DNA of 50,746 bases, taken from the IMG/VR virus record IMGVR_UViG_3300030101_002247, positions 8,326 to 59,071 of that record. One strand, given 5' to 3'. A model generated the notes under the pieces. It ran no database searches. It saw nothing but the letters and a program-made list of their open reading frames with translations, and was not told where the DNA came from. Positions 1 to 50,746 of the stretch are shown one piece after another (positions within the stretch are counted from its first letter, which is position 1; each line of letters begins with the position of its first letter). The translations under genes were made by a program, and so were the position numbers. This stretch comes from a virus.

Positions 1-279
1 GGGACCACTAAAGGCAAGAAAGTATTTAAGGAAATGACTGGGAACGTAAGAAGTATATCTTACACTCCCGACTTCATTAACTTAGATGCTGGCTTTATAA
101 TAGAAACCAAAGGATTAAGAACACCTGTGTTTAGTATGAGATTCAAATTGTTTTTGAAATACCTACATGATAGTGATCAAAACCTAGACGTATACATTCC
201 ATCGAATCAAAAAGAAGTGAACGCAACAATAGAATCCATACTAAGCAGGGGTAATTTTAAAAAGAAAAAAAAGAAATGA
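1..279 (+). CDS. PD-(D/E)XK nuclease, DUF1064-like (5' end missing)
   Basis: The frame is open from base 1, so the gene starts outside the window; the internal ATG at 34 is probably not the start. The visible 92 residues contain a YTPDF motif followed about 10 residues later by IIETKG. This is the PD...(D/E)xK metal-binding core of restriction-like phage endonucleases of the DUF1064 / Holliday-junction type. After it comes a basic-aromatic helix (RFKLFLKYL) and a YIPSNQKEV segment usual in these proteins. The C-terminus is a run of lysines. The TGA stop overlaps the next ATG (ATGA at 276), so the two genes are probably translationally coupled. The likely role is DNA processing or recombination in replication. 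The fold class is fairly safe; the exact substrate is not. Confidence 0.7.
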   Translation, partial: GTTKGKKVFKEMTGNVRSISYTPDFINLDAGFIIETKGLRTPVFSMRFKLFLKYLHDSDQNLDVYIPSNQKEVNATIESILSRGNFKKKKKK

Positions 280-431
280 GCAAAGAAAGAGAAGAGGCTT
301 TACGCCAACTAAAAAAATCTGAAGAGTCAAAAAACGACACGTTTGATTCTTGGGTAGAAGACTTAGAAGAAGCAGAACAGCCAGAAACATGCAGTATAGA
401 TGATGAAGACTGCGAAGCTTGTGGATCGTAA
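276..431 (+). CDS. small acidic protein, 51 aa, unknown function
   Basis: The ATG lies inside the ATGA overlap with the nuclease stop, and the frame closes with TAA at 429, three bases before the PhoH-like ATG at 434. The product is very acidic in its second half and ends in a cysteine cluster (CSIDDEDCEACGS; three Cys in 11 residues) that could bind a metal. It sits between a nuclease and a PhoH-like ATPase in one rightward operon, and the tight coupling is the main support for it being real. I do not recognise a family. Confidence 0.6.
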   Translation: MSKEREEALRQLKKSEESKNDTFDSWVEDLEEAEQPETCSIDDEDCEACGS

Positions 432-433
432 CT

Positions 434-1090
434 ATGGAAAATAAATCTAAAAAGCCACCTAAGGGTAATGTAAAGTTTAACATAACTTTATCAGAGGAGC
501 AAAAAAGAGCAAAGGAGAATATATTAAATCACGCCTTCAGTTTTATAGTGGGTAAAGCAGGCTCAGGTAAGACTCTTTTAGCTGTCCAGGTGGCTTTAGA
601 TTTGTTTTTTAAGCGTCAGTATAATAAAATTATTATAACACGACCTACAGTCGCTACAGAGGATAACGGATTCCTTCCTGGTGATGAGAAAGAAAAATTA
701 GAGCCTTGGCTTGTACCTATTATGTCTAACATGCGTAAGGTGTACAATAAGCCTGATAAGATACAGAAAATGGTAGATGATGGGGACATTGAACTTGTTT
801 CTTTAGCTCACTTTAGAGGTAGAACATTTGATAACGCTGTAGTTATAGTGGATGAGTTCCAGAACTTAACTAAGCCTCAGCTACGTATGGCATTAGGTAG
901 GTTAGGTAAAGACTCTATTATGATATTTTGTGGGGATAATCAGCAGATAGATTTAGCATCATCGTTAAACTCTGCTATAGATGATGTTCATAAAATAAAG
1001 GATAGCGAGCATGTGTACAAAGTTATCTTAGAGGATAATCATAGACACAAGGCTATTGATGATGTGCTTAAATTATTAACTGGATATTAA
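434..1090 (+). CDS. phoH: PhoH-like P-loop ATPase
   Basis: A 218-residue single-domain PhoH-type ATPase. Walker A is GKAGSGKT at about residues 40-47. The PhoH-specific GFLPGDEKEKLEPWL-like block follows at about 75-92, then LAHFRGRTFDNAVVIVDEFQN at about 125-144, which holds Walker B (VIVDE). Next comes a GDNQQIDL motif, the PhoH signature around its Q-loop. PhoH homologues are very common in marine phages; their exact role, perhaps RNA or phosphate-stress metabolism, is unsettled. I chose the ATG at 434 because the longer frame would start with a TTG at 419 inside the upstream gene. The gene follows the 51-aa gene by 2 nt and precedes the 78-aa gene by 4 nt. Confidence 0.92.
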   Translation: MENKSKKPPKGNVKFNITLSEEQKRAKENILNHAFSFIVGKAGSGKTLLAVQVALDLFFKRQYNKIIITRPTVATEDNGFLPGDEKEKLEPWLVPIMSNMRKVYNKPDKIQKMVDDGDIELVSLAHFRGRTFDNAVVIVDEFQNLTKPQLRMALGRLGKDSIMIFCGDNQQIDLASSLNSAIDDVHKIKDSEHVYKVILEDNHRHKAIDDVLKLLTGY

Positions 1091-1094
1091 AGAT

Positions 1095-1331
1095 ATGAAA
1101 AGCAGAAAAGATGGTACAAGTCCGTACTACACAAACAAATCAGTTAAATCGAAGATAGATAAACTCCTTAATGAGAACTCTATTATATGGTCTAATATGG
1201 GTACTGGTACCTCGTTAGATTTAAAAACAAGAGAAGAAGGGGAAAAGAAATGGGGAAAGTTAGCCCTTAAGATAAAGGAGTTAGACGAGACGTACTTTAA
1301 TGTTATATGCCCATACGGTATAGACTCTTAA
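1095..1331 (+). CDS. hypothetical protein, 78 aa
   Basis: A small basic protein, last gene of the rightward PhoH operon, starting 4 nt after the PhoH stop. Its N-terminal half is lysine- and serine-rich (MKSRKDGTSPYYTNKSVKSK) and its C-terminal half is a probable helix followed by ETYFNVICPYG. I do not recognise the family. Transcription here runs head-on into the leftward late region: a hairpin lies 25 bp downstream, but its T-rich side serves the opposite strand. Confidence 0.65.
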   Translation: MKSRKDGTSPYYTNKSVKSKIDKLLNENSIIWSNMGTGTSLDLKTREEGEKKWGKLALKIKELDETYFNVICPYGIDS

Positions 1332-1459
1332 TCCCATATAATATATACGCAAAAAGGTCCAGCAAATAGCTGGACTTCGTTGTATGGTACCTCCTCAGTT
1401 GCCTCAAAGTTTCTTATACCTAACAACAATCCCTTAATTAATCCTACTCCTATTTCCAT
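1328..1459 (-). CDS. possible small hydrophobic protein, 43 aa
   Basis: A weakly supported leftward frame starting at the ATG 8 bp past the strong terminator of the late region. It encodes a glycine/leucine-rich segment (MEIGVGLIKGLLLGIRNFE) followed by EVPYNEVQLFAGPF and an aromatic end, so it could be a tiny membrane protein. Against it: it lies between two leftward hairpin terminators, the second of which is inside the frame, and it overlaps the end of the 78-aa gene by 4 bp. It would depend on read-through. Included only because the composition looks protein-like. Confidence 0.25.
   Translation of the reverse strand: MEIGVGLIKGLLLGIRNFEATEEVPYNEVQLFAGPFCVYIIWD
1351..1375 (-). terminator. 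second leftward terminator
   Basis: A perfect 7-bp stem, GTCCAGC (1357-1363) with GCTGGAC (1369-1375), and a 5-nt loop. Read leftward, the stem is followed by CC then five T (complement of 1351-1355). Read rightward it is followed by TTCGTTG, which is poor, so it mainly serves the leftward late transcript as a backup to the terminator at 1467-1494. Confidence 0.6.
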
Positions 1460-1466
1460 ACAGTGC

Positions 1467-1494
1467 AAAAAAAAGGGAGGGAACCACCCCTCCC
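1467..1494 (-). terminator. Rho-independent terminator of the late structural region
   Basis: On the minus strand a perfect 7-bp G/C stem (GGGAGGG with CCCTCCC, 1488-1494 with 1475-1481) and a 6-nt loop are followed directly by eight T residues (complement of 1467-1474). It lies about 90 bp past the stop codon of the 3191-aa gene and marks the end of the leftward virion gene block. Confidence 0.88.
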
Positions 1495-1582
1495 ACAAAT
1501 TAACCAAAACGCTAAAAAACAAGAAGTCTTAAAACATTATAAAGGTAATATATTAATTTTAGAATATATGTTGTTTTTGTTT

Positions 1583-4500
1583 TTATTTAGCATCAACACT
1601 TAAAACATCCTGTTTATAGTTCTTAAGCATTCTATTATAAGCTAAGTCTATAACAACATCACTTATACCCATACCCTTAAGTATAGCCTTAGTATCTCTA
1701 CCTGCGACCTTGTTAAGTCTACACCCAGCCATAAGATCAGCTATAATATTCAAGTCGTTATCCAAGTCAGGATTATTCTTTATTTCGTTAAGTAATAAAG
1801 TTTTATCTCTTATAATCTTGTCAGAAGATCGACTTCTCATGTCATTATAAGCATTCCTAGCATTTATAGATAGGGTTTTATTAAGGTTTGTTCTAGATAT
1901 TCTTAACCCAAATAAAGCTAATGTTTCGTAGGTAGGAACTCTTTCTGAGTCTTGCTCAAAAGATTCTTTAATTCTTATAAAGTTTCTACCTACACCTGGC
2001 ATAGCAACCTTCTTACCTACATACTCAATCATTTTAAGTGTAGCTGTTCCAGCATCATCTGTTCTGCTGTATATTCTATCACCCTTATTTTCGTAAGCCT
2101 CTAAGAATGTAGCTAATGTCATCTCCTCACCTAAGAAAGGTTCAAACATTTTCTTAACTATGCTGTAAGCAGATTCCTTACCTACCTCAGTATCTATATC
2201 TGTAAAGCTTAGTCTTAGGATGTCTCTTATGTGACCTACACCAGATATGCTAGAGAAGTTTATATAGTCGAAGTACTTATCGTTCTCCATCTGATTTTCG
2301 TTAGTCTTACTATCTAAGACACCGCTATCAACGTATGCTAAACTACCATCTCTATCCCACTCAGCAACCATAGTTCTAAGTCTTCTCTCTTCAGACTCTT
2401 CTTCATCCCCACCAGCTAAACCTAAGGCTTGAGATAAAAACTGCATAGTGTATAATTGAAGTCCTTCTAAAAGAGTCATCGTAGCTATAACACCAGCTAT
2501 TCTTGTAGTACCAATTCTTTTAATCTTAGGGTTGCTACTTCCCATCTCTTCAAACCCTAGCTTAACAGCATTCTTAGCGTTACGGAATGATTCAGACTGG
2601 AACGCAACGAATGAACCTACTATAGGAGATCTACCTATATATCTTATTATTCTAGGTATCTCGTTGTAGTTAGGGTATAGGTTGATTATATTCCTAGCAG
2701 CCATATCATCAGCTTCCTTCTCTGAAAGACCAGCCTCAATATACCTAGCCTTCTCAGATAAGAAACCATAAAACTTCCATATATCATCCTCTGCTTGGTA
2801 GGCTCTAGTTGCTTTATCATCAAAGTATTTTAGTGGTTTACCTGCATACCTTACAGCCTTAGACATTAATTTTTGAATCTTACCATTTTTCTCGTCTAAG
2901 TATTTAGATAGGTCATAGTCAGTATCTCCTAAGTCTTTAGATATATTTCTAATCTCTTCTAAAGAAGCAGAAGAGCTAAGAACTCCTTTTTCTATAAGAT
3001 TCTTTCTTATAGCGTTTAACTCAGCGTCACTAGAACTTGCAACTGCTTTTAAAGAGGCTTTAGCATCTTGATACATACCACCTCTAAAACCTATATGACC
3101 ATTCATAGTAGCGAATGCTGTGTTACCTATAATGTTCTTAAAGTGAGTACCAATATTCCACACAGTCTTTGTCTTCTTATTTAGAAGTACAAGCTCCATA
3201 TATTTATCAAAAATCCAGTTAAATGTTCCTGTACCTTTCTCAGGTGCTATTTGGTTCATCACAGCGAACATCTCGTTGTCTACAAACTTACCTTCTATGC
3301 TACCCCACTTAGCTCCTACAAGTTCGTTAAATGTATCTAGAGTCTTAGTGTCAGAAATAAACTTACCATTACCTATCTCATAAAGCTCTTTATACATTCT
3401 CTCAGCAGTTATAGTCTGAGCTATCTTCTTAATTGTGTTGTTGTAATTAAATATAGGGTCATCAATCTCACCCCAGAAATCCCTAATCTCTTGAGGTATT
3501 TCTTTTCTTTGTTTGAAGATGGAAGTTAATCTACTAAGCCCATCTAAAGAGCCACCGTTCTTAACGTTATAAGCAAATTCTTTATCACTGTTTAGTTCTT
3601 CGTAGCTAACATCAACTATTTGATTTAACCTTTCTTCTGTAGCTTCAGGGTTATCTTTCTTAGCTTCTCTGCGTAAGAACTCTTTAAGCTTCTGTATGAT
3701 AAGATTATCTGTTTGCTCCCACCCTTTAACCTCAAAGTTTTTGTAGGCTTTAGTTACATACAATCCTAAGTTACTATCAACTGTAAACATAGTCTGACCT
3801 GCTATAAGATCCTCAGCAACAAGAGTCTTACTCAGATCGTCAATACTCATACGCATCTCAATAAGAGTATTCTTAATATCAGAATCTTCTAAAGCTTTTA
3901 TTTTATTGTGGTCGTGAAGGAAATCATTAAGCTCTTGCTCAGTGTAGTTATACTTCTCATTAAGCTTCTTAAGTCTTTTACCCACCTCATTAGCCTCTAT
4001 GATTATAGAGTTTAAAGCACCTCTACTCCTAACTATTATCTCCTTCACTTCTTTATCAGAGTGAGTACCAAAAGGTTTAGCCAGTAAAGTTGTTAACTTA
4101 ATATCGTAACGCTTTCTTTTCTTAGGTCTAAAAGAGTCTTGATCTATAAACCCAGTAAGGTAAGTACCTGACATGTAGTTAAGATCCTGCATAGCCTTAG
4201 ATATATCCCAACCTATAGATACTAAACCATCAGTGTATACGTTAGACTCTCCTTCCTCTTGAGGAGCTTGGAATCTTAATCCTATTCCTTCATCTTTAAA
4301 CTTATTAAGTATTTGATTTAAACTATAACCACCCTCTAAATTTTTGTTTAAATCTATAGGATTATTTTCAATGAAATTATCTTTAACTAAATCTGTAAGC
4401 CAAATACTAGCATATTTAGTATGGTAGTTTCTTTTTTTAGCTATAGACTCTAACTCTTCTCTTTTAGAATCGGATATAACTTTTACTTTATTTACTCTAG

Positions 4501-7500
4501 GAGTGTTATCATAAAATTCACTGAATTGAACCGTAACTGGAACTTTATCCATACCTAAAGCTTTAGCTGCTAAAAGTCTATGATTTCCTTGACCTATCCT
4601 AGCAAAACCTCTTGAGTCTATCTCCAATAATATAGGTCCTTTTTGAATGTTATTTTCCTCACCTGTAAACCCATCTTTTTTTATAGAGTTTGCAATCATT
4701 CTTGTAGCCTCTAACCTATTAGGTAAGTACTGAATATCTTTTAGATTCGGAGATTTTTTTAAAAACTCTCTAAGCTCTTTAATTTCTAAATCAATCTCTT
4801 CACCTGCGTATTGTTTAATTCTTTTCTCTCCAACGTGGAGAAAGTTTAACATAAAGTCTGTAGGTATATGAGCAATACCGCCAGTCTCAAACCCTATTCT
4901 TTCTATTTCCTTAGGGTCATTATATCTAGTTTCTGGTATTTTTATTTCAGGGACTTGGAACCTAAGTGGACCAACCTTATCAGTGGCAGCCTTAAGTTCT
5001 GGGGTTAGGTTTATTACTACTTGATCAATTCCTTTATAAGCAAACTTTCCAGGGATACGTTCCTCGAAGGGTTGATTGTAAAAAGTGTCCCCATCTCTAG
5101 GTTTAGGTTTAATCTTACCAAACCCATACTTCATCCCCTTAACTAACCTCTTAAGTTCGTTATTTATATTTTTAGGAACGATCTTGTTATAGAACTCTGC
5201 TGTTCTACCATCACTATGACCTTGAATAATATCAGACTGCTCTCCATTAACAAAGGCTATCTGATCGTACCCCTCTTTAGAGGCTTGATTGATAAGTTTT
5301 CTAATAGTTAACCCAACCCATAGGTCTGTTTGATTCCAAGGGAGGTATGGTTTTAGGTTTCTCAATTGATTTGATAATCCTTCAATCTCTTCTTTAAATT
5401 TGTTTAGTAAAGGAGCTCCTTGACCATCAGGATACATTTTAATTAGCTCTTTTCTTATATAAATCGTATACTCACGACCTTTTTTGCTTCTTTCAGGATT
5501 AGCTTTCTCAGCTAAAAAGTTTATGTTTTCTAATCTAAGAGCTTTTAACTTAGATTCTAATTCCTCAACCTCATCCTTAGTCTTGAAGTTACCCTTATTG
5601 GTTCCTTGCACCCAATCAGACTGTATCTCTTGAACAAATAGAATCTTCTCCCCGTTAGGACCAACTCTATCATCAACCCTAGCAGAGGCGATTAAGTTCT
5701 CACCAAGGGCATCGTAGTGAGGGGCAGTAAATATCTCCTCAGGAGACTTATCCTTAATAAGGAACTCTCTGTAGTTTTCTCCTCCAGGGAGGGTTACTTC
5801 AGAATATACAGGTCCTAGATTCTCTGCTTTTAAAGTCTCTTCTATAATAGAATTAGCCTCTTCAGTAGTTAAGTCTTCTATATCTTTAACTATCTCCATG
5901 TCAGACCTTAATGTGACACCATCAGGAGTGGTAACACTATAATTATCTCCATCGTAATCTATATCGTAATTATCGTAATCAATATCCCCACCTAAAATCT
6001 TAGTCTCTATATCAGCCATGTTTGTAGCTATCAACTGAGCTACAACTTCTTTAGGTATACTCTTAACCTTAGCGTCTTTTTTGTAAGCTTTAAGAATGTC
6101 TAATAACCCCATGGTATCAACATCCTTTGAAGCACCTTTAAGTCCTTTACCTATCTCCTTAACCCATTGCTCTGGTTGTCTATTGTTATCAGACAACATA
6201 GCTAAGGATACTAAAGAGTTAGGTGTATACTCCATCTCGTATGTAGGAGCCTGCATTCTAATCTTCTCAGATATTTTTAGGGGGGTCATTGAAACACCAG
6301 CTGTAGGAGGCATTATCTGACTTCTTCTTGAGCTTATTTGACCAGAACCACTTCTGCCTGTAGTCTCTCCAATAACAGTATTAGTCATTGGGTCTTCAGC
6401 TACATCATACCAAAACTCTCTGTTATCTAACCTATGTATCTTAGCTCTATTACCTGACTCAGAAACTATAGCAGTACCATAGCTTTCATACTCATCAGTC
6501 TTAATAGCTTTTACAGGACCGTCAATCTCTAGTACAGCATACACTTTATCAGTTACTTCTTCACCTCTAAGCTCTGGCTCTGTAAGTACGTTGACTAAAG
6601 CTTTCTTCATGCTTTTTACATTAGGCTCTCCTTTATTATTGAACTTTACTAAACTCTCATCACCCATAGTGGTTTTGATGAAGTTTACAAAGTTAGTCTT
6701 ACTCGATCCAGACTCAAGAGATTGTTTAGCGAGTGTAAGGAATTTATCGGTAAAAAACTTTCTATCCTTAAAAGAAGTCTTTTTATTATCTAACTTATCC
6801 CAAACTTTCTCAAGTACATCACCCTCAAACTTAGAGCTAGCTCTATAAGGCTTTAATCCTAATTTTAAACCATCACCTAATGGGTTAGTTTGATTAGCAG
6901 CATCTATCAAAGCTTTATATAAGGTAGGTTTACTTAAACCTATTTTAGATATAAAGTTAGGGGATGTAAATAAGTTTACTACACCTCTAGACATAGCTGT
7001 ATTAGAAAGTAACTTGCCTTCTCTAGCTGTAGTTAGACCCATATATATTTTACCACCATTAGCCTCCAACATAGAATTTAGTTGTTTAGCCATTGAGTTT
7101 GCAGCGTTGTCTGTAGATGCCCAGAAGTATCCCTCTTCATTGTGTTTAAAGGTGTAATAAATTCCACCTTTACCCTCAACTAGTATTGTACCATCCTTGT
7201 CAATTATAGAACCTGAGAACGTAGCGTCAGGGGAATGTATCATCATTGTCTTACCTGCGAAGTCTTGTATAGTCATACCACTAGTGATAAGACCATCAGC
7301 CTCCATATCAGCAAACTCTTTAGAGTTTACATCGTAAGTGTATTGCACCTGAGTTCTTCTATCAATAGCATCTAGTTGGAATCTAGACTCAGCGTCAGTT
7401 TCTCCAACCTCAAACTCTACCCCTCCAACGTTAACCTTTCTACCATCAACCAAAGCCTCAGCTAGGTTTGTTCTTATATCAGATAAAGACATATCATCAA

Positions 7501-10500
7501 GGTCTATAGCCTCAACATTCTCAGGTAACGATGTTACACCAAGTTTAGTTAGGATAGCCTTTATAACCTCTCTAAGTCTATTAAGTCTAGTTCCTTTATT
7601 CTTGAAGTGACCATAAGCAGCATCACCCATCATCTCAGCAAAAGCCTCCTCTATTTGTTCCTCCCTAGAAAGACTAGCGTAAGCTGGATTATTCTGTGCC
7701 CACTCAAGGTAGGAACCTTTTATCTTACGACCACCCTTTGTAGTTCTTCTTTTAACTTTACCCTCAGCCACCTCAGCCTCTATTCTTTTATATAGAGCTG
7801 GGTCAGTCTTCTTAATGAAGTCAACCATTGGGTGAATAATCTCGTGGAATAAAGTATTACCTCGAACAGTTTCAAGGTTCACGTATATAGTTTTATCAAG
7901 GAAGAAAGAACCTCCTCTTCTTTCAGAGGCATATTTGTTAGCTTCAACTTCAGCTTTTTCTTCTGACATTCCATTTTTAATATATCTATCCTTTTGAATA
8001 GATTTTATTTGACTCTGCATAGCCTCACTGTTACGTATAACTGTAACGTTAAGACCACCAATAGAGTTAAGGAATTTTAAAACAAAACCTAGAACTCTTT
8101 TACGATCTTGAGTAACACCTTCAAGTAATTCTTTATCATAGTTAGGGTCGTCCTCATTTAGTCTATGAACATTTTCAGAGTTAAAGTTTTTACCATAGCT
8201 AGTATTACTCCAATCCAAACCTGTATGTAAAGACATTTTTCTACCACCAACATTCATTATAGTTAGGGCATCTTTACTTCTAGCTTTAGGACCCTTAAGA
8301 TCAGAGTCATTAAGTGGAACTACACGACCATCACTAAACATTAAACCTTTTTTAGCAGAGAATATAGATTCCTGACCAAAATCTCTACCAGCATTTAAAG
8401 CATCAGCTTCACTAATACCAGTAACTATAAGACTTTCTTCAGCGACACCATTGTAAACACCTTTAACTTTATAGTAGGTCGCACCAATATCATCAAGTAT
8501 AGATGTTAGCTCTGACATTCTAGACTTTCTTTCTTGACGATTTAAACCTTCTTTTTCTGAGGTTAATATGTAATAATCTTTAGAGTCTAAAACTTCTTTA
8601 GGAACTTCATCAAGAGCTTCTTTGTTTGTTTCTATAAACAACTTATTATTTAAAGGAGATAATTCTTCCTCTAACATTTGCCCTTGCTCTTGTGCTTTAA
8701 TTTTAGCTTCGTAATCTTTTATAGCATTCTTAGCAGCATTCATACTTTTAAACTTACCTTGAGTTACCTCTGAAGTTTGTAGTAATTCGCCTTCTACCTT
8801 TACACCAGTTTGAGTTTGGGATGTTACAAGCTTAGGAACTTTATTGTTTTTAATTTGCTTTTTAGCACTCTCGTATTGATCTTTGTTTTCTATCTTGTCT
8901 ACCTCAGTAGTTTCTGTAACTTTAGATTGAGAAACATCTTGAGACTTCATAGCATCAATAATTTCTACACCCTTTTCGTTGAATATATTTTTAGTTTTAG
9001 CTCTTGTAGCTTCAGTACTTTTAGACTCATTGTATTCAGAAACTTTAGCCTCAGCCTCCATTTCAGAGATAGCGTTAGAAAGTTTATTTATATTCTCTAA
9101 AGAAGGATCTTCTTTAACTGCATCAGATAGATTTTGAACAACTTTTTCTTTCTCACGCATTTCAGCTCTATTAGTCTCAGCGTCAGGAGCATAGTAACCA
9201 TAAACTAAATCTTCAATAGCTTTTCTTGCTACTTCATTCATTGAGTAATCAGCCTTTACTACACCATCTCTTATCTGCTGTCTAAGCTCAGGGTCTTTAC
9301 GAACTAGTTTTATAGCGTCAGTTCTGCTAAGCTCCTCTGTTTTGTTGTCAGCATACTTAAATATAACAGTTGTATTTTCATCTATTATTTCAAGGTTTGT
9401 AATAGCTCTAGATACAGCTTTACCAGTACGTATTGATGTGTGAATACCAGCACCAGAAAAACCACCAATAATAGATGCATCAGCTATTCTTATTCCAAAT
9501 TTTGTAAGATCAAAATCTTCTAAACCTACAGCACTGTCAGTTAAGTAATTTATTGTTTCTGTAAAACCCTCACTTGCAGCCTCTATACCAAAACCTTTAG
9601 TAACTCCTTTTACAAAACTATCTACAATAGCATCAGCCTCCTTAGTTGGATCTAAACCAGATAACCTTCTAGCGTCATTAATAAGACCAAGAGTGTATCT
9701 TTCACCAATATACTCACCAGCGAAAGAGCCAAGATTACTTAAGTTTATTTGCCAATCAGCTATATCTCTACCTTCCTCTCTTTGAGATAACAACTCAAGC
9801 TCATTCTGACCTGCAGACACAATACCTGCACCAAAAAGTGTAGCTGTTTGAGATACACCTAATGGACCTGCAAGCATTAAAGATGCAGTTAATGGAGCAC
9901 TCTCCATTAGTGCGTTACCACCTTGATTTACTGCGTCAAGAATATTACCTTTTAAAAGAGATTCAGTTATAGATGATTCATCATAAGCTCTTATGTTTGC
10001 CCTAAGTTCATCTTGTTTTTCTTTAAGTCTATTAGCTAAAGGGCTACCACCTTTCTCTAAAAAATCACTACTATACGTAGTTTCTGGGTCATCTAAGCCA
10101 ACCTCTAGTCTTTCTGTTTTTGGGACGTAAGAAAGTGCGTCTAAAGCAGCGTAACTACCTTTAGCAATCATCTCAACAGCACCTGCTCCTATACCTATAA
10201 TACCAGACTGAAGACTTTCTATCTTGTCTCCCCACTCACCTCCAGACAAAATTTGTCTTTTAGTCAAGTCGTAAGCTGCGTTTAATGCTTTGTTGTTTGA
10301 GTTTTTAAGAAACTCTATTGTTTGTTCGGGAATTAAATTAGGATCCTCCTGTATTGCGTTTACATTTTCTCTTTTATACAACCATTCGTTATACTCATTT
10401 AAAGAAAAGATTTCCTCTCCTACAACTAAATTAGGTATCTTAATGTTTCCTTGATCTATACCAGCATCAATTACTGCTTGTGCAAGGTCTGAAGGTTCTA

Positions 10501-11158
10501 CTGTCGATTGTAATTGGTAAAATTTAGCATTATCATATTTTCTCTTAGCTTTATCTGCAGAATCTACCATTGGGTCTAATTCAGCATTTAATTGAGAAAG
10601 CTCTTGTTTGAGTAATGCTTGATCACCTTTATTTAAGGTATTTATAAAAGATGATTCAGTCTTAGCAAAAGGATTTACTGTAGGTTTTTCGTCACTAGAT
10701 TCTATTGATTTTAACTCTTTTTCAATATCAAACTTTCTATCTATAAGAGATAAATACTTTTTTAAATATAATCCTTCTTCTTCAAAGAAAGAGCTAGCTT
10801 CCATTCTTGGATCTGTCTCACCATCTTGAAGTGGTTGTATTGAGGCTAATCTTTTATTTAAGCTATCATCAATTCTTTGATCCAAAGAAGAAGTTGGTTC
10901 CTGCGATTCTGATGCAGAAACCTTTGTATCCATCTGAAAGGGTAAGTCTTGTAATACTGAAGCGTCTTTTTTTTTTAATCCAAGTAACTCTTTGTAATCG
11001 TCTTCAGAACCATTATATCCAGAGTCTTTAAACAACCCATAGGAGTCTGCAAAGGCTTCAGCGTTATCAGATAATAAAGTATAAAATTCATCTTGCGTTC
11101 CGTTATAGCCTGTATTAGTAAATAGGCTATAAGCGTCTTTTAATGCTTCTTCGTTCAT
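1583..11158 (-). CDS. 3191-aa polyvalent megaprotein, probably internal/ejected virion protein
   Basis: The last gene of the late region. The N-terminus has two tandem copies of a roughly 35-residue motif, YxLFxxxGYNGxxDEFxxLL (residues about 8-75). Hydrophobic Gly/Ala-rich stretches near residues 318-332 and 425-450 could insert into membranes. A zinc-peptidase-like HEIIH lies near 1105, with a downstream EEAFAEM near 1170 as possible third ligand. Around 1815-1990 is a domain with VDDRVGPNGEKILFVQEIQSDW, known from phage large polyvalent proteins. Near 2150-2215 a ParB-like module contains GQGNHRLLAAKALG. A C-terminal region of about 2640-3000 (WNIGTHFKNIIGN ... GSFVAFQSESFRN) resembles LPD38. 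Such proteins are carried in the virion and are thought to enter the host with the DNA. This role is inferred; the enzyme activities are untested. Confidence 0.8.
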   Translation of the reverse strand: MNEEALKDAYSLFTNTGYNGTQDEFYTLLSDNAEAFADSYGLFKDSGYNGSEDDYKELLGLKKKDASVLQDLPFQMDTKVSASESQEPTSSLDQRIDDSLNKRLASIQPLQDGETDPRMEASSFFEEEGLYLKKYLSLIDRKFDIEKELKSIESSDEKPTVNPFAKTESSFINTLNKGDQALLKQELSQLNAELDPMVDSADKAKRKYDNAKFYQLQSTVEPSDLAQAVIDAGIDQGNIKIPNLVVGEEIFSLNEYNEWLYKRENVNAIQEDPNLIPEQTIEFLKNSNNKALNAAYDLTKRQILSGGEWGDKIESLQSGIIGIGAGAVEMIAKGSYAALDALSYVPKTERLEVGLDDPETTYSSDFLEKGGSPLANRLKEKQDELRANIRAYDESSITESLLKGNILDAVNQGGNALMESAPLTASLMLAGPLGVSQTATLFGAGIVSAGQNELELLSQREEGRDIADWQINLSNLGSFAGEYIGERYTLGLINDARRLSGLDPTKEADAIVDSFVKGVTKGFGIEAASEGFTETINYLTDSAVGLEDFDLTKFGIRIADASIIGGFSGAGIHTSIRTGKAVSRAITNLEIIDENTTVIFKYADNKTEELSRTDAIKLVRKDPELRQQIRDGVVKADYSMNEVARKAIEDLVYGYYAPDAETNRAEMREKEKVVQNLSDAVKEDPSLENINKLSNAISEMEAEAKVSEYNESKSTEATRAKTKNIFNEKGVEIIDAMKSQDVSQSKVTETTEVDKIENKDQYESAKKQIKNNKVPKLVTSQTQTGVKVEGELLQTSEVTQGKFKSMNAAKNAIKDYEAKIKAQEQGQMLEEELSPLNNKLFIETNKEALDEVPKEVLDSKDYYILTSEKEGLNRQERKSRMSELTSILDDIGATYYKVKGVYNGVAEESLIVTGISEADALNAGRDFGQESIFSAKKGLMFSDGRVVPLNDSDLKGPKARSKDALTIMNVGGRKMSLHTGLDWSNTSYGKNFNSENVHRLNEDDPNYDKELLEGVTQDRKRVLGFVLKFLNSIGGLNVTVIRNSEAMQSQIKSIQKDRYIKNGMSEEKAEVEANKYASERRGGSFFLDKTIYVNLETVRGNTLFHEIIHPMVDFIKKTDPALYKRIEAEVAEGKVKRRTTKGGRKIKGSYLEWAQNNPAYASLSREEQIEEAFAEMMGDAAYGHFKNKGTRLNRLREVIKAILTKLGVTSLPENVEAIDLDDMSLSDIRTNLAEALVDGRKVNVGGVEFEVGETDAESRFQLDAIDRRTQVQYTYDVNSKEFADMEADGLITSGMTIQDFAGKTMMIHSPDATFSGSIIDKDGTILVEGKGGIYYTFKHNEEGYFWASTDNAANSMAKQLNSMLEANGGKIYMGLTTAREGKLLSNTAMSRGVVNLFTSPNFISKIGLSKPTLYKALIDAANQTNPLGDGLKLGLKPYRASSKFEGDVLEKVWDKLDNKKTSFKDRKFFTDKFLTLAKQSLESGSSKTNFVNFIKTTMGDESLVKFNNKGEPNVKSMKKALVNVLTEPELRGEEVTDKVYAVLEIDGPVKAIKTDEYESYGTAIVSESGNRAKIHRLDNREFWYDVAEDPMTNTVIGETTGRSGSGQISSRRSQIMPPTAGVSMTPLKISEKIRMQAPTYEMEYTPNSLVSLAMLSDNNRQPEQWVKEIGKGLKGASKDVDTMGLLDILKAYKKDAKVKSIPKEVVAQLIATNMADIETKILGGDIDYDNYDIDYDGDNYSVTTPDGVTLRSDMEIVKDIEDLTTEEANSIIEETLKAENLGPVYSEVTLPGGENYREFLIKDKSPEEIFTAPHYDALGENLIASARVDDRVGPNGEKILFVQEIQSDWVQGTNKGNFKTKDEVEELESKLKALRLENINFLAEKANPERSKKGREYTIYIRKELIKMYPDGQGAPLLNKFKEEIEGLSNQLRNLKPYLPWNQTDLWVGLTIRKLINQASKEGYDQIAFVNGEQSDIIQGHSDGRTAEFYNKIVPKNINNELKRLVKGMKYGFGKIKPKPRDGDTFYNQPFEERIPGKFAYKGIDQVVINLTPELKAATDKVGPLRFQVPEIKIPETRYNDPKEIERIGFETGGIAHIPTDFMLNFLHVGEKRIKQYAGEEIDLEIKELREFLKKSPNLKDIQYLPNRLEATRMIANSIKKDGFTGEENNIQKGPILLEIDSRGFARIGQGNHRLLAAKALGMDKVPVTVQFSEFYDNTPRVNKVKVISDSKREELESIAKKRNYHTKYASIWLTDLVKDNFIENNPIDLNKNLEGGYSLNQILNKFKDEGIGLRFQAPQEEGESNVYTDGLVSIGWDISKAMQDLNYMSGTYLTGFIDQDSFRPKKRKRYDIKLTTLLAKPFGTHSDKEVKEIIVRSRGALNSIIIEANEVGKRLKKLNEKYNYTEQELNDFLHDHNKIKALEDSDIKNTLIEMRMSIDDLSKTLVAEDLIAGQTMFTVDSNLGLYVTKAYKNFEVKGWEQTDNLIIQKLKEFLRREAKKDNPEATEERLNQIVDVSYEELNSDKEFAYNVKNGGSLDGLSRLTSIFKQRKEIPQEIRDFWGEIDDPIFNYNNTIKKIAQTITAERMYKELYEIGNGKFISDTKTLDTFNELVGAKWGSIEGKFVDNEMFAVMNQIAPEKGTGTFNWIFDKYMELVLLNKKTKTVWNIGTHFKNIIGNTAFATMNGHIGFRGGMYQDAKASLKAVASSSDAELNAIRKNLIEKGVLSSSASLEEIRNISKDLGDTDYDLSKYLDEKNGKIQKLMSKAVRYAGKPLKYFDDKATRAYQAEDDIWKFYGFLSEKARYIEAGLSEKEADDMAARNIINLYPNYNEIPRIIRYIGRSPIVGSFVAFQSESFRNAKNAVKLGFEEMGSSNPKIKRIGTTRIAGVIATMTLLEGLQLYTMQFLSQALGLAGGDEEESEERRLRTMVAEWDRDGSLAYVDSGVLDSKTNENQMENDKYFDYINFSSISGVGHIRDILRLSFTDIDTEVGKESAYSIVKKMFEPFLGEEMTLATFLEAYENKGDRIYSRTDDAGTATLKMIEYVGKKVAMPGVGRNFIRIKESFEQDSERVPTYETLALFGLRISRTNLNKTLSINARNAYNDMRSRSSDKIIRDKTLLLNEIKNNPDLDNDLNIIADLMAGCRLNKVAGRDTKAILKGMGISDVVIDLAYNRMLKNYKQDVLSVDAK

Positions 11159-11166
11159 TACTGTTC

Positions 11167-12612
11167 TTACTTGTTATATTTTGATCCTACTCCTTGAGTT
11201 GTTGTTGCTACTTCACCCTCAGCTATCTTAAATAAATCTAAGGATGTACCACCTGCAGTCTTAATCTTCTTCTTAACTGAGGAAGATAAACTAGCCAAAG
11301 GTATTAAATACATTTGACCTGAAAACTCTACAGCAGCAACAGGAACGTTACTTGTTGTTATACCTGTGTATATAATGTTACCCTGAGCGTCTGCACCAGT
11401 CTTTTCAGAGTTCCATACTTGTAGGGCAGTGTTAAACTCTTCAAGTTTCTCTGCTCCTTGTTCTTGTATTAAAGCCTCAGGACTCAAAGATACGGTTATA
11501 TCTTCATTTGTAAGGTCATCATATTGATTAGGTGAGAACTTTATATTTGCTTCACCAAAAGATTTAGTGTTGTCAGATTCTCCTAATAAAACCTTAGAAG
11601 CATCAGCACTTAATCCTGTGTCATCATCAGTACTTTCAGTTTTTGCTCTAGTAAGTAAAGTATTTCTATTTGCAGTCTCCCTACTCCATATTTTTTCACC
11701 AAGATAGTTTACATAATCAGTGTGAAGTTTCTCATCAAAAAACTCAGACTTAGGATTAAACCTCTCTCTTTCTTCTGCTGAAGGCTCATCTCTAAGACCT
11801 TCTCTTTCCAACAAGTAAGCCCCTATACCATCATAAACATTTCCATCTATTTCAAATCTTTCGTTTGTCATGTAATCTTTCTCAGCTTGAGTAGATACGA
11901 AATTATTTGTGTTAGGATTTATTAAGTGATTCTTTGTAAAGTCGTTTAAGAATTGAGTCTTTTCTCCAGGATCCAAACCTTTATAGGTGTTACCATCAGC
12001 ACCAATAAATGATTCTGATTCCATATCTTTTAAAAACCCCATATATCCAGGAGTTGTTTCATCTTGTATAACTTGACCATCAAAGTCATCCTCAAATGAT
12101 GCTATTCTAGACTGCAAATCAAAAGTACCATCCTGTAAAGATGCAAAGATAGCTTGTTTATTTACATCTATCATATTATTACCATCCTCATCTGTTTGGT
12201 ATCTAAGATTTGAAGCGTCTTTATTTAAAGGGTTATAAGTAGATATTTTTGTGTCAAGACCTTTTGCGTACTCTGTAAATAATCTTAAGTTGTTTTTTCT
12301 ATCCTCAATTTCAGATAAAATCATAGGATCTTCACTATCATAGTTATCACCCATAAATCTAGAAAGTTCTCTAGCTTGCTGAGTCATATATAATTTTAAC
12401 CTAGGATCTGATATACCTTCATAGTTAGCTTCTACAGATGATGACTTACGACCATCTTTTCTATCTTTTTTTCTTCTATCTGCAGCTTCTTGCTTTCGCA
12501 AGTTTAACATTTCTTGCTGCATAGCTAGTTGTTGTCTTGCAGCTTCCTCCTGTAAAAGATTACGATTGTTCTTAAGAACTGTCCCTGTAAAAAATAAACC
12601 TTCTTGAGCCAT
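11167..12612 (-). CDS. putative internal virion protein, 481 aa
   Basis: Soluble, acidic protein with a strongly helical, Gln/Arg/Lys-rich N-terminus (about residues 15-60, EEAARQQLAMQQEMLNLRKQ and following), suggesting a coiled coil. No catalytic motif is visible. It lies 3 nt after the 372-aa gene and 8 nt before the 3191-aa megaprotein, the position where podovirus-like genomes encode internal or cargo proteins. Function is inferred only from position and composition. Confidence 0.6.
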   Translation of the reverse strand: MAQEGLFFTGTVLKNNRNLLQEEAARQQLAMQQEMLNLRKQEAADRRKKDRKDGRKSSSVEANYEGISDPRLKLYMTQQARELSRFMGDNYDSEDPMILSEIEDRKNNLRLFTEYAKGLDTKISTYNPLNKDASNLRYQTDEDGNNMIDVNKQAIFASLQDGTFDLQSRIASFEDDFDGQVIQDETTPGYMGFLKDMESESFIGADGNTYKGLDPGEKTQFLNDFTKNHLINPNTNNFVSTQAEKDYMTNERFEIDGNVYDGIGAYLLEREGLRDEPSAEERERFNPKSEFFDEKLHTDYVNYLGEKIWSRETANRNTLLTRAKTESTDDDTGLSADASKVLLGESDNTKSFGEANIKFSPNQYDDLTNEDITVSLSPEALIQEQGAEKLEEFNTALQVWNSEKTGADAQGNIIYTGITTSNVPVAAVEFSGQMYLIPLASLSSSVKKKIKTAGGTSLDLFKIAEGEVATTTQGVGSKYNK

Positions 12613-12615
12613 GTC

Positions 12616-13734
12616 TTAGTATTTAGATTTCATGTAAGCACCCATACGAGCCTTAACTCTTTCTAGATAACCACCACGATTCATTTTAGGAGTTTCTTCT
12701 TTAAGTTTCGTAGTATATTCCTTACCTCTAAATGTGAAAGTTTCTTTACCAGCATCTCTAGCAGCAGCAAACTCACTGTCAAACTCAGCCTTACGTATTC
12801 TTTCTAACCTCTTATCTTGAGCTGATCTACTCTGCTCAGGGTCATAGGTAGCTGTTTTAGTTGAGCTATCAGCTTTCTTTTTACCTTTAACTTTACCACC
12901 ATCTTGAGCTTCAGAACCCTCAGCCTCTATAACATTGCTGTCATACTTAGCCACAAGATCCTCCATTAACTTAAATGCAGCATCCTTATCTCCTTCTTGT
13001 AAAGCAGCTCTTACAGCTTCTACATCATCAGGAGGTAGTATAAGTTCACCACCTGTAGCCTCACCAATCTTCTCACCATCTTGAACCATATCAATAGGGT
13101 TGCTACTGTGGTCAAACTCCCCAGGAGTTACTCCACCTTCTTGAGCATCTATCTTAGCACCATCCTCACCCATTGGCATACCTGAAGCTATTTGAGCAGC
13201 ACCACTCATAGTATCCTCAACTCCACCAAAAATATTTTGAACTCCAGCATCTTTCTCTGCTCTAATACCTTGAATCTCTTGACCTGCTAAAGCTAATCTT
13301 TGTCTCTCTGCAGCTCTCTGCTCTGCAGCTAAATTACTCATAGCTCTAGTTTTAGCATCTTGCTGCATTCCCATAAGGTTTGTACGTTGTCTAGCAGCTT
13401 GACCTTCTAAAGCTTGAACCCCAGCTAATACGTTTCTAGGGTCTTTAGATAAAGCTCCCATAGCAGAGGCTCTATCAGAGGCTTGTTGCTGTTGCATCTG
13501 CTCTATATAGCCTTGGTCTATAGGTTCATCAGCCATCTGTTGAGTGGCTTTACTAACACCCATCTTAAGTCTATCCTTATCAAAATCCTTCTCAGCCTTT
13601 CTAGCTCTAGCAGCTTGCACAGCTCCATAAGCCATCTTACCTAGACCCATAGCTGCAGTTGCAGCACCAACAAAAGCTTTAGGAGCCTTTTTATTTTTCT
13701 TATATGATACTTTAGCTTTTATCTTTCGTGCCAT
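12616..13734 (-). CDS. putative internal virion/cargo protein, 372 aa
   Basis: The N-terminus is highly basic (MARKIKAKVSYKKNKKAPK), followed by an Ala/Gly-rich hydrophobic helix (FVGAATAAMGLGKMAYGAVQ) and a long Gln/Arg-rich helical region to about residue 170. The middle carries GEATGGELILPPDDVEAVRAAL (about residues 225-246), a motif I associate with internal proteins of Bacteroidetes phages (EATGGEYxLxP). It ends in a basic tail (GGYLERVKARMGAYMKSKY). An Ala-rich helical protein with a possible membrane-active segment next to the megaprotein fits a DNA-ejection or cargo role. It has its own putative promoter at 13752-13759. Confidence 0.65.
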   Translation of the reverse strand: MARKIKAKVSYKKNKKAPKAFVGAATAAMGLGKMAYGAVQAARARKAEKDFDKDRLKMGVSKATQQMADEPIDQGYIEQMQQQQASDRASAMGALSKDPRNVLAGVQALEGQAARQRTNLMGMQQDAKTRAMSNLAAEQRAAERQRLALAGQEIQGIRAEKDAGVQNIFGGVEDTMSGAAQIASGMPMGEDGAKIDAQEGGVTPGEFDHSSNPIDMVQDGEKIGEATGGELILPPDDVEAVRAALQEGDKDAAFKLMEDLVAKYDSNVIEAEGSEAQDGGKVKGKKKADSSTKTATYDPEQSRSAQDKRLERIRKAEFDSEFAAARDAGKETFTFRGKEYTTKLKEETPKMNRGGYLERVKARMGAYMKSKY

Positions 13735-13751
13735 CTCTTATTGAATTTTTA

Positions 13752-13759
13752 CAAATGTA
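13752..13759 (-). promoter_or_regulatory. putative Bacteroidetes-type -7 element (TACATTTG)
   Basis: Reading leftward, TACATTTG matches the TAnnTTTG -7 consensus and lies 17 bp before the ATG of the 372-aa gene, in the 40-bp gap after the 3231-aa gene. No TTTG is found at the expected -33 distance. The 12-mer TCATTACATTTG occurs identically at the putative late promoter upstream of 43854, which supports a shared phage promoter motif. Confidence 0.5.
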
Positions 13760-13774
13760 ATGATTATTTTTTTA

Positions 13775-16700
13775 TTATTTATTACTAAGCTCACTCTTAT
13801 CTACGTCAGCGTTAGCAGCGTATAGGTTAAACTTATACCTTGATGCATAAGCCTCGCCTGAGTATATGTCTGAGCTATTAGTTGTTAGGGTTGTCATCAT
13901 ATACTGACCCTTCATCCTCTCACCCTCTACGTTACCATTCTTCACTATAAATAGGAACCCTATAATATCTACAGGAGGGCTATAAGACTCAGCCTTCACA
14001 AAGTGTACAGTAGTCCCACGACCCCAAGCGTATCCTAAAAATACAGTGCTTCCGTCTTCTTTTTGAAGATACAACTTGTAGTCTGTTGATATAACACTAA
14101 TATTGTTATCTTCTATTGCGTCAAAGCTAGCTTTTTTAGTATATGTAAACACGTCTCCTACACTAGTCACTCCAAATTGTGATAAACTGCTAACGTCAGA
14201 ATCTCCAAGACTATATAAAGCATACTCAGCACCAACAATCATTGAACTTGGTTTAACCTTTGCTGGATTAATTAAACTATATCCAGGAGCTCCAGTTAAA
14301 CTACCAAGGTTATTAGAAATAACAGTAGAGCTAGGCTCATTTACTGACCCAACACCAAAAAACTCTGACCCATCACCATGTTCATTAGTGTATGATAATG
14401 CTACATCTCCTCTAGGGTTAGACTCAACAAATGGAATGTTAGCGTACTGTACACCCTCCTTTGTCTTGTAGTCTATAACCTCCATGTAAGAGTTTTCAAG
14501 AATAAGCGTAGCGTGGTCAGACAATCTTAAAATTGAGTTAGACACCACAGCAGAAATTAATCTAGTAACAGAAGTGTATCCTCCTTCAGGAGTTGTTCCC
14601 CATATCCTAACAATATCACCCTTTTTAACATCCTCAAAGAATTTAGTGTCAGTACCAAATATTCGAGTATCCTCAACAACGCCTTCATCATAATTATTTA
14701 TAAGACCATCAACCTTTTTGTATCCTATCTCTGTATCTATTGTTGTGTCATAACCCATTTCAAGAAGTCCTAAACCTCCACCAACTGTTTGTCCAATATT
14801 GGTATACATAGAAGTAAAAAACTTAGAGTCACTCTCTAGAGATATAGCGTTGTAAGACTTTACAGAAGATGGCTCTATATTAAATGGAAACTGTATTGTA
14901 GAGTCATACTGAGCGTCATATAAGTGGTTGTACTTATACTGCCAATTACCAGGACCTGTGTGTAATTTTTGATAGCCCCTATCAGTCATGTTATGTTTAT
15001 ATAACCTACCATTTTTAAACCCTATAAACTGTCTACCTACTCTAGCATAGTAGTCTGGGTAGAAGTCATAGAAAGATGTCCATCTATTTGTTCTCTCGTT
15101 AAACGCAATAGTCTTAGCACTAAAGATCTTTTTAAGTCTATTAGATTTAGATCTGTAGGTTTCATAATCTGAATCCCAGAAAGTTTTACCATTACCCCAA
15201 GAGTATTGATTTGCTTCATAAACATCAGGGAACGTAACTATATACTCGTCATACTTAGGATCGTACCCAGCAACAATATTAAATACGTTTTCTTTTTGAT
15301 TCTCAGGATCGTTAATAACATACATCTCTCCAAGGTCTCTGAAGTAATCCCTCATACCTTGATCAGATATAACTGTAAGACCATCGTTAGATAACCTTAA
15401 AACAGACCCTCTCTTAATATCTACAAAGTAGAATCTATTACCAAACTTAGAAATACTCTCAGGTTGTAAACAACAACCATACTCTCCTGAGTATAAGGAT
15501 ACGTAGTTATCTATAACTCTATTAGATAAAGATACTAATCCCTCTCCAGAGGCTGTTGTTAGTATATCTTTCTGAACTAGAACTCTACCAACTTTATTCT
15601 CGTGGAATATAAGTAGGTCATCGTCCTTCATCATTAAAGACTGTATAGAACCAAAGTTTTTGTTATAGTCGTAGTATGGTATATTAGCTAAGTTAAAGTT
15701 AGATAACCCATTTATAGAACCAGTACTAGAGTACGTCTCTGAGTAGTATACAGAAGCCTCTAAGTGTCTCTCTGCAGCGTTATTGTTAATAACGTTTATT
15801 CTACCCTTACTATAGTGATTTGTTCTATGGAAATCGTTAAGGTAATAATCCTCAGGGAAGAACGTTTCAGAAGAAGCTCCAGTAGTGGAGGTCGACATAG
15901 TTCTTGCCTTAAGGTATATATCTCCTGACTTTATGTTTATAGATGACGGAGTACTAGAAATATCAACATTCAATTCTTTATTAAATGTATAGTCACTAGT
16001 TTGGTCAGCATCACCAGAGTGAGACCTGTTACCCTTACCTGCGTTTATAATAGGGTATTTTTCACCTATCTCGTAGTAGACCATCAAGTCCTCATCAAGA
16101 TTTCTCTTAGGTCTATATATCTCCACTATAAGATTCTCATAACCAGTACCATCTACGGTAGTTGATACCCCAGCGTGTGATAAATCTACAGGACCAGATC
16201 CTGTGTTAACTGAAGTACTTTCAGGGTCGTTTATTCTAATGTAGAACCCTGAAATAGGGTCTGATGAAGCATTAAATGGTTCCCCATCCTCGCCAACATA
16301 AAGATCATCACCAGCAATCTCTAAGTCTACATACTCTGTAAATTTCTCTCTACCAGAGCCAGGGTCAAAACTTATAAATCTAACTCTATCACCCTTAACA
16401 AAGTTGTAGTCTAACTGAGAGTTGTTAGACTCGTTGTAACTCCATCCCTCACCCTTTAAAGATTGAAGGCTTAAATATATCTGTTTATCATTAGAATCAT
16501 CTGAAACCTTTGCATTTACAACAGTCATCTGTATAAACTCATCTACCGTAGTGTTACCTGTGTAATACATCTGGTAGTGTGTAGCCCATCTAGGAGGTTT
16601 ATTGTATATGTTAAAATTAACACTAGATGACTCACTTAAATCAGGACCTGAGGTTTCTGAGTAGAACTTATTGTAAGGTCTCGTACCATTAAAGTTTACA

Positions 16701-19700
16701 CCAAATAAATCTTCTCCACCAGTAGTTGGGTTGTCAACCTGCACAAATCCATAGTCAGGAGCAACGTTCACAAATGAACATCTGTTAGTCTCGTCAAAGT
16801 AAGCTACACCAAAGTTATGGAAAGCACCTGTTTTAAAAGATGATAATCCACCATCACCTTGTGTGAATGTAGAGTTATTTGTACTACTAAAGTCTCCATT
16901 GTTTAAGTTAAAAACAAGAGTTCCATCAGCGTTAGGTCCGTAATTAAACTCAATTGTTAAAGTTTTTGCACTACTACTATAGCTTGATGTAATACTGCTT
17001 CCATTGTTACCAATAAATTCAACGCTATTAAAGTCATCACTTACATAAGCCTGCAGGAATGTTCCTACTTGGTCAATACTTGTAAAACCAGTAACATCAA
17101 GAGGTCCAGTAGAGTACGACCCATCTCTATCTACCCCTCCTTTATTAAAACTCCAGGAGTAGTTTATCATCAACTGTTGATTTATATCTGAGCTTAAAGA
17201 CAAACTAGATAAGTCAAACTTAATAGTGTGTCTAGTGTGACTTGAACCTCCAGCTATTTGAAATTGACCTACAATACCTGGTCCATCTACACTAAAATCA
17301 AAGAAATTAGTCATATCATCCAACCACCCAGATAGAACAGGTATTGATGTGCTATCAGATGTTAAGGTTACAGACCCATCATTTGTAAAGTTAGATTTGA
17401 TAATCATCTTAGTGTTATCATACCCCTCTACAACATTACCATAAGCAATTCTATTATTTGATAGTATTGTTTGAGCTTTAGCCTTCTTAGGTACAGCATC
17501 GTATAACTTATCAGAATCTACCTTATCTACAAATGGATACGTACCATTGTTGTAGAATGAAAGTACAGAATCTAAGTCAGTGTATTCATACTCACTATTT
17601 GCTATAACTTCATTCTTTAACTTTTTAAGGTAAGTTATAAAGTTATTTGGTATAGTATCTACGAGGAAAAACTCTCCATCGTTACCTTTCCTAGCTACAA
17701 TCTCTATAGTATCAACATCAGGTGTTGCATCATCATAGGTAATGCTAATCTTGTTAGCCATATCTAAGTAATTACTAGCACTAACTACTGAGTTTAAAGC
17801 AAACGCAGGGTCAATGAATACATCTGATATAGGACTGTATGATGTAAATTCCTCATCAACATGTAAGTACCTGTACTTAAACTGAAATACGTTATCAAGA
17901 ATGTTATTTGTAGCTATATCAGAGTCAACAGATAATTCTGTTGTAGGCTTGTGTGTAGGTTGATACTTTACAGCATCTAAGTACTTAGCCTTCTCTATAG
18001 TATCTCCAAAGCTAACCAAAGGAGAGTAAGCTCCTTCAGGGTTAACATGAAGTATCACCCCTGGTAAAGCAGTAAATGTACCTGCCCAAGGACACTCAGT
18101 TATTAATCCTCCTACGTTTATATCAGATTGATTTTGAAGAGGGTTAGCAAATGGAGCACTTGATGTTGTTTCTTGATTGTACGGAGTAGTTAAAGTAATT
18201 GTAGAACCACTTACAGATGCTACCTCGTAGTAATAAGGAAAGTTTGTTGAAGTACCTGAAATCATCTCTTCAATCCCTATAAACTGCCCTGCAGACAAGT
18301 CTCCAAAGTCATCAGTAGGATTACCATCAGCTCCATAGACTACAACAGCAGCATCACCTTGAGTAACCTTCAGTGTTACACCATCCTTTAGTTTAGGTAT
18401 AACACCCGTAACCTTAGTATACCCATTATTCCCCTCTACCCCAGGTAAGGGAGTACTTTGATTAATCTGAGTGTAGATATGGTCACCAATCTCAAACCCA
18501 TGGTTATCAGATACCCCTATAAATACACTACTTTGATTATTATTGTAATATACATCTTCAAACGTAGTGGCGTTTTTAATATTTACCTCGTTAGCCTTAG
18601 CTAGTTCTACGTTTATTTTTCTAGGTCTGTTAAAATTGTCTGTCCAGTAAAGTATGTCATCAACTTTATTAATTCCTGTTATTAGAAACTTCTGACTAAA
18701 GTTTAGTATGTTGTTATGGGTTCCCGTAGTAGATGGTCTACCATCTTGGTACACTGTTACAATTTTATCTTTTAGTAAGTCGTACTCTAGAATACAGTCT
18801 TGTTTTCTACTATTTATATCTTTACTACAAATAAAGTAGTATACACGACTCTTAGGTTTATCCTCATAAGATCCAACACACTTCCAGTTAAACATAGATG
18901 AGTCTATAGATGTAGTAGTAGTTATTCCAGTAGAGAAACTCTTAATCATTTTTCTAGTCGATCCCTCGTGAGTTCTTGTGATATCAGACTCTTCAGGATT
19001 TTCCTCTATAGTAGAATCTCCAGCAATATACTCAACAAAACAATCTAATCTAAGACTTCTAAGAGCTCTATTATCTGCATCTGGGTAAAGACTACCTGAG
19101 GCTAAATTATTTGAGCTCAAAATTGTATTCTCAACCTCAGGGAAACTAGCTAAAGTATATACTGCATTAGGATTATTAGGACCTACAATAACATTTTCTT
19201 CAAGAGAACCATTTATATAGAAACCAGTAGTAGATCCAGATAAAACTTCTATCTGAACCTGAGTACCATGAGTTATAGGTTTAGTAATTGAACCACTAGT
19301 AAAAGTCTGATTCTCTAACCAAGTAGATACGTTCTCTGAGTCTAATTGACCCCCTGCCTCACCAACAGCATTGCTTGAGTTATTAGGAAAGGTATTATTA
19401 TGTATTAACTCACCACCAGTAAGGTAAGTTATTTTATAAGATTCAAACTCATCAGCACTAACATTATACTTATAAATTAAAATAGCATTTTGATCTGGAT
19501 ATTTTACAAAAGTAAAATCAGGGCTTAAGATTGTATTACTTGGAGCATTATTTCCAATAAGTGAATTGTATGATGCAGAAAAACCATAGTTATTATCATG
19601 AAACAGATTAGAGCCAGCAGAGTTAGCTATAATACTTACAAGACCTGGTTGGTTACTAGAAGATATAATATCATTTGAATTAATTGATACAGCCTCAGAA

Positions 19701-22700
19701 AAGTCATTACTAATCCTTGATATAGCTAAATGCCCTATACCTAATCCATAGCCGTAATTGTTCACATAAGAGTTTCTAAAAATATCTGCTATACTTCGAG
19801 TATTAAGATCTGGAATATTACCTACATAAGTGAAAATATATTTATCGTTAGCTGATGAAGAGTCAAAATCAAAGGTAGTAGTTACCTCTGCTAGTGCATT
19901 ATTTAAAGTTTCTTCAAGGGTAGAGATTTGATTGTTTAATTGATCTGTAACATCATTAAAGGAACTCACAAAATTATCTATATCACCTTGAGTAATATTA
20001 GATATACTTGATAAATTTTCTATAGTTTCATTTGATATGTCTTGATAAATAGATACACCAGTTAATAAGCTTTCTATATAACCCCAAAGAAGAGTTACAT
20101 CTGCAGCTAAGGCTTGATTATTTTGATTATTTTGTACATTAGCTGCACTAAGATCTCCAATTTGTGCTTGAAAAGCTACATTAAAAAATTCTAAATTTTC
20201 ATTCTCAGCTACTAAAGTATCATAATCCTCTTGGCTTACTACGCCTCCACTTGAATTTATTATCTGTATGCTATCTAGTTGAGCTTCAAATTCTTCAATG
20301 CTAGTCTCTAGAGTAGAGATTAATTCAGTGTTTGCATCTATAGTTTCTTGATCAGAATCAGTCTGAGCATTTAACTCATCATTTAAAGTTTGAGCCTCAA
20401 GTAATGATTGGTCAGCAGTGTCTAAAGCATTCTGTACTGCTGTATTATAAGTAGTTACAGCAGCGTTAATATCACTACTAGATGTAGATGAGTAATCAGG
20501 TAAAGTAAATGCATCCACCTGACTTATAAGGCTTTGAATATTATTATTTAGGCTAGATATATTTTCAGATATAGTTAATTCAGTATTATAATTAACTCCT
20601 ATACTATCAGCTAGGGATGTTGTATTAGATATTATATCATTTATCTCTGTTGTTATCTCTGAGATACTATCCTGCAAATCAGAATCTGTAACAGTTATCC
20701 CTTCTAAAATCCCTACCGAACTAGATGAAGTTCCTAATAAGCTATCAAGGGTTGATAAGATATTGTTGTACGCATTAGCCCAGTTTATATCAGTATCAGA
20801 AAGAGATTGATTTACAACAGTTAATTCATCCTGTGCTTCAGTAGCTGCAGTTTCAGCAGCATCTAATTGATTTTCTAAATCTAAAAAGTCATTTATGGTT
20901 GCTAAACTTATCTCCTCTAGGACTACGTTGTCTATTGAAACATTTACCTCTTTAGTGTGGTTTGTTATAAAAAGGGAAGTACCTGCAGCTTCGTAGTACT
21001 CTATAACACTATTCCCTGTAGTAAATCCTGTTCCTAAAGAAACATAAGTAGCACCGTTGAAATATTTCATCTCTGCAGATGTCGGATCCCCTGTAGAGCC
21101 TACAACGCTAACAATATCAAAGGAAAGTCTATAAAATTTTCCACTCTCCACTATACTTGAACTTTCATCCGAAGTGTATGCTTGAACTGCTGTTACTTCA
21201 CCTGATTCAGGTATTCTTGGTCTATCAAGATTTAAAACTCCACCAGAGATAGAAACACTACCAGATGAAGCATCAGGGTGAGGAAGCCACCCCTGAGTAC
21301 CGTCAAGAGTTTCGTTATCGAAGCCCCCGTTAGTAATTAAATTAGAGCCTACAGCATTAGCTACAGCAGTCTCTAAACCCTGTATTTCTAAGTCAAGTTC
21401 ATTTATTAGATTATTTAATGAAACAATATCTTGAGCGTTTGTATTAGCACTAGCTAAAGCTTCTGTTAGTTGAAGATTTACTGAATCATATTCAGTCTGC
21501 AAAACATCATTTGCTGTAATTAAAGTATCTAACTCAGCTTGTAAAGTAGCTAAGTCAGCAGCAGCCTGAGTAGAGTCAGCATCAAAGTCAGCTTGTAAAG
21601 CATCAAGTGCATCTATATGCTCAAGAGTTAAGTTTGATATTTCAGCTTCTAAAGTTGTTATAGTATTCTCTAAAGAAGCTATAAGCTGCTCAAGAGCTAC
21701 AATATCTACATTATCATTCAACCCAACGCCTGTAGAACTGTAAGGTATTAACTTAGCACCTACACTCCCATCAATAAATCTTATCGAAGCTTCAGGAGGC
21801 AACCCATCTTCTAAGTTTTTTTTAACTTGTTCTTCACTAGTTCCAAAACAAAGATTAAAATCATACCTACGACTACCTTGTATTAAAACTTGTAATTTAC
21901 TATTAGGCTCTTCGTACTCTGATATTGTAAGACCTGTAATCTCTACTTTATCTGTATCTGTAGTAAAGGCATTATCAATAACAAAACTAAACTTATTAAC
22001 GTTCTCCTCTGCTGTAAATGTGCATTCTATAGACTGACCTTGTGTTGAAAATGGTTGGCTAATAAGTTTTCCTAACTTAAAAGATATACTATTAGAAGCC
22101 ACCATAGTAGTTAAAACACCCTGGATTCTGTAACTTTTACCTTTTACTATATTTGCAGGGAAGAAAAACTCTTCTTTCGCAGTCACACTCCTTCCAGTTA
22201 TGGTGTAAACATTACCTTCTAGAGTTGCTTCTGACGGTAAATTTAAAGGTACTAAATCAATTTTAGAAACATAATTTTTTAGCAAGTAATAAAAACTAGA
22301 ATCTGCTCCTTCAGTATCTGAGCTTTTAGGTCTAACTGAATTAAGTCTAGTGCTTTGATTAAAACCAGTTATAATATTATAACGTGATCTAAGAAGTATT
22401 TGCTGACCTAAACTAGTCTCTAATACTGGAGACTCAAAATTTGTAAATTTATCAACTAAAGCTTCAGCAATATTATTTTGAGAAGCGTCAAACTCATACT
22501 CATCTCCTGTATCAAATTTACCAGACCCTATCTCTGCAAAAGGAAGTACATTAAAGCTACCATCAGCATTTTCATTATAAGAAAATATAGTAGTACCAGT
22601 AACATTCTCTGGAGTTGTAGGCTCAACACCTTCAAACTCTAATAGTATTTGAGTAACCCCGTCAGAAGAAGAAGGGAAGTCACCAATAGGAGACCCATCC

Positions 22701-23470
22701 TCACTAGTCAAGTCATTAACAGCATCAGTAACACCAAAGTCATAAGCAGAACTTAAAATCATAGTTCCAGCATTCTGAATAAAAAGATGACCGTCAGGAT
22801 GAAGTGAGCTTATAGTTGAAGACCAAGTTTGATTAGTTTCAGCACTATAAGAGCTAAAAAAGTTTAACTCAAAGTCTATTCCTGGATTGTCAGCAATAAT
22901 CTCTATTTCTAGAATAAAACCCCCAGTGCTCATCGAAGGAACCCCACTATTAAAGTTTAAAGTTTCTTGGTTTACGTGAGCAGTACTTAAATCTCCTGTA
23001 TTTTTATTTACAATAGTTATATTCTCACTAAGAGAGCCACCAGGACCAAACTTACCAAACAAATACTCTGTAGTATTAGTCCCTGCTGAGTTACCATACC
23101 AGTCAAGTGTAATTCCTTCATCAGATAAAGTACCATTGCTATCAATATGATTTACTATAGTAAAGTTGTATTTAAATCCATTTAACTCCCTCCCAGTAAG
23201 AATAATTTTTTGAGAGTATAGTGTTGAGGATGGCTCTACGTCAGTTATGAATCCACTTTCATCATGCGTAGTTATTTCGTTTATTTCTGATCCAGGAAAG
23301 TTATGTATAACCTCTTCAGTTCCCTCAATGTTCTCTACAGAACCTGAAGTGCCATCAGATGACGCAACGTTTCTAATATTCTCTGCGTGTCTATAATCAC
23401 CATTTTTTATCAGGCGAGGTTCAGAATCTTTATCCATCCCACCTGTAAATATTCTCTTATCTTGTGCCAT
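13775..23470 (-). CDS. 3231-aa tail stabilisation / muzzle-like protein with inserted coiled coils and carbohydrate-binding-like module
   Basis: The start (MAQDKRIFTGGMDKDSEPRL, then NGDYRHAENIRN) and the conserved ILYWTDNFNRPRKINV block in the middle are typical of the large stabilisation or muzzle protein of crAss-like and related Bacteroidetes podoviruses, which forms the end of the short tail. Compared with those proteins, usually well under 2000 residues as I recall, this one is greatly enlarged. Residues about 590-705 and 857-1190 are long Leu/Ala/Glu/Gln coiled coils. Between them lies a jelly-roll-like module (NLITNGGFDNETLDGTQGW ... SIDNVVLEEI, about 708-855) that looks like CBM4/9-type carbohydrate-binding domains. 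The rest is Ser/Thr/Asn-rich beta structure. It follows the 386-aa gene by 6 nt. The family call is good; the receptor-binding idea is inference. Confidence 0.75.
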   Translation of the reverse strand: MAQDKRIFTGGMDKDSEPRLIKNGDYRHAENIRNVASSDGTSGSVENIEGTEEVIHNFPGSEINEITTHDESGFITDVEPSSTLYSQKIILTGRELNGFKYNFTIVNHIDSNGTLSDEGITLDWYGNSAGTNTTEYLFGKFGPGGSLSENITIVNKNTGDLSTAHVNQETLNFNSGVPSMSTGGFILEIEIIADNPGIDFELNFFSSYSAETNQTWSSTISSLHPDGHLFIQNAGTMILSSAYDFGVTDAVNDLTSEDGSPIGDFPSSSDGVTQILLEFEGVEPTTPENVTGTTIFSYNENADGSFNVLPFAEIGSGKFDTGDEYEFDASQNNIAEALVDKFTNFESPVLETSLGQQILLRSRYNIITGFNQSTRLNSVRPKSSDTEGADSSFYYLLKNYVSKIDLVPLNLPSEATLEGNVYTITGRSVTAKEEFFFPANIVKGKSYRIQGVLTTMVASNSISFKLGKLISQPFSTQGQSIECTFTAEENVNKFSFVIDNAFTTDTDKVEITGLTISEYEEPNSKLQVLIQGSRRYDFNLCFGTSEEQVKKNLEDGLPPEASIRFIDGSVGAKLIPYSSTGVGLNDNVDIVALEQLIASLENTITTLEAEISNLTLEHIDALDALQADFDADSTQAAADLATLQAELDTLITANDVLQTEYDSVNLQLTEALASANTNAQDIVSLNNLINELDLEIQGLETAVANAVGSNLITNGGFDNETLDGTQGWLPHPDASSGSVSISGGVLNLDRPRIPESGEVTAVQAYTSDESSSIVESGKFYRLSFDIVSVVGSTGDPTSAEMKYFNGATYVSLGTGFTTGNSVIEYYEAAGTSLFITNHTKEVNVSIDNVVLEEISLATINDFLDLENQLDAAETAATEAQDELTVVNQSLSDTDINWANAYNNILSTLDSLLGTSSSSVGILEGITVTDSDLQDSISEITTEINDIISNTTSLADSIGVNYNTELTISENISSLNNNIQSLISQVDAFTLPDYSSTSSSDINAAVTTYNTAVQNALDTADQSLLEAQTLNDELNAQTDSDQETIDANTELISTLETSIEEFEAQLDSIQIINSSGGVVSQEDYDTLVAENENLEFFNVAFQAQIGDLSAANVQNNQNNQALAADVTLLWGYIESLLTGVSIYQDISNETIENLSSISNITQGDIDNFVSSFNDVTDQLNNQISTLEETLNNALAEVTTTFDFDSSSANDKYIFTYVGNIPDLNTRSIADIFRNSYVNNYGYGLGIGHLAISRISNDFSEAVSINSNDIISSSNQPGLVSIIANSAGSNLFHDNNYGFSASYNSLIGNNAPSNTILSPDFTFVKYPDQNAILIYKYNVSADEFESYKITYLTGGELIHNNTFPNNSSNAVGEAGGQLDSENVSTWLENQTFTSGSITKPITHGTQVQIEVLSGSTTGFYINGSLEENVIVGPNNPNAVYTLASFPEVENTILSSNNLASGSLYPDADNRALRSLRLDCFVEYIAGDSTIEENPEESDITRTHEGSTRKMIKSFSTGITTTTSIDSSMFNWKCVGSYEDKPKSRVYYFICSKDINSRKQDCILEYDLLKDKIVTVYQDGRPSTTGTHNNILNFSQKFLITGINKVDDILYWTDNFNRPRKINVELAKANEVNIKNATTFEDVYYNNNQSSVFIGVSDNHGFEIGDHIYTQINQSTPLPGVEGNNGYTKVTGVIPKLKDGVTLKVTQGDAAVVVYGADGNPTDDFGDLSAGQFIGIEEMISGTSTNFPYYYEVASVSGSTITLTTPYNQETTSSAPFANPLQNQSDINVGGLITECPWAGTFTALPGVILHVNPEGAYSPLVSFGDTIEKAKYLDAVKYQPTHKPTTELSVDSDIATNNILDNVFQFKYRYLHVDEEFTSYSPISDVFIDPAFALNSVVSASNYLDMANKISITYDDATPDVDTIEIVARKGNDGEFFLVDTIPNNFITYLKKLKNEVIANSEYEYTDLDSVLSFYNNGTYPFVDKVDSDKLYDAVPKKAKAQTILSNNRIAYGNVVEGYDNTKMIIKSNFTNDGSVTLTSDSTSIPVLSGWLDDMTNFFDFSVDGPGIVGQFQIAGGSSHTRHTIKFDLSSLSLSSDINQQLMINYSWSFNKGGVDRDGSYSTGPLDVTGFTSIDQVGTFLQAYVSDDFNSVEFIGNNGSSITSSYSSSAKTLTIEFNYGPNADGTLVFNLNNGDFSSTNNSTFTQGDGGLSSFKTGAFHNFGVAYFDETNRCSFVNVAPDYGFVQVDNPTTGGEDLFGVNFNGTRPYNKFYSETSGPDLSESSSVNFNIYNKPPRWATHYQMYYTGNTTVDEFIQMTVVNAKVSDDSNDKQIYLSLQSLKGEGWSYNESNNSQLDYNFVKGDRVRFISFDPGSGREKFTEYVDLEIAGDDLYVGEDGEPFNASSDPISGFYIRINDPESTSVNTGSGPVDLSHAGVSTTVDGTGYENLIVEIYRPKRNLDEDLMVYYEIGEKYPIINAGKGNRSHSGDADQTSDYTFNKELNVDISSTPSSINIKSGDIYLKARTMSTSTTGASSETFFPEDYYLNDFHRTNHYSKGRINVINNNAAERHLEASVYYSETYSSTGSINGLSNFNLANIPYYDYNKNFGSIQSLMMKDDDLLIFHENKVGRVLVQKDILTTASGEGLVSLSNRVIDNYVSLYSGEYGCCLQPESISKFGNRFYFVDIKRGSVLRLSNDGLTVISDQGMRDYFRDLGEMYVINDPENQKENVFNIVAGYDPKYDEYIVTFPDVYEANQYSWGNGKTFWDSDYETYRSKSNRLKKIFSAKTIAFNERTNRWTSFYDFYPDYYARVGRQFIGFKNGRLYKHNMTDRGYQKLHTGPGNWQYKYNHLYDAQYDSTIQFPFNIEPSSVKSYNAISLESDSKFFTSMYTNIGQTVGGGLGLLEMGYDTTIDTEIGYKKVDGLINNYDEGVVEDTRIFGTDTKFFEDVKKGDIVRIWGTTPEGGYTSVTRLISAVVSNSILRLSDHATLILENSYMEVIDYKTKEGVQYANIPFVESNPRGDVALSYTNEHGDGSEFFGVGSVNEPSSTVISNNLGSLTGAPGYSLINPAKVKPSSMIVGAEYALYSLGDSDVSSLSQFGVTSVGDVFTYTKKASFDAIEDNNISVISTDYKLYLQKEDGSTVFLGYAWGRGTTVHFVKAESYSPPVDIIGFLFIVKNGNVEGERMKGQYMMTTLTTNSSDIYSGEAYASRYKFNLYAANADVDKSELSNK

Positions 23471-23476
23471 TGTATG

Positions 23477-24637
23477 TTAAAGCTTTGGTGATTGTTTGAA
23501 TGCTTTTCTAGAGGTCTGCATAGCAGTCTCTTTACTAAAATTCATCATTCTAGCTCTTGCTAGTCTCTTCTCGTTGTAGTAGGCTCTCTTAGCCATCTGC
23601 TTCTCGTTTGCAGGAATACCACGCTTTCTTTGTATATACTTATAGTATATATAACAACGTAACGCCTCTTCACAAAACTTATGAACCCTTGGAACGCTTC
23701 CTGCCACTCCTAGTTGTACTAATTCTATTTCAGAAACTAAGGGTCTATCGTCTCCAGTAGTATTTTGGTTAAAATTACTTTTTGTAACCTCTAAAGGAAG
23801 AATAGTTGAGTTATTATAAGTTAAGATAACTTCATTCCCACTCTGTGAGGCTGTAAGGTTAGTGTTATAAGGATTAACTCTATAAGTTGGATAGCCTTCG
23901 TTTATTAATGTAGAAAACCTCTCTGCTATAATTGTAGCATCATCACCCTCTACAAAAAAGATTGAGGTAGAAGCTGTAGTTGTTTGATTAGTAGAAAAAG
24001 TAAAGGTCTCATTAGCAGTTGCGTTATTTATTTTAGGAAATCTTAAAAGAGTCTCATTTACTATTGGAAATTCTGAACCCGAATCCGCACCATTAAACTT
24101 AAGTCTAATAACGTGGTCTCTAGGCATTTCATGAGAAACACCATCAGATATATACTCTAAAAATACAGTCTTACCAGCAACATCTGAAGAGAAGTTTATA
24201 GTGTTGTCATTTCTATTTAACCTATAATACCCTAATGAGTTTTTTCCTCCACCTACACCAAACTTCTTTCCTAAATCAACATGGTAGTAAGGGTTATTTT
24301 CATCGTAAGTATCATCATTAACCTGAGATGCTACAGATGCATCTAAAGATAAGTCTGGGTTATTACCTAAGGGAACAAAATCTCCCTCATCATTTTTATA
24401 CCCAACCCTTAATAGTTTAACGTAATCAGAAGGTAGAGTACACTGAAGAGTCGTAGAGTCAACTGCAAATGTAGTAGTCTTTACCTCCTGCTCTGCATCA
24501 AACTTAAGCTCTCTTAATCCCTGTAAAGCCAATAATCTTAATTGATAAATTTGTGCCTCTTTATCGTAAGAGGTATCGTCTATCATTAACTGAAAGTCAT
24601 TAACTACTTCGTCTATATCTGTATAATCTATTGCCAT
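23477..24637 (-). CDS. putative tail ring / connector protein, 386 aa
   Basis: N-terminal helices (MAIDYTDIDEVVNDFQLMID ... QIYQLRLLALQGLRELKFD) are followed by beta-rich sequence with LPSDYVKLLRVGY. This arrangement is common in structural proteins placed between capsid and stabilisation protein in flavobacterial and crAss-like podoviruses. The C-terminus is helical and basic (FCEEALRCYIYYKYIQRKRGI). It begins 2 nt after the stop of the upstream 240-aa gene, so the two are probably co-translated. A head-tail connector or tail ring role is inferred from order and general look. Confidence 0.6.
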   Translation of the reverse strand: MAIDYTDIDEVVNDFQLMIDDTSYDKEAQIYQLRLLALQGLRELKFDAEQEVKTTTFAVDSTTLQCTLPSDYVKLLRVGYKNDEGDFVPLGNNPDLSLDASVASQVNDDTYDENNPYYHVDLGKKFGVGGGKNSLGYYRLNRNDNTINFSSDVAGKTVFLEYISDGVSHEMPRDHVIRLKFNGADSGSEFPIVNETLLRFPKINNATANETFTFSTNQTTTASTSIFFVEGDDATIIAERFSTLINEGYPTYRVNPYNTNLTASQSGNEVILTYNNSTILPLEVTKSNFNQNTTGDDRPLVSEIELVQLGVAGSVPRVHKFCEEALRCYIYYKYIQRKRGIPANEKQMAKRAYYNEKRLARARMMNFSKETAMQTSRKAFKQSPKL

Positions 24638-24639
24638 AA

Positions 24640-25362
24640 TTAATTATCTTGTATTGCTTCCTTATTCTGTGCGTACTGCACTACCTCTGCCTCTCTAATA
24701 CTAACACCTAAGTACTCTAGTATTTTAGTCACTAATTCTCCATGACATCTTTGACTTAATTTGAATTGAGTAGAACTAGAGTGGTCGTAAACTGGCTTAC
24801 CAGATATAGTTACGTAACCCCACTTAGGAGTGTTGTCGTTTAAATAATAATATAGCACACACTCTTTTATAGTCTCAGGGAATATACTAATCTTTTTATT
24901 TACACCACTCTCTGATAATAAAGCTATAGGGTACTCTATAGAAGGTTTAACTAAACTACTTCTTAATATTTGATTTATGTTTACGTTGTTAACAATCTCT
25001 ACAGGTATGTTAGTACTAATACTATGCTCTTCATCGTTATTAGTAAATATAGACTCTATATAGTCGGCTAGTATTAATGATGCAGTACCTAAGTAAGGTT
25101 TAGTGTCATTAGTAAAACCTATAGAAGCTATCCTCAAAAAGTGAGACAGATCTTGTTTAGCCAAGGTTGGGCTCAAGCTTTCATTATAAAACCCTGCAGC
25201 TTTTTTAGGTTGAGACTTTTCCATCACTATAGCAAGTCTTTTATTGTACAACTCTAACTCTGCTTGCTTTGCTAAAAGATTAAACTCAGAAGGAGTTATA
25301 AACCCTCGCTGCTCCTTGTTAGCAAAGGCTTGTACTAATCTATATACTTCATCAATTGTCAT
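24640..25362 (-). CDS. putative head-tail connector / ring protein, 240 aa
   Basis: Starts MTIDEVYRLVQAFANKEQRGFITPSEFNLLAKQ, an N-terminal signature I recall from connector-region proteins of Bacteroidetes podoviruses (GFITPxEFNLLAxxAxxEL). The remainder is mixed alpha/beta and ends with a helix (TKILEYLGVSIREAEVVQYAQ). I chose the ATG at 25362; the longer frame would start with a TTG that falls inside the -7 promoter element. It is the first gene after a terminator and probably starts a transcript covering this gene, the 386-aa gene and the 3231-aa gene. Confidence 0.6.
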   Translation of the reverse strand: MTIDEVYRLVQAFANKEQRGFITPSEFNLLAKQAELELYNKRLAIVMEKSQPKKAAGFYNESLSPTLAKQDLSHFLRIASIGFTNDTKPYLGTASLILADYIESIFTNNDEEHSISTNIPVEIVNNVNINQILRSSLVKPSIEYPIALLSESGVNKKISIFPETIKECVLYYYLNDNTPKWGYVTISGKPVYDHSSSTQFKLSQRCHGELVTKILEYLGVSIREAEVVQYAQNKEAIQDN

Positions 25363-25383
25363 TATATCATATTTTAATAGAAG

Positions 25384-25391
25384 CAAAAGTA
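25384..25391 (-). promoter_or_regulatory. putative -7 element (TACTTTTG)
   Basis: On the minus strand TACTTTTG fits TAnnTTTG, and lies 21 bp before the chosen ATG at 25362 and just after the terminator at 25411-25436. The -33 position falls in the T-run of the terminator rather than a clean TTTG. The order terminator, promoter, gene suggests independent control of the tail block. Confidence 0.45.
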
Positions 25392-25410
25392 CGAAATAAT
25401 TCGATATAAT

Positions 25411-25436
25411 AAAAAAGGAGGACCGTTAAGTCCCCC
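25411..25436 (-). terminator. Rho-independent terminator after the 292-aa gene
   Basis: In the leftward transcript GGGGGAC (25436-25430) pairs with GTCCTCC (25423-25417) with one G-U wobble, loop of 6 nt, followed by six U. On the plus strand the same pair would be an A-C mismatch, so the hairpin is tuned for leftward transcription. Confidence 0.8.
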
Positions 25437-25461
25437 TTTAATCATATATTACATTAAGTCA

Positions 25462-26340
25462 TTATCCATTAATAGCCTTGAGTCTACGCTCTATCTCAGA
25501 GTATATCTGCTCTCCTTCGCCTTCAGAGCAAAAGTCTACCATTCTCTCGATAGGCTTAACTCCAATTGCAGGGACGCAGATTGTATTACCTGAAGATACC
25601 CAAGTTACACCTGTTTTCTTCATAGAGATAATACCTGATTCCTCAGCCATTAATAGAAGTTGTTTCATTTCTGTACGAGGGTCATTCATACCTGCTAAGA
25701 AAGCTTTAGGACTTTTCTCTGCCTGAACTTTCATATCCCAACGAATTTCATCAACACTCTTATTAGTTTTTACACCTAATACCTTAGCGTACCCTATAAG
25801 CTCATTTAAAGGCATTTTAAGAGCAGATTGTACAGCGTCCATAACATCAGCTACCTGAGCTATTTTATCTTGTGCAGACTTCTCTTCGTCTTGCTGTTTA
25901 AATAAAATGCTTTTAGATTTTATTCTGTGTGGATTACTACCATTAGCGTTACAAGTATCTAGATATTTTTTAAGAGTAGGATTAGTGTGATCTACAAAAA
26001 GAAAACCATTATTAAAAGCAATAGGTTCTCTCATTCTAACGCCCTCTGGTTGTTCATCAGCAAATATAGATGTTTCTCCAGGAACATATCTAATCTTTCT
26101 ATTTTCTCCTTTTTCAGGATCAAATATAATGTCCTCAGCTTTTAATAAAGATACAACAGGGTACTGTGGTTGACCATTTCTTTTTTTAGCTTTTGAAATC
26201 ATTTGATAAACAGAAGCCTTGTACTCTTGTTTTTTATTTGTAAATCGAGGAGTGAATTTTTTTTCTACTACGGGAGCTTTAGCTTCGACCTTAGTAGACG
26301 TAGGAGGCGTAACAGCCTTACGTGTTTTTGTTGGTGTCAT
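25462..26340 (-). CDS. putative virion-associated protein, 292 aa
   Basis: A Lys/Pro/Thr-rich, probably disordered N-terminus (residues 1-35) is followed by YKASVYQMISKAKKRNGQPQ, VVSLLKAEDIIFDPEKGENR and a VPGETSIFADEQ block. The C-terminal half is helical (VADVMDAVQSALKMPLNELI) and ends with a conserved-looking SGIISMKKTGVTWVSSG and FCSEGEGEQIYSEIERRL. I do not recognise a family with certainty. The gene lies alone between two terminators, between the capsid genes and the connector genes, so it is probably a head or connector component needed in its own amount. Confidence 0.5.
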   Translation of the reverse strand: MTPTKTRKAVTPPTSTKVEAKAPVVEKKFTPRFTNKKQEYKASVYQMISKAKKRNGQPQYPVVSLLKAEDIIFDPEKGENRKIRYVPGETSIFADEQPEGVRMREPIAFNNGFLFVDHTNPTLKKYLDTCNANGSNPHRIKSKSILFKQQDEEKSAQDKIAQVADVMDAVQSALKMPLNELIGYAKVLGVKTNKSVDEIRWDMKVQAEKSPKAFLAGMNDPRTEMKQLLLMAEESGIISMKKTGVTWVSSGNTICVPAIGVKPIERMVDFCSEGEGEQIYSEIERRLKAING

Positions 26341-26370
26341 AATAATTATTTTCTAAAATTAACTTAAAGT

Positions 26371-26401
26371 TTTATAAAGGGGGAGAGTAAATCCCTCCCC
26401 C
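26371..26401 (-). terminator. terminator after the capsid genes
   Basis: A 7-bp stem GGGGGAG (26379-26385) with CTCCCCC (26395-26401), loop 9 nt; the leftward transcript continues TTTATAAAA. It lies 28 bp past the 125-aa gene and 31 bp before the 292-aa gene. The U-run is interrupted, so it may be partial, lowering expression of downstream genes relative to the capsid gene. Confidence 0.7.
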
Positions 26402-26428
26402 AGTAATATAATTAACTATTTCTAGTTA

Positions 26429-26806
26429 TTAGTCAGCAGTTTGAACAGTTATTGCACATCCAGTTATGTGTTCTGAAACATCAGACTTATTAGATGATCT
26501 TTCTGCATCAAAAACTACAATTGCTCCCCCATCTTTAGAGATAGGTTCTGCAATTTTTTTAGCAATAGCTTCCATAACTTCTACATGTTTGTTAGCTGTT
26601 ATTGTTAACTTCACATTATCACAAGCATCAGCATCAGTATCATTAGGAGTTTCCATACTACGAAATAAAAGCTCTATTTCCGTATCAGTAGTACCTAAAT
26701 TAGTAATACCAACTAAACCTGAAGCTAAATAACCTGCAACATCATGTTCAGCATCACCTATAGAAGCAGTTGTTCCTTGTTCGTTAAATATAAGTAGTTT
26801 ATCCAT
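26429..26806 (-). CDS. small virion-like protein following capsid gene, 125 aa
   Basis: A compact acidic alpha/beta protein (MDKLLIFNEQGTTASIGDAE ... GGAIVVFDAERSSNK ... ITGCAITVQTAD) encoded 26 bp after the major capsid gene and followed by a terminator, so it is probably expressed at capsid-like level. Size and position fit a head decoration or auxiliary capsid protein, but no family was recognised; this is inference from context. Confidence 0.5.
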   Translation of the reverse strand: MDKLLIFNEQGTTASIGDAEHDVAGYLASGLVGITNLGTTDTEIELLFRSMETPNDTDADACDNVKLTITANKHVEVMEAIAKKIAEPISKDGGAIVVFDAERSSNKSDVSEHITGCAITVQTAD

Positions 26807-26832
26807 TTTCTTATGTCTTTATATATTAATAA

Positions 26833-28254
26833 TTATGATTTTTTGAACAATAAGAAACGGTTAGGAGCAAATCCTTCAAAACCACGTTCAGTTCTGTAGT
26901 TACATCGTAACTCATCAACACCAGAAGTTTTGTTTTGTAGAATAGCACCACCAGTTAACCAGTGCTCCATCTCACGAGAGTATCCGTTAGCTGCTTTATA
27001 TCGCATTCTTAACGAAGGAATCTTCTCACCAGATTTAGCATCACGTTGTGAATCCATAGGAATACACATTCCGTAACCATTGTAATTAAATCCAGCAGCA
27101 CCTAACAAGTCAGGACGGTTAAATAGGTCGTAAGTTTTCTTATGGAAAGTATAACCACCACGAGAGAACGAGTTAAAACCTAAGTTCAATGCCATGTCTT
27201 TGTTATTTGCAAAAGTACCATAGTTAGCACCACCTGCAGCATAAGCTCCTTGTGCAGCTAATAGGTCATCAATATCCAAAGATAAGTTAATACCAGCGTA
27301 AAGAGCCATCTCTTTTGCACCTCTGTATTTGTCTAAAGACTTAACAGCAGCATCAAAATCAGCCATTGTAATTGCTGAAGAACCAAGATCCATAAGCTGA
27401 CCTCTTGTTTCTATAAACTGTAAAAGACCCTCTGTAGTAGATAGTTTGTTACCAGTACCGTCATTATCAGTACCATCGAACAAAGTACCATCTTCTTTTT
27501 GACCTACGATCATTGCAAGCTCAGAGTAATCTAAGAATCGTTGGTGAGTGTCAGCCTCACCTTGCAAGTACCACAAGTAACCAGTCCCAAACTCAGGAGA
27601 GTTTACTTTTACATAAATAGCGTTAGTTGCTTCAGAACCTGAAACTACAAACGACTCTTTAATGATTTGACACTTGTTAGAGTAGTGGTGAACACGAGGT
27701 ACAAGACCTTCTGGTTGATCAGTTTGTTCACCAAAAGCATTACCTACAATAGAAAAAGCTGTATCAGCACCAGTTCCCGCTAAAGAACCGTCAGAAACTG
27801 TTTTTAACGTTGCAGTTTTATCTGTTTCAGAAGCTTTAGGCTCAGATACATAGTACATAACTCCAGAGCCACCTAATAAAAGGTCTCCCTCTCTTAAAGC
27901 GTTAAAGTCATTTACAAGACCATCTGATTGTATTGTACAAACACCAGAACCACCTATAGAACCTGTAAAGGTATTGTGAAGGAATGTTTCTTCATAGTGT
28001 TCAAAAGTTTGAGCTGTAGTTTCTTTTTTAGAACCCATCAACTCCATAAGTCCAGTAATCCCTTGATTACCGTATCGTTTAATCAACTGCTCGTCTACAT
28101 CACGTTTGTGAAAAGAACCTACAGTATTATCTCCTGAAGCAATTAAATCTGCAGAAGATACATAATTAGATGTCATTGGTCTAGCAACGTTAGAAGGCTT
28201 TGCCTGTAACGCTACTGTTGAACCAGATCCATCAGCTACACTTACTGTTGCCAT
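26833..28254 (-). CDS. putative major capsid protein, 473 aa
   Basis: The gene lies between the scaffold-like 359-aa gene and a small head protein, downstream of terminase and portal, the normal place for the major capsid protein. The N-terminus is flexible (MATVSVADGSGSTVALQAKP), followed by a long region with LIKRYGNQGITGLMELMG and FEHYEETFLHNTF, like capsid proteins of crAss-like and flavobacterial phages. The rest is mixed alpha/beta without catalytic motifs (GAKEMALYAGINLSLDIDDL, GFNSFSRGGYTFHKKTYDLF). An HK97 fold is expected but cannot be shown here. Confidence 0.75.
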   Translation of the reverse strand: MATVSVADGSGSTVALQAKPSNVARPMTSNYVSSADLIASGDNTVGSFHKRDVDEQLIKRYGNQGITGLMELMGSKKETTAQTFEHYEETFLHNTFTGSIGGSGVCTIQSDGLVNDFNALREGDLLLGGSGVMYYVSEPKASETDKTATLKTVSDGSLAGTGADTAFSIVGNAFGEQTDQPEGLVPRVHHYSNKCQIIKESFVVSGSEATNAIYVKVNSPEFGTGYLWYLQGEADTHQRFLDYSELAMIVGQKEDGTLFDGTDNDGTGNKLSTTEGLLQFIETRGQLMDLGSSAITMADFDAAVKSLDKYRGAKEMALYAGINLSLDIDDLLAAQGAYAAGGANYGTFANNKDMALNLGFNSFSRGGYTFHKKTYDLFNRPDLLGAAGFNYNGYGMCIPMDSQRDAKSGEKIPSLRMRYKAANGYSREMEHWLTGGAILQNKTSGVDELRCNYRTERGFEGFAPNRFLLFKKS

Positions 28255-28294
28255 TTTTTTATATTTTTAAATAAATAATAATTAATTTTTGTTT

Positions 28295-29374
28295 TTAACC
28301 AAGTATTTGTCGTCTTAACATATCAAGAGTTGACTCTTGTCTTTGAGGAGCTTCTTGTTTATCCTGATTAAACGAAGGATTCTTAATCTCATTAATTACG
28401 TTCTCTGTCCCTTTGCTTCTGTACTGATTAGCGACACCTCTAACAATCTTGTCGATGTTATTTAAGATGTACATATCTGTATTGAGAGCGTCAAAGTTCC
28501 AGTCACCACTTTCGTCTACATACTTATCAAAGAAGTTTTCTAAGTTAGAGTTGTAGCCCATAATCTCCTGACGAGCTTCGTCATCTAGATTATAAACGAA
28601 CTCTTCACCCTTATCATTCATAGAGAAAGATAAACCTTCAAGGTCATTAACCTCACTCTCCATTTGTGATAACCATTCTCCTCTTTCAGCTTCAGATACT
28701 TCAGGATCATCTGCTTGCATTGGCATAGCATAATCCTCTTTTACCTTGTTAAAGTAGTCTCTAGCAGCTTTAGCGTCCTTAGTAAGTTGAACTTTACCAG
28801 CGTTGGTCTCCCTCGAACTATACTCCTCAGAATCTGTTTTGTATGTTGCAGCAATGTAATCATTTAACTCAGCTTCAGTTAAACTTGGATTCTCTAGCTT
28901 AAGATATTCCTTCATTACAGCATCATCAGATACGTTGGATAAATCAACCGTCTGAGTGTTTAGGTAATCTTGAACAGTACGACCAGTGTTTTTTACATAC
29001 TCATTAATAACTTGAAGCTGCTCGCTAGCAAAGTCATTACTTTCTGTTTCTACAATAGTGTTGTCAAAATCATCAAATGAATCTATGTCTCGCCCAAGCT
29101 TCTCGCTAAGGTATTGTAAGACAATTTGGTCATCACTTAATTCCTCGTAACCCTCATCTTGTTGACTAGTTTGATTTTCATCAAGACTGGTCTCCTCATT
29201 ATTTAAAGAACTCTCACCTGTCAAGTCTATAACGTTAGATTGCTCCTGCGTTACAGGTTGCTCTGACTCAACTGCTTGGTTTTCATCACCAGTCAAGTCA
29301 ACGATATTTTGTTGATTTTGAGGTTGAACAACCTCTCCACCAAGCTTACTTAATAAATCTTCTCTTATATCCAT
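28295..29374 (-). CDS. putative scaffold protein, 359 aa
   Basis: Highly acidic, Gln/Glu/Asp-rich and low in aromatic residues, with two near-identical short motifs in the N-terminal tail (NIVDLTGD and NVIDLTGE, residues about 24-52). The middle is helical (SDDQIVLQYLSEKLGRDIDS, YLKLENPSLTEAELNDYIAA). The C-terminus is short and basic (STLDMLRRQILG), as expected for a scaffold that binds capsid subunits. Position between portal and major capsid protein also fits. It has its own canonical promoter at 29403-29433, so scaffold and capsid can be made without the portal gene. Confidence 0.6.
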   Translation of the reverse strand: MDIREDLLSKLGGEVVQPQNQQNIVDLTGDENQAVESEQPVTQEQSNVIDLTGESSLNNEETSLDENQTSQQDEGYEELSDDQIVLQYLSEKLGRDIDSFDDFDNTIVETESNDFASEQLQVINEYVKNTGRTVQDYLNTQTVDLSNVSDDAVMKEYLKLENPSLTEAELNDYIAATYKTDSEEYSSRETNAGKVQLTKDAKAARDYFNKVKEDYAMPMQADDPEVSEAERGEWLSQMESEVNDLEGLSFSMNDKGEEFVYNLDDEARQEIMGYNSNLENFFDKYVDESGDWNFDALNTDMYILNNIDKIVRGVANQYRSKGTENVINEIKNPSFNQDKQEAPQRQESTLDMLRRQILG

Positions 29375-29402
29375 TGTCTTAAATTTAATTACTTATTTTT
29401 CG

Positions 29403-29433
29403 CAAATATAAACTTTTTTATTACAAAGTCAAA
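29403..29433 (-). promoter_or_regulatory. Bacteroidetes-type promoter for scaffold and capsid genes
   Basis: On the minus strand a -33 TTTG (29433-29430), exactly 19 nt of spacer, and a -7 TATATTTG (29410-29403) match the Bacteroidetes primary sigma consensus TTTG-N19-TAnnTTTG. It lies in the 63-bp gap after the portal gene, 28 bp before the scaffold ATG. This is the best promoter match in the window. Confidence 0.75.
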
Positions 29434-29437
29434 TTAT

Positions 29438-31828
29438 TTAACTTACTTTGTTTTCTTCGCCTAGAGGTCCTCTTTTACCGTCTCTCTGCTCTATCATTTG
29501 AGATTGATTTATAGCAGACTGTTGTTGAACCTCTTTTCTTACACTACCTTGTATAGAAGCAGCTCCCTCCTTACCTAAGTTACCTAACTCTATCTCTCTA
29601 AGCCTTCTTTGATGTTGCGCTTGCTCAAACTGTTCTTTAAGCTGATACTCCATTTGCTTTAACTCCATCTCTGCCTGAGCCTTAGCTTGAATACGAGCCT
29701 GTTCTATTTGAACCTCTGCCTGCATTTCTTGTTGCTTAAGCTGTGCAGCTTGTTGAGCAGACTGTTGTTGTAACATAGCATTTTGTTCTGACGCTTGTTG
29801 AGCCTGAGCTTGCTGTTCCTCTTGATATTTCTTTCTTCTTAAGATAAGCATTTGATTAGCCATCTTAATATTCTTAACAGAGCGAATCATTATAGCGTCC
29901 TCTAGTCTTAACTCTTTTTGAGCTAAAGAAACCTGAATGTTTTGCTCCATCATCTGTTTTTCTTCCTCGTTAGGCGCAACCTCTAAGGTAATACCAAATT
30001 CGTGGATGGATAGCTTCTTCATAAGGTCTATTGACTCCATTGAAGTTTCCCCAATAACATTAGAGTACATACTATGTAGGTTCTTAAAGTTTATTAGGTC
30101 TTGCATACGAACAGTAACACTCTGTGCTACTCTCTTAGTTACATTCAAGTAAGCATCATTAATATCTCTAGTTGCGTTATTTGATGCTAGAAGAGATAAC
30201 TTTTGAACACCTACTAAAGCTTCACTAGATGGTTTAGACGCATCACGAGCCTCGTTAATACCAGTCACGTCACGAATCATCTGCATGTTATGGTTGTATA
30301 CATTAATAAGAGTCATAAAGTCTCTACCTATACCATTCTCTAATTCCTGTATTGGCATAGCTCCTGTCATCTGACCCTCATCATCTATACGTCTATAATA
30401 GATGTTACCAGTTTGATCGTATATTTCTTGAAGCTCCATAGGGGTGAATGTACCACCATCTCCTTTAGATACATTCTCTAAAGAGCCTATCTCAAATGCA
30501 GCACCCTTTGGTCTAGCTTTAGCTAGTGTATGCTGTATCTTAAGGTGAGATAATTGTATCTGATCTGCAAATGGAATCATTCTATCAACTAAAGAACGAC
30601 TCTTCATTTTGTATAAGTTAGGTTGGTATACGATATAAGAAAGTCTAGTTTCAGATAGGTTAGACTTAGTTCTAGGCATATCCTTCATTAAACCGTAATC
30701 AAATACGTAATCAGAACCTACAATATATTTACCTGTGTATACAACCTTTACTGTAGAGCCAATAGCTTTTCTATTAGTCTTAGAGTTCTTAGGTTGCTTG
30801 TAGTTAGATGGTTTTTTATTTACTGAGTAGCCACCCTTTTTATTTTGTTTCTTTTCGTATTTTAACTCGTGACTTGTCATAAACTCAGCATCTAATACGT
30901 TGATGCTAAATTTATCATAATCATAAGTGTTGTCTCCATTTTCGTAGTTAGCTGTAGTATCAAAGTACATAGGATTGTTATTCTTACCTGCGTACTCGTT
31001 AGCTATCTTAATATAGTCTTCCTCGCTAAACTGATCTCCTGCTTGTTGCTTTAAGTCAGCAATAGTCATAGAGTATACCTCACCTGCGTGCTTCATGTTC
31101 TTAAAGTCAGAAGACGAAGAGAAAGATGTAATTAAATTTGAAGGGTCTACATATCGAATGCTAAGACCACTTGTAGGAGATAGGTCCGTTTTAGCTGCAC
31201 ATATTCCTAAAACAACAAGATCACGTATCATGTATCTTTTTACTTGATCGTAATCGTTTATATTTAGTGTGTACTCAATTGCTTTCTCTAAAGCTATCTC
31301 AACGTTTTGTTTATAGTTTAAAGCCATAAACATATCAACCTCTTCAGAGCTTTGTGCTACAAAACCATTTGGAGCTAAAGGTATGCCAGTCTCGTCTTCT
31401 AGATTTTCTAAAAAATCCTTAGATAGCATGTCCCCAAGCATTTGTTTCTTTTTCTCTAACCTTTTGTTAGCTGCGATAGGGTCTATAGACTCAGCCTTAA
31501 CATCATACTCTTGATTAACCATCCCGTTAACTATAACGTCAACGAACTTAGGTATGATAGATACAGGACTCCAATCTATATTAAGGTAAGAGGTATCACC
31601 TTGTACATCAAGCAAGTCTTTATATTTACCAACATCTTGATTACCCTCAGCGTAACTTCTATTCCTAGAATATCTTAACTTTTTATCTCTAAAGTATACG
31701 TCACTGTTATTGTGCCAATCGTAGTACATTGTTTTAAAGTACTGTAACCCATAAGCCAATGAAGCTTTCTCCTCGTTTGTAGACAAAGGAGAAGGGTAAC
31801 CGTATGACTCTTGTTTCTTGTTAAGCAT
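29438..31828 (-). CDS. portal protein, 796 aa
   Basis: Portal of the crAss-like / flavobacterial podovirus type. Residues about 45-110 (YAEGNQDVGKYKDLLD, WSPVSIIPKFVDVIVNGMVN) and the helical core with IPFADQIQLSHLKIQHTLAK, MQMIRDVTGINEARDASKP and ALVGVQKLSLLASNNATRDI are characteristic. After about residue 665 there is a long Gln/Ala/Glu-rich helix (YQEEQQAQAQQASEQNAM and following), probably the barrel or an extended C-terminal coil. It forms the dodecameric DNA entry vertex. It begins 2 nt after the terminase stop. The call is firm on sequence style and position. Confidence 0.85.
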   Translation of the reverse strand: MLNKKQESYGYPSPLSTNEEKASLAYGLQYFKTMYYDWHNNSDVYFRDKKLRYSRNRSYAEGNQDVGKYKDLLDVQGDTSYLNIDWSPVSIIPKFVDVIVNGMVNQEYDVKAESIDPIAANKRLEKKKQMLGDMLSKDFLENLEDETGIPLAPNGFVAQSSEEVDMFMALNYKQNVEIALEKAIEYTLNINDYDQVKRYMIRDLVVLGICAAKTDLSPTSGLSIRYVDPSNLITSFSSSSDFKNMKHAGEVYSMTIADLKQQAGDQFSEEDYIKIANEYAGKNNNPMYFDTTANYENGDNTYDYDKFSINVLDAEFMTSHELKYEKKQNKKGGYSVNKKPSNYKQPKNSKTNRKAIGSTVKVVYTGKYIVGSDYVFDYGLMKDMPRTKSNLSETRLSYIVYQPNLYKMKSRSLVDRMIPFADQIQLSHLKIQHTLAKARPKGAAFEIGSLENVSKGDGGTFTPMELQEIYDQTGNIYYRRIDDEGQMTGAMPIQELENGIGRDFMTLINVYNHNMQMIRDVTGINEARDASKPSSEALVGVQKLSLLASNNATRDINDAYLNVTKRVAQSVTVRMQDLINFKNLHSMYSNVIGETSMESIDLMKKLSIHEFGITLEVAPNEEEKQMMEQNIQVSLAQKELRLEDAIMIRSVKNIKMANQMLILRRKKYQEEQQAQAQQASEQNAMLQQQSAQQAAQLKQQEMQAEVQIEQARIQAKAQAEMELKQMEYQLKEQFEQAQHQRRLREIELGNLGKEGAASIQGSVRKEVQQQSAINQSQMIEQRDGKRGPLGEENKVS

Positions 31829-31830
31829 AT

Positions 31831-33909
31831 CTATTTTATTTTTTTACTAAACATCCCCTTGTTAGAGTATTTTTTAACTAAGGGAGATGATACCTTTAAT
31901 TCTTTCTTTGGTTTAATATATTTTTGAGAAGCTAGTAAAGCTAAAGATGAAGAAATACTAGCATCATACTTTGTTCTGTTATCTATTTCAAATCTACTCC
32001 AGTCATCAAGTAAAGTATTAAAATAACACCTTCCCATCTCTTCTGTATCAGACTTCATACCCACGTGGTCATATATATAAGTCGCTATAGCTTCTGCCTG
32101 AGCATTTATTACTGCAGCTCCAGAGCCAGGTATTCCCTTTGTCTTTTGCCTTCCTCTACTCCACTCAGTATGAGTCATATCTGGTCTATCCATTAGATAC
32201 TCGTAATAACCTCTATTTTCAAAATACTTTAGTATACCTACTTTGTTATTCTCAACTAATATTTGACACCCATAGAAAACACACATCTTAATCATGTCTT
32301 CGTAGAATATTTCTGCCTTAGGTGGTCTATTAATGTATTCGCATACAAACTGCATAGACGCATCACTTGACATGCTAAACTTATGAAAAACATGAGCAGC
32401 AGCATCAGATCTCCTACCATCAGTAGTGGTGTCATGGTCATAAGGATCACAACCTGCAACCAACTCTCCTGTCCTTCCAGGAAATTTTTTATTGTACCTA
32501 GAAGAGACAACATTTTGATTTTGAGTTTCTGGAACCCAAGTAATCTCCCACTTGCCTTTTCTATGAGGTATCCATATAACCTCGCTATCCTGTGTACCAT
32601 TCTTCCAAATAAACTCCCCTTTTGTTGTAGGAGTGTTGTTAACCTCATTGTAATCCATCTGTTGATAGATTTTTTCAACGTCAAATATACAACTTTGAGT
32701 GTCATTTCTAAAAGCTTCCTCTATAGTAAATGGAAACTGTCTTTTAAATTCTGATAACGCTGTCATATCATTCTTCAAAGCATCCCTTCTATTTTGGATA
32801 TAATCTTTAGCACCAACATCAATAAGCATCTCATCTACACCCATTACAGGTTCCTTAGGGGTATCTATTACAGAGTTACCATACTCATCAATAAAACCTT
32901 CTAGATTATCATAAGCTGGTATAAACAACTTATATAATCCACTCTTAGTTCTACCATTCAAGTCTTTCTCTCCCATGTCAGAGTCGTAGAATATATCTTT
33001 ATACTCTGACCCACCATCTTGCAGCTTATTTGCAGTAGATCCCATCATGCATTTACCTACGATCTTTCTACCTAATAATAGACAGGTTTGAGTTACACTC
33101 CAATTCTTCTTTATAGAATTTTGACCAATCCATTTAGCTGCCTCGTCATGCACTAGAAGTTTAAGCTTCTCACCATCGTAACTATTGTCTCCAGTGTTTT
33201 TCCAATCTATACTAGAGTTTAAAGCCTCAGAGTTTTCTATATGCTTTTGATTCTTTGTAATCTTCTTAGCAGGTTCTCTAAACGCAAGCTCTACACGAGG
33301 GTTACTAGAACCATCTTGTATCGGTTGAAAAAAGAAAGGATAGTTACGATATATACGCACCACCTTATCTGTAAACATAGTCTTAGCATCTGCCCCAGTC
33401 TTTGATAATATACCAAACCTACTCTCGTAAGTCATTGTAGATAAATTAACTGTTTCACTACTAGCCATATAAGAAAAACCACTACGTCTGTTTTTAAGAA
33501 AACACATCCCGTAAGAGTTCTTATCTAATTTACACGCTTCCCAAAAAATAAAGAACGTCCTGTTAGCAGCCCTGTAATCAGGATAACCAACGTCTATCTT
33601 ACTCCACTGAATAAACATATAATGCGATCCAGTGATATACGTAGGAACTCCGTTGTTATAAAACCATAACCCCTCCATTCTACGTCTAAACTCTTCCTCT
33701 ATATAATCTACATAATCAGAAGCGTTCTCCCTTGTTAAAGCTTTAGGTGGTTGAAGTCTAGTCCACTTCTGCTTTGCTTTGGGTAGGTCATAGTAAAGTA
33801 TATCTTTCTTGTACCTAGGTTTTTTAGGTAAGACAACTGTTAAATTGTCAAACTCCATTACCTCACCATGACTGTCTTTACTTAAATATATCGTATTACT
33901 TTCTTGCAT
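31831..33909 (-). CDS. terL: large terminase subunit
   Basis: A 692-residue DNA-packaging motor. The ATPase half has a degenerate Walker A, KNRRSGFSYM at about residues 137-146, and Walker B LLVHDEAAKW at about 249-258. The RNase H-like nuclease half starts with AGCDPYDHD at about 484-492 (first catalytic Asp), followed by CQILVENNKVG as a probable second acidic site. The Walker A form NRRSG is seen in terminases of Bacteroidetes phages. I use the ATG at 33909; the longer frame begins with TTG. The gene overlaps the 95-aa gene by 14 bp and is followed 2 nt later by the portal gene. Confidence 0.88.
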   Translation of the reverse strand: MQESNTIYLSKDSHGEVMEFDNLTVVLPKKPRYKKDILYYDLPKAKQKWTRLQPPKALTRENASDYVDYIEEEFRRRMEGLWFYNNGVPTYITGSHYMFIQWSKIDVGYPDYRAANRTFFIFWEACKLDKNSYGMCFLKNRRSGFSYMASSETVNLSTMTYESRFGILSKTGADAKTMFTDKVVRIYRNYPFFFQPIQDGSSNPRVELAFREPAKKITKNQKHIENSEALNSSIDWKNTGDNSYDGEKLKLLVHDEAAKWIGQNSIKKNWSVTQTCLLLGRKIVGKCMMGSTANKLQDGGSEYKDIFYDSDMGEKDLNGRTKSGLYKLFIPAYDNLEGFIDEYGNSVIDTPKEPVMGVDEMLIDVGAKDYIQNRRDALKNDMTALSEFKRQFPFTIEEAFRNDTQSCIFDVEKIYQQMDYNEVNNTPTTKGEFIWKNGTQDSEVIWIPHRKGKWEITWVPETQNQNVVSSRYNKKFPGRTGELVAGCDPYDHDTTTDGRRSDAAAHVFHKFSMSSDASMQFVCEYINRPPKAEIFYEDMIKMCVFYGCQILVENNKVGILKYFENRGYYEYLMDRPDMTHTEWSRGRQKTKGIPGSGAAVINAQAEAIATYIYDHVGMKSDTEEMGRCYFNTLLDDWSRFEIDNRTKYDASISSSLALLASQKYIKPKKELKVSSPLVKKYSNKGMFSKKIK

Positions 33910-34183
33910 ACTTCTCTGCAAAAGAGCCTTTGAAATCTTTCTTATCCTCTATTAAGGTCTGACCATCTTTTATTCTATCCTCAAGGTTTTTTATCCCCAA
34001 AAGAATCTCTTGACAGTCTTCAAAACATTCTCTCTTTGCTTTTATTGCTTGTCTTCTCTTTGCATCATCCTCCTCTAGTAAAGGTTTACTTATCTCTTCT
34101 ATAAGAAGATCAATAGCTCCCTTACTCGCTTCTATAAGCCTTTCTAAGGTCTGTAGAGCATAATTCTTATCATTACTCTTCAT
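33896..34183 (-). CDS. small helical protein upstream of terminase, 95 aa
   Basis: Almost entirely charged alpha helix (LERLIEASKGAIDLLIEEIS, CQEILLGIKNLEDRIKDGQT), suggesting a coiled coil. It overlaps the terminase start by 14 bp and the GroES-like gene end by 11 bp, so the three are translationally linked. Position just before terL makes a small terminase subunit possible, but no helix-turn-helix is visible, so I leave the function open. Confidence 0.55.
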   Translation of the reverse strand: MKSNDKNYALQTLERLIEASKGAIDLLIEEISKPLLEEDDAKRRQAIKAKRECFEDCQEILLGIKNLEDRIKDGQTLIEDKKDFKGSFAEKYARK

Positions 34184-34742
34184 ACAGAGCTAATACATCA
34201 AAATTACGCATCCTAAGGAGTTTCATACCATCTATATCCATATCATACTCAGAGTTCTCACTCCACATAACTCTATCTCCTTCTTTTACTCCTTGCTCCT
34301 TCATCCAGTCATTAATAATAACTGCTTTTCCATGAAGCTCAACCTCAGAAGCTGATGTCTCTAAAAGTATTCCAGACTCAGATTGCTCTGGTTCCTTCAT
34401 CTCTTGCTCCATAAAGTTCCAAACACCTACAGGGATATACTCTTCACCTCTTTTGATAAGGTATATCTGTTCTGCAAAAGCTTGATATATGTTATCTTTA
34501 TCAGCATGCTTAACGTGGTTTGTATCTGTTGCCACAAAGTGGTGAAACCAAACCTTATCACCTTCCTGTATCCCTACGTCTTTAGTGTCTTGTATTGGTG
34601 TTTTATACACCGTTCCATACTGTCTTGCTAATCTCATAGGATCGTAAGACGTATCTCTATACAATTCTACACCGTTTAACATTAGTGTGTCTTCTGTCTC
34701 TTTTTCTACTTCTATCCAGTAGAGGTCTTTAATTGGCTTCAT
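34173..34742 (-). CDS. tandem GroES-like co-chaperonin, 189 aa
   Basis: The second half (about residues 120-189) reads as a GroES domain: VIINDWMKEQGVKEGDRVMW, a short acidic loop, then DIDGMKLLRMRNFDVLALYEE, matching the GroES pattern of VKxGDxVLF ... DGxEYLxLRExDILAVxE. The first half (about residues 10-105) shows the same pattern (YGTVYKTP ... VGIQEGDKVWFHHFVA ... EQIYLIKRGEEYIPVG). Phage co-chaperonins such as T4 gp31 replace host GroES to fold the capsid protein, and the location beside terminase and head genes suits that. A two-domain arrangement in one chain is less usual. Confidence is high for the C-terminal domain and moderate for the N-terminal one. Confidence 0.72.
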   Translation of the reverse strand: MKPIKDLYWIEVEKETEDTLMLNGVELYRDTSYDPMRLARQYGTVYKTPIQDTKDVGIQEGDKVWFHHFVATDTNHVKHADKDNIYQAFAEQIYLIKRGEEYIPVGVWNFMEQEMKEPEQSESGILLETSASEVELHGKAVIINDWMKEQGVKEGDRVMWSENSEYDMDIDGMKLLRMRNFDVLALYEE

Positions 34743-34758
34743 CTTTTTTTCTTTTAAT

Positions 34759-35034
34759 TTACTTTACTTCGTAGTCATCTAGGACATCTGTGTTGTATTC
34801 TATAGCCGTTGGCTGAGAGAAAAACCTTTTCCAAGGTCTAGAAAATTCCTCTGTCTCTTTCTTTATATACACGTCATACACTACTTGTTGATGCTTATAC
34901 CAAGCTGCTTCGTCTTGTATGATTGCTGTTATCTTTAAAGAGCCTCCTAACATTTTTTGACCTACCTGGTAAGTCAAACCCTGTTTTAAGTCCCCTATAG
35001 TTATCTTTCTTATAATAGGGTTTATTGTTTCCAT
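34759..35034 (-). CDS. hypothetical protein, 91 aa
   Basis: A small beta-rich protein (IIRKITIGDLKQGLTYQVGQ, ITAIIQDEAAWYKHQQVVYD) with a basic aromatic stretch (FSRPWKRFFSQP). It lies between the fibre gene (27 bp upstream) and the GroES-like gene (16 bp downstream) in the late operon. I recognise no family. It could be an assembly helper, but that is only context. Confidence 0.55.
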   Translation of the reverse strand: METINPIIRKITIGDLKQGLTYQVGQKMLGGSLKITAIIQDEAAWYKHQQVVYDVYIKKETEEFSRPWKRFFSQPTAIEYNTDVLDDYEVK

Positions 35035-35061
35035 TTTAATTTAATTTAATTCTTTTTTATT

Positions 35062-36609
35062 CTACTCGTATAAATCTCTTGATAATTTAACGTATCCTAC
35101 TTGAATACCTTTGGATGATGCTGCATGAGCCTGCACCCCAATAAAAGGTAATAAGTTTATATCATCTGCAGCAGCTAAAGATTTTTTAGTTTTAACTGTT
35201 TCTCTAACACCACCTGCAGTTGTTGTTATAGGTGTTGATGTTAAACCATATTGAATATTGTTTACAAAAACGCTAATCTTTCTATTCTCGTCAAAAACAA
35301 TACGAAGTCTATATACAGTATTTGCAGCAACTGCAATACCTAAATTTGTAATATAATCTACACCAGAAACGCTGTATACAAAATGTAAATTAGCATTAGT
35401 AGTTAAAGATCCTAGATCATCATCTGATGCGTATAAAAAATAAGCTTGATTTGCATCTGTAACAAAACCTCCATTTGATGTTAGCTTTAAACCAGCAAAA
35501 AATGAAGTATCAGCAATAGAAGATGAAGTAGATATAGCTGTAGAAAATTCTGTTTTATTTTCTGTTCCAAAACCTACAGAAGACCAGGCTGAAGAATCAA
35601 AACCTGCTGGTAACTCAGCATTAGCGTCTCTTGTAGATAATATGGTTTTATCGTTATCTGTAGTACCTGTGATTAATTTTATCCCAGCAAAAGAGCCATC
35701 TCTTCCTATGTTAGCAGATATTTGAGTAGACCCACCGTTAGTACCACTCAAAACAAAGTTTTGATTAGGAGTTATGTAAGGATCTATAATAAAGAATAAC
35801 TTAAATGTTTGGGATACTATGTCGGTACCATTAGTACCAATACGTATCTTACAAGATCCATTTGCAACATCATGCACTAAAACATTAACCATAGCATTAT
35901 CTGCTATTGTTCCTGCATCATGAAGATTCACTAATACCTGTGACGATGTTCCAAAAATATGATTATTAGTAAATGTAAATTCTACAGTATCAGTAGCGGC
36001 TAGGTCTACAGCCTGCATTGTTATAACTCCTAACTTAGCATCAAAAACAACCTCCGATGTAGCACTTGTTGGTTGAGTTACAACAGGATTGTCTAAACTA
36101 GGAATTTTTTCAAACATCTCTATAAGCTCGTACCTATCATCAGATTGAGATAAAGTACCAGATATATTAAGGTTACCACTTTTGTCTAACTTCATCACGT
36201 CTGCACCTGATGTACCAAATGTCATAGAGTCATTAGAGTGATCATAAAATATCTTACCTACATCGTTGTCGTTAGCATCACCAAAGTAAATGTTACCTGA
36301 TCCTGCTGTACCTGAAAGTATAGATAATCCAGAATCTCCTGAGTTTTCTAATATTAACTGGTTAGCAAAAGAACTAGCGGTAACTGATCCAGCACTTACA
36401 GACATAACATGAAGTAAACCATCAGGTTGAGTTCCTCCAGTACCGACCCCTACTTTTAAAAACTCTGCACGATCTGTAGAGAGATTCATGGCAGTAGAGT
36501 TACCGTTACCTGTTTCAACACTTCTAAGGGTTGAGTTTAAAACCTCAGTCCCTGTTTGAAGTATTCTTTGATATGTCTTAGATATAGATTTACCTTTTAA
36601 TGAACCCAT
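35062..36609 (-). CDS. fibre protein with C-terminal beta-sandwich, 515 aa
   Basis: The N-terminus (about residues 1-170) has fibre-like repeated short beta strands with DGLLHVMSVSAGSVT, GNIYFGDANDNDVGKIFYDH and FGTSGADVMKLDKSGNLNIS, a module widespread in marine phage fibres. A short helix (DDRYELIEMFEKI) then leads to a Thr/Ser/Asn-rich beta region of about 330 residues, probably globular and possibly concanavalin-like or jelly-roll, ending GIQVGYVKLSRDLYE. This suggests an attachment-site shaft followed by a receptor-binding head. Whether it is a tail or head fibre is unknown. A second fibre on the opposite strand (45154-46800) shares the LDxSGNL hinge. Confidence 0.7.
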   Translation of the reverse strand: MGSLKGKSISKTYQRILQTGTEVLNSTLRSVETGNGNSTAMNLSTDRAEFLKVGVGTGGTQPDGLLHVMSVSAGSVTASSFANQLILENSGDSGLSILSGTAGSGNIYFGDANDNDVGKIFYDHSNDSMTFGTSGADVMKLDKSGNLNISGTLSQSDDRYELIEMFEKIPSLDNPVVTQPTSATSEVVFDAKLGVITMQAVDLAATDTVEFTFTNNHIFGTSSQVLVNLHDAGTIADNAMVNVLVHDVANGSCKIRIGTNGTDIVSQTFKLFFIIDPYITPNQNFVLSGTNGGSTQISANIGRDGSFAGIKLITGTTDNDKTILSTRDANAELPAGFDSSAWSSVGFGTENKTEFSTAISTSSSIADTSFFAGLKLTSNGGFVTDANQAYFLYASDDDLGSLTTNANLHFVYSVSGVDYITNLGIAVAANTVYRLRIVFDENRKISVFVNNIQYGLTSTPITTTAGGVRETVKTKKSLAAADDINLLPFIGVQAHAASSKGIQVGYVKLSRDLYE

Positions 36610-36610
36610 T

Positions 36611-36997
36611 TTACTTTTTCTTTATTTTCTCTATAGACCTACCTGCAAAATAAGCCCCATATACTGTTATTAATAACGTTTGATATATAGGAATATAGCT
36701 TTCTTGAATTACAAAACCCCCTATATTCCCATCAAATACTGACAAAACTACAAAAATTGCAGTTAAAAATATACATATTAACGGTCTAATATTTTTACTA
36801 AGCCAGTTGTCAGACTTCATATCTGCCTCCCACCTTCTCGATACTTGCTCTTGTGCTTGAGACTCAGCCTTAATGAAAATTTCCTCCATAGCTCTTTTAG
36901 CAGCCATTCTTTCATCTTCAGATGTAGTTAAATTATCTACAACATTTCCAACTTGCTGTATAAGTCCTCCTCCCAATAAGTCTAATATCTTACTCAT
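36611..36997 (-). CDS. holin, 3TM (GTA holin)-like, 128 aa
   Basis: An N-terminal amphipathic segment and charged helix are followed by RRWEADMKSDNWLSKNIRPL, the typical lead-in of the GTA_holin_3TM family, and two clear transmembrane helices (ICIFLTAIFVVLSVF and YQTLLITVYGAYFAG), ending with a lysine cluster. It would permeabilise the inner membrane for the adjacent endolysin. The start overlaps the stop of the M15 peptidase gene (ATGA), forming a lysis pair. Confidence 0.78.
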   Translation of the reverse strand: MSKILDLLGGGLIQQVGNVVDNLTTSEDERMAAKRAMEEIFIKAESQAQEQVSRRWEADMKSDNWLSKNIRPLICIFLTAIFVVLSVFDGNIGGFVIQESYIPIYQTLLITVYGAYFAGRSIEKIKKK

Positions 36998-37461
36998 ACA
37001 TTAGAATTTAATTCAGCGTATCTATATTTAGTATCTCCTTCCTTATCTTTATAAGCCTCTAGGACTTGTTTACGATTATCTTTTTCTTTTAAAGATATAT
37101 GTATCCAAGAGAAATCAAATTCATTTATCATTTGGTCAAACTCTAGTCCTGAATTTAATATCCAATCATAGATAACCTTATTATTCATTTGTCCTTCTCC
37201 CCAAAACTGGAGGTCCAAAGCTTCAGCTTTACTATGTTGGCTGCGATTGCTCCCACCAATAGCACGATTAAGTTCTTTGGAACGATAACCACTACTAATC
37301 CTGATAGGACCAACAGCGTCACGAAGAGGTTGTATAAGACCTGTAATAAGCCTTTGCATGCTCTCCAAATGTTTTTCGGACATCTCATTTTTTATACCTA
37401 ATCTTTTCGCTGTGTTACTGTGCTCTATTTCTGCACGAGAAAAATTTTTACTTAGTCTCAT
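36994..37461 (-). CDS. endolysin, peptidase M15 (D-Ala-D-Ala carboxypeptidase-like), 155 aa
   Basis: Single-domain M15_3-type peptidase: RISSGYRSKELNRAIGGS at about residues 54-71, then the zinc ligands H76 in SQH, D83 in ALDL and H121 in WIHIS. The N-terminal NFSRAEIEHSNTAKRLGI is the usual family start. No signal peptide is seen, so export depends on the holin encoded by the next gene, whose start overlaps this stop by 4 bp. It would cleave peptidoglycan peptides. Well supported. Confidence 0.88.
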   Translation of the reverse strand: MRLSKNFSRAEIEHSNTAKRLGIKNEMSEKHLESMQRLITGLIQPLRDAVGPIRISSGYRSKELNRAIGGSNRSQHSKAEALDLQFWGEGQMNNKVIYDWILNSGLEFDQMINEFDFSWIHISLKEKDNRKQVLEAYKDKEGDTKYRYAELNSNV

Positions 37462-37469
37462 AATTTAAT

Positions 37470-37811
37470 TTAAAATGCCTCCATTACTATTTCATCTATA
37501 GAGTTTTGTACGTCCTTAAGAGTAGCCTCCATAGTCATCATAATATTAGCTTGAAATCTTTTTACTTCTTCGTTGTTGTTAAATATAACAATAGTAGGAA
37601 CAACTACTATCTTATACTCTTTAGACCATCTTGAGTCTGCTGTTATATCTACTCTTTCTGTATCGCAATCTGTAAGTTTTGATAACCAGGTTACTTTGTT
37701 GGCTTCATTAAAACTTGCATTAAACTCAACAGCAACCATCCCATCAGGAAAATCTTGTGAACATGCAATTGTTGATAAAAGTAGTGTGGATATATAAATT
37801 ATCCTTTTCAT
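37470..37811 (-). CDS. exported thioredoxin-like protein lacking CxxC, 113 aa
   Basis: An N-terminal signal (MKRIIYISTLLLSTIACSQ) contains a Cys that could be lipidated, though the -3 residue is not ideal. The mature part has thioredoxin-fold features: a strand VAVEFNAS, helix, VDIT strand, and the cis-proline turn VVVPTIVIF followed by NNNEEVKRF. The CxxC site is absent: the sequence after VEFNAS is FNEANKV, although a lone Cys occurs at TDCD. It is therefore probably not a redox enzyme and may serve as a binding or folding module. It sits between the endolysin and small membrane proteins; the start overlaps the upstream stop (ATGA). Confidence 0.6.
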   Translation of the reverse strand: MKRIIYISTLLLSTIACSQDFPDGMVAVEFNASFNEANKVTWLSKLTDCDTERVDITADSRWSKEYKIVVVPTIVIFNNNEEVKRFQANIMMTMEATLKDVQNSIDEIVMEAF

Positions 37812-38110
37812 ATCGCTATTTTAATAGTTACTACACCCAAAGTACTTCCTATTGTATTTGCTAACATGTCGTTCCAATCAGGATTCCCATGTTTTCTATC
37901 GTATATTTCTTTACCTGCGCCAATAAACATTGAAACTGCAAAACCAGATAATAAAGAACATTTTTTGTTTTTAGTTTTGTCATATACTAAAGATGCAATT
38001 GTAGAGCTTATAACATAACTTCCACCCATGTGTAAAAGCTTGTCGTTTTGTATTACTTGTGCTTTTGCTATTGCTGTCATAAATAGTATAATCCAAAACA
38101 GTTTTATCAT
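37808..38110 (-). CDS. exported small membrane protein, DUF2279/YfiM-like, 100 aa
   Basis: Signal peptide or first helix MIKLFWIILFMTAIAKAQ with an AKA-Q cleavage site, then NDKLLHMGGSYVISS, a hydrophobic segment, GAGKEIYDRKHGNPDWNDML and a last hydrophobic stretch. The DKxxHxxGS ... GKExxDxxxGNPDWxDxxAN pattern resembles YfiM/DUF2279-type envelope proteins. It is coupled by 4-bp overlaps to both neighbours, within a lysis and envelope block. A spanin-like or envelope-targeting role is possible but unproved. Confidence 0.55.
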   Translation of the reverse strand: MIKLFWIILFMTAIAKAQVIQNDKLLHMGGSYVISSTIASLVYDKTKNKKCSLLSGFAVSMFIGAGKEIYDRKHGNPDWNDMLANTIGSTLGVVTIKIAI

Positions 38111-38391
38111 TTTAAATTATCTATTTTTTCTTCAAGACGCAACATATGCCCCTTAATCTCTGTTACGTCTTCTTGAGTAGACATAATTGTTTGTCTAATA
38201 AGTTGATCTTTCATATCATACTCCATACGAGTAATCTCAGGGTCAAGGGGTAATGGTAGATCTTTAGCCTCTGCTATATCATTCTGCAAGGTAAACCACA
38301 TACCAACTAGTGTAAATATAAGAACTGCTATACCAGCTAAAGTTTTTAAACTTATATTAAATGATGTCTCTTCGCTTAATTCTTTTGCCAT
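38107..38391 (-). CDS. small single-pass membrane protein with coiled coil, 94 aa
   Basis: One transmembrane helix near residues 15-36 (LKTLAGIAVLIFTLVGMWFT) is followed by a charged helix (MEYDMKDQLIRQTIMSTQED ... RLEEKIDNLK) with heptad-like spacing. Such N-anchored coiled-coil proteins near the endolysin may act as inner-membrane spanin or holin-related proteins. The stop and the next start share ATGA. I recognise no named family. Confidence 0.55.
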   Translation of the reverse strand: MAKELSEETSFNISLKTLAGIAVLIFTLVGMWFTLQNDIAEAKDLPLPLDPEITRMEYDMKDQLIRQTIMSTQEDVTEIKGHMLRLEEKIDNLK

Positions 38392-38393
38392 AA

Positions 38394-39488
38394 CTAAAAT
38401 ATTACGTAATTAATTCCAACACTAAAGTTGTGCCACCTTCTATTCCAATACTTATTATACTTACCTTCTATAAATATACCTAAACTTTTATTAAATCTAT
38501 ACCCAAAGATTAAACCCCCTGAGTAATCAACCCATTGACCGTTATTAAATTCGTAGTAGGAGTAAGCACTCTTAGTATTTACGTGATAAGGCATAACATT
38601 ACCCCAGCTATGTAGCCAAAAATCTTTTGTAAAGTGATAATAGTCAAAACCTAGTACAAAAGAGTACTCTACAATATCTTTTAAAGAGTTTCTTTGTTTT
38701 TCTACATAATTATTTATAACTTCAGGTATTACAACCTCTTCCCATACTTCTTGACTGTTGGCTACAAGAGTTCCGTTAGGTGAAAAATATTCTCCCCCCA
38801 GGTTGATGTTGTATCCTTCTTGTAGAGCCAGGTATGTATAATGTAAAGTACCATTATCTAATACCCAGTCTGCTAAAGGGTCAAATCCGTAAGGTTCGGC
38901 AAGTCTTTGTACTAGACCCCCGTTAAGCGAAAGCTTGCCTTCCCTTACCTTTAATCTATATCTTTGTGACGCTTCAAAGTATTTAATATCAGCAAATCCA
39001 TCTTCTAAATACTCTATCTTACCAACCCAGTTGTCAGCAACATATCTTACAAAGTGATGTTGATTAGTATAGTTAACACCTAATCGTCTTACAAAGTCAG
39101 CCTCGAATAAGTACTCAAAACCGTCAACTCTACCTATAGTGGCAGCATCGCTGTAAGATCTTTCTGTACCGTTATAAAAAGTATTAGCTCTGTTCTCATA
39201 CCCAAAGCGTTTTATCTTTCTAATTCCTATAGATAATGTATAATCAAAAGGCGTTACAATCACATCCTCTTCTAATGTACCTGAAGTTACTGACCATATT
39301 TGATCGTCAGATAATGATGTACCACCATTTACTGCAGCGTAAAACGTAGAGTACTTGAATATTTTATGTAACCCTTGAGCATTACATGTAGAAATTCCTC
39401 CAAAAAATACAACAAAGAATAAAATTAACATTACCCAGTATGAGATGTATGCAGTACTAGGTTTTATTTTATCTATAAATTTTTTCAT
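38394..39488 (-). CDS. outer-membrane beta-barrel-like protein, 364 aa
   Basis: An N-terminal hydrophobic segment (YWVMLILFFVVFFGGISTCNAQ, about residues 17-38) looks like a signal peptide with a Bacteroidetes-type AQ end. The rest has no long hydrophobic helices and instead many alternating aromatic/polar strands (FDYTLSIGIRKIKRFGYE, FEYLFEADFVRRLGVNYT, FEASQRYRLKVREGKLSLNG). The C-terminus is FSVGINYVIF, with the terminal Phe typical of outer-membrane barrels. Its ATG overlaps the stop of the T9SS-targeted surface protein gene by 4 bp, so the two are likely made together. I see no PorP/SprF signature. Acting as an anchor or as a surface modifier is inference. Confidence 0.6.
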   Translation of the reverse strand: MKKFIDKIKPSTAYISYWVMLILFFVVFFGGISTCNAQGLHKIFKYSTFYAAVNGGTSLSDDQIWSVTSGTLEEDVIVTPFDYTLSIGIRKIKRFGYENRANTFYNGTERSYSDAATIGRVDGFEYLFEADFVRRLGVNYTNQHHFVRYVADNWVGKIEYLEDGFADIKYFEASQRYRLKVREGKLSLNGGLVQRLAEPYGFDPLADWVLDNGTLHYTYLALQEGYNINLGGEYFSPNGTLVANSQEVWEEVVIPEVINNYVEKQRNSLKDIVEYSFVLGFDYYHFTKDFWLHSWGNVMPYHVNTKSAYSYYEFNNGQWVDYSGGLIFGYRFNKSLGIFIEGKYNKYWNRRWHNFSVGINYVIF

Positions 39489-41896
39489 CTCTTTAATACT
39501 TTTTTGTCGCTAGTTACTCCTTCGTATGTAACACTAAAATTGTACACACCTGCAGGTAGCAATCCTACATCTAGTTGATTTAATCCTTCATTAGTTTGAG
39601 ACTCTTTAACTTGGATAACAAGTTTACCTAAAACATCATACACCTCGATACTCACAGGACCGTTTGTTAATACGTTTAATACATCCCCCATAGGGTTAGG
39701 ATATATAACTACATCATTACCTCTAAGTAAATCTCTAGTATCTAATGGGCTATCCCAGCTACAGCTCCAATACAATGCTTGACATTTTTCATCCCAATCA
39801 GTATTACAGCAATAAGGGTCTACCATAATTACCCAAGCGTAACATGTATCATTCAACCAATAAGGATCTCCTGGTTCACCTATACAGCCTGCATCATACA
39901 AGCAGCTCCCATCATCTGTATTATATATTAAGTTGTAGTTTTCTGCTGCTGGATCCATACAACCTTCTAGTACTTCTATGCACCCTCCATTATCTGTATT
40001 AGCAAGAGAGTCATAGTTAAAAGCGTTTTCATCTGTACATCCATAAACTACATCAATACAAGAAAAATCTTCTGTATTAGCTTCTAAGTTGTAATTAAAA
40101 GCACTAGGATCTGTACAACCATAGGTTATAGGTATGCAGGACTCGTTATCTGTATTAGCAACAGGATCGTAATTAAATGCAGTAGTATCAGTACACCCAA
40201 ATATAAAAGGGATACAATTATCACTTGCTGTATTCGCTTCGTCATTATAATTATACATTGTAGGATCCATGCATCCTATTATAACGGGGATGCAGCTACC
40301 GTCATTTACATTTGCATCTACTTCAAAGTTAAACGCAAAAGGATTAGTACATCCAGGAACAGGGTATATACAGTTATCATTGTTTACATTTGCAGTGCTA
40401 TCATAATTAAGAGCTAATTCATCTGTACAGCCAAAGTATAAACATGATTCATCTGCTGTGTTAGCATCAGGGTTATAATTCCAAGCCTGAGTACTCATAC
40501 AGCCAACAATTACAGCCTCACAAGTTTCATCATCAACGTTAGCGTCTTCATTATAGTTAAATGCTAAATCGTTAGTACATCCTAATATAATCTCTATACA
40601 ATCACCATTTTCTGTATTAGCATTAGGGTTGTAGTTTAAAGACTCTTCGTCTAGACACCCATATACTGTAGGTATACAGTAATCACCACAAAAAGGTAAG
40701 GCACTATATACATTCCAGAAAGGTGGTTTATAAGGCTGTAAAGCTCCAGCACCATTATCTGCAAATGGAAAAGCACCTCCTTGCAAGGTAATAATATCGT
40801 GTGAGTTTATTAATGTAAATGAGTTATGCATAGTCTGGAAAGCAACTTCTGCAGGAGGAGTTTGAGGGCTAGCTATTTCAAAGTAATAAACTTTAACAGC
40901 TTTGTCTGTCTCTAATACTATATCAAACTCTTGAGAGTATTCTCCAGGTCCCATAGTATAAGTGCCAATAATACTATCTTCTTGCACAACCCCTATGTAA
41001 GAGTCACCCCAACCATCTCCACCGTCATCCTCTATAATAAGAGTGTAGTTACATGTTGGTATAATTTCGTTTAGCGTGGCTTCTGGATTGTAGTTAAATG
41101 CACCTGGATTTACACAACCTAAGGTATGAAGCGTTTCGCAGCTACCATCATCAAAGTTAGCTTCAAAATCAAACTCTACATAAGTATTATTAGTGCAACC
41201 TTCTATTATAGGTATATCACATTGTTGTAACCATATAGGACCTGAGTATGCAGCACCACCAAAGTTAGCCTCTGGTAAAACCCATAGGGTGTCTAAACTA
41301 CCACAAGGTTGTGCGTCACCTAGTATAATAAAGTTACCATCTGAACCTCCCCATAAAGATCCTTCTAAACCATCACCATATATATCACTTAATATAAGTT
41401 CTACACCTGTTTCTGGTACACACAAGTCGTATATAATAGTTTGGTTAGCTTCTCCGTAAGAATACTCTCCTGCGACTACATTAGCTACAGGTTGACCGTT
41501 AGATAAGTCTGTTAATATCCATCCAGTCTCTCCAGGGAATTGATCTAGAGTAATTTCAAAAATCATCTTGGCTTCACCGTCAGAACAACTAACGCCTACG
41601 CAACTTTCATCATCAAGCTCTGCCCAAGGGTTAAAGTTAGGTGCTTCAGGGTCAGTGCATCCATATATACCTTCAGGTAAAGGTATCTCGCAGTCACCCC
41701 CATCATAAGCAAACTCTTCACAATCAAAGTGTATAGGGTTTCCTTCCCAGGAATAAGAACCATCATCGCAGTATCCATCACCTAACCAATTCTGTGGAGA
41801 TGGAACTCCATTACAATCTACAAATAAACTATCTTGAGAGTAAGCACTTAGTGTAATAAGAGCTAATAACCAGGTTAATTTTTTTAACATTTCCAT
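39485..41896 (-). CDS. T9SS-secreted cysteine-repeat surface protein, 803 aa
   Basis: A signal peptide (MEMLKKLTWLLALITLSAYSQ; the second ATG at 41890 is an alternative start) is followed by a Notch/LNR-like cysteine module (residues about 27-69, with WLGDGYCDDG and DCEEFAYDGGDC). Thirteen repeats of the form GCTDPxAFNYNPxANTDDGSC follow, the last ten nearly back to back at about 413-665. After them comes a four-Cys block (DPYCCNTDWDEKCQALYWSC). Residues about 727-803 are a T9SS type A sorting domain: VVIYPNPMGDVLNV, VSIEVYDVLGKLV, LPAGVYNFSV and KKVLKR at the end. This is the architecture of secreted adhesins of marine Bacteroidetes, here inside a phage late operon. The phage presumably uses the host T9SS to place it on the cell surface. 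Confidence 0.85.
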   Translation of the reverse strand: MEMLKKLTWLLALITLSAYSQDSLFVDCNGVPSPQNWLGDGYCDDGSYSWEGNPIHFDCEEFAYDGGDCEIPLPEGIYGCTDPEAPNFNPWAELDDESCVGVSCSDGEAKMIFEITLDQFPGETGWILTDLSNGQPVANVVAGEYSYGEANQTIIYDLCVPETGVELILSDIYGDGLEGSLWGGSDGNFIILGDAQPCGSLDTLWVLPEANFGGAAYSGPIWLQQCDIPIIEGCTNNTYVEFDFEANFDDGSCETLHTLGCVNPGAFNYNPEATLNEIIPTCNYTLIIEDDGGDGWGDSYIGVVQEDSIIGTYTMGPGEYSQEFDIVLETDKAVKVYYFEIASPQTPPAEVAFQTMHNSFTLINSHDIITLQGGAFPFADNGAGALQPYKPPFWNVYSALPFCGDYCIPTVYGCLDEESLNYNPNANTENGDCIEIILGCTNDLAFNYNEDANVDDETCEAVIVGCMSTQAWNYNPDANTADESCLYFGCTDELALNYDSTANVNNDNCIYPVPGCTNPFAFNFEVDANVNDGSCIPVIIGCMDPTMYNYNDEANTASDNCIPFIFGCTDTTAFNYDPVANTDNESCIPITYGCTDPSAFNYNLEANTEDFSCIDVVYGCTDENAFNYDSLANTDNGGCIEVLEGCMDPAAENYNLIYNTDDGSCLYDAGCIGEPGDPYWLNDTCYAWVIMVDPYCCNTDWDEKCQALYWSCSWDSPLDTRDLLRGNDVVIYPNPMGDVLNVLTNGPVSIEVYDVLGKLVIQVKESQTNEGLNQLDVGLLPAGVYNFSVTYEGVTSDKKVLKR
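39902..40660 (-). repeat. ten tandem ~75-bp repeats coding GCxDxxAxNYNxxANxxDxxC units
   Basis: Ten consecutive units of about 25 residues inside the surface protein gene, each beginning Gly-Cys and ending in Cys, with a central NYN/NYD and ANT/ANV. The units differ at many bases, so the array is old or diversified rather than a recent amplification. Three further, more spaced copies lie closer to the N-terminus. Two Cys per unit suggest one disulphide per repeat outside the cell. Confidence 0.85.
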
Positions 41897-42420
41897 CTTC
41901 TTCGTGCTTGTCTGATTCTTGAGTTAGGATCGTTTTGAGTCTTTTGGCTACTTCTCTTTAGTTGACCAAGAGATCTAGCACAGTATGACTTTCTTCTTTT
42001 AGCTCTTTTACCTTTAGGTTTATCTTCAGTTACAGCAGTTTGAAGTTTACTTCCAGGGTTAGCACGTCTGTAAGCCTTAACTCCTTTTGCAGTCATACCA
42101 GCTCCAGACTTAGTAGGTCTAAAGTTACCAGATTTAATACTGGTCTTTATCCCCATGCCTTTTTTTGCTTTTTTTATTGCTTTCACCTTTTTCTTTTTAT
42201 ATCTAGAGACTCTACCTTTAGTATCTTTCTCTATTTGAGCTCTACGTTTTTCACCAGGAGATAATTCACTCCAAGTAGTAGGCGTGTCTTTTGTTATTCT
42301 CTTGGTAGGGCGAAAAGTATTTTCTCCACCCTCGTAACCTTTCTTACCTTTAGGTGTACGCCAGTTTTCTTTAAACCAGCGTTTAAGTCGTAAACCTGCT
42401 GCTGTCTTTCTAACTGCCAT
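41884..42420 (-). CDS. basic phage protein with DUF6321-like C-terminus, 178 aa
   Basis: Very rich in Lys and Arg. The N-terminal part has GLRLKRWFKENWRTPKGKKG. The C-terminal part has MTAKGVKAYRRANPGSKLQT, KRAKRRKSYCARSLGQLKR and DPNSRIRQARRRWKC, the pattern of DUF6321-type proteins common in marine phages. No enzymatic motif is seen. Nucleic-acid binding, perhaps as a virion-packaged or DNA-condensing protein, is likely from charge. It overlaps the surface protein start by 13 bp. Confidence 0.65.
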   Translation of the reverse strand: MAVRKTAAGLRLKRWFKENWRTPKGKKGYEGGENTFRPTKRITKDTPTTWSELSPGEKRRAQIEKDTKGRVSRYKKKKVKAIKKAKKGMGIKTSIKSGNFRPTKSGAGMTAKGVKAYRRANPGSKLQTAVTEDKPKGKRAKRRKSYCARSLGQLKRSSQKTQNDPNSRIRQARRRWKC

Positions 42421-42638
42421 TACTTCTTTTTCTTTTTACCACCTTCACCCCAGTTAGAAACTCCTACTTTTCTACACTTAGCCATTGCACCACTTCTGTA
42501 AGCTGAAGTCTTAGGTCCATATCTAGATACTACCTTATGATAGCAAGCATCTTTTACAGAACCACCTTTCTTCATAACTTTTACATTGCTGCCTTTCTTT
42601 TTTCTTTTTACAGCCTTACAAGTACAATGCTTCTTCAT
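42420..42638 (-). CDS. basic Cys-containing phage protein, DUF5872-like, 72 aa
   Basis: Contains DACYHKVVSRYGPKTSAYRS followed by GAMAKCRKVGVSNWGE, matching the YHKVxxRYxxxPSAYASGALxKCRKxGAxNWG signature of DUF5872-type small phage proteins. The N-terminus has a CTCKAVKRKKK stretch and the C-terminus is poly-lysine. It shares one base with each neighbouring gene. Probably nucleic-acid binding; function unknown. Confidence 0.65.
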   Translation of the reverse strand: MKKHCTCKAVKRKKKGSNVKVMKKGGSVKDACYHKVVSRYGPKTSAYRSGAMAKCRKVGVSNWGEGGKKKKK

Positions 42639-42835
42639 TATGTTCCTACTTTTCTTTGAGCTTTTTTATGAGACTGACCAAATGTTGCACCTTTTTTCAT
42701 AGCTTTAACCATAGCAGCTATGTGTTTTTTAGTATGATGAACTGAATGTTTTTGAAGGGTTTCTGCTTGTCTTGACGTAAGACCCTCTGTACTAACACCC
42801 TTAACAGGTTTATTTTTCTTAATTGCTTTTGCCAT
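42638..42835 (-). CDS. small basic phage protein, 65 aa
   Basis: MAKAIKKNKPVKGVSTEGLT then SRQAETLQKHSVHHTKKHIA and MVKAMKKGATFGQSHKKAQR: a histidine- and lysine-rich helical protein of a type often found beside the two previous families in marine phages. I take the ATG at 42835, which leaves a 4-bp gap to the upstream stop; an earlier in-frame ATG at 42853 would overlap it by 14 bp. Confidence 0.6.
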   Translation of the reverse strand: MAKAIKKNKPVKGVSTEGLTSRQAETLQKHSVHHTKKHIAAMVKAMKKGATFGQSHKKAQRKVGT

Positions 42836-42839
42836 AATT

Positions 42840-43052
42840 TTATTTTTTTGCAAATTTTTCTACCCCAGATATTCCAAAGCAGCCAAGTACTACCCAAACA
42901 AAGGAGTCATATACAAATTCGTTTATTACTAGGTCTGTCCCAACCCATCCTGTTAGAAGGTCAGCTACCATTATAAGGCACATTATAGCAAACGCTATAA
43001 ACCCTACGATAGCTTTCTCGTTCCAGTTGTTATCGTTCTTAAATATCTCCAT
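42840..43052 (-). CDS. small two-helix membrane protein, possible holin-like, 70 aa
   Basis: Two hydrophobic segments, KAIVGFIAFAIMCLIMVADL and YDSFVWVVLGCFGISGV, with a short N-terminus (MEIFKNDNNWNE) and EKFAKK end. WNEKAIVGFIAFAIM ... EFVYDSFVWV is a pattern I know from many marine phage small membrane proteins of unknown function. Size and topology fit a class II holin, but a better 3TM holin candidate lies at 36611-36997 next to the endolysin. Confidence 0.55.
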   Translation of the reverse strand: MEIFKNDNNWNEKAIVGFIAFAIMCLIMVADLLTGWVGTDLVINEFVYDSFVWVVLGCFGISGVEKFAKK

Positions 43053-43393
43053 TATCCTCTTGATACTTTTACAGTTCCTCTATCGTTCCATAATTTTCCA
43101 GAAACTCCAGGATCTGACGCTGGTAAAGAGCTACCTGTACTATTAGAGTCTAACTCAACTATATCATCACTAGAATTATTTACTGACTTTACTAGTATAT
43201 GACAGAATGCTCTAAGTTTTTCTGAAGTTATACCTCCTATCGTTGGTTCAAACAACTCTTCAACCATATCAAGAAGTTCTGCCCTATCTCTTTTTTCGTT
43301 TGATGCTACAGTAACTTTTGTTAAAGATTGATCTCTAACTAAGCTTCTATATCCTGATTTCGTTGTTGAATCTGTGTAATTTCCTTTCGCCAT
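43052..43393 (-). CDS. hypothetical virion-associated protein, 113 aa
   Basis: A helical middle (RAELLDMVEELFEPTIGGIT) and an extended C-terminus with SSLPASDPGVSGKLWNDRGT then VKVSRG. The LPxSDPGVxGxLWNDxGTxKVS segment is often found in phage fibre and decoration proteins, so this may be a small fibre-related subunit. One base overlap with the downstream membrane protein gene. Moderate support. Confidence 0.55.
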   Translation of the reverse strand: MAKGNYTDSTTKSGYRSLVRDQSLTKVTVASNEKRDRAELLDMVEELFEPTIGGITSEKLRAFCHILVKSVNNSSDDIVELDSNSTGSSLPASDPGVSGKLWNDRGTVKVSRG

Positions 43394-43406
43394 TGTATGT
43401 AATTAT

Positions 43407-43490
43407 TTAACCTCCAAACTCTTCTGAAAAAGACTCGTCAAAAGTGTCTGGATCTATTTGAGGGTAACATATGCCTAATCCTAATGGCAT
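43407..43490 (-). CDS. very small ORF, 27 aa
   Basis: ATG to TAA encodes MPLGLGICYPQIDPDTF followed by DESFSEEFGG, filling the gap between the 119-aa gene (4 bp upstream) and the 113-aa gene. The tight fit between neighbours and the protein-like composition suggest a real mini-gene. No family is known to me. Confidence 0.4.
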   Translation of the reverse strand: MPLGLGICYPQIDPDTFDESFSEEFGG

Positions 43491-43494
43491 AATT

Positions 43495-43854
43495 TTAATG
43501 TTTTGGTGCTAGATAAGCTATTACAGAACTGCTTCCTCCTAATGTAAAACCTGTATATCTACCATATATAGTTATTCCAGAAGGAAAAGAATCATCATCT
43601 GCTATTACTAAACCACCAGAACCTTGGTCAGCTGTTGCAGAACCTTCATTGTGAGCAGCACCATCTCCTGTAGCAAACATAGTTGTTGTTGCACTATCTT
43701 CTACTGTTAATTCTGTAAATGTAGATGCAGATAAAAATGTTATAGCACATATTATATAATCTGTAGGTGCCGCAACAGCTCCTGTGCCATCTGTAAATAT
43801 TGAACCGAACTGACCTAATTGAGCCATTTCGTATTTTGCTCCTGATAAAGCCAT
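43495..43854 (-). CDS. putative small virion protein, 119 aa
   Basis: Begins MALSGAKYEMAQLGQFGSIF then TDGTGAV, a start I recognise from small structural proteins of marine phages, and continues as Ser/Thr/Ala-rich beta sequence (IICAITFLSASTFTELTVED, FPSGITIYGRYTGFTLGG). It is the first gene of the leftward late region, after a putative -7 element at 43891-43898. Decoration or fibre-associated protein is the best guess. Confidence 0.6.
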   Translation of the reverse strand: MALSGAKYEMAQLGQFGSIFTDGTGAVAAPTDYIICAITFLSASTFTELTVEDSATTTMFATGDGAAHNEGSATADQGSGGLVIADDDSFPSGITIYGRYTGFTLGGSSSVIAYLAPKH

Positions 43855-43890
43855 AATGTTTTTATTTTAAATTTTTTTATTTTATACGCA

Positions 43891-43898
43891 AATGTAAT
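43891..43898 (-). promoter_or_regulatory. putative leftward late promoter (-7 TACATTTG)
   Basis: In the roughly 100-bp very AT-rich gap between divergent genes, the minus strand reads TCATTACATTTG, ending in a TAnnTTTG match 37 bp before the ATG at 43854. The same 12-mer is found at 13752-13763. A -33 TTTG is not visible at the standard distance, so an additional phage or host activator may be needed. Confidence 0.5.
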
Positions 43899-43926
43899 GA
43901 TAATTTTTTAATTATGAGAAATTTAT

Positions 43927-43934
43927 TATCTTTG
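43927..43934 (+). promoter_or_regulatory. putative rightward promoter (-7 TATCTTTG)
   Basis: TATCTTTG fits TAnnTTTG and lies 20 bp before the ATG of the winged-helix gene at 43955. It sits about 30 bp from the leftward element, so the two promoters are back to back in one regulatory gap, next to the gene for a likely DNA-binding protein. No clear -33 TTTG. Confidence 0.45.
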
Positions 43935-43954
43935 ACCTAATTTAATTTAATCAA

Positions 43955-44278
43955 ATGAGGAATTACTTGAAGTATCTCAGTGATACCATGTACTCCTTCC
44001 AAAGAAAGTACGACCTTACAGATAATCAAATGAGGTTTCTACTGTTCATAAATGACGAGAAGGGGTCCTTTACTAAGAGGTTTATAAGAGAGAGTATGTA
44101 TGTTAGTAAGAACTTTAACGATAGGATGTTTCCTGAGTTAGTTAAAAGAGACTACGTATTTGTATTTGAGAAACGAGCCTGGAACTCTAACCTGCCTAAT
44201 CAGTATAGGGTTACACACAAGACTCATAGATTAATAAATAAATTTTATAATGTCCTAGAGGGACGAGAAGAAATATAA
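43955..44278 (+). CDS. winged-helix (MarR-like) DNA-binding protein, 107 aa
   Basis: Reads as a small winged helix: YDLTDNQMRFLLFINDEKGS (helix 1-2), FTKRFIRESMYVSKNFNDRM as the helix-turn-helix, FPELVKRDYVFVFEKR as helix and wing, then YRVTHKTHRLINKFYNVLEG as the C-terminal helix. This matches the MarR/PadR style of phage regulators. It stands divergent to the whole late region across a short promoter gap, so it may control late transcription; that is inference. Confidence 0.6.
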   Translation: MRNYLKYLSDTMYSFQRKYDLTDNQMRFLLFINDEKGSFTKRFIRESMYVSKNFNDRMFPELVKRDYVFVFEKRAWNSNLPNQYRVTHKTHRLINKFYNVLEGREEI

Positions 44279-44280
44279 AA

Positions 44281-45144
44281 ATGGCAAAAACTATTAAAAA
44301 GACAACTGATAAGGAAGCTAAAAAAGAGCTTAGGAAGTCAGGAGCTTTAAAAGGGCTATCTAGGAAAGATAAGAAAATGGCTGTTAAAAAAGCTGGATTC
44401 AAAAAGAGGCAAGATATGCGAGCCGATATGAAGGCTGCACGCAAAGAAGATGCGGATATAAGAAAGATGTTTGCTGATAGACGAAGAGAAGAAGCTAGAA
44501 GAGGTGGTCAAAGGTTAGCCTATGATGTCGCAAGTAAAGGTCGCTACCAAGGAGAGCCTTCAGAAGTTATGCAAGGTATTAGACGTACCTCTGGTAGTTT
44601 TGGTAGTCAAGAAGGGAAAAAAATTATGTCTAATAACGAAAGAATAATTACTAATAGAGAAGCTAGAGATAAAGCTAAACCAGGAGAAACATTTATGATG
44701 ACAATGAAAGATGGAACTATGAAAGAAGTTCGTAAACCAAAAGTAAAGGCTGTTAAGAAGGCACCAGGTGGTGCATCAATGAAGAAGATGCCTGAGTATG
44801 AAAAAGGTGGAGCCTTAAAATCAGTACCGTCAGATGCTAAAGGGTTGTCTAAACTTCCAAAGAGTGTACGTAATAAGATGGGGTACATGAAGAATGGTGG
44901 TAAAGTTAAAGGAAAGAAAAATAAAATGTCAAAAGAAAAGTTTCTATTAAAGCAAAGAGAGGCTTTTATGAGAAATGAAATTAAAGAGAGTTCTTTAAAT
45001 CCTGACAGTAAGAAAAGAGCAGACGCTAAAACTCAAAATCAGCTTGACAGAGCTATGAGGTCTAATCAAATTAAAAAATCAAAAGCTATGTACGGAGCAA
45101 AGATAAAAAAAGCAATGTACGGTGCTAAGATGAAGAAAAAATAA
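44281..45144 (+). CDS. lysine-rich basic protein, 287 aa
   Basis: About a quarter Lys/Arg. N-terminus MAKTIKKTTDKEAKKELRKS; middle EYEKGGALKSVPSDAKGLSK then LPKSVRNKMGYMKNGGKVKG, a GGALKxVPxxxxxLxKLPxxVRNKMGxxKxGG pattern common in marine phage basic proteins. The C-terminus has two YGAKxKK motifs (MYGAKIKKAMYGAKMKK). Likely nucleic-acid binding, perhaps packaged in the virion. It begins 2 nt after the winged-helix gene. Confidence 0.6.
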   Translation: MAKTIKKTTDKEAKKELRKSGALKGLSRKDKKMAVKKAGFKKRQDMRADMKAARKEDADIRKMFADRRREEARRGGQRLAYDVASKGRYQGEPSEVMQGIRRTSGSFGSQEGKKIMSNNERIITNREARDKAKPGETFMMTMKDGTMKEVRKPKVKAVKKAPGGASMKKMPEYEKGGALKSVPSDAKGLSKLPKSVRNKMGYMKNGGKVKGKKNKMSKEKFLLKQREAFMRNEIKESSLNPDSKKRADAKTQNQLDRAMRSNQIKKSKAMYGAKIKKAMYGAKMKKK

Positions 45145-45153
45145 GTAATATAA

Positions 45154-46800
45154 ATGAAGTCACCAAAAGTAAAAGGTATAGGTGAAGTAGTCACCGAATA
45201 TGGTGCTAAGGTGATGAAGATTTTTAAGAAGGGGCTACTAGGACGTAGCCTTTTCGATTTTTATGGGGATGTGAAAGCACAAACCTTTAGAACCAAAGAA
45301 TCTGCATCAGCACCATCCACCCCGACAGACGGGGCTGGGGGTATTATGTATACTAAAAGTGCAGATGGTAAGCTATACTACAAGAGTAACGAGGTCTCTG
45401 AGGTAGAGATCAGTTCTACTGGGGCTACATTAACCACTGAGGAGGTTCAGGATATTGTAGGTGCTATGTTTACGTCTAATACTGAAACTAGAATAAGTGC
45501 AGCGTATGAAGACTCTGACGGAACAATAGATTTAGTTGTAGATGCTATACCTGTAGATCTAACATCAGATGGTGCAGGTACTATACATGCAAATAATGTA
45601 CCTACATTAAATCAAGACACTACAGGTAACGCTGCAACTGCTACAAATGCACAAGGAATAACAGGAGCTACTGATGGAGATGTAAGTATTACATCTGATG
45701 GGAATGTAACTGTAAAACTTGACGCAGATAATGACGAAACTTTCCAAAGACTTAAGATAACAAATAATGCAGACACAGAAGTAGCTTATATATCTGAGGT
45801 AGGTGATATTTTTCTTCGAGGTAAAATCACAAATTCTGGTTCAGATGCTGATTTAGATATTGAATCTGATGGTAACATGATATTTGTTCTTGATAGAGAC
45901 AATGATGAAACAGGGCAATATTTTTCTTTTAATAACTTCTCTACAGAGATAGCTAGGCTAGACGAAACAGGTGACTTACAAATAGATGGAGATTTAACTG
46001 TGTCAGGAAGTGGAACTACATCTATAGGTGGAACTTTATCTTGTGCTGATTTAGACATAGCAGGTTCGTCTAATGCTTTAACTGTAAATTCCACAACAGG
46101 TAACGTAGCTATTAACGCCTCTAGTACAGATGCAGATTGTATGGTTAGGGTTCAAGATAACTCTACAGCAGGGACAAATGCAATAGGTATGGTTGCTACA
46201 GGGGATGACCTTGTAATGAGGAATGATGAGGGTAACTTTAAAGTTAAGGTAGCTAATAATGCTACTGATGCCTTAACATTAGATCAATCAGGTAATTTAG
46301 ATGTTACAGGAAGAATTACTGGTAAACAATATCAAGTGTTCCCAACTAACTTTATAGATGATTTTAATACTTCTGAAGTTTTTATGCCTATACATGGTAC
46401 AACATTTGAACAGTCTCAGGTTTATCAAGATGATGTGGCTTTATTAGCTCCATGCGATGGTAGAATAGTATCTGTCACTCTTAGTATAATGAGTGTAACT
46501 GGTAATGCAGATCTTACAGTTAGGGTTTACACTTTAGGTCCTAATGCATCTGGAACAAGTTTGAGTAGTTGGACTTTAGAGGAGTCTGAAGTTTTACCTA
46601 TAACATCTACAGATGATAGCCACGTTTTACATTTTTCATTTAGCAATGCTAAACACTTTGAAAGTACAGAAAAATTTGCAGTATCAATACAGGCTGACTC
46701 AGATATAATGAGTAATTCATTTATATATGCAACAACAGTAGTAGAATGGGATTATAACACCTTACTAGGAAGTAGTGCAGAATATGATTCTGTACCTTAA
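45154..46800 (+). CDS. fibre protein, 548 aa
   Basis: The N-terminus is short and basic (MKSPKVKGIGEVVTEYGAKV), followed by FRTKESASAPSTPTDGAGGI then MYTKSADGKLYYKS, a common fibre-attachment style. Residues about 160-400 hold repeated beta motifs (DADNDETFQRLKITNNADTE; DRDNDETGQYFSFNNFSTEI; LDETGDLQIDGDLTVSG; LDQSGNLDVTGRITG). A C-terminal domain of about 140 residues (FPTNFIDDFNTSEVFMPIHG and following) is likely the globular tip. A fibre on the strand opposite the rest of the structural genes suggests a module exchanged as a unit with its neighbours. Confidence 0.7.
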   Translation: MKSPKVKGIGEVVTEYGAKVMKIFKKGLLGRSLFDFYGDVKAQTFRTKESASAPSTPTDGAGGIMYTKSADGKLYYKSNEVSEVEISSTGATLTTEEVQDIVGAMFTSNTETRISAAYEDSDGTIDLVVDAIPVDLTSDGAGTIHANNVPTLNQDTTGNAATATNAQGITGATDGDVSITSDGNVTVKLDADNDETFQRLKITNNADTEVAYISEVGDIFLRGKITNSGSDADLDIESDGNMIFVLDRDNDETGQYFSFNNFSTEIARLDETGDLQIDGDLTVSGSGTTSIGGTLSCADLDIAGSSNALTVNSTTGNVAINASSTDADCMVRVQDNSTAGTNAIGMVATGDDLVMRNDEGNFKVKVANNATDALTLDQSGNLDVTGRITGKQYQVFPTNFIDDFNTSEVFMPIHGTTFEQSQVYQDDVALLAPCDGRIVSVTLSIMSVTGNADLTVRVYTLGPNASGTSLSSWTLEESEVLPITSTDDSHVLHFSFSNAKHFESTEKFAVSIQADSDIMSNSFIYATTVVEWDYNTLLGSSAEYDSVP

Positions 46801-46820
46801 ACAGAATAAAATAATTTTTA

Positions 46821-46828
46821 TATATTTG
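46821..46828 (+). promoter_or_regulatory. putative -7 element (TATATTTG)
   Basis: TATATTTG matches TAnnTTTG, 24 bp before the ATG at 46853, in the 52-bp gap after the fibre gene. The -33 box is not evident. Confidence 0.45.
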
Positions 46829-46852
46829 CAAACACACATAATTTAAAATAAA

Positions 46853-47239
46853 ATGGCAACAGTAACAGCAAAATTAACACTAACAAGTGCAGACTTATTG
46901 ACTCAAAACTTAAATCTATCTTTAAGTAAGAGTATAACAGCAGCACATACAACAGGTTTAGCTCGTGCTCCTATAACCTCGACAGCTATAGGAACAACAT
47001 CTGGTCAGGTGACATTATACACTGCAGATGATTACGCAGCAACAGCTTATATATACATTAAAAATACAGACACTACAGCTACAAACTTTGTGTTCGTGTA
47101 CACAGGTTCTAATAACTTACTAAAACTAGCTGGTGGGGAGTTCGCTTTTATACCATCTATTGCCGATGATACTCTTAAAGCTTACGCTGCTGTCTCTGGT
47201 TCTATAGTAGAGTGGATGGTATTTGGTACAGATCAATAA
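46853..47239 (+). CDS. small capsid- or fibre-associated protein, 128 aa
   Basis: MATVTAKLTLTSADLLTQNL, then ITAAHTTGLARAPITSTAIG and VTLYTADDYAATAYIYIKNT: a Thr/Ala-rich all-beta protein of a type frequent in uncultured marine phages near fibre genes. The last 7 bp overlap the end of the convergent HNH gene. Probably a virion decoration or fibre-tip protein; no enzymatic motif. Confidence 0.6.
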   Translation: MATVTAKLTLTSADLLTQNLNLSLSKSITAAHTTGLARAPITSTAIGTTSGQVTLYTADDYAATAYIYIKNTDTTATNFVFVYTGSNNLLKLAGGEFAFIPSIADDTLKAYAAVSGSIVEWMVFGTDQ

Positions 47240-47622
47240 GATCTAGACTTTAAATCCTTTTTGTATTCTTTATTAGCCTTTTTGCAACCCTCACATCGGC
47301 ATCCTCTTCTGTATGCTGCTGCTGAGGGGCAAGGTTTTTTTGGATAGTTACCCCTAGATGCCCTATAGTTGCAACCCTTGTGAGAGAAGGCTATATTATC
47401 AATATCAAAAAATAACCCCTTAGGATCTTCTGAATGAAGCCAAGGGGTTTTATGTTCAAGACTCATATCATCTGAGTGTTCTATCTCTGCACCGCACTGA
47501 AAACACCAGTGCATGTCTAACTTCTTTGCAAGCTCAAACATTAAGGTCTTCTTAAGTCTGTTCGATGCAGTACCATGGTCCATACCCAACTGCTCTTTTC
47601 TTACCTTCTTGCTATTATTCAA
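47233..47622 (-). CDS. HNH endonuclease with C-terminal Cys motif, 129 aa
   Basis: Contains RKEQLGMDHGTASNRLKKTL, CFQCGAEIEHSDDMSLEHKT and FFDIDNIAFSHKGCN: the two CxxC-type zinc knuckles and the EHK ... N ... H residues of an HNH nuclease. After it comes a second cysteine motif (GCRCEGCKKANKEYKK), which resembles short zinc-binding tails of phage HNH proteins. The start is TTG at 47622: the conserved RKEQLGM block lies upstream of the first ATG (47583), so that ATG would truncate the family motif. Candidate homing or packaging-associated nuclease. Confidence 0.75.
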   Translation of the reverse strand: MNNSKKVRKEQLGMDHGTASNRLKKTLMFELAKKLDMHWCFQCGAEIEHSDDMSLEHKTPWLHSEDPKGLFFDIDNIAFSHKGCNYRASRGNYPKKPCPSAAAYRRGCRCEGCKKANKEYKKDLKSRSY

Positions 47623-47773
47623 GGTTAAGCTCTGTTACGTTTAAGTCTACAACCTCTCCTTCAGACCCCTGTAGTATTACAACGTAATGCGAGTCTCCTA
47701 CGTAGTGACCTGTAGCTATAAAACCTTCCTCGTGACCCTTTGGTCTATCTGTACCGTAAATATTATCGAACAT
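47615..47773 (-). CDS. hypothetical protein, 52 aa
   Basis: ATG to TAA encodes MFDNIYGTDRPKGHEEGFIA, then TGHYVGDSHYVVILQGSEGE and VVDLNVTELNLE, a small beta-rich acidic protein. It overlaps the HNH start by 8 bp and the upstream 102-aa stop by 1 bp, so the three form a coupled operon. No family recognised. Confidence 0.6.
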   Translation of the reverse strand: MFDNIYGTDRPKGHEEGFIATGHYVGDSHYVVILQGSEGEVVDLNVTELNLE

Positions 47774-48081
47774 TATTTTTTTCTTTTCCTAATAAACTCA
47801 AACTGAGGAGAACCTTTACCTGTAAGTTTAATTAATTCTTTATTAAGTTTTGTAGCCTCTTTAGAAATATTATACATATTTTGAGTCCAACCACCATAAC
47901 CTTTACTTGATAGACGAGATGCTTCATTAAAAGACTCTTCTAAACGATTAATCTTGTCTTTAATTTTTTTAACTTTTATCTTGTCTAAAGGCTTTGGACC
48001 TACAAGAGGTTTGTCTTTAGGTCTGTTAGCGTCAGATTTTAAAACTCCGAAACTTTTATTCTTTTTTACTGGTGTAGGCAT
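47773..48081 (-). CDS. basic hypothetical protein, 102 aa
   Basis: Lys/Pro-rich N-terminus (MPTPVKKNKSFGVLKSDANR), a helical middle (IKVKKIKDKINRLEESFNEA), then WTQNMYNISKEATKLNKELI and FEFIRKRKK. First gene of the leftward HNH operon. Possibly nucleic-acid binding; unrecognised. Confidence 0.55.
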   Translation of the reverse strand: MPTPVKKNKSFGVLKSDANRPKDKPLVGPKPLDKIKVKKIKDKINRLEESFNEASRLSSKGYGGWTQNMYNISKEATKLNKELIKLTGKGSPQFEFIRKRKK

Positions 48082-48472
48082 AATATTTTTTTTTGCAAGG
48101 TAAAAAATTTTTTTAGATGTGGAAAGGGTTGGGGTTATATATATAATCTGCGTGCGTGTTTCTATGACCGAAACCGAAATCTCCGAAGGGGGTACCCCAA
48201 ACTAAAACCAATGCGTACATTTCAAATGTCGATTATCTATTTTTGTTATTCACTACCTACTATCTACTAGCTAGGTGCATTTAATTGTATGCAATGCCTA
48301 ACATTGTCCTCGCTCCATATAACGCTCTGTAACGATGCCTATTCATTGGGCTACTATAATGCCCCAAGTGTATGCAGATGTGCCATTAGGCTACACTATA
48401 TGGGCGATAGAGAGAGATAGAGGTGGAATAACTCCCCTCAATTTCCCCCAATCCCCAAAACATACAATCAAC
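48082..48472. other. intergenic control region without convincing genes
   Basis: Separates the leftward HNH operon from the rightward early operon. It holds a 10-bp G/C palindrome (GGGGTACCCC, 48189-48198) and an inverted repeat ACATTT C AAATGT (48217-48229), both unusual in such AT-rich DNA and possible protein-binding sites. Near 48100 the minus strand has TACCTTGC, a poor -7 match for the HNH operon. A 97-residue rightward frame (48335-48628) looks non-coding. No replication origin can be proved here. Confidence 0.45.
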
Positions 48473-48575
48473 ACTAAAAAAACTTTACACTCTCAATCCC
48501 TTGCTATCAGTACATTCTTTGATTTAATTGTAAAAAAACTTTACATTTTGTTTGGTAGTGTAAAAAAAGTTTACA
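48473..48575. promoter_or_regulatory. three operator-like sites, TGTAAA-N5-TTTACA
   Basis: Two perfect 17-bp palindromic sites lie at 48529-48545 (spacer AAAAC) and 48559-48575 (spacer AAAAG). A third, half-conserved copy lies at 48473-48489 (ACTAAA, AAAAC, TTTACA). The two perfect sites are 30 bp apart, about three helical turns, and each lies in the spacer of a putative rightward promoter. This is the layout of a dimeric repressor's operators. The binding protein is unknown; the winged-helix protein at 43955 is one candidate. Confidence 0.6.
48518..48549 (+). promoter_or_regulatory. putative upstream early promoter (TTTG-N20-TACATTTT)
   Basis: -33 TTTG at 48518-48521, 20-nt spacer, then TACATTTT at 48542-48549 (followed by G; one base off TAnnTTTG). 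The perfect operator at 48529-48545 occupies most of the spacer and the start of the -7 box, so a bound repressor would block it. Confidence 0.45.
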
Positions 48576-48582
48576 ATATTTG
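48551..48582 (+). promoter_or_regulatory. putative main early promoter (TTTG-N20-AATATTTG)
   Basis: -33 TTTG at 48551-48554, 20-nt spacer, -7 AATATTTG at 48575-48582 (one mismatch to TAnnTTTG). The second perfect operator (48559-48575) fills the spacer. Transcription would begin near 48588, at the foot of the first hairpin of the structured RNA. Confidence 0.55.
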
Positions 48583-48584
48583 CA

Positions 48585-49235
48585 GAGCAGTTAGGGAATT
48601 ATCTACTGCTCGTTCTTTTACATACTGATTCAGATACAGCGCACGTTATGGTTGTGGCAACGTCCTTAGGGATTAGAAGTAAGTCCACGTTAACCTAGTG
48701 TAGCATCTGAGTACTGAAAGCATCTTTCTAGTTTGCGAGTAGGTATAGAGGTATAGAGTACTCCTTTAGCTTAATTGAGGGAGGTAAGTCTTAGTCACGA
48801 TACATAGCAGTAGCATTGCCTACCTAAGTGTATTAGAGCAATAATTCAATTGGCGTTTGCAAGTATCGAATCAACTTGACGGAAACCACTGCCGACAACC
48901 AAGTGGGCTTGGATAGACCAATAGGCTATCGCTACAAGTTAGGTAAAGCACCATAGGGGATGTAAAAAGTCCATACCGATTAATATGGGAAGTCTATCAG
49001 AGGGGATGCCTAATGATAGGTGGTAAGCAATTGAAGTGCCACCTTGATAGGTATGAGAGTAAGTGACAGCTACTCTGAAGCAAGATAGACACCACGCCTT
49101 TGTATGTTAAGGCGTGATTAATGACAACATACAATTTTTGATTCGATGGGGGTGCATTTATGTACCCTCCTTTAAAGCTACCAAAGGCAGTTACAAGTCT
49201 GCATAAAAGCTGAGTAGAGGAAACATTAATCTAAA
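48585..49235 (+). ncRNA. large highly structured non-coding RNA candidate (~650 nt)
   Basis: No convincing frame, visibly higher G+C than the flanks, and many exact complementary pairs in a compatible order: 48585-48591/48605-48611; 48630-48635/48705-48710; 48737-48741/48759-48763; a domain closed by 48821-48827/48939-48945 and 48873-48878/48935-48940, holding hairpins at 48899-48912 and 48912-48930; 48971-48975/48984-48988; a domain closed by GTCTATC/GATAGAC (48992-48998/49084-49090), holding hairpins 49018-49044 and 49056-49076; then 49093-49116, 49148-49169 and 49187-49202. CCACT (48886-48890) with AGTGG (48902-48906) and 48798-48803 with 48863-48868 could form pseudoknots. It is not a tRNA or a tmRNA that I can recognise. 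It resembles the class of large ornate phage RNAs (such as GOLLD or ROOL) in size and context, but I cannot assign it. Confidence 0.6.
49093..49133 (+). ncRNA. pseudoknot or alternative terminator at the 3' part of the structured RNA
   Basis: CACGCCTT (49093-49100) pairs with AAGGCGTG (49109-49116). The 8-nt loop TGTATGTT (49101-49108) is exactly complementary to AACATACA (49126-49133), which is followed by ATTTTTG. The second pairing alone would be a hairpin followed by a U-run, so the element could be an H-type pseudoknot or a switch between a terminator-like and an anti-terminator hairpin. Confidence 0.55.
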
Positions 49236-49247
49236 CAATTAGAAATT

Positions 49248-49430
49248 ATGAACAAGAAACGATTAACCAAGAAACACTATGCAGTTATCATTACTAGTCT
49301 TGAATTATCATTAGCTGATAGAACTGATGAGATGGCAGAATTAATTTCAGAGATACAAGAGATTATCGAGCCAAGAACAACAGATGAATTGATTGAGAAA
49401 TGGAATGTATCATCTCATAACGATTGGTAA
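49248..49430 (+). CDS. hypothetical protein, 60 aa
   Basis: A small charged helical protein (MNKKRLTKKHYAVIITSLEL, then SLADRTDEMAELISEIQEII). First coding gene after the structured RNA, preceded by the recurrent leader AATTAGAAATT directly before ATG, and followed 7 nt later by the hammerhead ribozyme. Function unknown. Confidence 0.6.
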   Translation: MNKKRLTKKHYAVIITSLELSLADRTDEMAELISEIQEIIEPRTTDELIEKWNVSSHNDW

Positions 49431-49437
49431 GAATAAA

Positions 49438-49493
49438 GGTTAACTGATGAGGGTTTAGTACCCGAAACCTTGCCACTAGGCGAGGTCTTAACC
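49438..49493 (+). ncRNA. hammerhead ribozyme, type I
   Basis: All core elements are present in order. Stem I is GGTTAA (49438-49443) with TTAACC (49488-49493). The core CTGATGA is at 49444-49450. Stem II is GGGT/ACCC (49451-49454 with 49460-49463) around a 5-nt loop. GAAA is at 49464-49467. Stem III is CCTTGCC (49468-49474) with GGCGAGG (49479-49485) and loop ACTA; the last A of GAAA pairs with U49486. Cleavage is expected after C49487. The open end is at stem I, hence type I. Stem III has one G-U pair. Cleavage would leave a 20-nt leader on the mRNA for the gene at 49508. Hammerheads are known in phages; this one is recognised by sequence alone. Confidence 0.88.
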
Positions 49494-49507
49494 AAAGATT
49501 AAAAACT

Positions 49508-49795
49508 ATGAACGAAGCACAAGTAACATTTTATTTTGAGCCTAGATATACAATTGGGGCTAAAAAACATGTCGCTACAATAAGAAGTGTAGCAGACCTA
49601 ATAAATCACAACCTTTATCAGCGAATGCTTACAGGGGATGTTAAGATATATGATGTAGAGATGTGTCCTTTTAAATCTGAGGGATGCCTTTTTAAAGAAT
49701 CTATATACAACCTTATTAAAGTTATATCTTGGTACAAAGCAAGACCTAAGGCAACATACGGATCTTACCATCCATTAAACAATATAAATGACTAA
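49508..49795 (+). CDS. hypothetical protein, 95 aa
   Basis: MNEAQVTFYFEPRYTIGAKK, then VATIRSVADLINHNLYQRML and YDVEMCPFKSEGCLFKESIY: a small alpha/beta protein with two cysteines. Its ATG follows 20 nt after the predicted hammerhead cleavage site, and the leader ends GATTAAAAACT. No family recognised. Confidence 0.6.
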   Translation: MNEAQVTFYFEPRYTIGAKKHVATIRSVADLINHNLYQRMLTGDVKIYDVEMCPFKSEGCLFKESIYNLIKVISWYKARPKATYGSYHPLNNIND

Positions 49796-49808
49796 ACAAC
49801 TAGAAACT

Positions 49809-49988
49809 ATGAAAACATTTAAAATTATTTGCAGTCAGTTATTTAAGTCAATTACATTTGATAAAAGCTACCCAGATTTTAGAATTAACTCAGTTAAATT
49901 TTCTTCTTGGAAAGTGGGGCAAGACGGAAAAGTAAAATATAATCATTTAAAAACTTTAATTAATTATTTAAAACATTTAAAAAACTAG
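49809..49988 (+). CDS. hypothetical protein, 59 aa
   Basis: A small basic protein (MKTFKIICSQLFKSITFDKS ... VKYNHLKTLINYLKHLKN). An earlier in-frame ATG (49788) overlaps the upstream gene, but the stretch ACTAGAAACT directly before 49809 matches the leader motif seen before the neighbouring genes, so I take 49809 as the start. Function unknown. Confidence 0.55.
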   Translation: MKTFKIICSQLFKSITFDKSYPDFRINSVKFSSWKVGQDGKVKYNHLKTLINYLKHLKN

Positions 49989-49993
49989 AAATT

Positions 49994-50215
49994 ATGAGCA
50001 GTTACACAACAATAGGCTACCTACAATCTAAGATGATTCGTATGCCTTTAAACCTAAACACGAATTGGAACGAGGATATTAATTCACTATCCTCAATCCA
50101 AGAGATTATCGACTACATCGACAAGAATGGTACAACAGATGAGCATTGGAGATTACTCCATGCTATCAGAGTTATGGAGGGAATGAATAAAACAGACAAC
50201 CTATTAAAAGACTAA
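49994..50215 (+). CDS. hypothetical protein, 73 aa
   Basis: MSSYTTIGYLQSKMIRMPLN, then EDINSLSSIQEIIDYIDKNG and WRLLHAIRVMEGMNKTDNLL: a mostly helical acidic protein. Preceded by CTAGAAATT before ATG, where the TAG is the stop of the upstream gene. Unrecognised. Confidence 0.6.
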   Translation: MSSYTTIGYLQSKMIRMPLNLNTNWNEDINSLSSIQEIIDYIDKNGTTDEHWRLLHAIRVMEGMNKTDNLLKD

Positions 50216-50219
50216 GACT

Positions 50220-50516
50220 ATGGAAACAAAAGATAGAATACTATTCGCTAGACAATGCGATATTACTGGAGAAGGGATGAACGAGGGCTACTGCATACAA
50301 GATGGTCTAATGTACATCAAGTATGAGAAGGATATGATTAAGCATCTTAGAGAGGTAGAGAAAGAGGATAATCCTGCATACGATGAAGGACTATCAGATG
50401 ACTTTCTTCTGAATGACTATTACAATGCAGACTACTACTATTGGACAGAGTGGGAGTGTGAATCTGACCTACAATACGAAGAAGTAAACGGAAAATTAAT
50501 TGAATTAGAAGACTAA
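50220..50516 (+). CDS. conserved hypothetical acidic protein, 98 aa
   Basis: Contains FARQCDITGEGMNEGYCIQD and a C-terminal YYWTEWECE; the pattern CDxTGEGMNEGY ... YxxxxMxxHLR ... YYWTEWE recurs in small proteins of Bacteroidetes and their mobile elements, of unknown function. Strongly acidic, with three Cys. Preceded by the ACTAAGACT leader. Confidence 0.65.
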   Translation: METKDRILFARQCDITGEGMNEGYCIQDGLMYIKYEKDMIKHLREVEKEDNPAYDEGLSDDFLLNDYYNADYYYWTEWECESDLQYEEVNGKLIELED

Positions 50517-50520
50517 GACT

Positions 50521-50640
50521 ATGAACTACGAGTTAAGAAAGCGATGGGATGGAGATAGAGCAAGAAAAGAAAAGAGGTGGGCAGAAGACTTCCCTATATA
50601 CACTATGAGAAAATATTTACTAACCTTAGAAATAGTATAA
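50521..50640 (+). CDS. small basic protein, 39 aa
   Basis: ATG to TAA encodes MNYELRKRWDGDRARKEKRW, then AEDFPIYTMRKYLLTLEIV. The same leader (GACTAAGACT) precedes it and the next gene begins 2 nt after its stop, so it fits the operon pattern despite its size. Confidence 0.5.
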   Translation: MNYELRKRWDGDRARKEKRWAEDFPIYTMRKYLLTLEIV

Positions 50641-50642
50641 CT

Positions 50643-50746
50643 ATGAGACAACAATGGCTAACCAACCATACGGAAATACTACTACCTCATGATGAGGTGG
50701 TAGAAATTCCACTATCATTAATCAGATCAGAATTACTAATTGAATT
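50643..50746 (+). CDS. start of a small gene, cut by the window end
   Basis: An open frame from ATG 50643 (MRQQWLTNHTEILLPHDEVV and on) runs to the window edge without a stop. It continues the series of closely spaced rightward genes. Too short to assign. Confidence 0.45.
   Translation, partial: MRQQWLTNHTEILLPHDEVVEIPLSLIRSELLIE

Follow-up and report, generated by a model that had tools for sequence, protein, structure and literature searches.

In Flavobacterium johnsoniae, type A cargo of the type IX secretion system (T9SS) is collected from SprA by the general shuttle PorV, and in characterised type A proteins the C-terminal domain (CTD) is the secretion signal (PMC12618676). The type B cargos of this organism, known or predicted to be adhesins, depend on PorP/SprF shuttles whose genes often follow immediately (PMC12618676). 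Among phages, three T9SS type A genes have been reported from Cryophage, a Bacteroidetes phage; Bellas et al. 2020, who described them, suggested superinfection exclusion and called the case unique (PMC7468147). An earlier note on the DNA studied here, made from its letters alone, had called phage use of the T9SS hardly described, a fair statement given that Cryophage is the one published precedent found.

In the present study we analysed a 50,746-nt stretch of an IMG/VR virus record (IMGVR_UViG_3300030101_002247, positions 8,326 to 59,071), hereafter the window. As in Cryophage, a type A sorting domain is found on a phage gene; however the Cryophage cargo genes are variable (endoglucanase, GH39, PA14), unlike the repeat cargo found here, and the excerpted description mentions neither a partner barrel nor a conserved cassette (PMC7468147). 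At our locus the cargo, an outer-membrane barrel, a 94-aa protein and a thioredoxin (Trx)-like protein form a conserved cassette, a larger point absent from the earlier note. A search of open-licence PMC papers yielded no account of a conserved cargo-barrel cassette in phages, and a T9SS-cargo cassette with its own barrel appears to be new. The features are as follows, with the basis of each assignment in brackets.

39485..41896 (-): T9SS type A cargo, 803 aa, ATG start (sorting models and predicted fold)
41834..41896 (-): signal-peptide-like N-terminus of the cargo, residues 1-21, ending ...AYSQ before D (sequence pattern)
41690..41815 (-): four-cysteine module, residues 28-69 (cysteine positions; LNR-like by eye only)
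39902..40660 (-): array of ten GC...C repeats, residues 413-665 (cysteine positions)
39761..39889 (-): PYW/CC...WD..C block, residues 670-712 (cysteine positions)
39488..39730 (-): T9SS type A C-terminal sorting domain, residues 723-803 (models and seven-strand fold)
38394..39488 (-): phage-specific outer-membrane barrel, 364 aa (12 strands predicted)
38107..38391 (-): 94-aa protein, one apparent TM helix and a periplasmic coiled coil (topology read from sequence)
37808..38110 (-): optional cassette member, DUF2279/YfiM-lipoprotein-like (model matches and comparison of loci)
37470..37811 (-): periplasmic thioredoxin-fold protein with a signal-peptide-like start (weak model matches)
36994..37461 (-): M15 peptidase endolysin, adjoining the cassette (profile match)
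36611..36997 (-): holin, GTA_holin_3TM and phrog_3427 (profile match)

The cargo and its sorting domain

Sequence models, the predicted fold and conservation lend good support to the view of the earlier note that this ORF encodes a type A cargo for the T9SS of the host. Neither of the two outcomes that the note named as refuting it was observed, and the protein is a predicted secretion substrate. Its last 80 residues, read there as a sorting domain, score above the curated cut-offs of both Pfam PF18962 (Por_Secre_tail; residues 731-800, E=1.7e-11, 44.7 bits, cut-off 27) and NCBIfam TIGR04183 (residues 731-803, E=4.7e-11, 42.5 bits, cut-off 23). The type B model TIGR04131 gave no match in the cargo at E<=1 (NCBIfam), and the cargo is the sole PF18962 match within the whole 59,071-base viral record. 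In an AlphaFold2 model from a 36-sequence alignment (mean pLDDT 70 overall), residues 729-802 form seven strands with a pLDDT of ~73-90. Among the best PDB matches of this domain in Foldseek are 8glk_D (NucA; TM-score by target 0.76), the mirolase CTD 8qb1, 8gl6_D (RemA) and 8glj_D (FspA), and the NucA, RemA and FspA substrate domains were solved within T9SS complexes; phmmer likewise links the cargo to 8glk_D (E 0.008).

Relatives with divergent CTDs (L060, L064, L032, L041, L066 and L068) still lie above the TIGR04183 cut-off, suggesting that selection keeps the sorting signal. A second cargo lineage (L074 at 7512-9818, L076-L079, L293, L304, L313, L314, L326 and L328) has the repeats and the CC...WD..C block followed by a shortened C-terminal tail (LGRP...FIYxDGxVxKK) ending ...VTDILGRPTKIIKNKLLLFIYSDGSVNKQILKK. 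This tail is not recognised by the CTD profile, L074 and L078 fail TIGR04183, and hhalign of the tail against the CTD gave a probability of 32% only. A host protein in L094 ends like the same tail.

The putative signal peptide of the cargo, MEMLKKLTWLLALITLSAYSQ followed by D, is assigned by pattern only; residues 2-17 are helical in the predicted model, and a signal-like start of this style is common to most cargo relatives with a readable 5' end. The cargo contains 42 cysteines. Exactly thirteen GC...C repeats were counted, the number given in the earlier note, three of them outside the ten-repeat array at residues 79, 233 and 260, and the CC...WD..C block reported with them is also present (residues 670-712). 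The LNR-like identity proposed for the N-terminal module was not borne out, the LNR (Notch) model being without a match at E<=1; the module has four cysteines and the usual LNR has six. The gene immediately upstream of the cargo encodes a highly basic protein of 178 aa (DUF6321/DUF5872; 41884-42420, minus strand) and often adjoins the cassette in relatives.

Host Flavobacteriales proteins share GCTDPxAxNYNPxANxDDGSC repeats with the cargo, the best host matches reaching 46-56% identity. Such host matches are confined to the repeat region, whereas the N-terminal domains of the phage cargos found matches solely in phage-like contigs assigned to MAGs. Cargo-like repeats occur in 58/246 Flavobacteriales genomes at E<=1e-20, a count in which one genome (G001) is matched best by a phage-like contig, and SprA is encoded by 8/8 tested repeat-rich genomes of this order. 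GC...C repeats are also present near the C-terminus of very large ORFs that lie near the cassette in bigger phages (L012, 2-5773; L022, 3-6074; L039, 2-7030; L061, 2-7018), which shows that the cargo is not the only protein to bear the repeat.

The outer-membrane barrel and the cassette

The barrel gene lies directly downstream of the cargo, its start overlapping the cargo stop by 4 nt in the window. The predicted model shows 12 strands (mean pLDDT 72) with an insertion of ~75 residues (198-271) between strands 7 and 8. This layout resembles the type B pairs of F. johnsoniae, in which an outer-membrane protein gene directly follows that of the secreted protein (PMC12618676), but differs from PorP/SprF pairs in that the CTD is type A and not TIGR04131, the barrel has no PorP/SprF match and the pair is phage-borne. 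No convincing Pfam or NCBIfam match was obtained for the barrel, and the PorP/SprF families were absent among the matches of 46 barrels in Pfam and of the window barrel in NCBIfam. Fold alignment points to outer-membrane barrels in general: with VIA-align generic barrels score Z 9-11 and the T9SS chain 8gl6_F, at 10.2, is tied among them. A PorV/PorP fold was considered but is not singled out by these scores, 8gl6_F being no better than generic outer-membrane proteins. Other phage groups also encode barrels (porin-like entries in BFVD), and the viral entry A0A516LKJ4 shares the fold of ours (E=1.3e-23, 21% identity).

At least 582 IMG/VR stretches encode the barrel family. Among 50,697 annotated phage records, tblastn found no match to the barrel at E<=0.01 and none to the cargo at E<=1e-5; the CTD alone gave weak matches only against phages (best E 0.1). 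A scan of GTDB contigs returned just six barrel matches. Three of them (L082-L084) have the cassette on phage-like contigs binned into MAGs, two (L085 and L086) are partial and L087 looks chimeric; a host origin of the barrel was rejected on these grounds. The MAG placements of L082, L083, L084, L085 and L086, all phage-like contigs bearing the barrel, are probable binning errors, and the labels include the archaeon Nitrosopelagicus and one Maricaulis.

The earlier note had proposed a test of whether homologues recur at the same locus in related phage contigs, and synteny of the cassette was found across about 100 loci. Relatives of the cargo occur in 82 viral stretches, most of them in a similar setting, and the quartet recurs together in most of 104 non-redundant loci. 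Searches seeded with the barrel, the Trx-like protein and the 94-aa protein each reached at least hundreds of contigs and returned the same quartet in most loci; it was complete in 64 and 60 newly fetched loci, and among 25 incomplete loci most are interrupted by contig ends. Among 141 non-identical barrels of the main subfamily, 137 are accompanied by a cargo (CTD and/or repeats) and 139 by both small genes, proportions which describe close relatives because the searches were seeded from cassette members, closest relatives first. Repeats and CTD share one ORF in 113 cases, the CTD stands alone in 14 and the repeats in 10; the four barrels without cargo lie near contig ends and are flanked by little sequence on one side or both. 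The cargo is upstream of the barrel in 125/137, and the 4-nt stop/start overlap is exact in 88/125 of these. Three divergent barrels (L278, L295 and L330; 32-35% identity to the window barrel) keep both small genes, but no cargo was recognised in the 4.9-6.3 kb available to either side, so that the remaining triad may function independently. The L330 locus encodes a small signal-bearing protein ending ...DLLGREVKPIQGFYLATDGVLTRKVYINEAK.

Phage, host and evolution of the cassette

The window, from a marine phage, carries tailed-phage genes for a terminase (phrog_6681), a portal (phrog_6547) and a capsid (SU10_MCP). The terminase matches 129 phage records, all at <60% identity and mostly from Flavobacterium (including Elemovirus), uncultured and Cellulophaga phages, and the hosts of the nearest isolates are Bacteroidota (Flavobacterium, Cellulophaga and Maribacter). 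As the terminase relatives lie among phages of Bacteroidota, we infer that the host is a T9SS-bearing member of this phylum. In MW202828, Maribacter phage Panino and elemoE, the closest three relatives with annotation, no T9SS gene is annotated near the terminase, and TIGR04183 is unmatched in their whole records. The window also encodes a GroES-like co-chaperonin (34173-34742, minus strand), such genes being annotated in Panino and elemoE as well, and a PhoH-like ATPase (419-1090, plus strand). On its minus strand, two giant ORFs (1583-11158, 3191 aa; 13775-23470, 3231 aa) are almost without Pfam match, the only one being a weak match to DUF3293 in the 3191-aa ORF.

Judged by sequence identity, the cassette crosses phage lineages with very different terminases: in L034 and L049-L052 the barrel is 80-86% identical to that of the window and the terminase only 49-57%. 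Other carriers have a ribonucleotide reductase or different virion genes nearby. Purifying selection acts on most regions of the cassette, omega being mostly 0.03-0.3 in the barrel, the small genes and the parts of the cargo and rising higher here and there in small segments; the L025/L026 cargo was left out of the dN/dS analysis, as its omega of ~1 despite near-identical barrels probably reflects ambiguous bases. Mean pairwise distances (0.43 for the N-terminal part of the cargo, 0.50 for the CTD and 0.23 for the barrel) indicate that the cargo is the fastest-evolving member, and repeat number varies among cargos. The partial correlation of the barrel is higher with the CTD (r 0.35) than with the N-terminus (0.10), although linkage alone may explain this difference because the CTD physically adjoins the barrel gene.

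Proposed role in infection

We propose, with a probability of about 0.72, that these genes form an envelope-remodelling cassette, in which a T9SS-exported cargo and its partner barrel alter the cell surface late in infection. In this mechanism the cargo would be exported by Sec and then cross the outer membrane through the host T9SS (SprA translocon, PorV shuttle). This would bring a disulfide-rich repeat protein, possibly the adhesin proposed in the earlier note, to the infected cell's surface or its surroundings. The barrel would most likely be the surface partner or anchor of the cargo, comparable to PorP/SprF for type B cargo. Since type A cargo of F. johnsoniae uses PorV, a cognate barrel should not be needed for secretion (PMC12618676), and the type A signal together with a barrel unrecognised by PorP/SprF models makes it more likely that the barrel anchors or positions the cargo than that it secretes it. 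The coiled-coil and Trx-fold proteins would probably complete a trans-envelope assembly or help to fold the cargo. Late expression is suggested by the position beside lysis and structural genes. The likeliest benefit would come from changes to the surface of infected cells or of their debris, by receptor masking, superinfection exclusion or aggregation. We infer actual secretion, contact between cargo and barrel, and benefit to the phage; these phages probably rebuild the surface of the infected cell late in infection. More tentatively, the genes may constitute a self-contained display cassette, where the hijacking type A cargo, a dedicated barrel anchor and an inner-membrane link would build one trans-envelope structure.

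The two small genes also bear on a different reading. The topology of the 94-aa protein is that of an inner-membrane, i-spanin-like protein, by reading, and its matches in PHROG are weak and of unknown function only. The matches of the Trx-like protein to thioredoxin families are weak and fall below curated cut-offs; the protein has no CXXC, and one of its cysteines is near-invariant. The earlier note had located the cargo beside fibre and lysis genes; the lysis genes are there (M15 endolysin and holin), while the neighbouring fibre gene is at most putative, the ORF at 35062-36609 matching an unknown-function PHROG only. That the barrel, coiled-coil and Trx-like proteins serve as a lysis module, disrupting the outer membrane in the manner of a spanin, with the cargo contributing an extra component outside the cell or binding debris, is consistent with the adjoining M15 endolysin and 3TM holin, with the i-spanin-like topology and with the occurrence in L278, L295 and L330 of a triad for which no cargo was recognised. 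We nevertheless consider this unlikely, since no o-spanin lipoprotein or fusion domain was recognised, no M15/holin gene was detected near the triad in L030, L054, L066 and L155, and a T9SS-exported repeat protein is not needed for lysis.

Much less probable still is a virion adhesin, that is a cargo carried on the particle whose CTD binds the T9SS attachment complex of the host as a receptor. Some of the very large ORFs with similar repeats (L012, L022 and L039), whose function is not assigned, are possibly tail proteins; however the cargos have signal-peptide-like starts and are linked to envelope genes and not to tail genes, and in those type A proteins that have been characterised the CTD directs secretion (PMC12618676). 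Despite the host-like CTD and repeats, capture of a host gene without benefit to the phage is scarcely credible in view of the purifying selection, the synteny among phage genes at about 100 loci and the six GTDB barrel matches (three with the cassette in phage-like contigs, the rest partial), and an assembly chimera is ruled out by that synteny and by a second contig (L002) carrying the cargo identically.

Envelope remodelling, our preferred reading, raises the questions of whether infection needs a working T9SS, whether other phages are excluded and whether a dedicated barrel can serve a type A cargo. The presence of the barrel family in so many IMG/VR stretches suggests that the cassette may be common. 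If the proposal is true, many marine phages would exploit a secretion machine of their host during infection, with an outer-membrane partner of their own.
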